Assembly (NCBI GenBank): GCA_016720345.1
Contig: JADKKV010000006.1
Location: forward strand, 248,001-312,000
Origin: Thermomonas sp.
GTDB lineage: Bacteria > Pseudomonadota > Gammaproteobacteria > Xanthomonadales > Xanthomonadaceae
Direction of reading: 5' to 3'
Length of the DNA stretch: 64,000 nucleotides
A model generated the notes under the pieces. It saw nothing but the letters and a program-made list of their open reading frames with translations, was not told where the DNA came from and made no database searches. A program made the position numbers and the translations under genes. Positions 1 to 64,000 of this stretch are shown here, piece after piece. How positions within the stretch are numbered: the stretch's first letter is position 1; every line of letters starts with the position of its first letter.

Positions 1-811
1 CCTGGGCGATGTCGGCGGTCGCTTCGGTGATCGCCAGCGCCGCCTCGACGCGGGCGACACGCGCCAGCCCGGCCAGTTCGGCCATATAGGCCGCGCGCCC
101 CGCCTGCACCGCGCCCGGCATCCACAGCCGCGCATCAAGCCCGGATCCGCGCAGGTCGGCGAGCAGTGCGATCGCATCGGCATGCCCCTTCAGCCGGGTG
201 CCACGCCCGGGCAGCAGCAGCAGCGGGCCACGGCCGCCCAACTGCGGGTGCCGCGCGGCGATCCGCGCGCGCGCCGCCGGATCCGGCAGTGGCGCGCGCG
301 GGAACGCCGCGGGGTCGATCCCGCGCGGGATCACCACCAGCCGCCGCGGGTCGGTCGCCGGGTAGTGCTGCTGCAGGTAGTCGCGCACCGTTTCCGACAC
401 GCACACCACGCGCTCGCCGCGGGCCATGATCGCGCTGTAGCGCGAGGGCGAATTCAGGCCGTGCGCGGTGGTGACGAAATGCGGCCGCGCCGCGCGCATC
501 CCGCGCAGCGCCAACCAGCCAAGCCATGCCGGCAGCCGCGAACGCGCATGCACGATGTCGGCGCCGGCTTCGCGCAACAATCGCCGCAGGGCCGGCACGT
601 GGCGCAGGGTGACGGGCGACTTGCGGCCGATGTCGAGGGTGACGTGGCGGGCGCCCCGTGCTTCCAGCGGCGCCACCAGCCGGCCGCCGGCCGACACCAC
701 GATGGCGCGATGGCCGGCGCGCACCAGGGCTTCGGCGATCTCCAGGGTGGAGCGTTCGACGCCGCCCGCTTCAAGCGCAGGCAGCAGTTGCACCACGGTC
801 AGGCGGCGCAT
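1..811 (-). CDS. Glycosyltransferase family 4 (partial)
   Basis: GT-B fold glycosyltransferase that would transfer an activated sugar, probably in surface polysaccharide or LPS synthesis. The minus-strand reading starts MRRLTVVQLLPALEAGGVER, the usual N-terminal glycine-rich segment of GT4 enzymes, then shows VVCVSETV and the interdomain region, and reaches the C-terminal donor-domain start with LLLLPGRGTRLKGHADAI, equivalent to the family GRLxxxKG motif. About 270 codons are present; the gene runs off the left edge, so the catalytic EX7E region is not visible. The ATG at 811 lies 16 bases after the stop of the zinc-finger gene, so the two are probably cotranscribed. Family assignment is firm; the sugar substrate is unknown. 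Confidence 0.85.
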   Translation of the reverse strand, partial: MRRLTVVQLLPALEAGGVERSTLEIAEALVRAGHRAIVVSAGGRLVAPLEARGARHVTLDIGRKSPVTLRHVPALRRLLREAGADIVHARSRLPAWLGWLALRGMRAARPHFVTTAHGLNSPSRYSAIMARGERVVCVSETVRDYLQQHYPATDPRRLVVIPRGIDPAAFPRAPLPDPAARARIAARHPQLGGRGPLLLLPGRGTRLKGHADAIALLADLRGSGLDARLWMPGAVQAGRAAYMAELAGLARVARVEAALAITEATADIAQ

Positions 812-826
812 CGACGCGAAGCTGCG

Positions 827-1021
827 TCAGTCCACCAGCACGTAGGCGGCGCCGCAATACGGGCACTGGCTGCTGCCGCCATCCGCCTCGATCGGCAGGA
901 ACACGCGCGGATGCGCATTCCACAACGCCGCCGACGGCAACGGGCAGCTCAGCGGCAGGTCCGCGCGCCGCACCGGGTGGGGCTGCGTGGCTTTGGCAGG
1001 CGACGGGGCGGGCTGGGTCAT
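827..1021 (-). CDS. zf-CHCC zinc-finger domain protein
   Basis: A 64-residue protein ending in a short zinc-finger module: a Cys near residue 30, then AHPRVFLPIE, then QCPYCGAAYVL. The C-x-H...C-x-x-C layout matches the zf-CHCC family (related to the mitochondrial complex I subunit NDUFS6). In Proteobacteria such proteins often sit next to LPS or glycosyltransferase genes, and the glycosyltransferase here follows after 16 bases on the same strand. The N-terminal half is proline-rich and low in complexity. Its exact role is unknown; structural zinc binding is the only supported function. Confidence 0.75.
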   Translation of the reverse strand: MTQPAPSPAKATQPHPVRRADLPLSCPLPSAALWNAHPRVFLPIEADGGSSQCPYCGAAYVLVD

Positions 1022-1102
1022 GGCGATGCGGCGCGGTTGCGGGAACCGCGCCAGTTTACTGCACGCGCGCGGCTTGCCCCACGCCTGCGCAGGTCGATGC
1101 GC

Positions 1103-1810
1103 TCAGCCCGGCAGTTCGAACAGCAGCACGTCGCTGCGATCGCCGATCCCGCGCAGCGGCAGTGCGCCGCTTTCATCGACGAAGCCCAGCGCATCGCCGG
1201 CCTGCAGCTCGCGTCCGCCCGCTTCGATCCCGCCGGCCGCGACATGCAGCCAGTAGCGTCGCGCCGGATCCAGTGCCGCGGTCGCCACGTCGCCCGCGTG
1301 CAGGCGGGTGGCGCGCAGGCTGGCCTGCTGGCGGATCGCGATCGATCCGTCGGCGCCATCCGCTGAAAACAGCGTCGCCCAGCGCGCACGCCGCGCGTCG
1401 GGGTCGAAGGACTGCTGCGCGTAGGCCGGCTGCGCGTTGAGCCGGTCGGGCTGGATCCAGACCTGCAGGAAATGCACCGGTTCGGTGCCCGAGGCGTTGT
1501 ACTCGCTGTGCTCGACGCCATGGCCGGCGCTCATCCACTGCACGTCGCCGGCGCGGATCACGCCTTCGTTGCCGGCGCTGTCCTTGTGCGCCAGCGCGCC
1601 ATCCAGGACCACGCTGATGATTTCCATGTTGGCGTGGCGGTGGGGCGCGAAGCCGCCGCCGGGGGCGACGGTGTCGTCGTTGATCACCCGCAGCGCGCCG
1701 AATCCCATCCACGCCGGGTCGTGGTAATGGCCGAAGGAGAACGTGTGCCGGCTGCGCAGCCAGCCCAGGTCGACCTCGCCACGCGCGGCGGACGGGCGCT
1801 CGACGATCAT
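1103..1810 (-). CDS. Pirin family protein
   Basis: Cupin-fold protein of the pirin/YhhW class, 235 residues from the ATG at 1810. The N-terminal cupin has the metal-binding signature: PHRHANMEII supplies two histidines and a glutamate, and GHGVEHSEYN supplies a further His-x-Glu. E. coli YhhW has quercetin 2,3-dioxygenase activity in vitro, but the natural role in bacteria is not settled. The start at 1810 is preferred over an upstream in-frame ATG at 1945, which would overlap the YceI gene and add a low-complexity arginine-rich leader. The gene follows yceI by seven bases on the same strand, so the two probably form an operon. Confidence 0.88.
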   Translation of the reverse strand: MIVERPSAARGEVDLGWLRSRHTFSFGHYHDPAWMGFGALRVINDDTVAPGGGFAPHRHANMEIISVVLDGALAHKDSAGNEGVIRAGDVQWMSAGHGVEHSEYNASGTEPVHFLQVWIQPDRLNAQPAYAQQSFDPDARRARWATLFSADGADGSIAIRQQASLRATRLHAGDVATAALDPARRYWLHVAAGGIEAGGRELQAGDALGFVDESGALPLRGIGDRSDVLLFELPG

Positions 1811-1817
1811 CGCGGCC

Positions 1818-2411
1818 TCACTTGCCCGCGGCGGCCGGCGCCGGCGCCGAGGCTTCGGTGCTGATGCGCAGGGTGACTTCGTCGCTGACCGCGGGCGCGA
1901 ACCCGCCGAGGCCGAACTCGCTGCGCTTGAGGGTGGCGGTGGCATCGAAGCCGATCGCCGCCACCTTCAGCATCGGGTGCTCGCCGGCCTTGTTCAGGGT
2001 GGCGTCCAGCACCAGCGGCCGGGTCACGCCCCTGATCGTCAGGTCGCCGGTGATGCGCAGCTTGCCGGCGGCCACCGCCTCGACCCGGGTGCTGCTGAAG
2101 CGGGCTTCCGGGAAGCGGGCGGCGTCGAAGAAATCGGGGCCGCGCAGGTGCTCGTCGAGCTTGGGCACGAAGCTGTCCATGCCCGACAGCGGCAAGGTCA
2201 CCTGCACGCTTGAACGCGCGACGTCGGCGGCGTCGTAGACCAGGGTGCCCTCGACGCCGCCGAAATTGGCGCTCGGGTTGGAAAAGCCGAAATGGTTCCA
2301 GCTGGCGATGACGTTGGTGTGGGTCGGGTCGAGCTTGTAGGTGACGCCGGCCGCGAAGGCATTGGCACTGGCCGCGGCCAGCGCGGCGGTGAGCAGGAAA
2401 CGCTTGGACAT
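1818..2411 (-). CDS. YceI family periplasmic protein
   Basis: A 197-residue secreted protein. Residues 1-20 form a clear Sec signal peptide (MSKRFLLTAALAAASANAFA), followed by the YceI lipocalin-like beta barrel starting VTYKLDPTHTNVIASWNHFGF. Further family features are the FFDAARFPEARF segment and the GDLTIRGVTRPLVLDATL strand. YceI proteins bind polyisoprenoid or amide-type lipids in the periplasm. It is read in the same direction as the downstream pirin gene (seven bases away) and lies downstream of the nitroreductase gene. Length and motifs are normal. Confidence 0.92.
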   Translation of the reverse strand: MSKRFLLTAALAAASANAFAAGVTYKLDPTHTNVIASWNHFGFSNPSANFGGVEGTLVYDAADVARSSVQVTLPLSGMDSFVPKLDEHLRGPDFFDAARFPEARFSSTRVEAVAAGKLRITGDLTIRGVTRPLVLDATLNKAGEHPMLKVAAIGFDATATLKRSEFGLGGFAPAVSDEVTLRISTEASAPAPAAAGK

Positions 2412-2451
2412 GGGGTTCTCCTTGCGGGGAATCGGGACCGGGCAGGCGCGC

Positions 2452-3042
2452 TCAGGCGATCTGGCAGGCTTCGTCGAACGCCAGCCGCGGCGAACGCGGA
2501 TAGAGGCTGGCCGGATCGCCCTGGCCCAGGTTGACCAGGATGTTGGAGCGAACCGCGGTGCCGGCGAAGAACGCGGCGTCGACCATCGCGTTGTCGAATC
2601 CGGTCATCGGCCCGCAATCGAGCCCCAGCGAACGCGCGGCCAGGATCAGGTAGGCGGTCTGCAGGCTGCTGTTGCGCAGCCCCACCCAGGCCAGGCCGGC
2701 CTCGTCGCGGTGCTCGAACCAGGCCTTGGCAGCGACATGCGGGAACAGCACCGGCAGCTTGTCGAAGAAGCGCATGTCGTAGCCGATGATCGCCACCGCC
2801 GGTGCCGCCAGCGTCTTCGCGCGGTTGCCCTCGCTCAGTGCCGGGGCCAGCCGGGCCTTGGCTTCCGCGGACTTGACGAACACGATCCGCGCGGGCGTGG
2901 TGTTGGCCTCGGTCGGGCCGAACTTCAGCAGGCCGTAGAGCTGCTGCAGGGTCTCGTCGGAGACTTCGCCGGTGAAGGCGTTGTAGGTGCGCGCGCTGCG
3001 GAACAGCTGGTCCAGCGCGGCATCATTCAGGGCGTCGGTCAT
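2452..3042 (-). CDS. RutE/HadB-type nitroreductase (malonic semialdehyde reductase-like)
   Basis: A 196-residue FMN-dependent nitroreductase-fold protein, closest in character to RutE, which reduces malonic semialdehyde to 3-hydroxypropionate in pyrimidine catabolism. Diagnostic stretches are [16 protein letters not shown] near the N-terminus, [16 protein letters not shown] (the family PTSxNxxPAR flavin site), and [18 protein letters not shown]. The ATG at 3042 gives the normal RutE length; an upstream in-frame start at 3105 would add 21 unconserved residues. There is no rut operon nearby, so the physiological substrate is uncertain. It lies upstream of yceI on the same strand. Confidence 0.85.
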
Positions 3043-3149
3043 GGGATCCTCGGAAGCTTGCGGGCAAGCCACAAGTGTAGAGTTCCATCGGTGAAACCAA
3101 AGCATTGCAATCGCAACGGATCGATCACTCCGGTGGAACAGCCAGGGGC

Positions 3150-4112
3150 ATGCAACGCATGAGCACGACGGTCGCCGTGCACGATGGCCGCGCCGGCAAC
3201 GCCCGCCAGGCGGTGGCGCTGGCGCGCGCGCTGGATTCGGATGCCGGCGATTGCACGCTTAATCCGCGCGCCCCGTGGCGATGGCTGGCGCCGCGTGTGC
3301 TGCCCGGCGCCGATGCCGCGTTCGGCAACGCCTTCAAGGCGCTGGCCGCGCAGCCGCCGGCGCTCGCGATCGGCTGTGGCCGCCAGGCCGCATTGGCAAC
3401 CCGCCTGCTGCGCGACCGCGGCAGCCAGTCCGTGCAAATCCTCGACCCGCGCATCGACCCGCGCCACTGGGACCTGGTGATCGCACCCGGTCACGACGCA
3501 CTGCGTGGCGACAACGTCATCCGGACACTGGGCAGCCTGCACCCGGTCGACGACCTGTGGCTGGCGCAGGCGCGCCGCGACTTCGCGCACATCGCCACAC
3601 TGCCTTCACCGCATACCGTGCTGCTGGTCGGTGGCCCGAGCCGGCATGTGGCGCTGCAGGACGCTGCGTTCGAAACCCTGCTGCGGCAGCTCGCCGGGCA
3701 TGCACGCGCGGTGCATGGGAGTTTCAGCGTGGTCGCCTCGCGGCGCACGCCGGCGCGCTGGCGCAGCATGCTCGCGGGGATGCCCGCCGGATTGCCCGGC
3801 CTTCACTGGCGCGACGACCGCGATGGCACGAATCCGTATGCAGGACTGCTCGGCCATGCCGACCGCATCGTCTGCACGCCGGATTCGGTGAACATGCTCA
3901 GCGAAGCCGCGGCGACGCTGGCGCCGGTGTTCATGTGGTGCGCAGGAATCGCCAACGGACGCCTGCGGCATTTCCTCGATGCATTGCGCAGCAGCGGCCG
4001 CGTGCGCGACCTCGACGACACGCTGGCGCCGTTCGCAGCGGAACCGCTGCGCGAGACCGCGCGCGTGGCGGGCGAGGTGCGGCTGCGGCTGGGCGAAGCG
4101 GGGACAGCGTGA
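3150..4112 (+). CDS. ELM1/GtrOC1-family putative glycosyltransferase (DUF1022)
   Basis: Protein of about 320 residues in the ELM1 family, named for plant mitochondrial fission protein ELM1 but in bacteria thought to be a GT-B-like nucleotide-diphospho-sugar binding protein. Visible family features are [20 protein letters not shown] at the N-terminus, [19 protein letters not shown] in the middle, [10 protein letters not shown], and [19 protein letters not shown] near the C-terminus. The ATG at 3150 has a purine-rich stretch (caggggc) just upstream; a second ATG at 3159 is possible. The gene ends inside an inverted-repeat element whose arm supplies the last codons and the stop. It converges on glnE. 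Confidence 0.8.
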
Positions 4113-4184
4113 AGTGTCGCGACCGAACATCGCGACCGTGCCGACTCGCATCGGCGCAAGAATCACCCTGACCCCGTTTCGCCC
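4091..4184. repeat. Inverted-repeat element between convergent genes
   Basis: Two imperfect arms face each other: gggcgaagcggggacagcgt at 4091 and, on the other strand from 4184, gggcgaaacggggtcagggt. About 20 of the first 23 bases match. The left arm encodes the last residues and stop of the ELM1-family gene (GEAGTA-stop) and the right arm encodes those of glnE (GETGSG-stop). The same GGGG-N-CAG-N-GTGA core recurs in the stronger hairpin at 21052-21141, so this looks like a dispersed repeat. It may also act as a bidirectional terminator, although no U-run is seen. Confidence 0.7.
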
Positions 4185-6943
4185 AGCCCCTGCGCGGAAA
4201 TGGCAGCGCGGATCGCGGCGCGGGCGGCCTCGATGGCCGCATCCGGCGGTACCCGCCGCGGGCGCCGGTCCAGGGTGCAGCGCATGCCGGCATCCAGCAG
4301 GCTGGCGTGCGCCGCCAGCAATGACGCGTGGGTTTCCGGGGTGATCGAACCCGTGGCCAGCACCGCGTCCAGCAAGGCCGGTGTCGCGCGCGGGCCATGC
4401 AGGGAGGCATGCACTGCCGCATCGCGCAGGACCAGGTGCTGCAGCAGGAATTCGAGGTCGACCAGGCCGCCCTCGCCCTGCTTGAGGTCGAACACCGCGG
4501 CATCGCTGCGATCCAGCTCGGCGCGCATCCGCCGCCGCATCGACGACACATCCTCCGCGAGCGATGCCGGATCGCGCGGACGCGCGAGCACCTGTGCGCG
4601 CAGCGCATCGAAATCCGCCACCAGTTCGGCATCGCCGGCGACCGCGCGCGCGCGCACCAGCGCCTGGTGTTCCCAGGTCCAGGCACGTTCGCGCTGGTAG
4701 TCGCAGAAGCTGGCGAGGCTCGACACCAGCAAGCCTTTCGCGCCGTCCGGGCGCAGGCGCACGTCGACCTCGAACAGGCGGCCGGCGCCGGTGCCCACGC
4801 CCAGCAGCGCGACGATCTTCTGCCCGAGCCGGGCGAACCAGCGCGGCGCGTCCAGTGGCCGTGCACCATCGGACTGCGCGTCGTCCGCGGAGTCGTACAG
4901 GAAGACCAGGTCGAGGTCGGAACCGAAGCCGAGTTCCTCGCCGCCCAGGCTGCCGTAGCCGAGCACCGCGAAACGCCCGGCGGGAATCACCCCATGCGCC
5001 GCGCGCATCTCGCCCATCGCGATCCGCAGCACGCAGGCGACCACCGCATCCGCCAGCCACGCCAGCCGTTGCGCGCAGGATTGCGCATCGCAGCGCGCAT
5101 CCAGCAACGCCAGCGCGATCCGGAAGCTCAACGCCTGCCGCACTTCGTTGAGCGCATGCAGCGAGGCTTCGGCATCGCCCTCGCGCAACGCCGCCGCGCA
5201 CTGTGCCTGCATCGCCTCGCGGTCCGGCAGGCCGCCGGCAACGCGGCGGTCGAGCAGTTCGTCCAGCAGCAGCGGATGCGCGCCCAGCCGTTCCGCCAGC
5301 AGCGCGCTGCGCGCCAGCGCATCGACCAGGCGCTGCAGCGCCGCCGGTTGCTCATCCAGCAGGGCCAGGTAGCTGGTGCGTCGCAACAGGGTGTGCAGCA
5401 GCGGCAGCAGCCGGCGCAGCGCCGGATCCGCTTGCGCCGACTTCGACGCGGCCTGCAGCAGGGCCGGCAGCACCCGGTCGAGGCGGGCACGGGTGGCATC
5501 CGACAGTTCGCGCACGCCGGGCGCCCGCGCGAAATCGCGCAGGCTGCGATGCAGCTCCTCGGCGGCGCCGAAGCCGGCGGCGGCCAGCGCACCGGCATCG
5601 CCGTCGTCGGGCAGGCTGCGCCAGTACAGCGACAGGTCGCTGTCGCCGACCACCGCCCCGCGCGGTGCCAGCAGCGCGGCGAATTCCGCGGCGACGCGCG
5701 TGCGCACCGCCTGCAACCGGGCATCCAGCGCCGCCAGGCCGGGGTGGCCGAGGCCACGCGCGATGCGTTCGCCCTGCACCGGGACGGCGGGCAGCGCATG
5801 GGTTTGCGCGTCGGCCAGCATCTGGATCCGGTTCTCCAGCACGCGCAGTTCGCGATAGGCGTTCGCCAGCATCGCGCCCGCATCCGCAGCCATGTGCCCG
5901 GCCTGCACCAGCGCCTGCAGCGCCGGCAACAGCCGGCGTTCGCGCAGTGCAGGTTCGCGGCCGCCATGGATCAGTTGCAGCGCCTGCACCAGGAACTCGA
6001 TTTCGCGGATGCCGCCGGGCCCGCGCTTGATGTCGCCGGCCAGTTCCTTGCGCGCCACCTCGGCGGCGATCGCCGCCTTCATCGTGCGCAGCCCGTCGAG
6101 CGCGCCGAAGTCCAGGTAGCGGCGGTACACGAACGGGCGCAGCGCGGCGAGGAAGCGCTCGCCGGCGGCGAGGTCGCCGGCCACCGGCCGTGCCTTCTGC
6201 CAGGCGTAGCGCTCCCAGTCGCGGCCCTCGCGCTGGAAGTACTGCTCCATCGCCGCGAACGACAGCGCCACCCGGCCGGCATTGCCGAACGGGCGCAGGC
6301 GCAGGTCGACGCGATGGCAGAAGCCGTCGGCGGTGACTTCGTCCAGCAGCTTCGCCAGTTGCTGGCCGAGCCGCGCGAAATAGTCGGAGGCGGTGATGCC
6401 GCGCGCGCCATCCGATTCGCCGTCGTGCTCGTAGGCGTAGACCAGGTCGATGTCGGAACTGAAATTGAGCTCACCGCCACCGAGCTTGCCAAGCCCGAAC
6501 ACCACCAGCCGCTGCGCCTGCCCCCCGGCATCGCGCAGGACGCCGAAGCGCTGCGCGAATTCGGTTTCCAGTGCACCCAGTGCCAGTTGCAGGCAGGTTT
6601 CCGCGAGCGCGGTGCTGCCGGCCAGGATCGCATCCACCGCATCCCCGGCGATCACGTCGCGCCACACCAGGCGGGTGGATTCGGCGTGCCGATGGCGCCG
6701 CAGCAGGCGTGGCCAGTCGGCGCGGTTGCCCGCCTCCAGCAGCGGCGGCGGCGAAGGCGCGAGGCCATCGTCCGCGTGCAGGCGTGCGAGCAGCGCCGGC
6801 TGCGCGACCAGCGTGGCCAGCGCGAAGTCGCTGGCGATGGCGAGCGCGCGCAGCTTCACCATGAATGCTGCGTCGGCACGCCAGCCCGCATTCGCGGGCA
6901 ATTGCGCCAGGCGGCGTTCGAGGAGCTGCGGGAGATCGGCCAT
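4163..6943 (-). CDS. glnE: Bifunctional glutamine synthetase adenylyltransferase/deadenylase
   Basis: GlnE transfers AMP to and from glutamine synthetase in response to PII, tuning nitrogen assimilation. The 926-residue protein has the expected duplicated architecture. The N-terminal nucleotidyltransferase domain has [20 protein letters not shown] (residues roughly 150-170) and the C-terminal one has [20 protein letters not shown] (residues roughly 655-675). Both retain the G-G-x-E-L...S-D-x-D-L-x-x motif needed for catalysis. [15 protein letters not shown] and the related [13 protein letters not shown] are the conserved linkers of each half. Length is normal. The last codons (GETGSG) come from a repeat element. 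The gene is divergent from the AAA+ ATPase, with 45 bases between starts. Confidence 0.97.
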
Positions 6944-6988
6944 GGCCGCGATTGTGGCATCGGTGCCGCGCCGCTATCGTGCCTCTCC

Positions 6989-8476
6989 ATGAGCGAACTG
7001 CAGGACCTGGTGGCGCTGATCCGCGCCGAAACCCCGTTGCTGGTGATCGAGACCCCGGACGAATCGCGGGTGATCGCGCTGTTCCGGCAGTCGCTGACGC
7101 ACGCCTGGCGCGCGCTGCACCGCTGGTCGGTGACCGAGGGCCTGCGCCGGCTGGACATCGACCGCGAGGACGAAAGCGAAGGCGCGCCCGACCTCAGCGC
7201 CACCCTGCAGGCGATCCGTTCCGCCACCCAGCGCGGCACCTACCTGCTGCTGGACGCCCACCCCTACCTGGGCTACGCCAGCTACCAGCGCGCGCTGCGC
7301 GACGTGATCCAGCGCCGCGACTGCCAGCCGCACGTGCTGGTGATGATCGGCACCAGGGTCGAACTGCCGCCCGCGCTTGAGCCGTTCGCGGTGCGCTTCG
7401 CGCTGCGCCTGCCGGATGCGAATGCGCTGCTGAAACTGGTGCAGGACGAGGCGCGCGCCTATGCCGCTGAAAACGGCGGGCGCCGGGTGGAAGCGGACGC
7501 CGAAGCAGTGAAGCAGATCGTGCGCAACCTGCAGGGCATGAGCCTGACCGATGCGCGCCGGATCGCCCGCCACCTGATCTATCGCGATGGTGCGCTGGGC
7601 ATGGGCGACCTGCCGGAACTGGCGCGGCTGAAGTTCGAACTGCTCAACAAGAGCGGCCACCTGCACTACGAATACGACACCGCGCGCTTCGCCGATGTTG
7701 GCGGCGCGGCACGGCTCAAGCGCTGGGTGGAGCAGCGGCGCGTGCCGTTCCTGCAGGATCCACCGCCACCCGGGCTGGACCCGCCCAAGGGCGTGCTGTT
7801 GCTGGGCGTGCAGGGCTGCGGCAAGTCGCTGCTGGCGAAGGCGGTGGCCGGCGGCTTCGGGGTGCCGCTGGTGCGGCTGGATTTCGGCACCCTGTACGAC
7901 AAGTACCACGGCGAGTCGGAGAAGAACCTGCGTGCCGCGCTGGCCTCCACCGAACAGCTGGCACCGTGCGTGCTGTGGATCGACGAGATCGAGAAGGGCC
8001 TGGCCGCCGGCAGCGGCGAGGGCGACGGCGGGCTGTCGCGGCGGGTGCTGGGCTACCTGCTGACCTGGATGGCGGAGCGCAAGTCGCGGGTGTTCCTGGT
8101 CGCCACCGCCAACCAGGTGCACGAACTGCCGCCGGAGCTGCTGCGCAAGGGCCGCTTCGACGAGATCTTCTTCATCGACCTGCCGGATGCCGCCGCCCGC
8201 GCGGAGATCTTCGCCCTGCATCTTGCGCGCCGGAACCTGCCGCGCGAGGGCATCGACCTGCCCGCGCTGGCGGCCGCCGCGGAGGGCTACTCCGGTGCCG
8301 AGATCGAGCAGGTGATCGTGAGCGCGCTGTACGCCGCGCATGCGGCGCAGGCGGGCATCGACACCGATGCACTGCTGCAGGCGGTGCGCGATACCCGCCC
8401 GCTGTCGGTGCTGATGGCCGAGCAGGTGCAGGCCCTGCGCGCATGGGCGCTGCCGCGCACGGTGCCGGCGGACTGA
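6989..8476 (+). CDS. AAA+ ATPase, Ycf46-like
   Basis: A 495-residue AAA+ protein from the ATG at 6989. The N-terminal region (residues 1-220) resembles the Ycf46 class, with MSELQDLVALIRAETPLLVI and a degenerate P-loop-less domain. The C-terminal AAA module has Walker A LLLGVQGCGKSLLAKAVA (near residue 275), Walker B VLWIDEIEKGL, sensor 1 LVATAN and an arginine-finger region RKGRFDEIFFIDLP. The helical lid GYSGAEIEQVI is FtsH-like. In cyanobacteria Ycf46 has been linked to inorganic carbon control; the proteobacterial role is unknown. It lacks transmembrane segments and a protease domain, so it is not FtsH. The reading frame is open far upstream, but that part is antisense to glnE. Confidence 0.88.
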   Translation: MSELQDLVALIRAETPLLVIETPDESRVIALFRQSLTHAWRALHRWSVTEGLRRLDIDREDESEGAPDLSATLQAIRSATQRGTYLLLDAHPYLGYASYQRALRDVIQRRDCQPHVLVMIGTRVELPPALEPFAVRFALRLPDANALLKLVQDEARAYAAENGGRRVEADAEAVKQIVRNLQGMSLTDARRIARHLIYRDGALGMGDLPELARLKFELLNKSGHLHYEYDTARFADVGGAARLKRWVEQRRVPFLQDPPPPGLDPPKGVLLLGVQGCGKSLLAKAVAGGFGVPLVRLDFGTLYDKYHGESEKNLRAALASTEQLAPCVLWIDEIEKGLAAGSGEGDGGLSRRVLGYLLTWMAERKSRVFLVATANQVHELPPELLRKGRFDEIFFIDLPDAAARAEIFALHLARRNLPREGIDLPALAAAAEGYSGAEIEQVIVSALYAAHAAQAGIDTDALLQAVRDTRPLSVLMAEQVQALRAWALPRTVPAD

Positions 8477-8487
8477 GGCGCAGGCAT

Positions 8488-8521
8488 AAAAAAGCCCGCA
8501 TCGACCGAAGTCTCTGCGGGC
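8488..8521 (-). terminator. Rho-independent terminator
   Basis: A seven-base GC stem (gcccgca at 8494-8500 paired with tgcgggc at 8515-8521) is followed, when read on the minus strand, by a run of six U (8488-8493). The orientation would end transcripts of the minus-strand oxidoreductase gene that stops at 8780. It also lies just past the plus-strand ATPase gene. Confidence 0.75.
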
Positions 8522-8779
8522 CTGCTCCCTCCCCCACGTCGGGACGCGCGAGGATCGTGAAGGAATCGTTATGGGCTTTGCACGCTGCAGTGCAAAAAAG
8601 CACCGCTCAGTGCAGGAATCCCGCGCGGCTCCAACCCATGCCTGCCGGTGGTGATGGCGCCACCTGGGCCCCGTTGTCGGTGCATCACCGGTGGTGGGCA
8701 GGGGAGGCATTCGCTGCGCGGCTCGAAATGCCGCTACGCGAACGCCGCCCCTGCCCGCCACCTGCACCTTCGCTGGGCG
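8522..8779. other. Intergenic stretch without recognised gene
   Basis: About 260 bases between the terminator and the oxidoreductase stop codon. No coding pattern, RNA gene or strong promoter was recognised. It contains two partly similar short stretches (gctgcagtgcaaaaaagca and gctcagtgcag) of unknown meaning. Confidence 0.5.
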
Positions 8780-10417
8780 TTAGTCTGGCCGCGGCCCCTT
8801 GCCCAGGTCCTTGAGGATTTCGCGTGCGGCATTGCGGCCGGGCAGGCCGGTGACGCCACCGCCCGGGTGGGTGCCGGACCCGCACAGGTACAGCTGCCTG
8901 AACGCGCCGCGATAGTTGCCCTGCCCCAGCAGCGGGCGCGCGCTGAACATCTGGTCCAGCCCGAGTGCGCCGTGGAAGATGTCGCCGCCGACCAGGCCGA
9001 TGCGGCGCTCCAGGTCCAGCGGGCTCAATGCCTCGTATCCCAGCACGCTGCGGGCGAAGTTCGGCGCATGCGCATCGACGGTATCGATCATCAGCCTGGC
9101 AACCGTGTCGCGGTGCGCGTCCCAGCCGCCGTCCGCGTCGGCGATCACGGGATTCACCTGTTGGCAGAACAGGCTGGCGACATGCTGGCCGGCGGGCGCC
9201 AGGGTGTCGTCGAGCGTCGAGGAAATCACCACCTCGACAATCGGCTGGCGCGCCCAGCCGGGGTTGTGTGCACGCGACTTGGCATCGAAATAGGCCTGCT
9301 CGAAATACTGCAGCGACGGCCCGATCAGGATCCCGCTGCGGTGGTGCGGCTGCAGCCGGGTGCCGGGCATCGCGGTGAAATCCGGCAGCTCCGACAGCGC
9401 CACGTTCATGCGGAAGGTGCCGGAGCCGCAGCGGTAGCCCTCGATGCGGGTGGCGGTGTCTTCGTCCAGCTGGTTGCGCTCGACCAGCTTCGTGTACAGC
9501 AATTTCGGGTTGAGGTTGCTGGCGATGGTCGCCGCGCGCAGTTCGCGGCCATCGGCGAGGGCGACGCCGACCGCCTTGCCGTTCTCCACCAGGAGCCGGG
9601 CGACTTCGGCATCGGTCTCGATGGCGACGCCACGCGCCTCGCATTCGGCGCGCATCGCCTGGGTGATCGCGCCCATCCCGCCGATCGCGTGGCCCCACGC
9701 GCCGCCCTTGCCGTTGACCTCGCCGAACACGTGGTGCAACAGCACATACGCACTCCCCGGCGTGTACGGGCTGGCGAAATTGCCGACCACCGAATCCCAG
9801 CCCAGCGCGGCCTTCAGCGGTTCGCCCTCGAACCAGCGATCCAGCAGTTCACCGGCGGACTTGGTGAACAGGTCGAGCAGGTCGCGGCGGCCGCGCATGT
9901 CCAGCGTCTTCAACTGCTTCGCCGCCGATGCCGAATTGAGCCAGTCGGCCAGCACGAAGCGGTCGGAAACATTCGGCGGCGTGCGCTGCATCAACTCGCG
10001 CAGCACCACCACGATGCGATCGAGCATCGCGTAGTAGTCCGGCAAGCGCTGGGCATCGCGCGCCGACCACTTCGCCACCTCGGCCTGGGTGTGCTCGCCG
10101 CCGAGCCTGAAGCTGCGGCCATCGGGCAAAGGCAGGAAGTTCGCATAGGACCGTTCCACCACGCGCAAGCCATGCTCGGCAAGGCGCAGGTCGGCGATCA
10201 CCTTCGGGTTGAGCAGGCTGACCGTGTAGCTGGCCAGCGAGTTGCGGAAGCCCGGATGGAATTCCTCGGTGACCGCGGCACCGCCGACGATATGGCGGCG
10301 CTCCAGCACCCGCACCTTCAACCCGGCCGCGGCCAGGTAGGCCGCGCAGACCAGGCCGTTGTGGCCGCCACCGATGACCAGCACATCGTCGTTCCGGGAA
10401 GTCGCCACGCGCGGCAC
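8780..10417 (-). CDS. Phytoene-desaturase-family FAD oxidoreductase (PYROXD2-like)
   Basis: A 545-residue FAD/NAD(P)-binding oxidoreductase of the CrtI-like superfamily. The N-terminal dinucleotide-binding motif VLVIGGGHNGLVCAAYLA (residues 12-29) is followed by VRVLERRHIVGGAAVTEE. The C-terminal FAD motif is LYLCGSGTHPGGGVTGLPGR. Members with this exact C-terminus resemble the eukaryotic PYROXD2 group. No crtB or crtE gene lies nearby, so carotenoid synthesis is not implied. The catalysed reaction is unknown. The gene lies alone on the minus strand, downstream of the TPR-nucleotidyltransferase gene, with 119 bases between them. Confidence 0.85.
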   Translation of the reverse strand: MPRVATSRNDDVLVIGGGHNGLVCAAYLAAAGLKVRVLERRHIVGGAAVTEEFHPGFRNSLASYTVSLLNPKVIADLRLAEHGLRVVERSYANFLPLPDGRSFRLGGEHTQAEVAKWSARDAQRLPDYYAMLDRIVVVLRELMQRTPPNVSDRFVLADWLNSASAAKQLKTLDMRGRRDLLDLFTKSAGELLDRWFEGEPLKAALGWDSVVGNFASPYTPGSAYVLLHHVFGEVNGKGGAWGHAIGGMGAITQAMRAECEARGVAIETDAEVARLLVENGKAVGVALADGRELRAATIASNLNPKLLYTKLVERNQLDEDTATRIEGYRCGSGTFRMNVALSELPDFTAMPGTRLQPHHRSGILIGPSLQYFEQAYFDAKSRAHNPGWARQPIVEVVISSTLDDTLAPAGQHVASLFCQQVNPVIADADGGWDAHRDTVARLMIDTVDAHAPNFARSVLGYEALSPLDLERRIGLVGGDIFHGALGLDQMFSARPLLGQGNYRGAFRQLYLCGSGTHPGGGVTGLPGRNAAREILKDLGKGPRPD

Positions 10418-10536
10418 CGATTCGGGAAACAGCCGATGATCCGCGCCCGGCCGGCAAAACGGAAGCGGCGATGCAGGCCGGATATCGCATTGCCGCTGAA
10501 TTCACGCGCCCGCGAACCGCCGGGCCCGCGATCGGA

Positions 10537-11859
10537 TCAAGCCTGCGACAGTCGCGCTTGCACCCGCTGGACTTCATCCAGTGGCTCCATCGCCAGGATC
10601 TGCCAGCAAAGCGCAGCCGCCATCTCGACCCATCCCTCATGCAATGCGGTCAACAGCGACAACAACGCCCGGTTGAGCGCCGCCGGGCGGCTACCCGGGT
10701 CCAGGGCCGGGCAGTGCATTCCCTTCTGCACGTACTCCCTGGGCACCGCACGTCCCGCAACCGCCTGCGTGGGCTGCGTCCAGTCGTCGCCGTAAAACCA
10801 GCGGAGATACTCGTGCATGGGCTGCGGCACCGGCAGCGGAACCTCGATGCCGGCGCAGGCCACGCTCTCGATGGAGAACGCCGGGGTATCGAACACCAGG
10901 TGATCCGGCGCGCCGAACGATCCCCGCCAGCGCCCGTTGGCCCGGTCCTGCAGCATCAGGTCGATCGGGATATTGCTTGCCTCGTGGACCAGTCCCAGCA
11001 CGCCGATCCCGCCACTGCCGGGGACCAGTTGCCCCTGGCGCGAAAACGGGCGGTAGCCCTGTGCAAAGGCCTGCCTCAACAGTTCGTGGGATACCCGCGC
11101 GTCGATGACGATGTCGATGTCCTTGCGCGCCGCCGGCAGCCCGCCTTCGAACGCGAACATGCGCACCGTGCCGCCCGCCATGCAGGGGTCGCAGTGCAAT
11201 GGCGCCAGCCGCCGCAGGCAATCGACCAGTACGCCACGCCATGTCGCGGCGTCTAATGCCAAGCGTGCGGATGGCGCGCCCGTGATGGGCGGCGGCCAGG
11301 GATTCCCGGCCAGGATCCGCAACGCTTCCAGCGCGTTCGCGCGGCACTCGCCGGACCGTTCCAGGATCCGTTCCAGTTCCGCCATCGCCCGCAGCACCCC
11401 TGGCGTGCGCGCACCCCGGCTGCGTGCCCCTGCAAGCACCTCATGCGCCTCCCGGAGCCGCTCCACCGTCCGCAACATGTAGGAATAGTTGATCGCCGCG
11501 GTTGCGTGCGCCGGCGCCAGTTGCAGTGCATGCGCCATCAGGCGGGCCCCATCCTTGCGCGCACCTTTCCGCCAACTGGCCACGCCGGCATTCACCCAGG
11601 CATCCGCATGTCCCGGATCGATGACGATTGCCTTGCGTGCATTGGCAAGGGCGGCTTCGAAGTCCTCCAATCCCAGCGCGAGCGCCGCCAGGTTCGTCCA
11701 GCACTGCCAGCTGTTCGCTTGGGTGGACGCCTCTGCATACGAACGCTGCGCGCGCTCGCGATCGCCCGCCTGCAACTGCTGAATGCCTTCGGCGGCCATG
11801 TGCGCGCCGAGAGGCAACCTGGACGGCGCGGCGGAACTGATCACGCATGCGGACAACAT
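10537..11859 (-). CDS. TPR protein fused to nucleotidyltransferase-like domain (copy 2)
   Basis: A 440-residue protein: TPR repeats in roughly residues 20-190 (for example CWTNLAALALGLEDFEAALA and ADAWVNAGVASWRKGARKDG), then a nucleotidyltransferase-fold domain from about residue 215 with AGGTVRMFAFEGG and the acidic KDIDIVID. It is a paralogue of the protein at 13995-15326: TPR segments, domain order and the C-terminal Ala/Leu-rich helix line up. The glycine-rich motif is less LicD-like here, so activity is less certain. The ATG at 11859 is supported by the upstream ggaaggcgcc. A 238-base gap holding a decayed RLP fragment separates it from the RLP gene. Confidence 0.72.
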   Translation of the reverse strand: MLSACVISSAAPSRLPLGAHMAAEGIQQLQAGDRERAQRSYAEASTQANSWQCWTNLAALALGLEDFEAALANARKAIVIDPGHADAWVNAGVASWRKGARKDGARLMAHALQLAPAHATAAINYSYMLRTVERLREAHEVLAGARSRGARTPGVLRAMAELERILERSGECRANALEALRILAGNPWPPPITGAPSARLALDAATWRGVLVDCLRRLAPLHCDPCMAGGTVRMFAFEGGLPAARKDIDIVIDARVSHELLRQAFAQGYRPFSRQGQLVPGSGGIGVLGLVHEASNIPIDLMLQDRANGRWRGSFGAPDHLVFDTPAFSIESVACAGIEVPLPVPQPMHEYLRWFYGDDWTQPTQAVAGRAVPREYVQKGMHCPALDPGSRPAALNRALLSLLTALHEGWVEMAAALCWQILAMEPLDEVQRVQARLSQA

Positions 11860-11982
11860 GGCGCCTTCCAGTCTGCGAAGGGACGATCAGCATAGCGAGA
11901 TGCGTCGCCTGCAAGAATCATCCCGCTCATGCGCATGACCAGGTGCAGATGGTGTTGCAGGGCGCGCAGACAGGGCCATTCA

Positions 11983-12082
11983 AACCGCGCGCATGGCCAT
12001 CAACCGACGACGCGACGACCCGAATGGAATCGTTGCTCCCGATTGCCCCACGGTAGCACGCCAAGCCCCGGGTGCCACCGGT
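11983..12082 (-). pseudogene. Decayed C-terminal fragment of the RuBisCO-like gene
   Basis: Read on the minus strand, this gap encodes GGTRGLACYRGAIGSND followed by VVASSVDGHARGL and a stop. The intact RLP upstream ends GGKHPQGLPDYRAAIGSDD, then IVASWVDGHADGL. About two thirds of positions agree after allowing a two-residue deletion. There is no start codon or upstream coding sequence, so this is a relic of a second RLP copy, or a duplication scar left when copy 2 of the TPR gene was placed downstream. Confidence 0.7.
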
Positions 12083-12097
12083 CCTGTTGCCCACGCC

Positions 12098-13333
12098 TCA
12101 GGCCGGCGGCTGGGCGTCGATCGCGGTGCGGAACGCGCGCGCGCCGGCGGGAAGGCCATCGGCATGGCCATCCACCCACGACGCCACGATCAGCATGTAG
12201 TCGTCGCTGCCGATCGCCGCGCGGTAATCCGGCAGCCCTTGCGGATGCTTGCCGCCCTGCAGGATCGGCATCGCCCGCTGCGGACGCCCGAATGGCCATG
12301 CGTCCTCCATGCCGACGCCGTCGGTGGCCCCGTACTCGCCCGAGGTCACGATCCAGTCGGCACCGAACGCCTGGTAGAGGCCGCACAGCACTGCATGTTC
12401 GATCCCCCAGCCCGGGTGGCGGGACAGCAGGTCGCTGAAGGTGTTGTGCGCCAGCAGCGGCATGCGCCGTTCGCGCGCCAGCATCGACAGGGTGCTGAAT
12501 CCCTGCAGCGCCGGCGCCACCAGCGCGCCATCCACCCCCAGCGTCTTGATGATGTCCCAGCGTTCGGCCAGCTCATCGGCCTCGCAGATCAGGTTCGCGA
12601 GGTAGCCCTTGCGCTCGCCAGTGGTGGCGCGCGCCTGGTCACGGGCGGCGACCATCGCCTCGACATGCTGGCGAAATGCGTGGTTGTCCGCGAACACCTG
12701 CAACTCGTCGTCCTTGACCAGGTGATAGCCGGCTTCCAGCACATCGCGATTGAGCCGCGCCATGGTGTCGGCATCCAGGCCCACCGCCGGGCGCATCGAA
12801 CGGCACAGCAAGGGACCCCGCGGGCACTGCAGGCGCGCGCGGATGCCCGCCACCCCGAAGCCCGGCCCGGGCCCGAAATCCTCCGGCAAGGCCAGCGCCT
12901 CCAGCCGGAACCGGGTCAGGAACCCCAGCCGCGGCAATTCGCCGACGACCACGTTGAACAGCTGCGCCGCCTTGCCTGCCACCAGGACGCGGGGAATCGC
13001 CAGCGTCACCGACCACGTTTGCGCCTGCTGCTGCTGTTCCGCATAGACATCGGTGGCCAGCTGGTAGGGTTGCAGCCCGGATGCCGGAGGTTCGGCCTGC
13101 GCCTCGATCGCCAGCACCCGGATGGTCCAGCGTTCCACCTGCTCCGGCGCCACGTAACCACGGATCATGACGGTTCCCGCGCTCTGTTCCATCGCCATCC
13201 CGAGCGCAGTGGCCTCGCCATCGTGCACCGACGTCACGCTGTAGCGCGCCTGCACGTAGTCCGCAGGATCCAGCGCGGGAGACCACCGGAACAGCTCCGG
13301 GTGTTGCGTGCGTGGCAGGTTTCCGGAACTCAT
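12098..13333 (-). CDS. RuBisCO-like protein (type IV, non-carboxylating)
   Basis: A 411-residue protein with the RuBisCO large-subunit fold, seen from the barrel signature segments. The KPKLGL active-site segment is replaced by RPAVGLD, the metal site KDDE is kept (YHLVKDDELQVF), ATTGERKGYLANLI matches the strand after it, PLLAHNTF replaces the HAHRAxH segment, and the phosphate-binding end GGKHPQG...DGHADGLPAGARAF is present. The two active-site lysines (KPK and loop 6) are absent, so carboxylation is not expected; enolase or isomerase chemistry on a phosphorylated sugar, as in other RLPs, is an inference. Its ATG overlaps the cytidylyltransferase stop by three bases, indicating translational coupling. 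Confidence 0.82.
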   Translation of the reverse strand: MSSGNLPRTQHPELFRWSPALDPADYVQARYSVTSVHDGEATALGMAMEQSAGTVMIRGYVAPEQVERWTIRVLAIEAQAEPPASGLQPYQLATDVYAEQQQQAQTWSVTLAIPRVLVAGKAAQLFNVVVGELPRLGFLTRFRLEALALPEDFGPGPGFGVAGIRARLQCPRGPLLCRSMRPAVGLDADTMARLNRDVLEAGYHLVKDDELQVFADNHAFRQHVEAMVAARDQARATTGERKGYLANLICEADELAERWDIIKTLGVDGALVAPALQGFSTLSMLARERRMPLLAHNTFSDLLSRHPGWGIEHAVLCGLYQAFGADWIVTSGEYGATDGVGMEDAWPFGRPQRAMPILQGGKHPQGLPDYRAAIGSDDYMLIVASWVDGHADGLPAGARAFRTAIDAQPPA

Positions 13334-13995
13334 TTCAGGTGGTCCTCCAGTAGTGCCGCATGCCGCCAGTCTTCTGGCGTCGTCAGCTTGATGTTGTGTT
13401 TTTCGCCAGGCACGGCTGCCACTGGCACGCCCGCCTGCAGCGCCAGTTGCAGGGTCGATTGCGGGCGCCGGCCCGCGGCCTCCGCCTGCGCGAACAGGTC
13501 CAGCAGCAGCGCGCGCGCGAACGCCTGCGGCGCCTGGAACACCCCGACCTGGTCGCGGTCGAAGCCCTCCAGCACCAGCCCGCCGCCAATGCGCGCCACC
13601 GGCACCTCGGGATCCAGGAACGCGCCGGCGCACCCGGATCCGCGCGCCGCGGCCAGCACGCCGCGGAACAGCGCGACGCTGGCGAACGGGCGCGCCGCGT
13701 CGTGCACCATGCACCATTCGCCGGTCGCTGCCCGCGCCAGCCGCGCCACGCTGTCATGCCGGCTTCCGCCGCCGGCGATCACCCGGCACCCCGGCAGCAA
13801 TTCCGCCGCGGCATCGACGCGATCCGCAGGCACCGCGACCAGCACCTCGCCGGCCACCTGCAGCGCCTTGTCGGCGATCCAGCACAGCAACGGGCGCCCG
13901 CGCAATTCGAGGAAGCCCTTCGGACCCATGCCCAGGCGCTGGCCGATGCCGGCGGCGGGGACCAGAAACGACACATCGCCGGCGGCCGGCGTCAT
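13330..13995 (-). CDS. IspD/TarI-like cytidylyltransferase
   Basis: A 221-residue CTP:sugar-alcohol-phosphate cytidylyltransferase of the IspD superfamily. It keeps the nucleotide loop FLVPAAGIGQRLG followed by PKGFLELRGRPLL, the CTP-contacting MVHDAARPF, and the C-terminal EKHNIKLTTPEDW with its catalytic lysine. IspD makes CDP-methylerythritol; TarI and related enzymes make CDP-ribitol or CDP-glycerol. No ispF or other MEP-pathway gene is nearby and the partners are an RLP and two LicD-like proteins, so a CDP-polyol for glycan decoration is more likely than isoprenoid synthesis. The start overlaps the TPR gene stop by one base and the stop overlaps the RLP start. Confidence 0.82.
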   Translation of the reverse strand: MTPAAGDVSFLVPAAGIGQRLGMGPKGFLELRGRPLLCWIADKALQVAGEVLVAVPADRVDAAAELLPGCRVIAGGGSRHDSVARLARAATGEWCMVHDAARPFASVALFRGVLAAARGSGCAGAFLDPEVPVARIGGGLVLEGFDRDQVGVFQAPQAFARALLLDLFAQAEAAGRRPQSTLQLALQAGVPVAAVPGEKHNIKLTTPEDWRHAALLEDHLK

Positions 13996-15326
13996 CAGGT
14001 CGCCTGCACGCGTTCAAACCGCGCCAGCATCGCGCCGACCTCGGGAAGCGGCTCACGCGCCTGCACCTGGATGCAAAGCGCGCGCGCCTTCTCCCACTGC
14101 CCGGCTTGCAATGCCTGCAGCAGGCGCAACAGCACCAGCGTCACCGCGCGCGGCAGCGACTCCGGCGTGCGCGACGGGTTCGATACCTGGGTATCGAACC
14201 AGCGGCGATCGAAGCCACGGCTGGTCTCGGTCGCATTCCAGTCCGGGCCGTAGATGGCGTCCAGGTACTGCCGTGGTGGCGCAGGCGCCAGCCAGTCGCG
14301 TCCGCCCCAATGCAAGGGCTGCAGCGGATAGGCCGGCATTTCGCAGGCCAGGTAATCCGGCCAGCCAAGTTCAAAGCGCATCATCCCGTCTTGCTCGCGG
14401 GCAAACATCAGGTCGACGCCGATTCCGCTCTGCTGATGGGTGAATCCCATGACCCATTCGCGCGCCGCGTGGCTGCGTGGATCCTCCGCGCGCAGGACCG
14501 GCCTGAATTCCCCGGCGAACGCCGCCGCGACGGCATCGCGGTCGCTGTCGTACGGCAGCGCGAGGTCAACGTCCTTGTCATGCGGAAATGGACGGCCATC
14601 CCGATGGATCGCCAGCAGGGTCCCGCCGATCAGGTGGAAGGGCACGCCGGCCGCATCCAGCGCATCGCCGGCGGCGAACAGCGCCCGCTGCACGTTGGCG
14701 CTTGCCGCTGCCGCCGCGGCTTCGTTCTCCGCACCAGGCCGGGGTGCGGCGTCGACCTGCGGCTGCAGGTGCGGTCCCAGGCGCGCCAGGGCCTCGAGTG
14801 CCTGCTGCCGCGCGGCCGCGGCGTCCCCATCCAGGCGCGCCTGTTGCGCCAGCGCCTGGCGCAGCCGCCATGCGTCCGGGTTCGCCAGCACCGCCAGTTC
14901 CAGTGTCTTGCGCGCCTCGCCCGGGCGATCGACCAGTTGCAGCATCCGGGCATAGTTCAAGGCCGCGGCCTCCAGGCCCGGATCCAGCGCCAGCGCGCGG
15001 TGCATGGCCATGGCAGCATCGCGCCGCTGGCCCAGCTGCCAGCTGGCAACCCCGAGGTTGACCCACGCATCGACGCTGTCGCGATCCAGCTGCAAGGCCC
15101 GCTGCGCGTTCGCACGCGCGCCGCCGGCATCCCCGAGGGCGATGCCGAGCGCGGCCAGGTTGGACCAGCTCGCGGGATGCGCCATGCCCTGCCGCTGCAG
15201 ATCGCGGTAGCCCTGGTCGGCACGCGCGCGATCGCCGGCATCCAGCGCGTGCGTTGCCCGCACGATCGCCTGCGCCTCCGGTTCCGGGGATCGCGCAACC
15301 CGGACGTCCCACTGCAACTGGCTCAC
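13995..15326 (-). CDS. TPR protein fused to LicD-like nucleotidyltransferase (copy 1)
   Basis: A 443-residue protein. TPR repeats fill about residues 25-190 (SWSNLAALGIALGDAGGARA; AWVNLGVASWQLGQRRDAAM). A nucleotidyltransferase-fold domain follows, with GGTLLAIHRDGRPFPHDKDV and DLALP from about residue 250, matching the G-G-T-L-L...R-x-G...D-x-D-x-D pattern of LicD/fukutin phosphotransferases, which move phosphocholine or polyol phosphate from a CDP carrier to glycans. It heads a coupled run with the cytidylyltransferase and RLP genes (one-base and four-base overlaps). A direct role transferring the CDP-activated group is an inference from this order. Confidence 0.78.
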   Translation of the reverse strand: MSQLQWDVRVARSPEPEAQAIVRATHALDAGDRARADQGYRDLQRQGMAHPASWSNLAALGIALGDAGGARANAQRALQLDRDSVDAWVNLGVASWQLGQRRDAAMAMHRALALDPGLEAAALNYARMLQLVDRPGEARKTLELAVLANPDAWRLRQALAQQARLDGDAAAARQQALEALARLGPHLQPQVDAAPRPGAENEAAAAAASANVQRALFAAGDALDAAGVPFHLIGGTLLAIHRDGRPFPHDKDVDLALPYDSDRDAVAAAFAGEFRPVLRAEDPRSHAAREWVMGFTHQQSGIGVDLMFAREQDGMMRFELGWPDYLACEMPAYPLQPLHWGGRDWLAPAPPRQYLDAIYGPDWNATETSRGFDRRWFDTQVSNPSRTPESLPRAVTLVLLRLLQALQAGQWEKARALCIQVQAREPLPEVGAMLARFERVQAT

Positions 15327-15353
15327 GAATCCCCCTGCTGGATCGACCTGCGT

Positions 15354-15455
15354 TTACCCGCTGCCCGGCGCGGGTTGGCGTGCCGGCAGCAGCAACCGCA
15401 GCGCCGCCGGTTCGGCCGGCGGCACCACGCGCACATCGAAATGCAATGTGGACAT
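15354..15455 (-). CDS. Short ORF resembling the TPR protein N-terminus
   Basis: A 33-codon reading frame upstream of TPR copy 1, starting MSTLHFDVRVVPPAEPAALR and ending with TAA. Its first residues match those of the downstream gene (MSQLQWDVRVARSPEPEAQA), including spacing. It could be a leader peptide, but a truncated relic of another paralogue fits the similarity better. It lies between the groEL terminator and the cluster, so it marks the cluster's upstream end. Expression is not shown by anything in the sequence apart from a weak purine stretch before the ATG. Confidence 0.4.
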   Translation of the reverse strand: MSTLHFDVRVVPPAEPAALRLLLPARQPAPGSG

Positions 15456-15499
15456 CCGTTTTCCGTCGATGTGTCGAGTGCCAATGATACGTCGCAACG

Positions 15500-15522
15500 A
15501 AAAAGCCCCGCCGAAGCGGGGC
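15500..15522 (-). terminator. groESL terminator
   Basis: A perfect seven-base stem (gccccgc at 15505-15511, gcggggc at 15516-15522) with a four-base loop is followed on the minus strand by five U (15500-15504). It lies 26 bases beyond the groEL stop, the expected place for the end of the groESL transcript. Confidence 0.9.
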
Positions 15523-15547
15523 CTTTCCGTTGCTGCGGTGGCGCGGA

Positions 15548-17206
<1,659 letters not shown>

Positions 17207-17302
17207 TCACCTCGAATGTGGGGCGGGCTCAACCCGCCGCTCTGGAATGGGGATGTCTCGGTGGCGGGCCGTGGCCCGCCGTGCAACGGAAGCGCCGCGC
17301 GA

Positions 17303-17590
17303 TCAGAGGATCGCGAAGATGTCGTCTTCCTTGACCACCAGCAGTTCCTGGCCGTCCAGCTTGACCTCGGTGCCGCTGTACTTGCCGAACAGGACCGTGT
17401 CGCCGACCTTGACCTGCGGCGCGCGCAGCTGGCCGTTGTCCAGCACCTTGCCGGCGCCAACGGCGATGACTTCGCCCTTGATCGGCTTCTCGGTGGCCGA
17501 ATCCGGGATCACGATCCCGCCGGCGGACAACTTCTCTTCTTCCATGCGCTTGATGACCACGCGGTCGTACAGCGGCTTGATATTGGACAT
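17303..17590 (-). CDS. groS: Co-chaperonin GroES
   Basis: A 95-residue co-chaperonin starting [20 protein letters not shown]. The mobile loop ([19 protein letters not shown]) that docks on GroEL is intact, and the protein ends [12 protein letters not shown]. It caps the GroEL ring during folding. It is the first gene of the groESL operon, with a promoter and CIRCE operator 45-75 bases upstream of the start. Confidence 0.99.
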
Positions 17591-17633
17591 GGCAACCTCG
17601 GTAAATGGTTGATTGAAGTGGAAAAACCCGGCG

Positions 17634-17663
17634 ATTTTAGCAGTCGGGCTGGCCGAGTGCCAA
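17634..17663 (-). promoter_or_regulatory. groESL promoter with CIRCE operator
   Basis: Read on the minus strand, 17663-17637 is TTGGCACTC, nine bases, GACTGCTAA: one mismatch in each arm from the CIRCE consensus (TTAGCACTC-N9-GAGTGCTAA), the binding site of the heat-shock repressor HrcA. A sigma-70-like promoter overlaps it: -35 TTGGCA (17663-17658) and -10 TAAAAT (17639-17634), 18 bases apart. Repressor binding would therefore block RNA polymerase directly. Confidence 0.9.
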
Positions 17664-17793
17664 ATCGCGGACGAAGAAACCGGGCGAACCCGGATGCCAG
17701 CAAGATGGGGCGCCGCCGATGCCTTTCAAGGGCCGCCGCCCACAAACGTTGCCCCGGCCGGCAGGTTCGCCCGGGCGGGCCTGCCGCTACCCT

Positions 17794-18123
17794 ATGCGGA
17801 TGCCTGTCCTGATCTGCTACTGCACCTGCCCCGACGCCGCCACCGCCGGGCGCATCGCGACCGCGCTGGTGGACGAACGCCTGGCCGCCTGCGTGAACAT
17901 GCTGCCGGGCGTGCGCTCGGTCTACCGCTGGCAGGGCCAGGTGGAGGCGGCGGACGAGGTGCTGCTGTTGGTCAAGACCACCGCCGAGGCCTACCCTGCG
18001 CTGCAGGATCGCGTGCGTGCGTTGCACCCGCATGAACTGCCGGAGCTGCTGGCGGTCGAACCCGCCTTCGGGCTGCCCGGGTACCTGTCCTGGGTCACCG
18101 ACGAAACCCGCCGCAAGGATTGA
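17794..18123 (+). CDS. cutA: Divalent-cation tolerance protein CutA
   Basis: A CutA1 protein of 109 residues from the ATG at 17794 (a second ATG at 17800 would give 107). Family segments are visible: VLICYCTCPDAATAGRIATA, LAACVNMLPGVRSVYRWQGQ, EVLLLVKTTAEAYPALQDRV, and the C-terminal YLSWVTDET. CutA forms very stable trimers; mutations in the E. coli gene alter copper tolerance, but its biochemical role is unsettled. An upstream in-frame ATG at 17719 is rejected because it adds an unconserved basic leader. It lies directly before dsbD, four bases apart. Confidence 0.93.
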   Translation: MRMPVLICYCTCPDAATAGRIATALVDERLAACVNMLPGVRSVYRWQGQVEAADEVLLLVKTTAEAYPALQDRVRALHPHELPELLAVEPAFGLPGYLSWVTDETRRKD

Positions 18124-18127
18124 GCGC

Positions 18128-20431
18128 ATGCCGTTGTCCACCTTCCGCCGCCGGCTGGCCGGCTTCCTGCTGGTGCTGGCGTTGCCCGCCAGCGCAGTCG
18201 CCCAGCAGGTCGACCTGCCGCCGGTCGACGAGGTATTCGTGCTGTCCGCGCAGGCCACCGCGCCGGACCGCATCGAGGTCCGCTGGCGGATCGCCGAAGG
18301 CTACTACCTGTACCGGCACCGCACCTCGGTCAAGGCCGACGCCGCCTTCGCCGGCGCCAGCCTGTCCCTGCCAAAGGGCAAGGCCTACCGCGACGAGTTC
18401 TTCGGCGATGTCGAAACCTACCGGCAGCAGCTGGTCGGCACCCTCGACGGCACCCCGGCGGGCGCCTCCGCCACCCTGACCGTCAAGTACCAGGGCTGCG
18501 CGGATGCCGGCATCTGCTATCCACCGCAGACCCGCGCGCTCAAGGTCGCGCTGCCGGTCGCGGCGGATGCCCAGGACGCGGCCGCCGGCGCCGGATTCGG
18601 CACCCGCAAGGGCGGCCTGTTCGCTGTCGGCAATGCCGATGCCGGCGCCACCGACGCCGCGCCGCTGCCGGTGGCGCAGGCCTTCACCACCGAGGTGATT
18701 GCCGATGGCGGCAACACCCTGCTGCTGCGGCTGACCCCGGCGCGCGGCTACTACATCTACCGCGACAAGTTGTCGGTGGCGCTGGACGCAGGCACCGGCC
18801 TGTCGGCCGGCTTGCCGCCGGTCTCGCGATTGCCGAAGGCGACGCCCTACCGCGACGAGCATTTCGGCAACGTCGCCGTGTACTTCGAGCAGGTCGAGAT
18901 CGCCGTGCCGGTGACCCGGACGGTGGCCACCGCGGCGAAGGGCACCCTGCTGCTGGGCCTGCAGGGCTGCCAGGATGGCGGCATCTGCTATCCGCCGATG
19001 ATCCGGCGGCTGGCGGTGTCGCTGCCGGCGGGTACCGTCACCCCGGTTGCGCCGGATGCGCCCGCGCTGGGCGCCGATACCGCACCGGTGGCATCCGCGG
19101 CTGCAGCAGCCACCGGCACGGACGCGACCGCAAGCCCCGCTGCGACGGGCACGTTCGCGGCCACCGCCGGCCCCGACCCGGTGCGGACGCCGCCGCCGCA
19201 GCGCCAGGCCCATGGCCTGCTCGCTTCCCTGCTGCTGGCGTTGTTCGGCGGCCTGATCCTCAACCTGATGCCGTGCGTACTGCCGGTGCTGTCGCTGAAG
19301 GCACTGTCGCTGGCGCAGAGCGGCGAAAGTCGCGAGCGCGCGCGCCGGCATGCACTCGCCTACACCGCCGGCGTGCTCGCCAGCTTCGCCGCGCTGGGCG
19401 CGCTGGCGCTGGCGCTGCGCAAGGCCGGGCTGGTGCTGGGCTGGGGCTTCCAGCTGCAGCAGCCGCTGGTGGTTGCGCTGCTGGCCCTGGTGGTGTTCGG
19501 CTTCGGCTTGAGCCTGTCGGGGCTCTGGTATGCCAACGTCGCCGTCGGCCAGCGCGCCGGCGCGCTGATGCAGCGGGGCGGCGCCAGCGGCGATTTCTTC
19601 ACCGGGGTGCTGGCGGTGGTGCTGGCCACCCCCTGCACCGCGCCGTTCATGGGCGCGGCGCTGGCCTATGCGTTCACCGGCCCCACCGCGGGCGGGATGC
19701 TGGTGTTCCTGATGCTGGGCCTGGGCCTGGCGTTGCCGTTCCTGCTGATCGGCTTCGTGCCCGCGTTCGCGCGGCTGCTGCCGAAGCCGGGCGCGTGGAT
19801 GGACACCCTGAAGCAATTGCTGGCGTTCCCGATGTACGCCACCGCGGCCTGGCTGGTGTGGGTCCTGGCCAAGCAGCGCGGTGCCGATGCCGCCGGCCTG
19901 TGGCTGGTGGCGGCGATCGCGCTGGCGCTGGCGGCGTGGGCATGGACGCGGGCGCGCAGCGGCGGCGGGCGCGGCTGGCTGGCGCTGGCGCTGGTCGCCG
20001 CGGCCGGCGTGTGCTGGCCGCTGTTCGAGCTGCAGCGCCTGCCGAAGCCCGAAACCACGCTTGCCGCGACCAGCAGCGGCATCGCCAGCGTGGCGTTCTC
20101 GGAGCAGGCACTGGCCGGCCTGCGCGCGCAGGACCGGGTGGTGTTCGTGAACATGACCGCGGACTGGTGCGTGAGCTGCAAGGCCAACGAGAAGGCCGTG
20201 TTCGCCCGCGCCGGCTTCAGCAAAGCGCTGGACGCCGCCAACGCGGTGTACATGGTCGGCGACTACACCGATGTCGATCCCGCGATCACCGCCTACCTGC
20301 AACGCTACAAGGCGGTCGGCGTGCCGCTGTACGTGGTGTACCCGCGCGGCGGCGGCGAGGGCCGGATCCTGCCGGTCATCCTCACCCCGGGCCTGGTCGA
20401 CGCCGCGCTGGCGCAGGCCGCGGGTCGCTGA
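18128..20431 (+). CDS. dsbD: Thiol:disulfide interchange protein DsbD with duplicated N-terminal domain
   Basis: DsbD carries electrons from cytoplasmic thioredoxin across the inner membrane to periplasmic thiol proteins. This 767-residue version is longer than the classical protein of roughly 565 residues because the periplasmic alpha domain is present twice. A signal peptide (to about residue 25) is followed by alpha domain 1 with GCADAGICYPP and alpha domain 2 with GCQDGGICYPP, each with the Cys-x5-Cys pair. The membrane domain has LNLMPCVLPVLSLK and VLATPCTAPFMG with its two redox cysteines, and the C-terminal thioredoxin domain has ADWCVSCK. It overlaps the next thioredoxin-like gene by one base, so the two are coupled. 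Confidence 0.95.
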   Translation: MPLSTFRRRLAGFLLVLALPASAVAQQVDLPPVDEVFVLSAQATAPDRIEVRWRIAEGYYLYRHRTSVKADAAFAGASLSLPKGKAYRDEFFGDVETYRQQLVGTLDGTPAGASATLTVKYQGCADAGICYPPQTRALKVALPVAADAQDAAAGAGFGTRKGGLFAVGNADAGATDAAPLPVAQAFTTEVIADGGNTLLLRLTPARGYYIYRDKLSVALDAGTGLSAGLPPVSRLPKATPYRDEHFGNVAVYFEQVEIAVPVTRTVATAAKGTLLLGLQGCQDGGICYPPMIRRLAVSLPAGTVTPVAPDAPALGADTAPVASAAAAATGTDATASPAATGTFAATAGPDPVRTPPPQRQAHGLLASLLLALFGGLILNLMPCVLPVLSLKALSLAQSGESRERARRHALAYTAGVLASFAALGALALALRKAGLVLGWGFQLQQPLVVALLALVVFGFGLSLSGLWYANVAVGQRAGALMQRGGASGDFFTGVLAVVLATPCTAPFMGAALAYAFTGPTAGGMLVFLMLGLGLALPFLLIGFVPAFARLLPKPGAWMDTLKQLLAFPMYATAAWLVWVLAKQRGADAAGLWLVAAIALALAAWAWTRARSGGGRGWLALALVAAAGVCWPLFELQRLPKPETTLAATSSGIASVAFSEQALAGLRAQDRVVFVNMTADWCVSCKANEKAVFARAGFSKALDAANAVYMVGDYTDVDPAITAYLQRYKAVGVPLYVVYPRGGGEGRILPVILTPGLVDAALAQAAGR

Positions 20432-21048
20432 TGGCGGGCGGCGAGCCCTCCAGCCGCGGCATCCTGGTGGTCGCCCTGCTGGCCGCGGTCGCCGGCGCGG
20501 CCGCCAGCCTGTGGTTCGAACCCACCCTCGCGCGGCGGCTGGCCGGGACCGAGGCGGGCCAGCGGGTGCTTGGTGCGGTCCTGGACGCGCAGGCACCCGC
20601 CGTCCCGGTTGGGGTGATCGTCGCCAAACGTGGGGACATCGTGCCGGCAATGACGCTGGCATCAGTGGACGGGGCCAGCACCCGGATTCCGCAGGCCTGG
20701 GCCGGGAAGCCCACCCTGGTCAACCTGTGGGCCAGCTGGTGCGCCCCCTGCCTGGCGGAAATGCCGGAACTCCAGGCATTCGCCGGCGAACAGGGCCCCA
20801 ACGGCGTGCAAGTGGTCGGCATCGCACTGGATGAACCCGGCCCCGCCCGGGCCATGCTGGCGCGCGTCGGCGTGGCATATCCCAACCTGGTCGATGCCCC
20901 CGGCCCCGCCGATGCCGGCGTGCGACTGGGCAATCCGGCCGGGGTGCTGCCCTATTCGGTGCTGGTCTCGGCCGGGGGGCGCGTGCTGAAGACCAGGATC
21001 GGGCCTTTTGAAGATCGGCAAGACATCGCAGCCTGGGCACAGCCCTGA
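20431..21048 (+). CDS. TlpA/ResA-family thiol:disulfide oxidoreductase
   Basis: A 205-residue membrane-anchored thioredoxin-like protein. Residues 10-30 form an N-terminal signal anchor (ILVVALLAAVAGAAASLWF), and the periplasmic domain carries LVNLWASWCAPCLAEMPELQ with the WCxxC active site and a later cis-proline loop (GVLPYSVLV). Such proteins accept electrons from DsbD and reduce cytochrome c or other exported proteins. The start ATG overlaps the dsbD stop (tgatg), consistent with joint function. The gene is followed directly by a strong inverted repeat. Confidence 0.9.
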   Translation: MAGGEPSSRGILVVALLAAVAGAAASLWFEPTLARRLAGTEAGQRVLGAVLDAQAPAVPVGVIVAKRGDIVPAMTLASVDGASTRIPQAWAGKPTLVNLWASWCAPCLAEMPELQAFAGEQGPNGVQVVGIALDEPGPARAMLARVGVAYPNLVDAPGPADAGVRLGNPAGVLPYSVLVSAGGRVLKTRIGPFEDRQDIAAWAQP

Positions 21049-21051
21049 GCG

Positions 21052-21141
21052 TGCGAAAAGGGGCCAGAGTGAAGTTTTGCGTCGATACGGGCCGATAGCC
21101 GAAGCAACTGGACGCAAAATTCACTCTGGCCCCTTTTCGCA
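21052..21141. repeat. Long inverted-repeat element
   Basis: The arms (21052-21083 and 21111-21141) are inverted copies with only one inserted base across about 31 positions. The left arm reads tgcgaaaaggggccagagtg and continues into gaagttttgcgtc. The core GGGG-N-CAG-N-GTGAA is shared with the element at 4091-4184. Repeats with this core beside genes are probably REP-like, perhaps mobilised by a tyrosine-type transposase elsewhere in the genome; this is inference. The hairpin may also end tlpA transcripts. Confidence 0.8.
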
Positions 21142-21297
21142 TACCCGCCGGCCCCTCAGGGCTGCGCGATATGCATCGGGCGTTTAGAGCCGCAACTCAA
21201 ACAAGCGATTAAAATTCCGTTATCCGGCAAAAGTTCGTCGAACTGGACAGCATCCACGGCGTGCGCGACACTGCGCGCCCGTTCCGTCGGCATCCCC

Positions 21298-21735
21298 ATG
21301 GCACAGCTGCTGGTCCTGCATGGCCCCAACCTCGACCTGCTCGGCACCCGCGAGCCGGAGGTTTACGGGCGCACCACGCTGGCCGACATCGACGCCGGCC
21401 TGGCCGCCCGCGCCAACGCCGCCGGGCATGCGCTCGGCAGCTTCCAGTCCAACGCCGAACACCTGCTGATCGATCGCATCCACGCCGCGCGCGCCGACGG
21501 TACCGCCTTCATCCTGATCAACCCGGCGGCCTTCACCCACACCTCGGTGGCCCTGCGCGACGCGCTGGCCGCGGTCGCCATTCCCTTCATCGAAGTCCAC
21601 CTGTCGAACCCGCACAGCCGCGAACCGTTCCGCCAGCACAGCTATTTCAGCGACAAGGCGGTCGGCGTGGTCTGCGGTTTCGGCGCCGATTCCTACCGCT
21701 ACGCCCTCGACGCCGCGATCGCGCGGCTCGGCTAG
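21298..21735 (+). CDS. aroQ: 3-dehydroquinate dehydratase, type II
   Basis: AroQ dehydrates 3-dehydroquinate to 3-dehydroshikimate in the shikimate pathway. The 145-residue protein has the type II signature: [20 protein letters not shown] with the catalytic tyrosine after it, [50 protein letters not shown] with the catalytic histidine. Length is normal for the dodecameric enzyme. It precedes accB by about 60 bases, an arrangement common in Gammaproteobacteria. The 156 bases upstream of it are relatively AT-rich near 21205 (gattaaaattccg), a likely promoter region, but no clean -35 box could be assigned. Confidence 0.97.
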
Positions 21736-21796
21736 TCCGCACCCCAACCAGCCCCCGCCCGCCCCGCGGGAGGGGGAGCAACCGCGAGAAACCCGC

Positions 21797-22282
21797 ATGG
21801 ACCTGCGCAAGATCAAGAAGCTGATCGACCTGCTGGAAGAATCCAACCTGGCCGAAATCGAGATCAAGGAAGGCGAGGAATCCGTGCGCCTGGCCCGGAT
21901 TCCGCGCGGCGGCATGCCGCAGCCCGCACCCGTGGTCCACCACGTCGCCGCGGCCGCGCACGCGCCGGCCGCGGCGATGCCGATGCAGTCCCCGGTCGAG
22001 GCCGCCACCGGCGGCGCGCACAAGCCGCTCGGGCACGACCTGCCGGCCGGCCACGTGGTGCGCGCGCCGATGGTCGGCACCTTCTACACGTCGCCGGCGC
22101 CGGACAAGCCCGCCTTCGTCAGCATCGGCCAGGCGGTCAAGGCCGGCGAGACGCTGGGCATCATCGAGGCGATGAAGATGTTCAACCCGATCGAAGCCGA
22201 CGTCTCCGGCACCGTGCTGGCGATCCAGTGCGAGAGCGGGCAGCCGGTCGAGTTCGACCAGCCGCTGTTCGTGATCGGGTGA
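21797..22282 (+). CDS. accB: Biotin carboxyl carrier protein of acetyl-CoA carboxylase
   Basis: AccB carries the biotin on which AccC places CO2 and from which it passes to acetyl-CoA, the first step of fatty-acid synthesis. In the 161 residues, the N-terminal helical part ([20 protein letters not shown]) is followed by an Ala/Pro-rich linker and the lipoyl-like domain with the biotinylation site [14 protein letters not shown] near residue 127. Adjacent to accC, 93 bases away on the same strand, forming the usual accBC unit. Confidence 0.98.
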
Positions 22283-22375
22283 GCGGGGCTTTCGAGCGCC
22301 ACCGGCGCGAGCCCGCGAACGCCCACCGGCATGCAAGCCGGTGGGCCGGACGAGCGAACACAGTGAGAAACCACG

Positions 22376-23743
<1,368 letters not shown>

Positions 23744-23777
23744 CGCGGCGACGGGAACCTCCGGAGAGCCGCTGGGG

Positions 23778-23860
23778 CCGGTCGCCCCTGCGGCGAAATC
23801 AAGGAGGAGACAGCGGCCGCCAGGCCGGTGTCGGGGGACATTCGCCGCAGGGGCGACCGG
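23778..23860. repeat. Perfect 20-bp inverted repeat after accC
   Basis: Positions 23778-23797 (ccggtcgcccctgcggcgaa) and 23841-23860 are exact inverted copies, 43 bases apart, and similarity extends about ten bases beyond each arm. It lies between accC and the next gene. It could be a processed hairpin or a REP-type repeat; no U-run follows, so factor-independent termination is not clear. Confidence 0.75.
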
Positions 23861-23943
23861 CCGCTGCGGCTCGGCCGGGATGTCCGCTTTCGGGCCGAAA
23901 TTCCGCTTTACAGTGGAACACTCGGCACCAATCCGGAGCTCCC

Positions 23944-25176
23944 ATGCAACGCCGCCACCTGCTCTGCCTCGCCCTCGTCACCGCGCTCACCGCCCTGCCC
24001 GCGGCCAGCCAGAAGGGCAAGGGCCCGAAGACCCTGGTGTACATCGACGTGGCCACCCACAACTTCGCCGGGATGCCGGATTTCGGCGGCCTTGGCGGCT
24101 TCATGGCCAAGCGCATGGGCGGCGACACCGGGCCGAAGGGCTATCCGGAATCCCGCAACATCCCCGCCGGGACCGGCAAGTTCCTCGACATCGCCCTGTA
24201 CAACGGCCTCAAGCCGGGGGTGGAAGCGCAGCAACTGGTGCCGGCCGGGCTTGCGGTCGGCAAGTCGCTGCCGCTGCTGCCGCCGGTCATCGAGCCCGGT
24301 GGCAGCGAGCGCTACGACGGCAAGATCCCCGATGTCGAAGTGAAGATCTACCAGTACTGGGGCTGTGGCGCGGCGGTGCGCCCGGGCCAGCCGAAGGTCT
24401 TCAGCTTCAAGATGAAGAAGGGCCAGATGGAGACCCGCGGCAGCATGGCGCCTGGCCTGTTCGTGCCCGACCGCGACATCGATGCCACCCCGTCCTACGC
24501 CGTGTGGCCGAACAAGAAGAACACCAAGCGGGTGTCGGACCGCTCCTCGATGGTCGGCGCCCACCAGATCACCGGCGATGGCGTGCCGGCATCGCTGCAG
24601 TTCGAGCTGACCCAGAACGCGGACTTCATGCCGAAGATCGCCCTGCAAAGCCGCGGCGAACCGACCGACGCGATCGCGGTGAACTGGCAGCCGGTCGACC
24701 GCGCCCGCGCCTATTTCCTGACCGGCACCGGGATCAAGAGCGAGCATGAATTCGTGATGTGGAGCAGCGCCGAGGTCGCCGGCGCCAGCAGCGAACTGCT
24801 GAACTACCTGACCGGCTCCTACATCGACAAGTGGCTGAAGCAGAAGGTGCTGCTGCCCAGCACCAGCACCAGCTGCACGGTGCCCAAGGGCATCTTCGCC
24901 GGCTCCGGTGGTGGCGGCGGCGGCGAAATGGGCGGGATGGGGATGTTGACCATGATCGCCTACGGCCCGGAAACCAACATCGTGTACCCGCCGAAGCCGG
25001 CCGACCCGAAGCAGCCGTGGAACCCGGAATGGAACGTGCGCGTGCGCACCAAGTCCACCGCGTTCGCGATGCTGGGCCTGGACATGGGCGACATGCAGGA
25101 AGACGACGGCGAAGGCCAGCAGCAGCAGAAGAAGCCCTCGATGAAGGGCCTGCTGAAGGGCATCCTCGGCGGCTGA
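23944..25176 (+). CDS. Conserved secreted protein of unknown function
   Basis: A 410-residue protein with a Sec signal peptide ([20 protein letters not shown]). I do not recognise a family with a known activity. Features seen: [20 protein letters not shown] near the N-terminus, a central [16 protein letters not shown], a repeated use of ARAYFLTG and [12 protein letters not shown], a Gly/Met-rich stretch ([20 protein letters not shown]) near residue 325, and a Gln/Lys-rich tail. Predicted location is the periplasm or outer surface. It stands between accC and prmA on the same strand but with repeats between, so a separate transcription unit is likely. Confidence 0.7.
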
Positions 25177-25249
25177 GCGAAACCACCGCCCGATCCACCG
25201 CAGCGGCGAAACTGCGAGAATGGCGTGGTCTCCCGCGCCATTCCCCCGC

Positions 25250-26161
25250 ATGCCCTACCTGCAACTCAGCCTGCCCTGCACCGAAGCCCAGCAGCCGCGC
25301 GTCGAACACGCGCTGGAGGACATGGGCGCGCTGGCGGTAACCCTGCAGGACGCGCACCTGGACGCGGCCGACGAACAGGCGATCTTCGAACCCGGCGTCG
25401 GCGAAATCCCGCTGTGGAACGAAATGACCCTGACCGCGCTGTTCGAGGAACACACCGACGCGCTGGTCCTGCTGGCCGCACTGGAAGCGTTCGATCCTGG
25501 ACTGGACTGGAGCCAGGCGCGCTTCGAGAAAGTCGAGGACCAGGACTGGGAACGCGCGTGGCTGGACCAGTTCCAGCCGATGCGCTTCGGCGAACGCACC
25601 TGGATCGTGCCGTGGGACCATGACCTGCCGGACGAAGCCAACGTCGCGGATGCCGCGATCGTGCGCCTCGATCCCGGCCTGGCGTTCGGTTCCGGCACCC
25701 ATCCGACCACCGCGCTGTGCCTGCAATGGCTGGATGGACTGGCCAGCCGCTGGGAACTGCAGGGGCGCGAGGTGCTCGACTTCGGCTGCGGCAGCGGGAT
25801 CCTCGCGCTGGCCGCGATGAAGCTCGGTGCCGCGCGCGCGGTCGGCGTCGACAACGATCCGCAGGCGCTGATCGCCACCGCCGACAACGCGCAACGCAAC
25901 GGCGAGGCGATCGACGTCCACATGCCGCAGGACGAACCGGTGCGCAGTTACCCGGTGGTGGTTGCCAACATCCTCGCCACCGCGCTGGACACCCTGGCGG
26001 AGACACTGGCGGCGCGGGTGATGAAGGGTGGGCGGCTGGCGATGTCCGGGATCCTGTCCGGCCAGGAAGACGAACTGCTGCTGCGCTATGCCGAATGGTT
26101 CGACGACCTGCGCGTCGCCCGGCAAGAGGACTGGGTGCGGATCGAGGGCCTGCGCCGGTGA
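25250..26161 (+). CDS. prmA: Ribosomal protein L11 methyltransferase
   Basis: PrmA trimethylates ribosomal protein L11 using S-adenosylmethionine. The 303-residue protein from the ATG at 25250 has the N-terminal substrate-recognition domain, then [20 protein letters not shown], the SAM site [20 protein letters not shown] and the acidic [10 protein letters not shown], and the [17 protein letters not shown] motif resembling the NPPY loop of amino-group methyltransferases. An in-frame ATG at 25220 would add ten residues not usual in PrmA. It overlaps the next gene by four bases (gtga). Confidence 0.97.
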
Positions 26162-26664
26162 GCCACGCACCCAGCTTCATGCGCGCGCCGGCGCCCGTGC
26201 GTTCGCGGCGCGGCGAATGGATCGCACTGGTGCTGCTGGCGCTGGCGCTGCTGGCGCAACTGTTCTTCAGCCAGCGCGCGCAACTCGCCGCGGATGCCCG
26301 CTGGCGGCCGCTGGTCCTGTCGGCATGCGGGGCGCTGCGCTGCAGCGTGCCGGCATGGCGCGAACCGGGCGCCTTCAGCATGCTCTCGCGCGACGTGATC
26401 GCGGTGCCCGGCCGCCCCGGCGTGCTGCGGGTGCAGGCCAGCTTCCGCAACGACGCGGCGTGGCCGCAGCCATGGCCGGCGCTGGTGCTGGCGTTGTCGG
26501 ATGCCGAAGGCCGGCAGCTCGGCGTCCGCCGATTCCAGCCGCGCGACTACCTCGGTGCCGCACCCGGGCGCGCCCTGCTCGCACCTGGCCAGGCCACGCA
26601 ACTGGCGTTCGACATCCTCGAACCGGGCCCGGGCGTGGTCGCGTTCGACTTCCGCTTCGAGTGA
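26158..26664 (+). CDS. DUF3426 membrane protein
   Basis: A 168-residue protein if the GTG at 26158, overlapping the prmA stop, is used; the ATG at 26179 is an alternative. A basic N-terminus precedes one transmembrane helix ([17 protein letters not shown], about residues 21-37), then a soluble C-terminal domain with [20 protein letters not shown] typical of DUF3426. Many relatives start with a zinc-ribbon domain (MJ0042 type) before the helix; that part is missing here. Position between prmA and fis is conserved in related bacteria. Function unknown. Confidence 0.78.
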
Positions 26665-26790
26665 CCGCGCGCGCGCGATTTTTCTTTTTCGATGAATGCG
26701 CAGCCGCAATGACAGCGGCGCGGCGCGCGCGCTAGACTCGCCCTCCCGCGGCGATGGATTCGCTCGCCGTGGTCGCATCGAGGGTTCCGC

Positions 26791-27054
26791 TTGAAGATTT
26801 CCGCCGACCGCCAGGACGCACATCGCGCGCCATTGCGCGACCACGTGGCGACCTCCGTGCGCCGCTACCTGCGCGACCTCGACGGCTGCGCCACCGACGA
26901 CCTGTACAACATCGCGCTGCGCGAGCTGGAAATCCCGCTGTTCGCCGAAGTGCTGCGCCACTGCGACGGCAACCAGAGCCGCGCCGCGACCATGCTCGGG
27001 ATCCATCGCGCCACCCTGCGCAAGAAGCTCAAGGATTACGGGCTCGCGTCCTGA
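26791..27054 (+). CDS. fis: DNA-binding protein Fis
   Basis: Fis is a small nucleoid-associated dimer that bends DNA and activates rRNA and other promoters. The 87-residue protein has the N-terminal beta region, [20 protein letters not shown], and the helix-turn-helix [20 protein letters not shown], ending LKDYGLAS. The start appears to be TTG at 26791, with gaggg seven bases upstream; the only nearby ATG (26754) is out of frame. Placement after prmA and before purH is usual for this group. Confidence 0.93.
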
Positions 27055-27064
27055 TCGCGGCGTC

Positions 27065-27070
27065 TATAAT
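27065..27070 (+). promoter_or_regulatory. -10 element upstream of purH
   Basis: A consensus TATAAT lies 11 bases after the fis stop and 28 bases before the purH ATG. No good -35 box is visible at 16-18 bases upstream, so this may be an activator-dependent or weak promoter for the purH-purD unit. Confidence 0.55.
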
Positions 27071-27097
27071 TCGCGCTCCCCACCGCGCGATCCCCGC

Positions 27098-28688
27098 ATG
27101 ACCGCCAACCTGTTCGAAGGTCCGTCCGTGGCCGTTCGCCGCGCCCTGCTGTCCGTGTCCGACAAGACCGGCCTGCTCGAATTTGCCAAGGCGCTGGCCG
27201 CGCACGGCGTGGAGCTGCTGTCCACCGGCGGCACCGCGAAGGCGCTGCGCGAGGCCGGCCTGGCGGTGAAAGACGTCAGCGACCACACCGGCTTCCCGGA
27301 AATGATGGACGGCCGGGTCAAGACCCTGCATCCGAAGGTCCACGGCGGCCTGCTGGGCCGCGCCGGCATCGACGACGCGGTGATGGCCGAGCACGGCATC
27401 GAGGCGATCGACCTGCTGGTGCTCAACCTGTATCCGTTCGCGAAGGTGTCGATGGACCCGTCCAGCACGTTCGAGGACGTGATCGAGAACATCGACATCG
27501 GCGGCCCGGCGATGCTGCGCAGCGCGGCCAAGAATTTCGCCCGGGTCGCGGTGGCCACCGATCCGGCGCAGTACGCCGGCATCGTCGATGAGCTTGAAGC
27601 GAACGGCGGCGCGCTGTCGGCGAAGACGCGCTTCAGGCTCGCCGTCGCCGCGTTCAACAACGTCGCCTTCTACGACGCCTGCATCAGCAACTTCCTGTCC
27701 GCGAAGCAGGACGACGGCAGCCATGCGCAGTTCTCCGCGCAGGCCAACGGCAATTTCGTGAAGGTGATGGACCTGCGCTACGGCGAGAACCCGCACCAGC
27801 AGGCGGCGTTCTACCGCGACCTGTGGCCGGCGCCCGGCTCGCTGGCCACCTTCACCCAGTTGCAGGGCAAGGAACTGTCCTACAACAACATCGCCGACAG
27901 CGACGCGGCCTGGGAATGCGTGCGCCAGTTCGACGCGCCGGCCTGCGTGATCGTCAAGCACGCCAACCCGTGCGGCGTGGCCGTGGGCGTGGCCTGCGGC
28001 GATGCCTACGAGCTCGCCTACGCCACCGACCCCACCAGCGCTTTCGGCGGCATCCTCGCGTTCAACACCAGGCTGGACGCGGCGACCTGCAAGGCGATCC
28101 TCGACCGCCAGTTCGTCGAAGTGCTGATCGCACCCGATTACGACGAAGGCGCGCTCGAGTACGCGCGCAAGAAGGCCAACGTGCGCGTGCTGCGCATCCC
28201 GATGGCGAAGCCCTCGCCCGGCTTCATCGACACCAAGCGCGTCGGCTCCGGGATGCTGATGCAGACCGCCGACGACCGCGTGATCACCCGCGACGACCTG
28301 AAGGTCGTGACGAAAGCTGGCGCCGACCGAGGCGCAGTTCGCCGACCTGCTGTTCGCGTGGAAGGTGGCGAAGTTCGTCAAGTCGAACGCGATCGTGTAC
28401 GCCAAGGAAAGCCGCACGATCGGCGTCGGCGCCGGGCAGATGAGCCGGGTGTATTCGGCGCGCATCGCCGGGATCAAGGCGCACGATGCCAACCTGCAGG
28501 TGGAGGGCTCGGTGATGGCCAGCGATGCGTTCTTCCCGTTCCGCGACGGCATCGACGCCGCCGCCGACGCCGGGATCAAGGCGGTGATCCAGCCGGGCGG
28601 TTCGATGCGCGACGCGGAAGTGATCGCCGCCGCCGACGAACACGGGTTGGCGATGGTGTTCACCGGCGTGCGCCACTTCCGGCACTGA
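27098..28688 (+). CDS. purH: AICAR transformylase/IMP cyclohydrolase (one-base frameshift)
   Basis: PurH catalyses the last two steps of IMP synthesis. The N-terminal cyclohydrolase domain begins [20 protein letters not shown] and has the [15 protein letters not shown] motif; the transformylase domain has [12 protein letters not shown] and [13 protein letters not shown]. At 28313-28315 an AAA replaces an expected AA after DDLKVVT, shifting the frame. The following phase then reads the normal C-terminus ([20 protein letters not shown] ... [11 protein letters not shown]). With that one base removed the protein is 529 residues, exactly the usual length. A purine gene is unlikely to be lost, so a sequence error is the best explanation. 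Confidence 0.92.
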
Positions 28689-28707
28689 CGGGCCGGAGCC
28701 CGCGGCG

Positions 28708-29823
28708 ATGATGCTGACCCTGACCTTCCTCGGCGGGCTGGCCCTGCTCCTGCTGGGCGCGGACCTGCTGGTACGGGGCGCCTCGCGGCTGGCGCTCGCG
28801 CTGGGCCTGACGCCGATCGTGGTCGGGCTGACGGTGGTGTCGATCGGCACCAGCGCACCGGAACTGGCGATCAGCGTGGGTGGCGCGCTGGCCGGAACCC
28901 CCGACCTTGCGCTGGGCAACATCGTCGGCAGCAACATCGCCAACGTGCTGCTGATCCTCGGGCTGGTGGCACTGGTGACGCCATTGGTCGTGCACCGGCA
29001 GCTGGTGTGGCTGGACGTACCGCTGATGATCGGCGCGTCGCTGCTGGTGTTCGCGATGGCGGTGGATGGCCGCATCGCGCGCTGGGAAGGCGGCGTGCTG
29101 GTCGCCGCCGCGATCGCCTACATCCTGTTCCTGGTGCGGATGGCGCGACGGCATCCCGAGCAGGTGCCGGAAGACCCGCACCTGGGCGACGGCGACGGCG
29201 ACGGCGATGCCGAAGCGCGGCCGGGCACCCTGCGCCAGCTGCTGCTGATGGCGGCGGGCCTCGCGCTGCTGGTGGCCGGCGCACGCCTGTTGGTGCAGGC
29301 GGCGACCGCGATCGCCGGCGCGCTCGGGCTGAGCGACCTGGTGATCGGCCTGACCGTGGTGGCAGTGGGCACCTCGCTGCCGGAGATCGCCACCTCCCTG
29401 CTGTCGTCCCTGCGCGGCCAGCGCGACCTCGCGGTCGGCAACATCGTCGGCAGCAACATCTTCAACCTGCTGCTGGTGCTGGGCGGGACCGCGCTGGTCG
29501 CCAGCGACGGGATCCCGGTCGCGGCGACCGCCCTGCGCTTCGACCTGCCGGTGATGACCGCGGTCGCAGTCGCCTGCCTGCCGATCTTCTTCGTCGGCCA
29601 CTGCATCCGGCGCTGGGAAGGCGCGCTGTTCGTTGGCTATTACCTTGCCTACACCGCCTACCTGTTGATGGCGGCGTCCAGCCATGATGCGCTGGACGAC
29701 TTCCGGCTGGTGATGCAAACGGTGGTCATGCCGCTGACCCTGGTGACCCTGGCGGTGGTGACTTGGCGCCACCTTCGCGCACGCGCGGCACCCCCAACCA
29801 ACACTGCGGACGGCTCCCCATGA
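28708..29823 (+). CDS. Calcium/sodium antiporter (CaCA family)
   Basis: A 371-residue inner-membrane cation exchanger. It has the two inverted alpha-repeats of the family: [20 protein letters not shown] with [18 protein letters not shown] and [16 protein letters not shown], then [17 protein letters not shown] with [16 protein letters not shown]. About ten hydrophobic segments flank an acidic cytoplasmic loop ([12 protein letters not shown]). It resembles the YrbG/CaxA subgroup. The stop overlaps the purD start by four bases (atga), so it is cotranscribed with purine genes, without an obvious functional link. Confidence 0.92.
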
Positions 29824-31106
29824 AACTCCTCGTCATCGGTTCCGGCGGCCGCGAGCACGCGTTGGCCTGGAAGCTGGCGCAATCGCCGCGCGTCTCCGAA
29901 GTGCTGGTCGCGCCGGGCAATGCCGGCACCGCGCGCGAGGCGAAGTGCCGCAACGTGGCGGTCAAGGCCATCGACATCGACGGCCTGCTGCAACTGGCCG
30001 CCGACGAGGGCGTCGCGCTGACCGTGGTCGGCCCCGAGCAGCCGCTGGTGGCCGGCGTGGTGGACGCGTTCCGCGCGCAGGGCCGGCGCATCTTCGGACC
30101 CACCGCGCAGGCTGCGCAGCTGGAAGGCAGCAAGGCGTTTGCCAAGGATTTCCTGGCCCGCCACGGCATTCCCACCGCGTTCTACGAAGTGCATTCCGAC
30201 GTGGACGCCGCGCTCGCGTTCGTGCGTGCGAAAGGCGCGCCGATCGTGGTCAAGGCCGACGGCCTGGCCGCCGGCAAGGGCGTGATCGTGGCGATGACGC
30301 TGGAGGAGGCCGAAGCCGCGGTGCGCGACATGCTGTCCGGCAACGCCTTCGGCGATGCCGGCGCGCGCGTGGTCATCGAGGAATTCCTCGATGGCGAGGA
30401 GGCCAGCTTCATCTCGATGGTGGACGGCCACACGGCACTGCCGATGGCGACCTCGCAAGACCACAAGCGGGTGGGCGACGGCGACACCGGCCCGAACACC
30501 GGCGGCATGGGCGCCTACTCGCCGGCACCGGTGGTCACGCCGGAGGTGCATGCGCGGGTGATGCGCGAGGTGGTCAATCCCACCGTGCAGGGGATGATCA
30601 AGGACGGCATTCCGTTCACCGGCTTCCTCTACGCCGGGCTGATGATCGACGCCGACGGCGCGCCCAAGGTGATCGAGTTCAACGTCCGTTTCGGCGATCC
30701 GGAAACCCAGCCGGTCATGCTGCGCCTGCAATCGGACCTGGTGGGCCTGCTCGAGGCCGCCATCGACGGCACCCTCGATGGCGTCGAAGCGCAATGGGAC
30801 CCGCGCCCGTCGCTGGGCGTGGTGATGGCCGCCAGCCCGTACCCGGAAACGCCGATCACCGGCGACGTGATCTCCGGCCTCGACGCCGTGCCCGCGCATG
30901 CCAAGGTGTTCCATGCCGGCACCGCGCTGGACGCTGCGGGCAACGTCATCGCCACCGGCGGCCGCGTGCTGTGCGTGTGCGCGCTGGGCGATTCGGTGTC
31001 GGCCGCGCAGCGCGCGGCCTATGCCGGCGTGGAGGCGATTTCGTGGGCGCACGCGTTCCACCGCCACGACATCGGCTGGCGTGCGATCGCGCGCGAACGG
31101 GGCTGA
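29820..31106 (+). CDS. purD: Phosphoribosylamine-glycine ligase
   Basis: PurD joins phosphoribosylamine and glycine with ATP to make GAR, the second step of purine synthesis. The 428-residue ATP-grasp protein starts [20 protein letters not shown], and carries VGPEQPLVAGVVDAF, VVKADGLAAGKGVIVAMTLE and the C-terminal FNVRFGDPETQPVMLRLQ. Length is normal. The start overlaps the antiporter stop. It follows purH with one gene between, as in related genomes. Confidence 0.98.
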   Translation: MKLLVIGSGGREHALAWKLAQSPRVSEVLVAPGNAGTAREAKCRNVAVKAIDIDGLLQLAADEGVALTVVGPEQPLVAGVVDAFRAQGRRIFGPTAQAAQLEGSKAFAKDFLARHGIPTAFYEVHSDVDAALAFVRAKGAPIVVKADGLAAGKGVIVAMTLEEAEAAVRDMLSGNAFGDAGARVVIEEFLDGEEASFISMVDGHTALPMATSQDHKRVGDGDTGPNTGGMGAYSPAPVVTPEVHARVMREVVNPTVQGMIKDGIPFTGFLYAGLMIDADGAPKVIEFNVRFGDPETQPVMLRLQSDLVGLLEAAIDGTLDGVEAQWDPRPSLGVVMAASPYPETPITGDVISGLDAVPAHAKVFHAGTALDAAGNVIATGGRVLCVCALGDSVSAAQRAAYAGVEAISWAHAFHRHDIGWRAIARERG

Positions 31107-31136
31107 CACGCGCCTGAAAACAGGCATCATCCGGGC

Positions 31137-32375
31137 ATGGACTGGGATGTCAGCATCGCTTCACTCAGCACCGCGCTCGGGATCGGGCTGCTGGTCGGCA
31201 CCGTGCGCGAGCGTCACCACGCCCCGGACCGGATCGGCAAGGCCGGCCTGCGCACGCATGCCCTGCTCGCCCTGACCGGCGCACTGGCCGCCGGCTTCGG
31301 CACCGGTGCACTGCTGGTCGCACTGGCCGCCGTCGCGGCGCTCGCGGTCGCGGGGTATCGGGCCGGCGGCGCCACGCATGACCCCGGCCTCACCGGCGAG
31401 GTGGCGATGCTGGTTTCCGTGCTGCTGGGCGCGGTGGCGCAGCAGTCGCCGGCGCTGGCGGCGGGTCTGGGGGTGCTGGTCGCGGCCCTGCTGTGGGCGA
31501 AGGCGCCGCTGCGCCGGCTGAGCCAGGAACTGATCAGCGAGCGCGAGGTCCAGGACGGCCTGCTGCTGGCGGCGTCCGCGCTGGTCATCCTGCCGCTGCT
31601 GCCGGACCGGGCGGTGGATCCGTGGGGCGTGGTGCAGCTGTCCATGTTGTGGAAGATCGTGGTGCTGATCATGGCCACCGGGATGCTTGGGCACGTCGCG
31701 CGGCGTGCGGTCGGTGCACGCCGGGGCCTGCCGGTGGCCGGCTTCTTTTCCGGCTTCGCTTCATCGACTGCGGCGGTGGTCAGCTTCGGCCATCTGTCGC
31801 GTGCGCAGCCCGCGCTGCGCGCCGCATCGGCATCCGCCGCGCTGCTGGCCAACCTCGCCTCGGTGCTGCTGCTGGTGGCGGTGGTGGCGGCGGTCTCGCC
31901 GACGCTGGCGCAGGCGATCGCATGGCCGATGGCCAGCGCCTGCGCCGGCCTGCTGCTGGTCGCGGCGCACGGCCTGCTGCGCGGGAACGCGGACGGACTG
32001 CCGGCGGGACCGGAACCGCGCGCGTTCCGCATCAGCCACGCACTGCTGATCGCGCTGGTGATCGCCGTGGTGATGCTGCTGTCCGAAGCGCTGCACCGCG
32101 CGTTCGGCGATGCCGGGGCGATGACCGGCGCCATCGTGGCGGCGCTGGCGGAGTTGCAGGCGGCAGCTGCCAGCGTGGCGCGGATGGCTTCGACCGGCAG
32201 CCTGTCCGCCGCGCAGGCGGCATGGGGGATGGTGGGCCTGCTTGCGGCGATGTCCATCGCCAAGAGCGTGATCGCCTTCGTGAGCGGCGGCGGCGCCTAC
32301 GGACGCCAGGTCACCGCGGGACTGGTGTTGATGACCGCGGCCGGCGCGGCGGGCACCTGGCTCACCACCCGCTAG
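31137..32375 (+). CDS. MgtC/SapB family membrane protein with DUF4010
   Basis: A 412-residue integral membrane protein with about twelve hydrophobic segments. The N-terminal MgtC-like part has LGIGLLVGTVRERHH...KAGLRTHALLALTGALAA, equivalent to the MgtC glycine/arginine motif, and the C-terminal half is a DUF4010 domain (GLPVAGFFSGFASSTAAVVSFG). MgtC proteins influence magnesium homeostasis and membrane potential; the role of DUF4010 fusions is unknown. It follows purD by 30 bases on the same strand and converges on tesA. Confidence 0.82.
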   Translation: MDWDVSIASLSTALGIGLLVGTVRERHHAPDRIGKAGLRTHALLALTGALAAGFGTGALLVALAAVAALAVAGYRAGGATHDPGLTGEVAMLVSVLLGAVAQQSPALAAGLGVLVAALLWAKAPLRRLSQELISEREVQDGLLLAASALVILPLLPDRAVDPWGVVQLSMLWKIVVLIMATGMLGHVARRAVGARRGLPVAGFFSGFASSTAAVVSFGHLSRAQPALRAASASAALLANLASVLLLVAVVAAVSPTLAQAIAWPMASACAGLLLVAAHGLLRGNADGLPAGPEPRAFRISHALLIALVIAVVMLLSEALHRAFGDAGAMTGAIVAALAELQAAAASVARMASTGSLSAAQAAWGMVGLLAAMSIAKSVIAFVSGGGAYGRQVTAGLVLMTAAGAAGTWLTTR

Positions 32376-32378
32376 CGC

Positions 32379-32999
32379 TCAGCGCGGCGGCGGCAACCCG
32401 TCCAGCGCCTGCAGCACCTGCGCGGCCAGCAACGGCTGCGCTTCCGCCACCGGGTGCAGGTTGTCGGCCTGGAACCACTTGCGCTCGGTGCCCAGCGGGG
32501 CCAGGAACCGCGGCAGCAGGCCGGTCTGCAGGCGCTGGCTGATCAGCAGGTAACTGCGCTCGAAGTCGCTGGCATAGCGGCCGAAATTCGGCGGCAGCTG
32601 CATGCCCACCAGCAGCACCCGCGCACCGGCGGCCTTCGAGGCCCCGATCATCCAGCCCAGGTTGGCGCCCAGCTGCTGCAGCGGCAGGCCGCGCAGGCCG
32701 TCGTTGGCGCCCAGTTCGATGATCACGATGTCCGGCCGCACCCGTTCGAGCTCGGCACCGATCCGGCTGCGCCCGCCGGCGCTGGTCTCGCCGGAGATGC
32801 TGGCGTTGTGGAAGGCGTAGCGCGCCGACTTCGCATCGGCCAGCGCCACCCAGCCCTGCTCCGCGCGCAGGCCATAGGCCGCGGACAGCGAATCGCCCAT
32901 GACCAGTACCTTCAGCTCACGCGCAAGCGCGCCCGGCGCGGCTAGGATCAGCAGCATGACGCACACACCCAGCCCCCACGCGCGCACCGACCTCGACAT
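32379..32999 (-). CDS. tesA: Arylesterase/lysophospholipase TesA-like
   Basis: A 206-residue SGNH hydrolase secreted to the periplasm. The signal peptide (to about residue 27) precedes VLVMGDSLSAAYG (block I, catalytic Ser), the block III IIELGANDGLRG and block V DNLHPVAEAQPLLA (Asp and His). Gene order (divergent from an ABC ATPase and permease) matches E. coli tesA-ybbA-ybbP. The ATG at 32999 gives a complete signal peptide; its 5' end overlaps that of ybbA by 44 bases on the opposite strand. The substrate is probably thioesters, lysophospholipids or aryl esters. Confidence 0.92.
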   Translation of the reverse strand: MSRSVRAWGLGVCVMLLILAAPGALARELKVLVMGDSLSAAYGLRAEQGWVALADAKSARYAFHNASISGETSAGGRSRIGAELERVRPDIVIIELGANDGLRGLPLQQLGANLGWMIGASKAAGARVLLVGMQLPPNFGRYASDFERSYLLISQRLQTGLLPRFLAPLGTERKWFQADNLHPVAEAQPLLAAQVLQALDGLPPPR

Positions 33000-33714
33000 C
33001 GCCAGCAACTCCACGGCTCCCGTACAGGCCGCAGACGCTAGCACGCCTGCGCGCGGCAGCCTGCGCACGCGCGCGGTCGGCAAGACCGTGGCGTTACCGG
33101 ACAGTCAGCTGACCATCCTCGACGGCATCAGCCTGGACATCGCCGCCGGCGAACGGGTCGCCATCGTCGGCGAGTCCGGTTCCGGCAAGACCACCCTGCT
33201 CTCGCTGCTGGCCGGCCTGGACGTGCCCAGCCGCGGCGAGGTCTGGCTGGACGGCACGCCGATCCATGCCGCGGACGAAGACGCGCGCGCCGCATTGCGC
33301 GCCGAGGCGGTGGGCTTCGTGTTCCAGAATTTCCAGCTGATGCCGGCGATGAGCGCGCTCGACAACGTGGCGCTGCCGCTGGAACTGCGCGGCAAGGCCG
33401 GCAGCGAGGCCGCGCGCGAGCTGCTGCGCAAGGTCGGGCTGGGCGAGCGCCTGGGCCACCTGCCGCGCCAGCTGTCCGGCGGCGAACAGCAGCGGGTGGC
33501 GATCGCCCGCGCGTTCGTGGCGCGGCCGCGGATCCTGTTCGCCGACGAACCCACCGGCAACCTCGACCGCAAGACCGGCCTCGCCATCGAGGACCTGCTG
33601 TTCGACATGGACAGCGCGCGCAACACCACGGTGGTGGTGGTCACCCATGACGAACGCCTGGCCGCGCGCTGCGACCGCCAGCTGCGGCTGGATGCGGGGC
33701 GCCTGTTGCCATGA
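32956..33714 (+). CDS. ybbA: ABC transporter ATP-binding protein, YbbA-like
   Basis: ATPase of an FtsX-class (MacB-like) ABC system, about 252 residues. Walker A is IVGESGSGKTTLLSLLAGLD, the Q-loop follows in VFQNFQLMPAMS, the signature is LSGGEQQRVAIARAF, and Walker B is RILFADEPTGNLD; the H-loop is VVTHDERLA. The ATG at 32956 gives a 30-40 residue unconserved N-terminus, so the true start may be later; the conserved region begins near TVALPDSQLTILDGI. The permease gene follows with a four-base overlap. Together with TesA this may act on membrane lipids or secreted metabolites. Confidence 0.93.
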   Translation: MTHTPSPHARTDLDIASNSTAPVQAADASTPARGSLRTRAVGKTVALPDSQLTILDGISLDIAAGERVAIVGESGSGKTTLLSLLAGLDVPSRGEVWLDGTPIHAADEDARAALRAEAVGFVFQNFQLMPAMSALDNVALPLELRGKAGSEAARELLRKVGLGERLGHLPRQLSGGEQQRVAIARAFVARPRILFADEPTGNLDRKTGLAIEDLLFDMDSARNTTVVVVTHDERLAARCDRQLRLDAGRLLP

Positions 33715-36287
33715 CCTTCGCCGGCGCCATGCGGATGGCCGCGCGCCAGGCCTGGCAGGGCTGGCGCAATGGCGAGTTCGGGGTGTTGCTGGCGGCGCTG
33801 TTCGTGGCCGTGCTGGCGCTGGCCGGGGTTGGCAGCATCGCCCAGCGCACCACCGACGCACTGGCCGAACAGAGCCGGCGGCTGGTCGGCGGCGACGCCG
33901 CGTTCAGCAGCGACGACCGCGCCATCGATGATGCCCGCCGGCATGCGCAACGCCTGCAGTTGCGCCTGTTCCGCAGCGTGGAGCTGGCCAGCATGGTCGG
34001 CTCGCGCACGGCGCCGCCGCAGCTCGGCACGCTGAAGGCGCTGGCCGCCGATGCCCCGCTGCTCGGGCCGTACAGCGTGCGCACCGCGCGGGGCGTGCAG
34101 CGGCTGGCCCGCCCCGCCGCCGGCACCCTGTGGCTGAGCGAAACCGGCGCGCAACGGATGCGCACGCCGCTGGGCGGGATCGTCGAGGTCGGCGGCAGGC
34201 CGTTGCGGCTGGCCGGGATCGTGGTCGAGGAACCCGACCGTCCGCTCAACGGCGTGGAACTCGGGCCGCGGGTGATCCTGCCGCTGGCCGAGGTCGAAGC
34301 CGGCGGCCTGCTCGGCCCCGGCGCGCGCGCCTCGTGGCGGATCGCGGTCAGCGGCGCGCCGGCCGCGATCGCCGAATGGGTGAAGGCGCGCGAAGCCGAC
34401 CGCAGCCCCGGCGCGCGGGTGGAGACCGGCGACGACCTCAATCCGCAGTTGCGCGCGGCGCTGGATCGCGCGCAACGCTTCCTGTCGGTGTCGCTGGTGC
34501 TGACCGCGGCGCTGGCCGCGGTGGCGATCGGCATGGCCGCGCGCCAGCATGCGGAGCGCCACCGCCAGATCGCCGCCACCTTCCGTGCGCTGGGTGCGCG
34601 GCAGGGCGACATCGTCGGCCTGTACGTCGGCACCCTGGCGATCCTCGGCGGCATCGCGATCCTCGCCGCGCTGCTCGCGGCGGCGGTGCTGCAGCAGGTC
34701 GCGGGTGCGTGGATCGCGGAACAGCTCGGCGCGACACTCCCGCCCGCCAAGCTGCTGCCGCTGTTGCAGGGCGCGCTGGTCGGCGTGTGGATCCTGGTCA
34801 CCTTCGCGCTGCCGCCGTTGCTCGCGCTGCGCCGGGTCAGCGCGCTGGCGGTGCTCCGCAGCGACCTGCGCACGCCCTCGCCGCCCGCGCTTGCGCTGTT
34901 CGCGCTGGCGATGCTCGGCCTGCTGGCGCTGTTCTGGCAGGCCGCCGGCAATGCGCAGGCCGCGACCATCCTGCTTGGCGGCCTGCTGGCCACCACCTTC
35001 GTGCTGGGCGTGGCCGGATGGGCGCTGGCCGCACTGGTCGCGCGCGCCGGCCGCGGCGGCAGCGGCATCCTGCGCTATGCGTTGCTCAACCTGTCGCGGC
35101 GCCGCCGGCTGACGGTGGCGCAGGTGGTCGCACTCGGCACCAGCCTGATGGCGCTGCTGCTGTTGCTGCTGGTGCGCACCGATGTGTGGGAGCAGTGGCA
35201 GGAGACTGTGCGCGGCGATGCCCCGAACCGTTTCGTGATCAACGTGCAGCCCGAACAACGGCCGGCGTTCGATGCGGTGCTGGACCGGCTCGACTACGCC
35301 TCGGTCGGGCTGTCGCCACTGATCCGCGCCCGCTATGTCGGCGCCAGTGCGCAGCAGCGTGGTCGCCCCGCGCCGCAGGGCCGCGGCGAGCGCCTGGCCG
35401 ATCGCGAATTCAACCTCTCCACGTCCGACGTGCTACCGGACGGCAACACGCTGAAGGCCGGCAAGTTCTGGAGCGCGGCGACTGCGCGCAACGAGTTCTC
35501 GGTGGAAACCGAATTCGCCGAGCAGCTGCGCTGGCGGCTGGGCGACAAGGTTGCATTCGACGTCGCCGGCCGCCGCATCGAAGGCACCATCACCAGCCTG
35601 CGCGGCGTGCGCTGGGAGAGCTTCACCCCGAACTTCTTCGTGCTCGCCTCGCCCGACCTTGCCCGCGACCTGCCCGCCACCTACATCACCGCGGTACGGG
35701 TGCCGCAGGGTGACACCGCGCTGGCCAGCGCACTCTCGCAAGCGGTGCCGAACGCGAACGTGATCGACATCGACGCGATCACCGCCGAGATCCGCCGGAT
35801 CGGCGACCAGGCCGCGCTGGTGATCCAGGTGGTGTTCTGGTTCGCCTTCCTGTCCGGTTGCCTGGTGTTCGTGGCCGCGGTCGCCGCGACCCGGCGCGAG
35901 CGCATCACCGAACTCGGCGTGCTGCGCACCCTCGGTGCCAGCAGCGCGCAGTTGCGCAATGCGCAGCTGGTCGAGTTCGGCGCGATCGGTGCGATCGCCG
36001 GCGGCATCGCCGCGGTGGCGGCGGCCGGCATCGGCACCCTGTTCGCGCAGCAGGTGCTGGACCTGCCGCCGACCTGGAACTGGACCACGCTGGTCGCCGG
36101 AGCCGCGGTCGGCATGCTCGCCGCGATGCTGGCCGGCTGGCTGAGCATGCGTGCCCACCTGCATGCGACGGTGCGCGAAACGCTGGGCGTGGCGGGCGGG
36201 CTGAGTCGGGAACGGTTGCCCGGGGGCGATTCGCCGTATAACATTCGTTATAACGCACCACCCGCAGGCCCGAGGCCACCCACATGA
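33711..36287 (+). CDS. ybbP: FtsX-like ABC permease, YbbP-like
   Basis: An 858-residue permease with two FtsX units. Hydrophobic segments occur near the N-terminus (VLLAALFVAVLALAGV), in the first FtsX core (SLVLTAALAAVAIGMAARQH), in two central helices, and in the second core near the end (ALVIQVVFWFAFLSGCLVFV; ATRRERITELGVLRTLGASS). It pairs with the ATPase before it (atga overlap). After the usual family end (VRETLGVAG) the frame continues about 30 residues through what looks like the promoter and operator of the next toxin-antitoxin pair, stopping at 36287. Confidence 0.92.
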   Translation: MTFAGAMRMAARQAWQGWRNGEFGVLLAALFVAVLALAGVGSIAQRTTDALAEQSRRLVGGDAAFSSDDRAIDDARRHAQRLQLRLFRSVELASMVGSRTAPPQLGTLKALAADAPLLGPYSVRTARGVQRLARPAAGTLWLSETGAQRMRTPLGGIVEVGGRPLRLAGIVVEEPDRPLNGVELGPRVILPLAEVEAGGLLGPGARASWRIAVSGAPAAIAEWVKAREADRSPGARVETGDDLNPQLRAALDRAQRFLSVSLVLTAALAAVAIGMAARQHAERHRQIAATFRALGARQGDIVGLYVGTLAILGGIAILAALLAAAVLQQVAGAWIAEQLGATLPPAKLLPLLQGALVGVWILVTFALPPLLALRRVSALAVLRSDLRTPSPPALALFALAMLGLLALFWQAAGNAQAATILLGGLLATTFVLGVAGWALAALVARAGRGGSGILRYALLNLSRRRRLTVAQVVALGTSLMALLLLLLVRTDVWEQWQETVRGDAPNRFVINVQPEQRPAFDAVLDRLDYASVGLSPLIRARYVGASAQQRGRPAPQGRGERLADREFNLSTSDVLPDGNTLKAGKFWSAATARNEFSVETEFAEQLRWRLGDKVAFDVAGRRIEGTITSLRGVRWESFTPNFFVLASPDLARDLPATYITAVRVPQGDTALASALSQAVPNANVIDIDAITAEIRRIGDQAALVIQVVFWFAFLSGCLVFVAAVAATRRERITELGVLRTLGASSAQLRNAQLVEFGAIGAIAGGIAAVAAAGIGTLFAQQVLDLPPTWNWTTLVAGAAVGMLAAMLAGWLSMRAHLHATVRETLGVAGGLSRERLPGGDSPYNIRYNAPPAGPRPPT
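36237..36252 (+). promoter_or_regulatory. Putative operator/promoter of the AbrB-Doc pair
   Basis: TATAAC and GTTATA (36237-36242 and 36247-36252) form a perfect six-base inverted repeat with a four-base spacer. AT-rich palindromes of this type are typical operators for AbrB-fold antitoxins. The sequence also offers a -10-like TATAAC. It stands out from the GC-rich surroundings, 30 bases before the antitoxin ATG. Confidence 0.6.
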
Positions 36288-36505
36288 AGCTGAAAATCAC
36301 CGCCATCGGCAATTCCGCTGGAGTCATCCTGCCCAAGGAGTTGATGGCACGCCTGCGCGTGGAGAAGGGCGACGAACTCTATGCCGTGGAAACCCCGGAC
36401 GGCGTGCGCCTCACCACCTATGACCCGGTGTTCGCCGCGCAGATGGAAGTGGCAGAGCAAATCATGCGCGACCGCCGCGACTTGCTTCGCAAGCTGGCGG
36501 AGTAG
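36284..36505 (+). CDS. AbrB/MazE-type antitoxin
   Basis: A 73-residue SpoVT/AbrB-fold DNA-binding antitoxin: MKLKITAIGNSAGVILPKEL matches the swapped-hairpin motif, followed by RVEKGDELYAVETPDGVRLT. The C-terminal helical tail (VAEQIMRDRRDLLRKLAE) would bind and neutralise the toxin. Six bases separate it from the Doc toxin gene. Its start overlaps the ybbP stop (atga). Autoregulation through the palindrome at 36237-36252 is inferred. Confidence 0.9.
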   Translation: MKLKITAIGNSAGVILPKELMARLRVEKGDELYAVETPDGVRLTTYDPVFAAQMEVAEQIMRDRRDLLRKLAE

Positions 36506-36511
36506 GCAACC

Positions 36512-36940
36512 ATGATTGTCTGGATTGAACGCGCTCTGGCGCTGGCGCTCCATGAGCGCCAACTCGCGGAGCACGGTGGCGGCACCGGAGTGCGTGACGA
36601 AGGATTGTTGGAATCCGCGTTGGCCAAACCCCAACAGCTGTTCGCTTATGGCGATCCGCCTCCCGACCTCGCCGGGCTTGCGGCCAGTCTCGCGTTCGGA
36701 CTGGCCCGCAACCATCCGTTCGTCGATGGCAACAAGCGGACCGCCGCGGTGGCCTGCGAATTGTTCCTGATGCTCAACGGCGCGACGCTCGATGCCGACA
36801 ACCTGAGCCTGTATCCGATGTATCTCTCGCTCGCCGAAGGCAGCGTGACCGAAGCCGAATTCGCCGACTGGCTGCGGCCGCGCGTGCGCGTGCAGCCCAA
36901 GCACAAGGTCAACGAGGGCAAGGCGCGCCAGCGCCGCTAG
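36512..36940 (+). CDS. doc: Doc-like Fic-domain toxin
   Basis: A 142-residue death-on-curing toxin. The Fic core HPFVDGNKRTAAVA is complete, with the catalytic histidine and the nucleotide-binding GNKR. In phage P1, Doc phosphorylates elongation factor Tu and stops translation. The N-terminal GTGVRDEGLLESALAKPQQ is the usual Doc substrate-loop region. It is paired here with an AbrB-type antitoxin and not Phd, an arrangement known in other genomes. Its C-terminus is basic (KVNEGKARQRR). Confidence 0.93.
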   Translation: MIVWIERALALALHERQLAEHGGGTGVRDEGLLESALAKPQQLFAYGDPPPDLAGLAASLAFGLARNHPFVDGNKRTAAVACELFLMLNGATLDADNLSLYPMYLSLAEGSVTEAEFADWLRPRVRVQPKHKVNEGKARQRR

Positions 36941-36963
36941 CCGCAGCCGCCTTGGCGATTCGT

Positions 36964-37800
36964 TCAGTCCAGCGCGCGCACCAGCAACACCTTCCCGGTC
37001 GCCGACGAACCCCGTTCTTCCACCTTGAAGTGGCGCGGATGCTGGCGCAGCAGGTCGCTGAGTTTCTTCTGCCCGTACAGGCGCGGATCGAAATCCGGCC
37101 GCACCTTGTTGAGGTAGCTGCCCATCGTGCCCAGGTGCGCCCAGCCTTCGTCGTCGGAGGCTTCCTCGATGGCCTGGCGGATAAGGTCCAGCGGCAACGG
37201 CAGCGGCCCCGCGGGCTTGGGGGCGGGCGCGGCGGGCGCAGTCACGGCAGCCGGCTTGGCACTCGCTTGCGGCACCTTGGCGGCCGCCTTCTTCGCTGGC
37301 TTCTGCGCGGGTTTCGGCGGTGCCGGCGCAGCCTCCTCGGCGCGCAGCACTTCGGTGTAGACGAACTTGTCGCAGGCCTGCACGAACGCATCCGGGGTCT
37401 TGCGCTCGCCGAAGCCGTACACGGTCAGCCCCTCCTCGCGCAGCCGCTGCGCCAGGCGGGTGAAATCGCTGTCGCTGGTGACCAGGCACATGCCGTCGAA
37501 GCGGCCGGTGTACATCAGGTCCATCGCATCGATGATCAGCGAACTGTCGGTGGCGTTCTTGCCCACCGTGTAGGCGAACTGCTGCACCGGGCTGATCGAA
37601 TGCTTGAGCAGCACCTTCTTCCACTGCCCCAACTGCTGCGAGGTGAAGTCGCCGTAGATCCGCTTCACGCTGGCCAACCCGTACTTGGCCACCTCCGCCA
37701 GCAAGCCCTCGATCACCGAGGCCTGCGCGTTATCCGCATCGATCAGCACCGCCAACCGGCGCTGGCCATCGTCGTGGACCGGTTTGCTGCGGGTGGTCAT
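36964..37800 (-). CDS. NYN-domain ribonuclease-like protein with OST-HTH/LOTUS domain
   Basis: A 278-residue protein from the ATG at 37800, which has ggag six bases upstream. The NYN (PIN-like) domain, residues 10-155, has LAVLIDADNAQASVI, an acidic pair in TDSSLIIDAMDLMYTG, and CLVTSDSDFTRLAQRLRE with the metal-binding aspartates. An Ala/Pro/Lys-rich linker follows, then a C-terminal OST-HTH domain (WAHLGTMGSYLNKVRPDFDP). This pairing suggests an RNA-binding endoribonuclease. It is flanked by Doc on one side and an EAL protein on the other. Confidence 0.88.
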   Translation of the reverse strand: MTTRSKPVHDDGQRRLAVLIDADNAQASVIEGLLAEVAKYGLASVKRIYGDFTSQQLGQWKKVLLKHSISPVQQFAYTVGKNATDSSLIIDAMDLMYTGRFDGMCLVTSDSDFTRLAQRLREEGLTVYGFGERKTPDAFVQACDKFVYTEVLRAEEAAPAPPKPAQKPAKKAAAKVPQASAKPAAVTAPAAPAPKPAGPLPLPLDLIRQAIEEASDDEGWAHLGTMGSYLNKVRPDFDPRLYGQKKLSDLLRQHPRHFKVEERGSSATGKVLLVRALD

Positions 37801-37840
37801 GGCGAACTCCGATGGGGTGGCGGCCAAGGGTGATTGTGCT

Positions 37841-37907
37841 CCTGTGGGAGCGGCTCAGGCCGCGATCTCTTGATCCTGCGCCTGCAGGAGTGGCGTACGC
37901 CGCGACC
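37841..37907. repeat. Tandem REP-like sequences
   Basis: Positions 37841-37866 (cctgtgggagcggctcaggc, then cgcgat) match the common REP of Xanthomonads and Pseudomonads. A degenerate second copy lies at 37881-37907 (cctgcaggagtggcgtacgc, then cgcgacc). Another copy is at 40292-40317. They lie between the NYN and EAL genes. Confidence 0.75.
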
Positions 37908-37914
37908 CGAAGCC

Positions 37915-38679
37915 TCACGGCAGTTCGGGCCACACCACTTCCGGCAGTGACTCGAAGCCCGGCCGGGCGAACAGGTAGCCCTGGAACAGGCGGATGCCCA
38001 TGCCGTCCAGCAGGGCGAATTCCTCGTGGGTCTGCACGCCCTCGGCGATGACCTCGATGCGGAGCGCCGCGCACACGCCCAGGATCCCGCGCACGATCGC
38101 CTGCCGCACCGGGTCCGCGTCGATGCCGCGCACCAGCGCCATGTCCAGCTTGATGATGTCCGGCTGGAACTCCGCCAGCAGGTTCAGCCCGGAATAGCCC
38201 GCCCCGAAATCGTCGATCGCGGTCTTGAAGCCCTGCCGGCGGTACTCGCGGATGATGTCCTTGAGGTGCTCCTTGTCCACCAGCTGCTCGTTCTCGGTGA
38301 CCTCGAAGATCAGCCGGGAGGTCGGGAACCCGTGCCGGCGCGCCGCCTCCAGGGTGGCGCGGATGCAGGTGGCGGCCTGGTACACCGCGTTCGGCAGGAA
38401 ATTGATGCTGACGAAGCACGGCATCTGCAACCGCGCCGCCAGCGCCACCGCCGTGCACCGGCAGGTCTGGTCGTAGGCGTAACGGTTGTCCGGGTTGACC
38501 TGCGACAGGATGGCCTCGGCCGGCTCGCCGGCGGCACCGCGCACCAGCGCCTCGTAGGCGAACACCGTGCGCGCCCGCGCATCCACGATCGGCTGGAACG
38601 CCATGGTCATCGCGAACGGCAACGCCTCATGCGGCCTGCAGGCCTTGCATGGCGGAACGCTGCTGGGCTGTTCGGTCAC
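37915..38679 (-). CDS. Stand-alone EAL-domain c-di-GMP phosphodiesterase
   Basis: Protein of about 254 residues starting at the GTG at 38679 (a gggggcgg stretch lies just upstream). Catalytic residues expected for an active EAL phosphodiesterase are present: the ExLxR motif FAYEALVRG, FVSINFLPN, FEVTENE, AIDDFGAGYSGL, IIKLDM, VIAEGVQ, and the late QGYLFARP. It should hydrolyse cyclic di-GMP to pGpG. It has no GGDEF or sensory domain, only a short Cys-containing N-terminal leader (PPCKACRPHEAL). An ATG at 38826 in the same frame is less likely because the added leader is unconserved. Confidence 0.9.
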   Translation of the reverse strand: MTEQPSSVPPCKACRPHEALPFAMTMAFQPIVDARARTVFAYEALVRGAAGEPAEAILSQVNPDNRYAYDQTCRCTAVALAARLQMPCFVSINFLPNAVYQAATCIRATLEAARRHGFPTSRLIFEVTENEQLVDKEHLKDIIREYRRQGFKTAIDDFGAGYSGLNLLAEFQPDIIKLDMALVRGIDADPVRQAIVRGILGVCAALRIEVIAEGVQTHEEFALLDGMGIRLFQGYLFARPGFESLPEVVWPELP

Positions 38680-38865
38680 GGTCCGCCCCCGGGGCGCGTG
38701 GACACCGCCAATGGAAACAGGCGGCGGGCGGCAGCACAAGCAGCCCAGGCCCCGGATGACCAAACAATGCTGGCACCCCCTACGCCAGCCCGGACCACAC
38801 CCCGATACCGGAACCGACGTGCGCATGGCCTGCTCTCAGCAGGCATCCCGCCATTCGCGAACACC

Positions 38866-38893
38866 TTGACGCTGTAATCCTTTCCATTACACT
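38866..38893 (+). promoter_or_regulatory. higBA promoter with palindromic operator
   Basis: A sigma-70-type promoter, -35 TTGACG (38866-38871) and -10 TACACT (38888-38893) with 16 bases between, overlaps a perfect inverted repeat TGTAAT (38873-38878) / ATTACA (38886-38891). The location over the -10 region and just upstream of higB is what is expected for autorepression by HigA. Confidence 0.75.
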
Positions 38894-38914
38894 GCGACGA
38901 CGTCATACCCCCTC

Positions 38915-39196
38915 ATGGTCATTCGCTCCTTCAAGCATCGCGGCCTGCAACGGCTGTTCACCGGCAGCGACCATCGCGGGATTCCCGCGCATTTCGCGGC
39001 CCGGCTGGAACGCATGCTGGACCGGCTGGACAGCGCCACCCGCGCAGACGACATGAACCTGCCCGGCTACCGCTTCCATCCGCTCACCGGCGACCGCAAG
39101 GGCAGCTTTGCAGTGTCGGTGTCGGGCAATTGGCGACTGACCTTTCGATTCCAGGGGGAAGACGCCGTGGATGTGCAGCTGGAGGACTACCACTGA
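38915..39196 (+). CDS. higB: HigB-family toxin
   Basis: A 93-residue RelE/ParE-fold mRNA interferase of the HigB group. It has VIRSFKHRGLQRLFTGSDHR, MNLPGYRFHPLTGDRKGSFA and VSGNWRLTFRF with the conserved catalytic-site residues of the family, ending VQLEDYH. It cuts mRNAs on translating ribosomes and blocks growth when free. The toxin gene comes first, as usual for higBA; its stop overlaps the antitoxin ATG by one base. Confidence 0.93.
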   Translation: MVIRSFKHRGLQRLFTGSDHRGIPAHFAARLERMLDRLDSATRADDMNLPGYRFHPLTGDRKGSFAVSVSGNWRLTFRFQGEDAVDVQLEDYH

Positions 39197-39513
39197 TGAA
39201 ATCCCTGCGCGATCCCAACCGCAAGCCCACCCACCCCGGCGCCTTGCTCCGTGAAGACGTGTTGCCCGCCCTGGGCATGACCCAGACCGAATTCGCCCGG
39301 CGACTGTCGGTCAGCCGGTTGACCGTGTCGGAAATCCTGCTGGAAAAACGCGGCCTGTCCGCGGACATCGCCCTGCGCATCGGCAAGCTGCTCAACACCA
39401 CCCCGGAAAGCTGGCTGCGCATGCAGACCGCGCTCGACCTGTGGCAAGCCCGGCAACACGCAGGCACCCTGGTGAAGATCAAGCCGCTGCCGCGGGACGT
39501 GCAGCGGGCGTAG
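39196..39513 (+). CDS. higA: HigA-family antitoxin
   Basis: A 105-residue XRE-family helix-turn-helix antitoxin. The HigA signature HPGALLREDVLPALGMTQTE is followed by FARRLSVSRLTVSEILLEKR, the DNA-recognition helix. It neutralises HigB and, together with it, represses the operon through the palindrome upstream. It starts at the tgatg overlap with higB. A short relic of an antitoxin-like C-terminus follows the gene. Confidence 0.93.
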   Translation: MKSLRDPNRKPTHPGALLREDVLPALGMTQTEFARRLSVSRLTVSEILLEKRGLSADIALRIGKLLNTTPESWLRMQTALDLWQARQHAGTLVKIKPLPRDVQRA

Positions 39514-39528
39514 GGTCGAGCCCCCGCC

Positions 39529-39618
39529 TTCAACGACACCGCGCTGACCCTGGACACGTTGAGCAAGGCGGCCGCGGCACTGGGGTGCAGGCTGCGGTTC
39601 GAGCTGGTGGCGTCCTGA
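39529..39618 (+). pseudogene. Orphan C-terminal fragment of an XRE-type antitoxin
   Basis: Directly after higA, 29 codons and a stop read FNDTALTLDTLSKAAAALGC followed by RLRFELVAS. This matches the C-terminal end seen in small HTH_XRE antitoxins (T-L-x-K-x-A-x-A-L-G-C-x-L). There is no start codon in a plausible place, so it is a relic of another toxin-antitoxin gene at this site. Confidence 0.55.
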
Positions 39619-39627
39619 GGAAATGCG

Positions 39628-40278
39628 CTACCCCAGCAGCCACTCCGTCAACGTCGCCGCAACCCCGCCCTGCCACAGCATGCCGAACAGCACCAGGTTG
39701 GCCACCACCGTGATCCGGAACCCGCGCTGGAAGGACGCCTTCGCCGTCTTGTGGCGCGCCACCTGCTGCGCGATCAGGCCGCCGGGCCAACCGCCGGCAA
39801 GATCCAGCAGATGCAGCGTGCTTTCGGGCGTGCGCCGCCATCCGGCTTTCCCCGCAACTTCCTTGTCGAAGCCGTACATCAGGTACGAGGCACAGCTCAC
39901 CAGCAGGTAGAGCAGCGGGAGTACCGCGGGGACAAGGCCCGCCACCATCAGGACGACTGCCGCCAGCAGGAACGAAGCGCCCAGGGCCAACCTCGGGATG
40001 CGCCTGGGCGGCGTTCGCTGGTGTGCCGGGCGCTTGCCCTTCGCGGCCGCCGCCGGCGTCGGCACACGCTGCCCGGCGAAGCGAACGCTGGTGGCATTCA
40101 GGCGCCCCCGCGCATCCGGTGCGGTGTCGTACGAGATCAGGTCGCCTTCCACCGGCCGACGGCCGGACACCTGGAACGCCTTGATATGCACGAAGGCGCG
40201 CGCGCCGCCGTCATGCGGCGTGACGAAGCCGTAGCCCTTGTCGTCGTTCCAGTTGGTGATGCGGCCTGCGTGTCTCAT
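39628..40278 (-). CDS. Cold-shock domain protein fused to DUF1294
   Basis: A 216-residue protein from the ATG at 40278. Residues 1-70 form a cold-shock (OB-fold) domain: GRITNWNDDKGYGFVTPHDG, a variant of RNP-1, with AFVHIKAF as RNP-2. The C-terminal DUF1294 domain has three hydrophobic helices (LALGASFLLAAVVLMVAGLV; ALPLLYLLVS-like; ITVVANLVLFGMLWQGG) and the signature YGFDKEVAGKAGWRRTPEST. It is a membrane protein probably with RNA-binding ability; the function is unknown. A REP sequence lies upstream of its start. Confidence 0.88.
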   Translation of the reverse strand: MRHAGRITNWNDDKGYGFVTPHDGGARAFVHIKAFQVSGRRPVEGDLISYDTAPDARGRLNATSVRFAGQRVPTPAAAAKGKRPAHQRTPPRRIPRLALGASFLLAAVVLMVAGLVPAVLPLLYLLVSCASYLMYGFDKEVAGKAGWRRTPESTLHLLDLAGGWPGGLIAQQVARHKTAKASFQRGFRITVVANLVLFGMLWQGGVAATLTEWLLG

Positions 40279-40291
40279 GTGCGTTTGCTGT

Positions 40292-40317
40292 CCTGTGGGA
40301 GCGGCTTCAGCCGCGAC
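40292..40317. repeat. REP-like sequence
   Basis: cctgtgggagcggcttcagc followed by cgcgac matches the repeat at 37841-37866. It lies between the cold-shock/DUF1294 gene and the end of hsdR, marking the left border of the restriction locus. Confidence 0.7.
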
Positions 40318-40322
40318 CCATC

Positions 40323-43300
40323 TCACTGCGACAACGAGCGCTCCATCGATCGTCCTCGAAGAGCCTCATACAACTGCCCCGGCCCCAACAGGATGTCCTT
40401 CAAACCATCGCGCACTCGTTCGGAGCCCAGCGCCTGGCTGCTCATCGTGGTGTGCGCATCAAGCGCATCCATGATTGCGTGCAGTAGCGCATCTTTGAGA
40501 TCTGGGGAGTTGGCAAATTGCTCCTTGCTGTTGCTCGCAGCTTGCTGGGCCAACGTACTGTTCTCCAGCAACTTGCCCTTCAAGACTCCATTTACATAGA
40601 CGAGCTGATCGTCCTCCGTCAGCTGGCCTTCGAACAAGCCATTCACCTTGTCGATGATCTCGGCAAGATAAGCGTGCTCCTTGTCCTGCACGTGGCCACT
40701 TCCTACGGCATCCATGGGCGGCAACGTCAGCGCTTCCCCCGCTCCGAGATAGAGTGGATTCGCACTGCCCCGGCGCAGGGTGTGATGCGTGAGCACCACT
40801 TTCGACAGATCCACTGTTTCGCGTTCCCTGCCGAACTCGAGCAGCGGCAACAAGCGCTTGTAAAAGATGAAGCGCTTTTCGATGTCGGTATTGCCGTAGT
40901 CGAACATCTGCGAGAGGAACGCGTAGAGCCGCACGTACGCACCCAAGTCCCCCTTGAACAGCACCAGTGCGTCCAGGGTTACCTTCGCCGCCTTGATCGC
41001 GTCATCGTCGTGCGCAGCCTCTGCGGCCGCCTTTGCCTGCTGGGCGACCCGATAGCGCTTCAGCAGGCGGTCGGCGACGGGTGCGATCGCAGCGCTGAGT
41101 TGGGCTTGCGTACCGGCCGGGTCCGTCTCCACCTTGGCGACGCGATCGACCTCGAAGTGGTCGTAGTGGCCGCTGGCGTCAAGCTTGGCGCGCAGATCAA
41201 AGATCAGGTTCGGATCGGTGGTGGCTTCCAGTGCGGCGGTTTCGTAATACGTTTGGAACGCCTTCAGGACTTCCGCCGGATCGTTGACGAAGTCCAGGAT
41301 GTACGTGGTGTCCTTTCCGGGGTGCGCGCGGTTGAGACGGGACAGGGTCTGCACCGCCTGAATCCCGCCGAGCAGCTTGTCCACGTACATCCCGCACAAC
41401 AGTGGCTGGTCGAAGCCGGTCTGGAACTTGTTGGCTACCAGCAGCAGGTGGAATTCCGATTTGGCAAAGGCCTCGCGGATATCGCCCTTCAAGTTTGGGT
41501 TGAGCGGCTTGCTGGTTTCGGTCACGGGCTCGGGGTAGCTCTCGGGGTCGTTGACCTCACCGGAGAACGCGACGAGCACGCCGAGGGGATAGCCCTGGCG
41601 TTCGATATAGCCACGGATCGCCTTTTGCCAGCGCACCGCTTCCTTGCGCGAACCCACCACCACCATGGCCTTCGCCTTGCCATCCAGCAGCGGCTGCACG
41701 TTCTCGCGGTAGTGCTCCACCACGATTTGCACTTTGGCAGCGATGTTGTATGCATGCAGGCGAACCCACTGCATGATGCCTTTCATGGCCGTGGACCGCT
41801 CCACCGCCGTCTGGTCGAACTCCTGGCCTTCGTGTGCCAACCGGAACGCCAGGTCGTACGGCGTGTAATTGAGTAGCACGTCGAGGATGAAACCCTCCTC
41901 GATCGCCTGGCGCATCGAATAGACATGGAAAGGCTGCGGCAGGCCATCCGCGCCCGGTCGGCCGAATAGTTCCAAAGTCTTGGACTTGGGCGTGGCGGTA
42001 AAGGCGAGGTAGGTCAGGCCTTCGTTCGCACCGGCGCGGGCCGCCATGCCCGCCGCCAGCAACGCTTCGGTATCGACTTCGCCGCCGTCCTGCAGCTCTG
42101 CCCATTCCTGGGTGCTCAGCAACTGCTTTAGCTTGGCGGCGGACTCCCCCGTCTGCGAGCTATGCGCTTCGTCGGCAATGACTGCAAAGCGCTTGCCCTC
42201 TGTCGCCGCAAGTTCCTGCACGGCCTGCAACGCAAACGGGAAGGTCTGGATGGTGCAGACGATGATCTTCTTGCCATCCTTCAGCGCCTGCCCCAGCTCC
42301 GCGCTCTTGCTGCCGGAACCGCCAGTGATGGTGGCCACCACGCCGGTGGTGCGCTCGAAGTCGAAGATGGCTTCCTGTAGCTGCGCATCCAGCACGTTGC
42401 GGTCGGACACCACCAGCACACTGTCGAACAGCTTGCGGTTCTCGGCATCGTGCAGGTCGGCCAGGAAGTGCGCGCTCCAGGCGATGGAGTTGGTCTTGCC
42501 GGAGCCGGCGGAATGCTGGATCAGGTAGCGCTGCCCTGCTCCATTCGCCAGGACATCGGCGACCAGTTTCCGGGTGGCATCCAGTTGGTGGTAGCGCGGG
42601 AAGATCACGCTGGCCAGTTGCTTGCGCTCATCGCGCTTGCCGATCAGATAGCGACCCAGGATTTCCAGCCAGCTGTCGCGCGCCCAGACCTGTTCCCACA
42701 GGTAGCTGGTGGCAAAGCCTTCGGGATTCGGTGCATTGCCCGCGCCGCCTGCGTTGCCGCGATTGAACGGCAGGAAACGCGTGGCTGCGCCTTGCAGGCG
42801 CGTGGTCATCATCACCTCGGCCTGGCTCACTGCGAAATGCACCAGCGCCCCGCCCGGGAAACCCAGCAACGGCTCCGCACGCCCGCCCTTCGGTTGCGGA
42901 TGGCGGTCGAAGCGGTACTGGTCCACCGCATCGCCCACGGACTGGGTGAAGTCGGATTTGAGTTCCGCCGTGGCCACGGCAATGCCGTTGACGAACAGCA
43001 CCAGATCCACGCAGTCCTGAGGGTTGTTAAACGAATGCCGGATCTGCCGCACCACACGCAGGTGATTCGCCGCGTAGTGCTGCTGGATGACCGGGTTCAT
43101 CGCCAGCGCCGGCTTGAACTGCACCACGGACAGCGGCGCCTTCAGCCCCACCATTTCCACGCCACGGCGCAGCACGTCCAGGGTGCCTCGCTCGTCCAAG
43201 CTCTTGCGCACGCGGGCGGCCACGCGCTCGCCGAGTTGCGGGCCGTGCGTCTTGATGAGTGCCTGCCAGCTGGCCTGCTGCGTCTGTTCGATCCATGCCA

Positions 43301-43430
43301 GCAAATCCGGCAGAAACAGCGCATGTTCACGGTCGTAGTGCGCAGCGTCGCCCTCTGCATACAGCCATCCGTTGGCAGCCAGGTGCTCGCAAATTTCGCG
43401 CTCGAAGTGGTGTTCGCGGTGCAGGTTCAT
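40323..43430 (-). CDS. hsdR: Type I restriction endonuclease subunit HsdR
   Basis: The motor and nuclease subunit of the type I restriction-modification system, 1035 residues. The N-terminal nuclease domain has LVLFVNGIAVATAELKSDFT with the PD-(D/E)xK elements. The helicase domains show IQHSAGSGKTNSIAW (Walker A, near residue 310), VIADEAHSSQ (DEAx box), LAFTATPKSKTLELFG, and VANKFQTGFDQPLLC plus QTLSRLNRAHPGK (motifs V and VI). It starts at 43430, overlapping the HEPN gene stop by four bases, so it is transcribed behind that TA-like pair and not directly behind hsdS. Confidence 0.96.
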   Translation of the reverse strand: MNLHREHHFEREICEHLAANGWLYAEGDAAHYDREHALFLPDLLAWIEQTQQASWQALIKTHGPQLGERVAARVRKSLDERGTLDVLRRGVEMVGLKAPLSVVQFKPALAMNPVIQQHYAANHLRVVRQIRHSFNNPQDCVDLVLFVNGIAVATAELKSDFTQSVGDAVDQYRFDRHPQPKGGRAEPLLGFPGGALVHFAVSQAEVMMTTRLQGAATRFLPFNRGNAGGAGNAPNPEGFATSYLWEQVWARDSWLEILGRYLIGKRDERKQLASVIFPRYHQLDATRKLVADVLANGAGQRYLIQHSAGSGKTNSIAWSAHFLADLHDAENRKLFDSVLVVSDRNVLDAQLQEAIFDFERTTGVVATITGGSGSKSAELGQALKDGKKIIVCTIQTFPFALQAVQELAATEGKRFAVIADEAHSSQTGESAAKLKQLLSTQEWAELQDGGEVDTEALLAAGMAARAGANEGLTYLAFTATPKSKTLELFGRPGADGLPQPFHVYSMRQAIEEGFILDVLLNYTPYDLAFRLAHEGQEFDQTAVERSTAMKGIMQWVRLHAYNIAAKVQIVVEHYRENVQPLLDGKAKAMVVVGSRKEAVRWQKAIRGYIERQGYPLGVLVAFSGEVNDPESYPEPVTETSKPLNPNLKGDIREAFAKSEFHLLLVANKFQTGFDQPLLCGMYVDKLLGGIQAVQTLSRLNRAHPGKDTTYILDFVNDPAEVLKAFQTYYETAALEATTDPNLIFDLRAKLDASGHYDHFEVDRVAKVETDPAGTQAQLSAAIAPVADRLLKRYRVAQQAKAAAEAAHDDDAIKAAKVTLDALVLFKGDLGAYVRLYAFLSQMFDYGNTDIEKRFIFYKRLLPLLEFGRERETVDLSKVVLTHHTLRRGSANPLYLGAGEALTLPPMDAVGSGHVQDKEHAYLAEIIDKVNGLFEGQLTEDDQLVYVNGVLKGKLLENSTLAQQAASNSKEQFANSPDLKDALLHAIMDALDAHTTMSSQALGSERVRDGLKDILLGPGQLYEALRGRSMERSLSQ

Positions 43431-43876
43431 GCCTCGGCCACCAGTTCGGGATGGGATGCACGCAGCCACGCGTCGGTGTGCGCCAGCAGCTGCTCTGCCT
43501 CTTCGATGCAAGCGGCCAGCACGCCATCGGCAATGGGGTCGCCCACGTAGTCGTTGATGTTGCGCTGCTTGCGCAGGCCATCCAGCACGATCACCTTCGC
43601 CGTGGGCACGCCCATGCTCAGGGTGAGGCACTGGATGGCGGTCTGGTGATGGCCCGGCTGGCTGGTGGAGGTGCGGTAGCCATTCGCCCACAGGCCCAGC
43701 ATCGCGCACTGCATGATGCACTTATAGGCCGCATCGAACCGGTTGTCGTTGCCGATCGCGTCCACCCGTGCATCCGCCAGGTTGCGCCGGGCCGCAGCCA
43801 GCAACTTCAGGACCGAAGCGCGGTCAGCGGCGTGCTGTTGCAGCTGGCGCGTTCCCAGCAAGTTCTGCAAGGTCAT
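43427..43876 (-). CDS. HEPN-like protein (candidate toxin)
   Basis: A 149-residue, mainly helical protein with features of the HEPN superfamily: SVLKLLAAARRNLADARVDA, then RFDAAYKCIMQCAMLGLWAN, and the candidate motif LRKQRNINDYVGD where classical HepT-type toxins have Rx4-6H. The histidine appears replaced by aspartate or asparagine, so RNase activity is uncertain. It sits between the MNT-type nucleotidyltransferase gene (53-base overlap) and hsdR (four-base overlap). HEPN/MNT pairs form toxin-antitoxin systems in which MNT adds AMP to the HEPN toxin. Confidence 0.72.
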   Translation of the reverse strand: MTLQNLLGTRQLQQHAADRASVLKLLAAARRNLADARVDAIGNDNRFDAAYKCIMQCAMLGLWANGYRTSTSQPGHHQTAIQCLTLSMGVPTAKVIVLDGLRKQRNINDYVGDPIADGVLAACIEEAEQLLAHTDAWLRASHPELVAEA

Positions 43877-44453
43877 CCTTATCCCCCATCAGGAACACCA
43901 CGGGCTTTCCCGTTATCTCGCGCACGAAGGCCTCGCCCCGCCCCGCACGCTGCACGAATTCGGCCGGTGAATACAACACCGGATTGATCTCGCGGCCCAG
44001 CGTCTGTTGCGCCGGATACAGCGCCTGTACCAGTTCCGCGAATCCCGCCTCGCCCACCACCAACAAGTCGATGTCGCTGCCACTCGATTGCGCGCCGCGC
44101 GCCACTGAGCCGAACACCAGCGCCACTTGGATCTTCGATGCCAGTGGCGACAGCGCCTCGCGCAGCACCGCCGCCGCGCCATGGGTCTTGCGGAAGATGG
44201 CCGCCAGGTCTTCGAACATCGGACACGCCCGGTTCGCCTGGTAACGCACCTGGTTGCCGTGTTCGCTGCGCAATACCAGGCCGGCTTCGGTCAGCTTGTC
44301 CAGTTCACGCATCAGGGTGCCGGCGTTGCTGGCGGTGAGGCGCGCCAGCTCGCGCAGGTGGAAGCCTTCCCCCGGCTGCAGCAGCAGCACGGCCAGCGCA
44401 CGTTGGCGGGTGCCGGCGAACAGCAGGTCCATGAGGGCGGTGGTGTTGCTCAT
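43824..44453 (-). CDS. HTH-MNT nucleotidyltransferase (candidate antitoxin)
   Basis: A 209-residue protein from the ATG at 44453. The N-terminal winged helix (residues 8-85: FAGTRQRALAVLLLQPGEGF; LRELARLTASNAGTLMRELD) is followed by a minimal nucleotidyltransferase domain with ALVFGSVARGAQSSGSDIDL, the complete GSxARG...SDxD motif. Such HTH-MNT proteins AMPylate HEPN toxins and repress their own operon. It is the first gene of the minus-strand unit MNT-HEPN-hsdR. An inverted repeat just upstream of the start is a likely operator. Confidence 0.85.
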   Translation of the reverse strand: MSNTTALMDLLFAGTRQRALAVLLLQPGEGFHLRELARLTASNAGTLMRELDKLTEAGLVLRSEHGNQVRYQANRACPMFEDLAAIFRKTHGAAAVLREALSPLASKIQVALVFGSVARGAQSSGSDIDLLVVGEAGFAELVQALYPAQQTLGREINPVLYSPAEFVQRAGRGEAFVREITGKPVVFLMGDKDDLAELAGNAPAATARR

Positions 44454-44464
44454 TTGGCAACGAA

Positions 44465-44483
44465 TGTTGCATATCCGGCAACA
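44465..44483 (-). promoter_or_regulatory. Putative operator upstream of the MNT gene
   Basis: A perfect six-base inverted repeat TGTTGC-N7-GCAACA lies 12 bases before the start of the MNT gene. A second half-site GCAAC at 44456-44460 precedes it. Placement suggests autoregulation by the winged-helix domain of that protein. Confidence 0.55.
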
Positions 44484-44591
44484 CTCCTGCAAGCGTCTTG
44501 GTTGGACAGGGGCAAGCAGAGGAGTTCCACAGCACTGGTCCGGCTACGCATTAGAATGACGAAGCCAGCCTTGCCTGGAGGTACCTCGCTC

Positions 44592-45278
44592 ATGACCAAG
44601 ACCGATATCCGCCACCAGCCGGCCTACTCCGTTGCCGAAGCTGCCCGCTACCTGAAAGTAGCGCCGGCAACGTTGCGTTCGTGGGTCGTCGGTCGCCCCT
44701 ATCCGACTGGCGCAGGCACCGCGCATTCCAAGCCGGTTATTCGGGCAGCCGGGACTCCGCCGCCCACGCTGTCCTTCTGGAACTTGATCGAGGCACATGT
44801 GTTGCGTTCGCTGCGCACCGACCATGGTGTGCCCATGGATGCGCTGCGCCGCGCAGTCGCCTATGCGGAGAAGAGCCTCCAGATCGAGCGCCTGCTGCTT
44901 AGCCCCGAGCTGCGCACCGACGCCGGCAAGCTCCTGCTGGAACGCTACGGCGAATTGATCGAACTATCCGCATCCGGGCAGATCGCAATGCGCAGCCTGC
45001 TCAATTCGCATCTTGCACGTGTGGAATGGGACGAGTGGAAGTTCCCAGTGCGTCTGTATCCCTTCACCTCGAGCGGCGTGGGTAGCGGCGATAAGCGCCC
45101 GGTCGCGATCGCCGCCAACATCGCCTTCGGCCGCCCCGTCCTGGTCCATGGCGGCATCACCACCGCAACCATCGCCGAACGCATTGATGCGGGTGAGAGC
45201 ATCGCCGATTTGGCAGATGACTACGATGTGCTTCCCGAAGACATCGAGGAAGCTGTGCTGTACGAGCACGCGGCCTGA
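44592..45278 (+). CDS. DUF433 antitoxin with MerR-like HTH
   Basis: A 228-residue protein. The N-terminal helix-turn-helix (YSVAEAARYLKVAPATLRSW) resembles MerR-type DNA-binding domains, and the C-terminal DUF433 domain contains RPVLVHGGITTATIAERIDA, ending VLPEDIEEAVLYEHAA. DUF433 proteins are antitoxins of PIN-like (VapC-type) toxins, and one follows nine bases downstream. The ATG at 44592 has ggagg ten bases upstream; another in-frame ATG at 44556 lacks one. The gene is on the plus strand, opposite to the restriction genes around it. Confidence 0.87.
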   Translation: MTKTDIRHQPAYSVAEAARYLKVAPATLRSWVVGRPYPTGAGTAHSKPVIRAAGTPPPTLSFWNLIEAHVLRSLRTDHGVPMDALRRAVAYAEKSLQIERLLLSPELRTDAGKLLLERYGELIELSASGQIAMRSLLNSHLARVEWDEWKFPVRLYPFTSSGVGSGDKRPVAIAANIAFGRPVLVHGGITTATIAERIDAGESIADLADDYDVLPEDIEEAVLYEHAA

Positions 45279-45287
45279 GGCCCCTGC

Positions 45288-45713
45288 TTGAATCCGGTTT
45301 TTTTTACCGACCGTGATCTCGGCAAGAAATTTCCCGGGATCCTGCGCAACGCGGGCCTGGTGGTCGAACGCCATGCGGATCATTTCGAGCAGGATTGCCC
45401 GGACCCGGACTGGCTCAGCGAGGTCGGGCGTCGTGGATGGATCGCGATCACTCACGACGGGCGCATTCGTTACAAGCCCAATGAGTTGGCGGCTGTCATC
45501 GAGCATCGCGTTGCGCTCCTGGTGATGATCGGCGCCGCACCTTACCCGCAACTGGCGCACGCCTTCGTCAACACGAAGCACCGCGTCCTGCACTTCATCG
45601 AACGTCACGCGGCGCCCTACATCGCCAAGGTCTACCGCCCTGCTGCCCCTGATGTGGAGAAGAATCCGGCCTCAGCCGGGCGAATCGAACTCTGGTACCC
45701 CACAAAGCGTTGA
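45288..45713 (+). CDS. PIN-like toxin partner of the DUF433 protein
   Basis: A 141-residue PIN-like RNase-fold protein: FFTDRDLGKKFPGILRNAGL gives the first acidic residues, DPDWLSEVGRRGWIAITHDG gives the second acidic group and the threonine/aspartate motif, and a basic helix follows. This is the VapC45/PIN-like type usually paired with DUF433 antitoxins. It ends at 45713, convergent with hsdS and separated from it by 23 bases. Confidence 0.85.
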   Translation: MNPVFFTDRDLGKKFPGILRNAGLVVERHADHFEQDCPDPDWLSEVGRRGWIAITHDGRIRYKPNELAAVIEHRVALLVMIGAAPYPQLAHAFVNTKHRVLHFIERHAAPYIAKVYRPAAPDVEKNPASAGRIELWYPTKR

Positions 45714-45736
45714 GCCGCCAGCATCGCGCTCGATGC

Positions 45737-47092
45737 TCATGCGGCTTGGGCTTCCACTTGGCCGCGCACGTCGATCTTGCCGGTGACGGCGGCGGCGATC
45801 AGGGCGCTGCGGCGCTCTGTCAGCAAGGCGATTGTTCGTTGCGCATCCATGCTCAAGTCATCGATCTTCTTCACCCGCATAGAAAGCAGATGCGCAAGCT
45901 CTTGCTGCTCGCGAACGGGAGGTGTGGTAATCCAGAAGTTGATTGCATGACCTATGTTGAATTGCTCCTGCGCGGCGCCGTATTGAACCACTTCCACCTG
46001 ATAGCGAACCATTCGACTGTTCATCGCGAAACAAAGCCAGTCTGAGTCGAAGGCGCCTCTCCGTATGAGCATCACAGACGCGCAGTTACCGCCCTCGCAT
46101 TCCTCAGTAACGACAGCCGTCACTCCAGGAGCACCAACCCGAACCGTCAACAGATCCTTTGCGTTCAAGCGAGTCTTGGGCTGCATATCGCTGTCGCCAG
46201 GAGCTATTCGCCGACAATTTTCAAGTGAAATGTTTCCTTCCCGTATATCCCCGCCATAGATGAAGGGCAGTCCTTCATCAGAAACGTAATCGCTCGGGTT
46301 GACCACGATGCCGACCGTGATGGCTGGCGACAATGTCTTGAGCCGGCGCATCTCCCAATGCGCCGGCACCTCCCCGAGCCACGCAATGCCGGAGTCCTTC
46401 ATCGGCACACCGGGATCAAGGCCGCGGGTGACGGCGTGGGAGATGGTGGCCTGGCGCTTCTCGGCCAGCAGCGCCAGCAGCTTTTCCTGCTCGGCGATCA
46501 GGGCGTCGATCTTGGCGGTTTCGCGATCGAGGAACGTCGCAATCTGGACCTGGTCGGCGTGCGACGGGAACACCCCCCTCTCGTCGAAGTACTGCGACTG
46601 ATCCAGATTTTGGATTCCAGACGTTTGCTTGATGGCAACGATGTTGACACCACGGGCGTACGCGGCGGCGTGCTGATACATCCAGAACCTGGGAGCCATC
46701 CCTTCCGCCAAAGTCACCTTGGCCACGAAATTTGAACAGACCGCGGGTTCGTCACGGTCGTAAAGCACAACTTGACCGACCGGCTGCCGCTCACCCCCAC
46801 CTGATTTTTCGAGGAGTAGATCGCCTCTTTGCAAAGTTCTTCCGACCCGCTCGGATTGCGTCACGGAACGTTGCGTCGGCACTACTCCATCAACCACCAG
46901 TCGCGCTCGATCGAAGTCTGCGACGCGCACACAATCGATATCGCTGCTGTCACCCTTGGGCTCCTCGCCCCAGATACCGTTCTTGCAGCACGTGATCGAC
47001 GCCTTCAACCGATCAACCTGCCAGTGCGCGGGAACACTACCGAGCCACGGCACCCCGCTCTCCTTGTACTGGTGATACCTCGGCAAACTCAT
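45737..47092 (-). CDS. hsdS: Type I specificity subunit HsdS
   Basis: The DNA-recognition subunit, 451 residues, with two target-recognition domains. Each begins with the same repeated segment: ESGVPWLGSVPAHWQVDRLK (residues 11-30) and DSGIAWLGEVPAHWEMRRLK (about residue 235). The central conserved helix FLDRETAKIDALIAEQEKLL is repeated near the C-terminus as LLSMRVKKIDDLSMDAQRT. Both domains are full length, so a bipartite target is expected. The start overlaps the abi stop by four bases; the two are coupled. Confidence 0.95.
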   Translation of the reverse strand: MSLPRYHQYKESGVPWLGSVPAHWQVDRLKASITCCKNGIWGEEPKGDSSDIDCVRVADFDRARLVVDGVVPTQRSVTQSERVGRTLQRGDLLLEKSGGGERQPVGQVVLYDRDEPAVCSNFVAKVTLAEGMAPRFWMYQHAAAYARGVNIVAIKQTSGIQNLDQSQYFDERGVFPSHADQVQIATFLDRETAKIDALIAEQEKLLALLAEKRQATISHAVTRGLDPGVPMKDSGIAWLGEVPAHWEMRRLKTLSPAITVGIVVNPSDYVSDEGLPFIYGGDIREGNISLENCRRIAPGDSDMQPKTRLNAKDLLTVRVGAPGVTAVVTEECEGGNCASVMLIRRGAFDSDWLCFAMNSRMVRYQVEVVQYGAAQEQFNIGHAINFWITTPPVREQQELAHLLSMRVKKIDDLSMDAQRTIALLTERRSALIAAAVTGKIDVRGQVEAQAA

Positions 47093-48009
47093 TCCGCCAA
47101 CTCCCGCCACATCTCAAACGACCGCCAATCCGGCGGGAAGCCCATTTCGTTCCAAAGATCCGGACGCTCCAGCACCAGCGCGCGAATCCGCTGCCTCCAT
47201 TCGGACGCCGGGCTGACCCGCGCCATCAGCCAGAGCAGCAGTACCAAGGTGTTGTAGATGCGGTCCTTCGGGCCGGTGGTGGTTTGCAGTTGTGCGCGCA
47301 ATGCCTCGGGCTTCTTCGGCAATGCCAGCGTGCCCACCACCAGTTTCCGGTTCCACAGCCGCGAGTGATGCGCGCACACGTTGCGCACGTAGGCCAGGTG
47401 CTCGACGAACGAACAGAAAGGTGTTTCCGCCAATCCGAAAGGTTCGGCGATCTGCTGGCGGATCTTGTGGTCGCGGATGGAGCGCAGCCACTTGGAGAGG
47501 TCGCCCAGCGACAGGACCTCGCACAGTGCCCAGACAGGCGGCTCCTCGTCGCGATCCAGGTAGCGGGACAGGAAGATTTCGCTACGGTCTGCGTAAAGCG
47601 TTTCCAGCTTTGCGAGCAACCTGGCATGACGCTCGTTGAACAACCTTTCCTGCCGATGCGCGGCGGGCCCGGCAGCATGACCAAGCACAAAGGCCCAGCG
47701 CGTGCGCAAGGAAACCTCGATGCGCTCGATCGCGTCATTCAATTCGAGCCTGAGGCGTCGGTCGAAATCGTAGAGTTCGATCACCGCATCGAAATCAGTC
47801 CCCGGGCGGAAGGCATGATCACCATTGCCGCCTGGTAGCTCATCGCGCATCCAGTAGCCGCGCAGTCGGTAGTAGTTCAAGTGACCCAGGTAGTGGCGCG
47901 CGCGCACCTCGTCTGCGATGCGCATGCCGCGACGCTGCAACTGCGCGACTTGTTCGTCAATCGTGAGCGCCGGCTTCTCGGGCACCTTGCGCGGCGTGGT
48001 CACGCGCAA
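47089..48009 (-). CDS. Abi family protein (AbiD/AbiF type)
   Basis: A 306-residue member of the Abi_2 family, known for phage abortive infection in lactococci. It contains LNYYRLRGYWMRDELPG, LYDFDRRLRLELNDAIERIE and the HEPN-like catalytic segment FVEHLAYVRNVCAHHSRLWN with the RxxxxH motif, followed by NTLVLLLWLMAR. These proteins are probably RNases that stop growth on infection. The gene is inserted between hsdM and hsdS in the same direction and overlaps hsdS by four bases, so its level would follow the restriction system. Confidence 0.92.
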   Translation of the reverse strand: MRVTTPRKVPEKPALTIDEQVAQLQRRGMRIADEVRARHYLGHLNYYRLRGYWMRDELPGGNGDHAFRPGTDFDAVIELYDFDRRLRLELNDAIERIEVSLRTRWAFVLGHAAGPAAHRQERLFNERHARLLAKLETLYADRSEIFLSRYLDRDEEPPVWALCEVLSLGDLSKWLRSIRDHKIRQQIAEPFGLAETPFCSFVEHLAYVRNVCAHHSRLWNRKLVVGTLALPKKPEALRAQLQTTTGPKDRIYNTLVLLLWLMARVSPASEWRQRIRALVLERPDLWNEMGFPPDWRSFEMWRELAE

Positions 48010-48087
48010 ACCCCGGAAAAGAAAAACCCGCCAAAATGCGCATGAAGACCGGAGTCCACAGAGGCGAGGCGGGCATGATTGAGACGA

Positions 48088-48115
48088 ATGATAGCACTGC
48101 CTTGGACCGGTGCAA
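48088..48115 (-). promoter_or_regulatory. Putative promoter for abi-hsdS
   Basis: Read on the minus strand: -35 TTGCAC (48115-48110), 16 bases, -10 TATCAT (48093-48088), about 80 bases before the abi start and within the 151-base gap after hsdM. It would allow abi-hsdS to be expressed apart from hsdM. Confidence 0.5.
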
Positions 48116-48160
48116 CCTCGGCGCCACCCGCCCTCATGGGGGCATTCAGGCGAACCTGAC

Positions 48161-49912
48161 TCATTCCGCCAACTCCCCCAGCATCCGCATGATCCGCGCC
48201 GACACCTCCTTCAACTCCGCATCGATCACCTCCAGCGGCCGCGGCGGCTCGAACACGTAGAAGTGGCGGTTGAACGGAATCTCGTAACCCACCTTCGACT
48301 TCGCTTCGTCGATCCACGCATCCGGCGCATGCGGCAGCACCTCGCGCTCGAAGTACGCGCGGATGTCCTGCCCCAGCGGTACGTTCTCGGTATCGCGCAG
48401 GCTGCTGTCCGGCTGTGGCAGGCCTTTCTGCTTGCCCTTCTGGCCCAGCACGACCTTGCCGGCCTCGTCACGCAACGGGCGCTCCACGGTGATGGTGGTG
48501 TAGCCGAAGTCCTGATTGCGGAAAATGCGGCTGATCGGCTTGCCGTTGCGCTCGGCTTCGATGAACTCCCCGAACAGCCGGGTGATCTCGGCGATGTGCG
48601 CTTCGCCCAGTTCCTTGCGCTTGCTGCCCAGTGACTTGCGCATCTTCTGCCAGAAGCTGCTGGCGTCGATCAGCTGCACCCAGCCGCGGCGTTCGGCCGG
48701 CTTCTTGTTGGACACGATCCACACATAGGTGCTGATGCCGGTGTTGTAGAACATGTCGGTAGGCAGACCGATGATGGCCTCCACCAGGTCGTTCTCCAGC
48801 AGGTAGCGGCGGATCTCGCTTTCGCCACTGCCCGCGCCACCGGAGAACAGCGGCGAACCATTGAGGACGATGCCGAAGCGGCTGCCGCCCTTGCCATCCA
48901 CCACCGGTGCCATCTTCGACAGCAGGTGCAGCAGGAACAGCATGGAGCCGTCCGAGACGCGCGGCAGGCCGGGGCCGAAGCGGCCATCGAAGCCCTTCTG
49001 TTCGTGTTCGGCACGCACCTGCTTCTCGACTTTCTTCCAATCCACCCCAAACGGCGGGTTGGACAGCATGTAGTCGAACTTTCGCTGCGCGTGGCCGTCC
49101 TCGCTCAGGGTGTTGCCGGCGACCATGTTCTCCACCGGCTGGCCTCGAATCAGCATGTCCGCCTTGCAGATGGCGTAGGACTCGTCGTTGAGCTCCTGGC
49201 CGGACAGGGTCAGGCGCGCGGCCGGGTTGTGCGCCAGCAGGTGTTCGGCGGCGACCGACAACATGCCGCCCGTGCCTGCCGTAGGGTCGTACACGGTGCG
49301 GACCACGGCGTTGCCCGGGGTCAGTACGTCATCGTCCTCGATGAAGATCAGGTTGACCATCAACCGGATCACTTCACGCGGGGTGAAGTGCTCGCCGGCG
49401 GTTTCATTGGAGAGTTCGGCGAACTTGCGGATCAGTTCCTCGAACACATGCCCCATCTGCGCGTTGTCCACGCGATCCGGGTGCAGGTCGATGTTGGCGA
49501 ATTTCTCGGCGACCAGGTACAGCAGTCCGTCCTTGGCCAGCCGCTCCACCTGGGTGTGGAAATCGAAGCGCTCGAAGATGTCCCGCGCCTCCGGGGAGAA
49601 CCCGTCGAGGTAGGCGTAGAGGTTCTGCTTCACGTGATCCTGATCGCCCAGCACGGCGCGCAGATCCATCGGACAGATGTTGTAGAACCCAACCTTCGAG
49701 ATGCGCAGCAGGAACGGTGCGGGGTTGACGCCCGCCGCCTGCTTCTTGCCGACTTCGGCCAGGACCTTTTGCTTGGTCGGTGCCAGCACGCAGTCCATGC
49801 GGCGAAGCACGGTGAACGGCAGGATCACCTTGCCGTAGTCGGATTGCTTGAAGTTGCCGCGCAGCAGGTCTGCGACGGACCAGATGAAGGAGGAAAGGGA
49901 GGTTTGATTCAT
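48161..49912 (-). CDS. hsdM: Type I DNA methyltransferase subunit HsdM
   Basis: The adenine-N6 methyltransferase subunit, 583 residues. It starts MNQTSLSSFIWSVADLLRGN, has the SAM-binding DPTAGTGGMLSVAAEHLL (near residue 215) and the catalytic NPPF box in DYMLSNPPFGVDWKK. The C-terminal part (PLEVIDAELKEVSARIMRML) is a coiled segment that contacts HsdS. It heads the operon hsdM-abi-hsdS on the minus strand. Length is in the range for the class with a long C-terminus. Confidence 0.96.
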   Translation of the reverse strand: MNQTSLSSFIWSVADLLRGNFKQSDYGKVILPFTVLRRMDCVLAPTKQKVLAEVGKKQAAGVNPAPFLLRISKVGFYNICPMDLRAVLGDQDHVKQNLYAYLDGFSPEARDIFERFDFHTQVERLAKDGLLYLVAEKFANIDLHPDRVDNAQMGHVFEELIRKFAELSNETAGEHFTPREVIRLMVNLIFIEDDDVLTPGNAVVRTVYDPTAGTGGMLSVAAEHLLAHNPAARLTLSGQELNDESYAICKADMLIRGQPVENMVAGNTLSEDGHAQRKFDYMLSNPPFGVDWKKVEKQVRAEHEQKGFDGRFGPGLPRVSDGSMLFLLHLLSKMAPVVDGKGGSRFGIVLNGSPLFSGGAGSGESEIRRYLLENDLVEAIIGLPTDMFYNTGISTYVWIVSNKKPAERRGWVQLIDASSFWQKMRKSLGSKRKELGEAHIAEITRLFGEFIEAERNGKPISRIFRNQDFGYTTITVERPLRDEAGKVVLGQKGKQKGLPQPDSSLRDTENVPLGQDIRAYFEREVLPHAPDAWIDEAKSKVGYEIPFNRHFYVFEPPRPLEVIDAELKEVSARIMRMLGELAE

Positions 49913-50027
49913 GGGCTAGCTTGGCGTCCGATGCGGGGCAGCACGCGTTACATGATAGTCAGGATCAACGCATGGCCTGCGACGCCATTGCCTCCGCTAT
50001 CCTCTCCGCATTGAAGCAGGGGGCAAC

Positions 50028-51936
50028 ATGTCCGGCCACAGCCAGTTCGACCTGCTACGCGAGCGCCGCTTCCTGCCCTACTTCAGCGTGCAGGCGCTGG
50101 GCGCGTTCAACGACAACGTGTTCCGGCAGGCGATCATCGGTTTGCTGGGGGTGATGGCGGCGGCGGGCACGCTGGATGCGTCCACGCGCGGGACCTACAC
50201 GCAGCTGGCGCCGGCGGTGTTCATCCTGCCGTACTTCCTGTTCTCCTCGATTGCCGGGCAGTTCGCGGAGCGCACCGAGAAATCCAGGCTGATCCGCATC
50301 ACCACGGCGATGGAGATCGCCATCATGTCGCTGGCGGCGGTGGGCTTCCTGCTGGAGGACATGCGGGTGTTGCTGGTGGCGCTGTTCGCCACCGGCGTGC
50401 AGTCCACCCTGTTCGGGCCGGTGAAGTATTCGATCCTGCCCAGCGTGCTGAAGCCGGAGGAACTGACCGGCGGCAACGGCTGGTGGAGATGGGCACCTCG
50501 CTGGCGGTGCTGCTGGGGATGTTGTTCGGCGGGCTGATCTTCACCGTGGCCGGCGAACACGGCGCGCAGGCGGCGGCGGTGGCGGTGATCGCGCTGGCCA
50601 TCCTCGGCAACGTGTTGAGCCGCGCGATTCCGTCGGTGCCGGCGGCGGCGCCGGACCTGAAGGTGCAGTGGAACCGGATCCCGGAATCCATCGCCATCCT
50701 CAAGCTCGCGCGCAGCAGGTGGCGGTGCGCAATGCCATCCTCGGCGTGAGCTGGTTCTGGTTCATCGGCACCGTGCTGACCGGCAACCTGCCGGTGTATG
50801 CGGAGACCCACCTGGGCGGCACGCAGACGCTGTACGTGTTCGCGCTGGCGGTGTTCTCGATCGGCGTGGGCGTGGGCTCGCTGCTGTGCGAGAAGCTGTC
50901 CGCGCGCACGGTGGAGATCGGGCTGGTGCCGCTGGGCGCGATCGGCATGAGCGCGTGCATCCTGCACCTGGCGTTCGCGCCCGCCATCGCCGCGCAGGGG
51001 CTCGATGTGCAGGGCTTCATGGCGCAGCCGGGCGCGTGGCGGGTGGTGCTGGACCTGGCCGGGATCGGCCTGTTCGCCGGCTTCTACGTGGTGCCGCTGT
51101 TCGCGCTGATCCAGAGCCGCACGCCGCGCGCGGAACTGTCGCGGGTGATCGCCGGCATGAACATCCAGAACGCGGTGTTCATCGTGCTGGCGGCGCTGGG
51201 CGGGGTGGCCCTGCAGCAGGCGCTGGGCTGGAGCATCCCGCAGCTGTTGCTGGCGCTGGGCATTGCCAGCATCGTGGTGGCGGCGTGGATCTTCAGCATC
51301 GTCCCCGAATTCCTGATGCGCTTCCTCAGCTGGCTGCTGGTGCGCTCGCTGTACCGGCTGAAGCTGCACGGCATCGAACGGCACGTGCCCGACGAAGGCC
51401 CGGCGCTGCTGGTCTGCAACCACGTGAGCTACATGGACGCGCTGATCCTGGCCGCCTCCATCCCGCGGCCGGTGCGCTTCGTCATGTACTACCGGATCTT
51501 CAACATCCCGGTGATGCGCTGGATCTTCAGGACCGCGAAAGCCATCCCGATCGCCGGCGCGAAGGAGGATCCGGCGTTGATGCAGCGCGCGTTCGACGCG
51601 GTGGATGCGGCGCTGGCCGAAGGCGAGCTGGTGTGCATCTTCCCGGAGGGCGCGTTGACGAAAGACGGCAACATCGCGCCGTTCAAATCCGGCGTGGAGA
51701 AGATCCTGGCGCGCCGCCCGGTGCCGGTGGTGCCGATGGCCCTGCGCAACATGTGGGGCAGCATGTGGAGCCGCCGCGCCAACGTGAAGGCAGGCAGCGC
51801 GCTGGACCGCATGCGCGTGCCGCGCCGGCTGCGCGCGCACGTGGAGGTCGCGGTCGCGGAACCCATGGATGGCGCGACGGCGACGAAGGAATTGCTGGAG
51901 GCGAAGGTGCGGGCGTTGCGCGGGGATGCGGCCTAG
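50028..51936 (+). CDS. MFS lysophospholipid transporter-acyltransferase fusion (two frameshifts)
   Basis: LplT-Aas type protein: residues 1-420 form a twelve-helix MFS transporter (starting MSGHSQFDLLRERRFLPYFS) and residues 430-636 a PlsC acyltransferase with VCNHVSYMDALILAAS (NHxxxxD box), IFPEGALTKDG and PVVPMALRNMW. It would flip and reacylate lysophospholipids at the inner membrane. The frame is broken twice, both explained by a lost C: at 50480 (NGLVEMGTS expected) and at 50714 (ARSQVAVRNA expected). Restoring both gives an unbroken 636-residue protein, the usual fusion length. I infer sequence errors. Confidence 0.88.
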
Positions 51937-52835
51937 CCCACCCAGCCGGCGACCACGAACAGCGCGATCACCGCCAGCCACAGGATCAGGATCCGCCACG
52001 CCAGGTTCATCGCGTCGCGCAGTTCCGGAAGTTCGCCGAACACCTCGATGATCGCGGTCGACGCGGATACCCCGGACTCGGCGTAGTCGGCGGCTTTCTT
52101 CGGCGATCCGCTGCGCACGCTGGCGCGCGCGGCGGTGCCGAGCAGGTCGCCATGCAGGGCGAATGCGTCGTCCTCGCGCCAGGCGGCCATCACGCTGTCG
52201 AAATTGCCGACCAGCGCCAGCCCCAGGGTCATCAGCTGCGCCACCGGCCATTCCAGCAGCGCCAGCCACGCGCGCGCGCCGGCGGCGGTTTCGTGCGCGA
52301 GCTGGGTGTCGTCGCGTTCCACCGCGAGCACGCTCAAGCGGTACAGCACCGCGCCGAACGGGCCCAGCAGCAGGAACCAGAACAGCACCCCGAACCAGCG
52401 CCGCAGGGCGTTGCGGAACACCGCCTCGACCAGCGACGGACCGTCCATGCGCGCGCCCGCGGCGTGCGCCCACAGGCGGCTGGCGGCGTGCCGGCGCGAC
52501 GCGGCATCCGGTGCGTCCAGCACCCCGGCAACGTCGAGGTCGAGGTCGCGCGGACCCCAGCAATGGAACAGCACCACCACCGCGAACAGCACCCCGACGA
52601 ACCCCCACAGCGGCTCGCGCAGCGCGACCTGGAACAGGCCGACCACCAGCAGCGGCACCGCCAGCGCCAGCGCGATGCCGTGGCGGCCGCGCCAGAAGCT
52701 GCCTTCGGGGAATTGCGCGTTGAGCCAGCGCAACCAGCCGCCGAACCAGCCGTGCTGGCGCACGCCGGTGGCGATGTCCGGCGCCAGGTGGCCGACGGCG
52801 AGCGCGACGATGACGGCGAGCAGGGTGGCGGCCAT
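51933..52835 (-). CDS. ampE: AmpE-family inner-membrane protein
   Basis: A 300-residue membrane protein of the AmpE/CobD-like family: MAATLLAVIVALAVGHLAPD, a central basic helix, VFRNALRRWFGVLFWFLLLG with GPFGAVLYRLSVLA, and a C-terminal anchor (AWRILILWLAVIALFVVAGW). AmpE is associated with beta-lactamase induction and possibly acts as a sensory transducer; the biochemical role is unproven. No ampD is next to it. Its stop overlaps that of the convergent transporter fusion (ctag). Confidence 0.85.
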   Translation of the reverse strand: MAATLLAVIVALAVGHLAPDIATGVRQHGWFGGWLRWLNAQFPEGSFWRGRHGIALALAVPLLVVGLFQVALREPLWGFVGVLFAVVVLFHCWGPRDLDLDVAGVLDAPDAASRRHAASRLWAHAAGARMDGPSLVEAVFRNALRRWFGVLFWFLLLGPFGAVLYRLSVLAVERDDTQLAHETAAGARAWLALLEWPVAQLMTLGLALVGNFDSVMAAWREDDAFALHGDLLGTAARASVRSGSPKKAADYAESGVSASTAIIEVFGELPELRDAMNLAWRILILWLAVIALFVVAGWVG

Positions 52836-52844
52836 GGGTCGAGT

Positions 52845-53770
52845 CTACTTGCTGGCGCCGGTGGCGTCGTGCGCGGCCAGCCACGCGCGGATCACGTGGC
52901 GCGCGATCGAGATCGGCGGCGCCAGCACGATCCCTTCGCCGTCCTCGTGCGCCCGGGTCCAGTCGGCGTCGATGCCGGCGCGCACTTCCGCGGCGCTGAA
53001 CCAGCGCGCCTGTTCGAGTTCATCGCCGGCTACCGGCTCATCCGCTTCCGCTTCGGCAATGAAGCCGAGCATCAGCGAGCCCGGGAACGGCCACGGCTGC
53101 GAGGCAAGGTAGCGTGCGCTGCCGGCGCGCACGCGCACGCCGGTTTCCTCCAGCACCTCGCGGGCCACGGTCTGCTCCAGGGTTTCGCCCGGTTCGACGA
53201 AGCCGGCGACCAGCGACCAGCGCCGCTTCGGCCAGCTGGCCTGGCGGCCCAGCAGCAGGCGGCCGCCGTTGCCGACCGCGACGATCACCGCCTGGTCGGT
53301 GCGCGGGTAGTGTTCGCTGTTGCAGCCGGTGCACACGCCCAGCCAGCCGGCGCGCCGGAATTCCAGGCTCGCGCCGCAGGCGCTGCAATGGCGGTGGCGC
53401 TGGTGCCAGTGCTGCAGCGCGCGCGCCTGCGCGAACAGGCTGGCCTGCCACGCCGGCCAGTGCGCGGCGGCCTGGCGCAGGTCCACCCGCTGCGATGCAT
53501 GCAGGGCCAGGGTGCTGGCGTTGGCGAAGAACCAGGCCTCGCCGTCGCGCAGGCCCAGGAAGGTGCTGGCGCCGGGACCGCCACCGAGTTCGGCGCCCGT
53601 GCGCTGCGCAGGGCGCGGGTGTCGTCGGCGAAGGCGCGGCCGTCTTCATCCAGCACGATCACGCCGGCCCGTGGCCAAAGTGCCTGCAGGGCGGCGTTGT
53701 CCTCGCGCAAATGGTCGGCGCGGTCGAGCGCGCCATCGACGAACGCGAAGGGCGAGCCGGACCCGTTCAC
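52845..53770 (-). CDS. nudC: NAD+ diphosphatase/deNADding enzyme NudC (one-base frameshift)
   Basis: NudC hydrolyses NAD(H) to NMN(H) and AMP and removes NAD caps from RNA. The protein starts at a GTG (53770) as [20 protein letters not shown]. The zinc ribbon has [20 protein letters not shown] and [10 protein letters not shown] (four Cys), and the Nudix box [20 protein letters not shown] is complete. Near 53594 one base is missing, so the two parts are in different frames; adding it gives 308 residues, normal for the family. It overlaps the erpA stop by four bases and lies nine bases upstream of ampE. Confidence 0.9.
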
Positions 53771-54138
53771 ACCGTGAACGACGATCCGCACCCGCAGGTG
53801 GTCTTCGCGTTCGGGTTGCGGATCACGAACTGGGCGCCGCTGAGCGACTCGCTGTAGTCCACGATCGCCCCGGCGAGGTACTGCAGGCTGAGCGGATCCA
53901 CCAGCAGGACCGCGCCATCGGTGGCGATGGCGACATCGTCCTCGTTCTGGCCTTCGTCGAATTCGAAGCCGTACTGGAAGCCGGAGCAGCCGCCGCCCTG
54001 GATGTACACCCGCAGCTTGAGCGCGGCGTTGCCTTCCTCGGCGATCAGTTCGCGCACCTTGGCCGCGGCGGCGAGGGTGAAATCCATCGGCGCCGGCGGC
54101 GCGGCGTGGTGGGCCTGTTCGAGCACGACGATGTCCAT
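53767..54138 (-). CDS. erpA: Iron-sulfur cluster insertion protein ErpA
   Basis: A 123-residue A-type carrier that hands [4Fe-4S] clusters to apoproteins, including those of isoprenoid synthesis. It carries the three cysteines of the family: [15 protein letters not shown] and [12 protein letters not shown] at the C-terminus. The N-terminal part [18 protein letters not shown]-like segment is typical. It is the first gene before nudC on the minus strand, with a four-base overlap, and 50 bases after the DUF6776 gene. Confidence 0.95.
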
Positions 54139-54188
54139 CCGCCAAGGATGGGGCGCGCTGGCCGCGCATTCAACCGCACCGGCGGAAT

Positions 54189-54892
54189 TCAGCGGCCCGC
54201 GGGCGTGCCGCCGGTGGCCTGGCTCCAGGTGAAGCCCTGCTCCACCGCCGCGCCCGAGGCCGGGACCAGCCGCGCGATCACCCGCACCGGCTTGACCCCG
54301 GCCGGCAGCAGCAGGTCGCCTTCGACCTGCTGGAAGTACTTGAACGAATATTCGATCCCGGGCGCGTTGCGCTGCTGGCGCAGCTCGCCCCACGCCAGCT
54401 TGTGCATGCGCCCGCCATCGCTGGCTTCCACCGACAGCAGCAGGCGGCCGCGGTTGACCGCGCCGCGGTTGAGGTTCTGGGTCAGGGTCGCGACGAAGTG
54501 CCAGACCTGCGGTCGCGCTGCGGCTCCAGCGCCAGTTCATGCACGGACAGGCCGCGGCGCTGCGCGGTGGCGCCGACGAAACGTTCGTAGAAGGCGATGT
54601 CCGCGCGCAGGCTGGCGATTTCCTCGTCGCGTTCGGCCAGCGTGCCCTGCAACTCGGTATTGGCCTGGCGGCTGATCTGGTCGGAACGCTTGAGGGTGGC
54701 GACGTCCTGCTGCAACGCGTCGATGCGCGCGGCCTGCTGTCGCAACAGGTCGGCGGCATTCGCCGGTTGCGGCCCGTACGCGCGCCACAGGCCCCAGCCG
54801 CCGAACCCCAGCGCGGCCAGCACCAGCAGGGCGAAGCCGATCCGCGGATGGCCGCTGCCGGTGGCGGCACGGGGCGAAGGGGAGGCGCGCAT
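54189..54892 (-). CDS. DUF6776 membrane-anchored coiled-coil protein (one-base frameshift)
   Basis: A protein of 234 residues after correction. The N-terminal helix ([19 protein letters not shown], about residues 17-35) anchors it, then a coiled coil ([20 protein letters not shown]) and [20 protein letters not shown] precede a beta-rich domain ([20 protein letters not shown]). This order fits the DUF6776 family. Near 54509 a base is missing between EPQRDR and the part expected to read [14 protein letters not shown]; adding it restores one frame. The function is unknown; relatives lie near erpA in many related genomes. Confidence 0.78.
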
Positions 54893-54989
54893 CGCCGCGG
54901 TATCGCATCGCCGGCCGGCCTGCGTCAAGCCGCAACGCCGTATAGACTCGGGCCGCGGCGTCGCCCCCCATGGCGCCGGGAGCACCACG

Positions 54990-55571
54990 ATGGACCAAGC
55001 CCACCTGTTCGCCATCGGCGTGCTGCTGGCCTGGCTGGCCGGCATCCGCGTGTACTTGACCGTGTTCGGGGTCGGCCTTGCCGGTTTCTTCGGCTGGCTG
55101 GACCTGCCGCAGGCGCTGCAGGCCGCGCAATCGCCGTGGGTGCTGGGCACCTCCGGCGTGCTCGCCGCCGCGGAGTTCTTCGCCGACAAGATCCCGGGCG
55201 TGGATTCGGTCTGGGACCTGCTGCACACCCTGCTGCGGGTGCCGGCGGGCGCGTTCCTGGCCGCCGCCGCACTGTCGCCGGACGGCCAGCTCGGCGCCGG
55301 CATGCTGGCCACCGGCGCCGGCGTGGCGCTGACCAGCCACCTGCTCAAGTCGGGCTCGCGGGCGCTGCTGAACACCTCGCCGGAGCCGGTCAGCAACTGG
55401 ACCGCCTCGGTGGCCGAGGACGCCGCCGTGGTCGGCGGCCTGGCGCTCGCGTTCAGCCATCCGTGGCTGGCGCTGGGCATGGTGGTCGCGGTCAGCCTGT
55501 CGTTCGCCCTGTTCGTGTGGTGGCTCTGGCGCCGGCTGTTCCGGCGCGCACCGCGGCCGCAGGCCGGGTGA
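54990..55571 (+). CDS. DUF4126 membrane protein
   Basis: A 193-residue integral membrane protein with four or five hydrophobic segments. It starts MDQAHLFAIGVLLAWLAGIR, has the DUF4126 signature AAAEFFADKIPGVDSVWDLL, TGAGVALTSHLLKSGSRALL and NTSPEPVSNWTASVAEDAAV, and ends with a basic tail. The function is not known. It is divergent from the DUF6776-erpA-nudC unit (98 bases between starts). About 110 bases separate it from the two-component genes that follow. Confidence 0.85.
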   Translation: MDQAHLFAIGVLLAWLAGIRVYLTVFGVGLAGFFGWLDLPQALQAAQSPWVLGTSGVLAAAEFFADKIPGVDSVWDLLHTLLRVPAGAFLAAAALSPDGQLGAGMLATGAGVALTSHLLKSGSRALLNTSPEPVSNWTASVAEDAAVVGGLALAFSHPWLALGMVVAVSLSFALFVWWLWRRLFRRAPRPQAG

Positions 55572-55679
55572 CGGCCACGTGAGGACCGCAACGCTGGCCG
55601 CCGGCCACCGCGATTTCCGTCAGACTGTGCACGCACCGGGAATATGGAAGCTCCGTCAAGGGCGTTCGCAGGGGGTGAC

Positions 55680-57713
55680 ATGACGCTATCCGCCACAGAT
55701 CTGGGCGCCTCGGAACTCGTGCAACGCCTGCGCCACCGCCTGGTGGAAACCGAGACCCAGTTGCGCAGCCTGCGCAACCTTGGCTGGCGCCCGGACCAGT
55801 TGCGCGCGATGAACGAGGAAATCGGCCGCCTGCATGCGGCCGCCGAACGCGTGCAGCCGGCGGCGGCGCACGCGGTGCAGCCGCTGCTGCATTCGCTGCG
55901 CGATGCGCTGGCCGCGCCGAGCATGCCGTCCTCCAACCAGACCGCGCAGATGCTGGTGCTGGCCGCCGACGCGCTGGCGGCGTTGCCGCTGGCCTCCGAC
56001 ACCCACGAGGCGGAACCGCTTGCCGGCGCGGCCGGCGAACCGAAGGCGGCCGAGGCTGCGAATGCCGATCCGTTCCGGGTGCTGATCGTGGAGGACGACC
56101 GCAGCCAGGCGCTGTTCGCCGAAGCGATCCTGCGCGGCGCCGGGATGCAGCCGCAGGTGGTGGGAATGCCGGAACAGATGCTGGCGACGATGGAGCGCTT
56201 CGATCCCGACCTGGTCCTGATGGACCTGCACATGCCGGGCACCAGCGGCACCGTGCTGACCCTGCAGATCCGCGAACACCCGCGATTCGCGCAGGTCCCG
56301 GTGGTGTTCCTGACCGGCGACCAGGACCCGGAACGGCAAATGGAAGTGCTGGAGAACGGCGGCGACGACTACATCCTCAAGCCGGTGCGCCCGCGCCACC
56401 TGATCGCCGCGGTGCAGAGCCGCGTCCGCCGCGCGCGCGCGCTGCAGAGCCGGATCGCCAGCACCGCGCAGCCGGAGCGCCACCCGGTCACCGGCCTGTA
56501 CACGCGCCGGGCGCTGATGCAGAAAACTTGCGGCGCTGCTCCCGGAGCGCGCCGGTGGCGCCATGCTGGTGGAAGTCGGCAACACCACCGCGTTGCGCAA
56601 CCGCTACGGCTACGCGGGCTTCGAGAAGCTCATGAACGATGCCGGCCGCCACCTCGGCGAGATTGCACGCACCCACGCGGTGGCGCGCCTGAGCGACAAC
56701 GCCTTCCTGGTGGTGGTGCGCGAGCAGACCGCCGCGCAGCAGGGCGCGTATGCGCGCTCCCTGCGCGACGGCATCGGCTACCACGATTTCAGCGTCGGCG
56801 ACGAATCCCTGCGCCTGCGCAGCACGGTCGGCATCGCCGATCTCGGCATTGGCTTCGCGGACGCCGGCGCGGTGCTCGCCGCCGCCGAGGACGCCGCGCG
56901 CGAGGCGCGCGCGCAGGCGGCGGGCGTGGCCAGCTACGTGGCACCGCAGGTGCAACCCGGCGGCGGGATCATCGACATGGTCCGGCTGGCGCTCGACAGC
57001 GAAGGCCTGCAGCTGGCGTTCCAGCCGGTGGTCGCGGTTGCCGGCGGCGACCAGGCGCAGTTCCAGGTGCTGCTGCGGGTGCGCGACGCGCAGGGCATCG
57101 AGCGCATGGCCGGCGAATTCCTGGCTGCCGCGGAAAGCGCCGGCCTGGTGCCGAAGCTCGACCGCTGGGTGATGGAGCAGGCGCTGGCGCTGCTGCAGAA
57201 GCGCCGCGCCGAGAGCAAGCCGGTGCGCCTGTTCGTCTCGCAGTCGCCGCGCACGCTGGCGCAGGACGACTACGCCAACTGGCTTGCGCAGGCACTCACG
57301 GCGGCCAGCATCGACGGCACCTCGCTGGTGATCGACCTGCGGCTGGACGATGCGCTGGTCCATTCGATGCTGCTGCGCCAGTTCTGCGAGCAACTGGTGC
57401 CGGTCGGCGTGCAGTTCTGCCTCAGCCAGTACCGCCACGGCGGCGATGCCAACCTGCTGCTGGAGCAACTGCCGCTGGGCTACCTGCGGCTGTCGGCGGA
57501 CTTCGCCCACCAGCCGCTGGCGCAGGATGTGCGCGACGAGATGCGCGAGGTGATCGAGCGCGCGCACCGGCTGGGCCTGCAGGTGATCGGCCAGGCCGTG
57601 GAGGACCCGCAGGCGGCCGCCGCGCTGTGGATGGGCGGAATCGATTTCATCCAGGGCAATCTGGTACAACGCGCGGAGCACGCCCTCGACTTCGACTTCA
57701 AGAACGCGACCCT

Positions 57714-57717
<4 letters not shown>
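55680..57717 (+). CDS. FimX-like REC-GGDEF-EAL protein, degenerate (one-base frameshift)
   Basis: After correction, 678 residues: a helical N-terminus, a receiver domain (FRVLIVEDDRSQALFAEAIL; LVLMDLHMPGTSG; late lysine in DDYILKPVRP), a GGDEF-like domain with LSDNAFLVV in place of GGDEF, and an EAL-like domain with QVLLR in place of ExLxR and LSQYRHGG in place of DDFG. Both enzyme domains should be inactive, so it is probably a c-di-GMP receptor like FimX, which controls type IV pili; this is inference. An extra A at 56522-56525 breaks the frame after RRALMQK. It starts at 55680 (agggggt upstream) and overlaps the kinase gene. Confidence 0.82.
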
Positions 57718-59982
<2,265 letters not shown>

Positions 59983-60007
59983 ACCCGCCACGGCGGGGTC
60001 CCGCGGT

Positions 60008-60361
60008 TCAGCCGCGGTAGCGGCAGCCGGACGTGCAGGTTTCGTGCACCACGACTTCCGACAGCAGCGGCAGCGCCGGCTTCAGGTGCGCCCAGATCCA
60101 GGCCGCAAGGCGCTCGCTGGTCGGGTTGTCGAGGCCGTCGATCTCGTTCAGGTAGTGGTGGTCCAGCTGCTCGTACAGCGGCTTGAACGCGGCCTTGATG
60201 TCGGCGAAATCCATCACCCAGCCGGTGTCTGCACCCGGCTCGCCGGACACATGCAGCTCGACCCGGAACGAGTGCCCGTGCAGGCGCGCGCACTTGTGCC
60301 CAGCCGGCACGTTCGGCAGGCGATGCGCGGCTTCGATGGTGAAGACCTTGAAGATGTCCAT
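60008..60361 (-). CDS. queD: 6-carboxytetrahydropterin synthase QueD
   Basis: QueD makes 6-carboxy-5,6,7,8-tetrahydropterin from dihydroneopterin triphosphate, the first committed step to queuosine. The 117-residue protein has [26 protein letters not shown] (Cys and zinc-binding His residues), [13 protein letters not shown], and [10 protein letters not shown]. The C-terminus [17 protein letters not shown] carries the conserved glutamate. It converges on the kinase gene with a 25-base gap. Confidence 0.96.
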
Positions 60362-60622
60362 GCGGCCCTGCGCGATGTCGATACGGAACCGAAAACCCCG
60401 CCGTTCGGCGGGTTCTCGGCTTGCATCGCAGTGGTGGTATGGGTGCCCCCGAATACTAACCAGAACCTCTTGATTTACAAGAATATTCCAGAATTAGAAC
60501 TTCGAGTTACCGTCAAACCTACCGTCAGCCCGACGTGCCTTGACCACCTCGCGATGACGAGCATTGTCGCACGCCCTGCTTTGAGAATCCCACCCGCGCC
60601 CCCCCCTTCGGCCCTACCAGGA
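60362..60622. other. Intergenic stretch, AT-rich border of an acquired region
   Basis: About 260 bases with no recognised gene. Around 60395-60414 a hairpin (ccccgcc-gttc-ggcggg, followed on the minus strand by a gttttc) could terminate minus-strand transcripts coming from the hsdM relic. From about 60440 to 60540 the base composition falls to near 45 percent GC by eye, unlike the neighbourhood, then returns. This is a likely junction between core DNA (queD) and the island to the right. No attachment repeat or tRNA was recognised. Confidence 0.5.
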
Positions 60623-61331
60623 TCACGCAGACTGCTCAGCGCGCTTATCGACCAACTCTGACGCGACCGCCGCGAACTGTTGCAGCGCGGATTGCAGGTC
60701 ATCGAGGATCTCCTGCGCAAGTACCGCCGGTTCCGGAAGGTTCGCGGCGTCTTCGAGACTCTTGTCCTTGAGCCAACAGATGTCGAGGTTGGTCTTGTCG
60801 CGCTTGCTCAGCTCGTCGTAGTCATACTCCCGCCAGCGACCGTCCGGCGTCGCCTCCGACCAGCTCGGCTTGCGTAGGTGCCGCTTGCCGGGGCGATAAG
60901 CGGCGATGAACTCGTCCAAGTGCTCGCGCTTGAGCGGGTTGGTCTTGAGTGTGAAGTGCTGGTTGGTGCGAAGATCGTAAACCCAGAGCTTGCGGGTCCA
61001 GGGCGCCTCTTGGGCCGGTTTGGCATCGAAGAACAGCACGTTGGCCTTCACGCCCTGCGCGTAGAAGATCCCGGTCGGCAGGCGGAGCAGCGTGTGCACG
61101 TCAAACTGGCGCAGCAGGTTTTTGCGGATCACCTCGCCGGCACCGCCTTCGAACAACACGTTGTCTGGAACCACCACGGCGGCCCGACCGTGCTCCTTCA
61201 GCAGCGATTTGATGTGCTGCATGAAGTTGAGTTGCTTGTTCTTGGTCGTCACCCAGAAGTCGGGGCGTTCGTAGGCGTGGTCCTCCTTCTCCAGATCGCC
61301 TTCCTCGTTGACGATGCTAATGCTGCTCTTC
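60623..61331 (-). pseudogene. C-terminal relic of a second HsdM
   Basis: The frame from the IS border (61331) to the stop at 60623 encodes the C-terminal part of a type I N6-adenine methyltransferase: SISIVNEEGDLEKEDHAYER, FMQHIKSLLKEHGRAAVVVP, DNVLFEGGAGEVIRKNLL and LRLPTGIFYAQGVKANVLFF. The sequence differs clearly from the HsdM at 48161-49912, so it comes from another system. The N-terminal half with the SAM and NPPF motifs is missing, and does not reappear on the other side of the IS, so the gene was cut and the rest lost. No hsdS or hsdR follows. Confidence 0.88.
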
Positions 61332-61336
61332 GGGTT

Positions 61337-62197
61337 CTACCCCGAAATCACGGACGGTTGTAAAAGGGTGGAAAACTTCAAATCCTGCCTAGCGACCCTT
61401 CGCCGCATTCTCGGGTTATGGAACCGCTCGATGTATTCGAACACATCCGCCCTTGCGGCATCGAGCGTCTGGTACGTCATGCGGTGGATCCGCTCGCGCT
61501 TGAGTACACCAAAGAAGCCTTCGCAGGCCGCGTTGTCACCGCAGTGGCCCACCGCGCTCATCGAGCACACCAGTCCGTTGGCGGCCAGGTAACGCTGGTA
61601 GTCGCCACTGCGGAACTGGCTGCCGCGATCCGAATGCAAGACCACTTGGTGGCGACCTTGGCGCTGCCAGACGCCCATTTGCACGGCGCGGATCACCATT
61701 TGCCGGTCCTGCCGGTGGTGCATCGACCACCCCACGACCCGCTGGTCGAACAGATCCAGCACGATGCACAGGTACAGCTTGCCCTGCCGGGTCTTGATCT
61801 CGGTAATGTCGGTGACCCATTTGGTCTCCGGCTCCAGCGCGGTGAAGTCCCGCTCCAGCAGGTTGCGCACGCCCGGCGGCGTCAGTGCCGGCTGGCCGCG
61901 TTGGCCACGCCGCTTCGGCCGCGGCCAGCCCTGCAGGCCGTTGGCCGCCATCAGGCGCGCCACCCGGTTCAGGCTGGCTGACTCGCCTACCTCGGCCAGG
62001 TCTTCCCGCATGCGACCGGCACCCAGTGCGCCCCGACTGTCCTCATGCAGCTCGCGGATCCGGCTGAGCAAGCGCCTGTTGTCGCGCTCACGGGCACCGG
62101 GCAATCGCTTGCTCCAGTCGTAGTAACCACTGGCCGATACCCGCAGGCAGCGGCACATCAGGCGAACCGGGAACTCATCGCGGCAACGATCGATCAC
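61337..62197 (-). CDS. IS3 transposase OrfB
   Basis: The catalytic part of the IS3 transposase, 286 residues, starting at a GTG (62197). The DDE integrase core is present: [20 protein letters not shown] (first Asp), [20 protein letters not shown] (second Asp), and [18 protein letters not shown] (Glu). The N-terminal HTH_21 part ([16 protein letters not shown]) is typical. In IS3 elements OrfAB is made by a -1 ribosomal frameshift; the orfA stop at 62206 lies just upstream, and the orfB frame stays open back into orfA. The TAG stop lies within the left repeat. Confidence 0.95.
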
Positions 62198-62205
62198 CTG
62201 ATACC

Positions 62206-62493
62206 TCAGGATGATCCCTTGGCAAAGAACGTCGCCGCTTCTCGCAAAAAATCCCGCTCCTTCTTCACGCGCGCCAGCTCGCGCTTCATGCGGGCCAGTT
62301 CCTCGTCACGGGGCGTTCCCGTACCGCCGAAGGCCACCTTGCCCTGACTCTGGGTCTCGCGCTTCCAGCGGGTCAGCAGGTTGTCCCGAATCCCCAGTTC
62401 CCGAGCCACCTGGGCACAACTGATGCCCGGCTGGCTGGCCTGCTCAACCGCGCCACGCTTGAACTCCTCACTGAACTTCCTTCGCTTCGACAT
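62206..62493 (-). CDS. IS3 transposase OrfA
   Basis: A 95-residue helix-turn-helix protein of IS3 elements: [20 protein letters not shown], then [20 protein letters not shown], and a coiled tail ([20 protein letters not shown]). It binds the terminal repeats and, by -1 frameshifting, is fused to OrfB. A run ttttttg near the C-terminus of the gene is a candidate slippery site. The start at 62493 has ggagtg upstream. Confidence 0.93.
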
Positions 62494-62612
62494 GAACACT
62501 CCTGATGGCCTAGATCGGCCTTCTCGTAAGTGTCCGTGAAAACGGGGTGAACCCAAAAAACTCACGCCACTCGGACGGCGTTATGGTCTCACCATCAGGA
62601 AGGGGCTTAAGG

Positions 62613-62975
62613 ATGGGATTTCGTTTCCAACGGCGAATCAACCTCGGCGGGGGCTGGGGGCTCAATACCAGCGGTTCGGGCGGCTCAGTGAGCTATCGGA
62701 ATCGAAACGGTTCGATTGGCACCAAAGGTTTTAGTCTCCGCACTGGGATCCCGGGGCTCAGCTATCGTCAAGGCTGGGGAAGGAATTCGGGTGCCGCGGT
62801 CGCTATAGCTGTATTGTTATTTGCAGCCGCGGCGTTCGCGATCCAACTTCTCATATACATCCTTCCACTCATTTGGCAGTGCCTGGTCTGGATTGTTCTC
62901 ACCGTGCACGACTTGGCCGTTTACGGGATCCAACGATTCAAGGCATGGCGCGGTCAATCTGCTGGACGGCCATAA
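62613..62975 (+). CDS. DUF4236 domain membrane protein
   Basis: A 120-residue protein. The N-terminal DUF4236 domain reads MGFRFQRRINLGGGWGLNTS, with SGGSVSYRNRNGSIGTKGF and TGIPGLSYR, a short beta-rich unit common in phage- and plasmid-associated proteins. Two hydrophobic helices follow (AAVAIAVLLFAAAAFAIQLL and LPLIWQCLVWIVLTVHDLAV). The function is unknown. The ATG at 62613 has an aagggg-type site upstream. Its base composition is lower in GC than the core genes, consistent with acquisition. Confidence 0.78.
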   Translation: MGFRFQRRINLGGGWGLNTSGSGGSVSYRNRNGSIGTKGFSLRTGIPGLSYRQGWGRNSGAAVAIAVLLFAAAAFAIQLLIYILPLIWQCLVWIVLTVHDLAVYGIQRFKAWRGQSAGRP

Positions 62976-63029
62976 TCGCGTCGCTTCGAACAAGAAGAGC
63001 TGTGCCTACCGCCTGCAAGTGCTTCGACG

Positions 63030-63900
63030 CTAGAAGTCCTTTCTGGGAGATCGCGCGAGAATTTCGACTGCCCATGAACTGTGAGTAGCGGGCTCGCACA
63101 TGGCTCCATTCACCTTAAATACTCCCGCGCTTTTCTGATCGAGCATTTTTCTGGCCACGAAGACGTCCTCTTCGGACACCCGGTAGGAGCGCTCAATGAT
63201 GTCGATCTGACACGGGTGGATGGCCGTTTTTCCGCATAATCCGTGAGCCAAGTCGCGTCGAAGTTCTTGCGCGAGGGTGTGCTCGTCATCGAAGTACTCG
63301 AAGACCGGTGCAGTCAGTTGAAATCCTTTTGGCTTGAATACGCGCACCAGCGACGAAATCACATCGCCGATGGGTGTGTCATAGATGGTCATGCTGCGCG
63401 GACGGCGCATGCCAATTAGGGACAGCAGGTCGTTGCCCTAATCGGATGGCCGCGATGGGCGTGCGCTGCGTCGAGCGCAGGCTCTGACACAGAGATCGCA
63501 TCGCGTGCTCCTCGAACACATCGACGGTTTCCAGCGTGGGCATTACGACGAACCTGCTCGCCGACAGCGGGCCCAGGTAAGCCTCGGCGTTGGTCGCAGA
63601 AAACTTAGGCAGAACGAAACCGTCGATACCTTCGATGCCCGGCATCGACAACAACATGGCCAGCGATTCCGGATTGCGCGGCCGAATGAAGCGGCTGGCG
63701 CCGGCCGGCCGGTCGATCGCGCGCAGCGCCGTCGCCAAGTTCGCGTAGGCGCCGGCCAAGTCGTGGTCGGCCACCGCATCTTCTAGGCAGAAGATCAGGT
63801 TCCGAGCATCGCCCAGCTTCTGGCCAGCGGCAATGGCGCGTAGGTCCTTATGGGTCGCCGGCACATAAAGCGCGGCGCCGTAATGGGGTTTAGTCGCCAA
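63030..63900 (-). CDS. CitE-like HpcH/HpaI aldolase-family protein, Ter-associated type (frameshift)
   Basis: A citrate lyase beta/HpcH-fold protein of about 290 residues. It starts ATKPHYGAALYVPATHKDLR, has LIFCLEDAVADHDLAGAYAN, RFIRPRNPESLAMLLSMPGI, GIDGFVLPKFSATNAEAYLG and FVVMPTLETVDVFEE; after a break at about 63436 the other frame continues with MTIYDTPIGDVISSLVRVFK, HGLCGKTAIHPCQIDIIER and MCEPATHSSWAVEILA. The break lies in a CCC run (GGG on the coding strand): two bases missing, or one extra, would restore it. This subfamily is known from Ter (tellurium resistance) biosynthetic loci with ATP-grasp and phosphoribosyltransferase genes. A TTG start at 63900 overlaps the gene upstream. 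Confidence 0.78.
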
Positions 63901-64000
63901 CCTTGGTCTGCCTTATTAGTGAGACAGCGGAATACGGGAGAGTTGGATCGGTCTCGACCGGCACGCCGCGCTCGAGCGCCAAGCGCTTGAGGTGCGCCAC
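63890..64000 (-). CDS. C-terminal end of an upstream gene (partial)
   Basis: The window edge holds the last 36 codons of a minus-strand gene: VAHLKRLALERGVPVETDPT followed by LPYSAVSLIRQTKVGD and TAA. The 11-base overlap with the CitE-like gene suggests an operon. I do not recognise the family with confidence from this fragment; a Ter-locus partner (for example a phosphoribosyltransferase or StiP-type protein) is possible, but that rests only on the neighbour. Confidence 0.55.
   Translation of the reverse strand: MAHLKRLALERGVPVETDPTLPYSAVSLIRQTKVGD

Follow-up and report, generated by a model that had tools for sequence, protein, structure and literature searches.

A stretch of 64,000 nucleotides of Thermomonas sp. 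DNA was analyzed here (hereafter, the window), which carries overlapping minus-strand genes for a TPR-LicD protein, a cytidylyltransferase resembling IspD (IspD-like) and a RuBisCO-like protein (RLP), followed by a second TPR-LicD gene:

15326-13995, minus strand: TPR-LicD_A, 443 aa, GTG start; N-terminal TPR and C-terminal LicD/FKRP-type nucleotidyltransferase-fold domain; proposed X-phosphate transferase
13995-13330, minus strand: IspD-like cytidylyltransferase, 221 aa; PF01128
13333-12098, minus strand: RLP, 411 aa; PF00016
11991..12055, minus strand: decayed remnant of a partial RLP duplication (3' end of the gene), in the spacer ahead of TPR-LicD_B
11859-10537, minus strand: TPR-LicD_B, 440 aa, paralogue of TPR-LicD_A; DxD kept (KDIDI)

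The TPR-LicD_A and IspD-like genes overlap by 1 base and the IspD-like and RLP genes by 4 bases (ATGA), in agreement with the overlaps of 1-4 bases given by the first-pass annotation. The cluster had been placed at 10537..15455; the genes are indeed there, but the first of them starts at 15326 instead of 15455. The spacer between RLP and TPR-LicD_B spans 238 bases and contains the decayed copy, in which 52 of 65 bases match RLP bases 1108-1172 and which was seen again in the homologue search (query residues 365-396, 59% identity). Neither a reductase nor a kinase is found among the cassette genes.

Conservation of the cassette across genomes

Members of the RLP clade were found in nine genomes, from Lysobacterales, Chitinibacteraceae and two other MAGs; the named strains that carry the cassette are Andreprevotia lacus DSM 23236 and Parachitinimonas caeni. 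An IspD-like gene lies directly upstream of RLP in all nine, each time with the same 4-base ATGA overlap, and this identical arrangement implies that the gene linkage is more than chance. A TPR-LicD gene precedes the pair in eight of the nine genomes; the exception, L018, has none upstream, and its contig ends ~330 bases past RLP. The LicD and IspD-like genes overlap by 1-8 bases in the six junctions tested of the nine genomes (measured to the nearest possible start). The association of these genes is thus borne out in other genomes. A second TPR-LicD gene lies next to the core only in the window, G225, L015 and G270 (a count for which the L016 and L018 loci are cut by contig ends), so that the four-gene cluster originally described reduces to a recurring three-gene core.

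Within the window's genus, RLP was detected in 5 of 25 genomes. All five have a LicD domain and an IspD-like match with E <=6.9e-106, compared to 1.8e-23 or weaker in the other 20.

G107 retains a TPR-LicD gene at this locus but has neither RLP nor the IspD-like gene there, which counts against the pathway proposed below. RLP identities correlate with those of the IspD-like protein (r 0.81, a value as high being reached in 24 of 5000 permutations), and dN/dS values range from 0.14 to 0.45 in ten comparisons.

The clade is present in 3 of 296 genomes of the family sample (the window's own, G225 and G270), where the other six of nine RLP matches are 26-28% identical, and in 1 of 369 genomes of the class sample (the window's own), of which 33 match at 1e-20. 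Further samples, known members included, gave 1 of 10 (G663 itself), 1 of 237 (G666 itself) and 2 of 399 genomes (G663 and G665 themselves). No IspD-like or LicD match was obtained at 29 homologue loci of the class sample (from 35 non-own matches, with flanks of ~1.5 kb) or at six from the family sample, and inspection of ORF lists by eye revealed no further neighbour common to the loci. As to mobile elements, viral contigs yielded no relative: 327 stretches fit a pattern, none of which was confirmed. The 364 matches in plasmid records are other RLPs, since all fall below 60% identity (best listed, 30.5%).

Placement and active site of the RuBisCO-like protein

The RLP matches PF00016 (RuBisCO_large, E 5.3e-23; Pfam) and belongs to the RuBisCO-like superfamily, with a predicted full-length RuBisCO fold and a KDDE metal site. 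A tree was built leaving out nine homologues (L010-L013, L033, L040 and L050-L052) and the partial L020, and the RLP clade was monophyletic with support of 100/100. Grouping of the clade was rejected with MtnW (2zvi, 2oek and 4nas; p-AU 3.5e-6), with the 3qfw group (3qfw, L037 and L042; p-AU 0.0014), which we take to be DeepYkr, the MTRu-1-P isomerase, and with Photo RLPs (2qyg/1ykw, L026, L027 and L030; p-AU 0.0014). Grouping with OiaX-like RLPs (3nwr, L025, L031 and L008) was not clearly rejected (p-AU 0.053). The first-pass annotation would have been refuted by an RLP of a characterized class, such as the methionine-salvage enolase, or by a lack of co-occurrence in other genomes; the RLP lies outside the MtnW and 3qfw groups and the three-gene core recurs, so that neither refutation applies to this core.

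A role in methionine/MTA salvage, as MtnW enolase or MTRu-1-P isomerase with an incidental place in the operon, would suit the shared superfamily and one of the RLP roles assigned in the available parts of the literature, namely methionine/MTA salvage and apiose catabolism (PMC5893883, PMC6302742); for a Photo RLP, these parts give stress response/sulfur oxidation, and one further paper concerns RLP and biotin. Given the two rejected groupings, scores far under the cut-offs of MtnW models (104.7 versus 409 and 82.7 versus 513.6 bits; NCBIfam, from which labels were obtained for 20 RLP homologues) and the same neighbour in nine of nine genomes of several families, we regard this explanation as highly improbable.

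The RLP could also be a decarboxylase of the OiaX kind that turns a phosphorylated keto-acid into an MEP-like C4 ketose phosphate for the IspD-like enzyme, a proposal favored by the p-AU of 0.053 and by the nature of the IspD substrate, which is itself a C4 polyol phosphate. The available part of PMC6302742 describes RLPs that act on 3-oxo-isoapionate-4-phosphate by decarboxylation or transcarboxylation. Nevertheless, the RLP reaches only 112.9 bits with the OiaX model (cut-off 700; NCBIfam), and the OiaX-like rows compared (3nwr and L025) retain K175, H327 and K334, which makes such an activity quite improbable.

Residues are given here in what we take to be spinach RuBisCO numbering. The K175 position is Arg in all eight clade rows and Lys in all 35 non-clade rows; K177 is replaced by A, K334 by A/T/Q/D and S379 by Q, and the eight rows therefore lack the K175, K177, K334 and S379 set of RuBisCO forms I-III. 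This confirms that both carboxylase lysines are missing while KDDE is kept, as had been noticed in the window. Furthermore, G403/G404 are Ala/Ser in 8/8 rows, whereas Lys201 and Glu204 equivalents are present in 8/8 and Asp203 in 7/8, with KDCE instead of KDDE in the G270 RLP. The N123 position is Glu or Asp in the clade, compared to the Lys that defines MtnW, and Glu at this position is shared with Photo RLPs and row L024. In addition, 23 invariant sites are specific to the clade. T65, W66, H294, R295 and H298 were not placeable by pattern in the residue comparison, and from the alignment RLP H296 appears to be the H294 equivalent. Compared to form IV RLPs (Photo, NonPhoto/OiaX, DeepYkr and MtnW), which share the predicted fold and KDDE, the window RLP differs in its own clade, the K175 to Arg and G403 to Ala replacements and the gene neighbourhood.

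With K175 lost and KDCE in G270, this RLP may lack the usual kind of catalysis. One alternative is that it serves as a pseudoenzyme or an allosteric subunit, binding the sugar phosphate and tuning or scaffolding the cytidylyltransferase/LicD pair without catalysis. This would account for these changes and those at G403/G404 and S379, and for a loop 6 that is shortened and poorly predicted in the structure model (residues 332-350); the strict 4-base coupling would suit a fixed stoichiometry. Such a role seems unlikely to us, since the metal-site residues are largely retained and the clade-specific invariant sites, together with purifying selection, suggest a conserved active centre.

The cytidylyltransferase and the TPR-LicD proteins

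The IspD-like protein matches PF01128 with 117.3 bits (cut-off 27, E 1.1e-33; Pfam), and R20, K26 and K203 are invariant in 9/9 rows. It thus belongs to the IspD/TarI superfamily, as defined by the PF01128 cut-off, an N-terminal Arg and Lys and a C-terminal Lys. It is not a canonical IspD: TIGR00453 gave 120.9 bits (cut-off 181.3), and the DT-[LI]-K and TDEA-type motifs (the latter read as the [TV]-[DT]-[DE]-[EA] region) are present in the four usable canonical rows (L001, L060, L063 and L064; L061, L062 and L065 were left out, the last being the IspD-like gene of L020 itself) and absent from all nine IspD-like rows. These altered motifs argue against MEP as the substrate. In the L019 protein, moreover, the Asp and Arg positions of the VHDxARP motif are not conserved. 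The possibility that the IspD-like protein is its host's sole MEP enzyme was dismissed, as a separate canonical IspD occurs in G000 (C5:87494-88159) and in five of six other hosts; in G666, the best IspD match is the RLP-linked gene itself.

Neither is the protein assigned to TarI, with 53.7 bits for the ribitol-5-phosphate cytidylyltransferase model (NF001183, cut-off 166). This result and the missing motifs weaken the view that the cassette serves a known LicD product such as ribitol phosphate, with a reductase encoded at another genomic locus supplying the polyol phosphate and RLP as upstream pentulose-phosphate isomerase or epimerase; the lack of a reductase in the cassette also speaks against it. 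In its favor, TarI and ISPD use ribitol-5-phosphate, often from a linked bacterial reductase (available part of PMC4873967), and in G199, of the window's genus, a LicD-like gene is paired with an IspD-SDR (IspD-reductase) fusion. We consider this explanation rather unlikely. By analogy with G199, RLP may occupy the place usually held by the reductase; the comparison is an analogy only, because the G199 proteins are distant from the cassette (LicD, 31% over 111 residues; IspD, 29%). Beyond the clade genomes, a PF01467- or IspD-type nucleotidyltransferase gene accompanies LicD (fused, adjacent or ~5 kb away) in four of five relatives; for the PF01467 genes of G615 and G520, the best-scoring model is that of a heptose adenylyltransferase rather than a cytidylyltransferase.

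TPR-LicD_A matches TPR and LicD in Pfam, the latter with 20.1 bits, under the 22.6 cut-off. This cut-off is reached by L015 (27.6), L019 (22.6) and L020 (34.6 bits) and not by L017 (18.0 bits), and G225 (L021) has no match. The DKDxD motif is invariant, as is one additional Asp, and motifs and predicted fold place TPR-LicD_A with LicD/FKRP proteins. Both the profile and the structure model of the LicD domain match human FKRP, which is the sole significant PDB profile match. TPR-LicD_B, ~33% identical to TPR-LicD_A, has a Pfam TPR match without a Pfam LicD match; DxD is kept, but the aligned segment reads ARKDID where HDKDVD is expected.

A candidate pathway from RLP to glycan or protein decoration

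The coupling of a CDP-donor enzyme to LicD proteins, assumed in the first-pass annotation, has published precedents. According to the available parts of the sources, LicD proteins use CDP conjugates, ISPD/LicD fusions exist and ISPD is paired with FKTN/FKRP (PMC4873967), and CpsC (Cps7C), the capsule transition transferase of Actinobacillus pleuropneumoniae, combines TPR and LicD, uses CDP-glycerol and has two essential Asp (PMC11666461). TPR-LicD_A resembles CpsC, a CDP-polyol user, in its N-terminal TPR and C-terminal LicD/FKRP-like domain, and has likely counterparts of the two crucial Asp; CpsC acts on CDP-glycerol in a capsule locus, whereas an IspD-type activator and an RLP share one operon here. 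Similarly, in ISPD-FKTN/FKRP and TarI/Acs1-type systems an IspD-type cytidylyltransferase feeds a LicD-type transferase, but the polyol phosphate of those systems comes from a reductase, which in bacteria is often part of a fusion (available part of PMC4873967); the present cassette has an RLP and no reductase.

We propose, as somewhat probable, that the three-gene cassette makes a CDP-activated sugar- or polyol-phosphate and transfers it. RLP would enolise, isomerise or decarboxylate a phosphorylated C4-C5 keto-sugar to X-phosphate, at a site where Mg2+ would sit on carbamylated Lys207 with Asp209/Glu210 and where Glu132/Arg181 would replace Asn123/Lys175 of RuBisCO. The IspD-like enzyme, judged by its family, would convert CTP and X-phosphate to CDP-X. 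Architecture, motifs and predicted fold suggest that TPR-LicD then transfers the X-phosphate group of CDP-X to a glycan or protein acceptor bound through the TPR part, releasing CMP like CpsC and FKRP. The reaction of RLP and the sequence in which the enzymes act are our inference, and "polyol" is unproven because the cassette genes include no reductase. The more specific scheme, in which a new Arg/Glu-site RLP clade supplies a sugar phosphate to an IspD paralogue making a new CDP-donor for the decoration of a surface glycan or protein by TPR-LicD, has in our view an even chance of being right. Overall, the earlier interpretation is partly supported: it stands as to core co-occurrence, RLP placement outside MtnW and the 3qfw group and CDP-donor/LicD precedents, but not as to the four-gene unit. 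Flagellin was discarded as acceptor in the window's genus, being present in 0 of 5 RLP-positive (two of them 80-86% complete) versus 9 of 20 RLP-negative genomes.

No RLP with LicD or a cytidylyltransferase was found among the matches listed from literature outside subscription journals, nor such an operon in their titles or abstract starts; the available part of one paper has rubisco-like and ispD genes, as separate MEP-pathway and MTA-shunt genes. The operon setting hints at a function not yet described in the RuBisCO family. If the proposal is true, an RLP feeding a nucleotide-activated building block would extend RLP roles to biosynthesis. It would also bring a new active-site solution to a superfamily that has been studied in depth, and probably a new CDP-sugar. 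This small cassette occurs in two named strains, so that RLP function is directly testable with three purified proteins.

The gene cluster in the window

The source genome (G000) is 2.66 Mb in size, and the window corresponds to G000:C6:248001-312000. The RuBisCO-like protein (RLP) gene lies there among the following features:

17200-15548, minus: groEL
15326-13995, minus: TPR-LicD_A
13995-13330, minus: IspD-like
13333-12098, minus: RLP
11991-12055, minus: degenerate partial copy of the RLP 3' end (52/65 bases identical), between RLP and TPR-LicD_B
11859-10537, minus: TPR-LicD_B
10417-8780, minus: FAD oxidoreductase, next after TPR-LicD_B

TPR-LicD_A, IspD-like and RLP overlap successively by 1 and 4 bases. 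Since gene positions and overlaps were confirmed, the coupled cluster described in the first-pass annotation does exist with that gene order, except that it starts at 15326 and not at 15455. TPR-LicD_B is upstream of LicD_A in two clade members (L015 and G225), unlike in the window; given this and the degenerate RLP copy, the order in the window, A-IspD-RLP-B, seems to have arisen by duplication and rearrangement.

Conservation of the linkage

A pattern scan covering a single genome of each species yielded six more loci of close RLP relatives, and a separate genome search added G225 and G270. L015 and L016 coincide position for position with G676 and G677 and were counted once each, which gives nine clade genomes in total:

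G000, G225, G270, L015, L016: one genus (L015 and L016, Lysobacterales)
L017 (Parachitinimonas caeni), L019 (Andreprevotia lacus): both Chitinibacteraceae
L018: gammaproteobacterial MAG
L020: Methylococcaceae MAG, RLP split over two contigs

The proposed linkage of RLP with IspD-like and LicD-like genes recurs elsewhere. The IspD-like gene is immediately 5' of RLP in 9/9 clade genomes, its TGA and the RLP ATG overlapping by four bases in every case, and TPR-LicD is 5' of this pair in 8/9. In the exception, L018, TPR-LicD is absent upstream, and the downstream side is visible only for ~330 bases past RLP, where the contig ends.

Within the genus sample, RLP is present in 5/25 genomes; the same five have IspD-like matches of E 6.9e-106 or better, the other 20 being at 1.8e-23 or weaker. 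Two sets of 5 out of 25 genomes would coincide by chance with a probability of 1.9e-5, a figure not corrected for kinship. LicD domains were found in these five genomes, G107 and G199. RLP and IspD-like identities are correlated over 28 pairs (r 0.81; 24 of 5000 permutations equally high), and dN/dS was 0.14-0.45 over ten comparisons, in which dS reached 1.4. The RLP clade is rare and patchy, which fits an accessory trait. The RLP of G270 (L007 1504-2727, minus) has KDCE in place of the metal-site motif KDDE, and its residue at the N123 position is Asp.

The IspD-like protein and a candidate acceptor

The IspD-like protein (Pfam IspD family, 117.3 bits) is an IspD-family paralogue, canonical IspD being encoded separately in the same genome. 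R20, K26 and K203 are kept in 9/9. The DT-[LI]-K and TDEA-type motifs, which we take to line the alcohol pocket, were not found in it and are present in the four usable canonical host sequences. Their absence and the low score with the ribitol-5-phosphate model (53.7 vs 166) suggest that the alcohol pocket is changed. The Andreprevotia protein (L019 9339-10001, plus) has VWSVAAP at the D-x-ARP site of the others, so that Asp and Arg of VHDxARP are both missing.

Flagellin occurs in 0/5 RLP-positive genomes of the genus vs 9/20 others. RLP is followed in L019 by a gene for a TPR protein that matches GT9 barely over the cut-off, and ADP-heptose genes lie close to the cassette in L017; these neighbours do no more than hint at surface glycans as the acceptor.

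LicD relatives and the possible role of the RLP

G199, of the same genus and with no RLP, carries flagellin, a LicD-like gene, an IspD-SDR fusion and a DegT aminotransferase together (L113 5286-10677), possibly a flagellin-modification island. Its LicD-like gene has no Pfam match at 1e-5 and a weak NCBIfam cholinephosphotransferase match. Three class-sample genomes with LicD relatives were compared: a PF01467 nucleotidyltransferase is fused to LicD in G615 (L100 7865-9406, plus; cytidylyltransferase-like domain), beside it in G520 and ~5 kb off in G347. The best model for the G347 gene is glycerol-3-phosphate cytidylyltransferase, and for those of G615 and G520 heptose adenylyltransferase, all below cut-off; LicD of G347 adjoins a PF04464 glycerophosphotransferase. 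G107 has a lone TPR-LicD (L112 7341-8642, plus) at the groEL locus, flanked by groEL and the FAD oxidoreductase; the 16 kb examined around it gave no match to RLP or IspD-like. Thus, from the contexts in G199, G615, G520 and G347, a gene of a nucleotide-activating type is found close to four of the five LicD relatives from outside the RLP clade. The Methylococcaceae TPR-LicD (L020 7430-9340, plus) has an N-terminal SEC-C motif and many TPR matches.

G199 follows the usual design, where the polyol phosphate comes from a reductase. The RLP operon has no such reductase but does contain RLP. We infer that RLP may take over precursor supply, and go no further because LicD and IspD of G199 are only ~30% identical to their window counterparts. 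The likeliest reading, which we hold to be somewhat probable, is a CDP-X cassette with RLP acting on a phosphorylated precursor. The cluster observation of the first-pass annotation is borne out, and its CDP-polyol and glycan-decoration interpretation is supported in part only. The new part of the cassette is the RLP clade; the scheme of CDP-donor and LicD transfer is already known.

Other features of the window

A type I restriction-modification region of lower GC (0.605-0.648) occupies 40323-49912 (minus), and an IS3-like transposase lies further along:

40323-43721, minus: HsdR-like
43824-44492, minus: nucleotidyltransferase-domain protein
47089-48009, minus: Abi_2 protein
48161-49912, minus: HsdM
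61337-62197, minus: transposase (integrase core and HTH_21)
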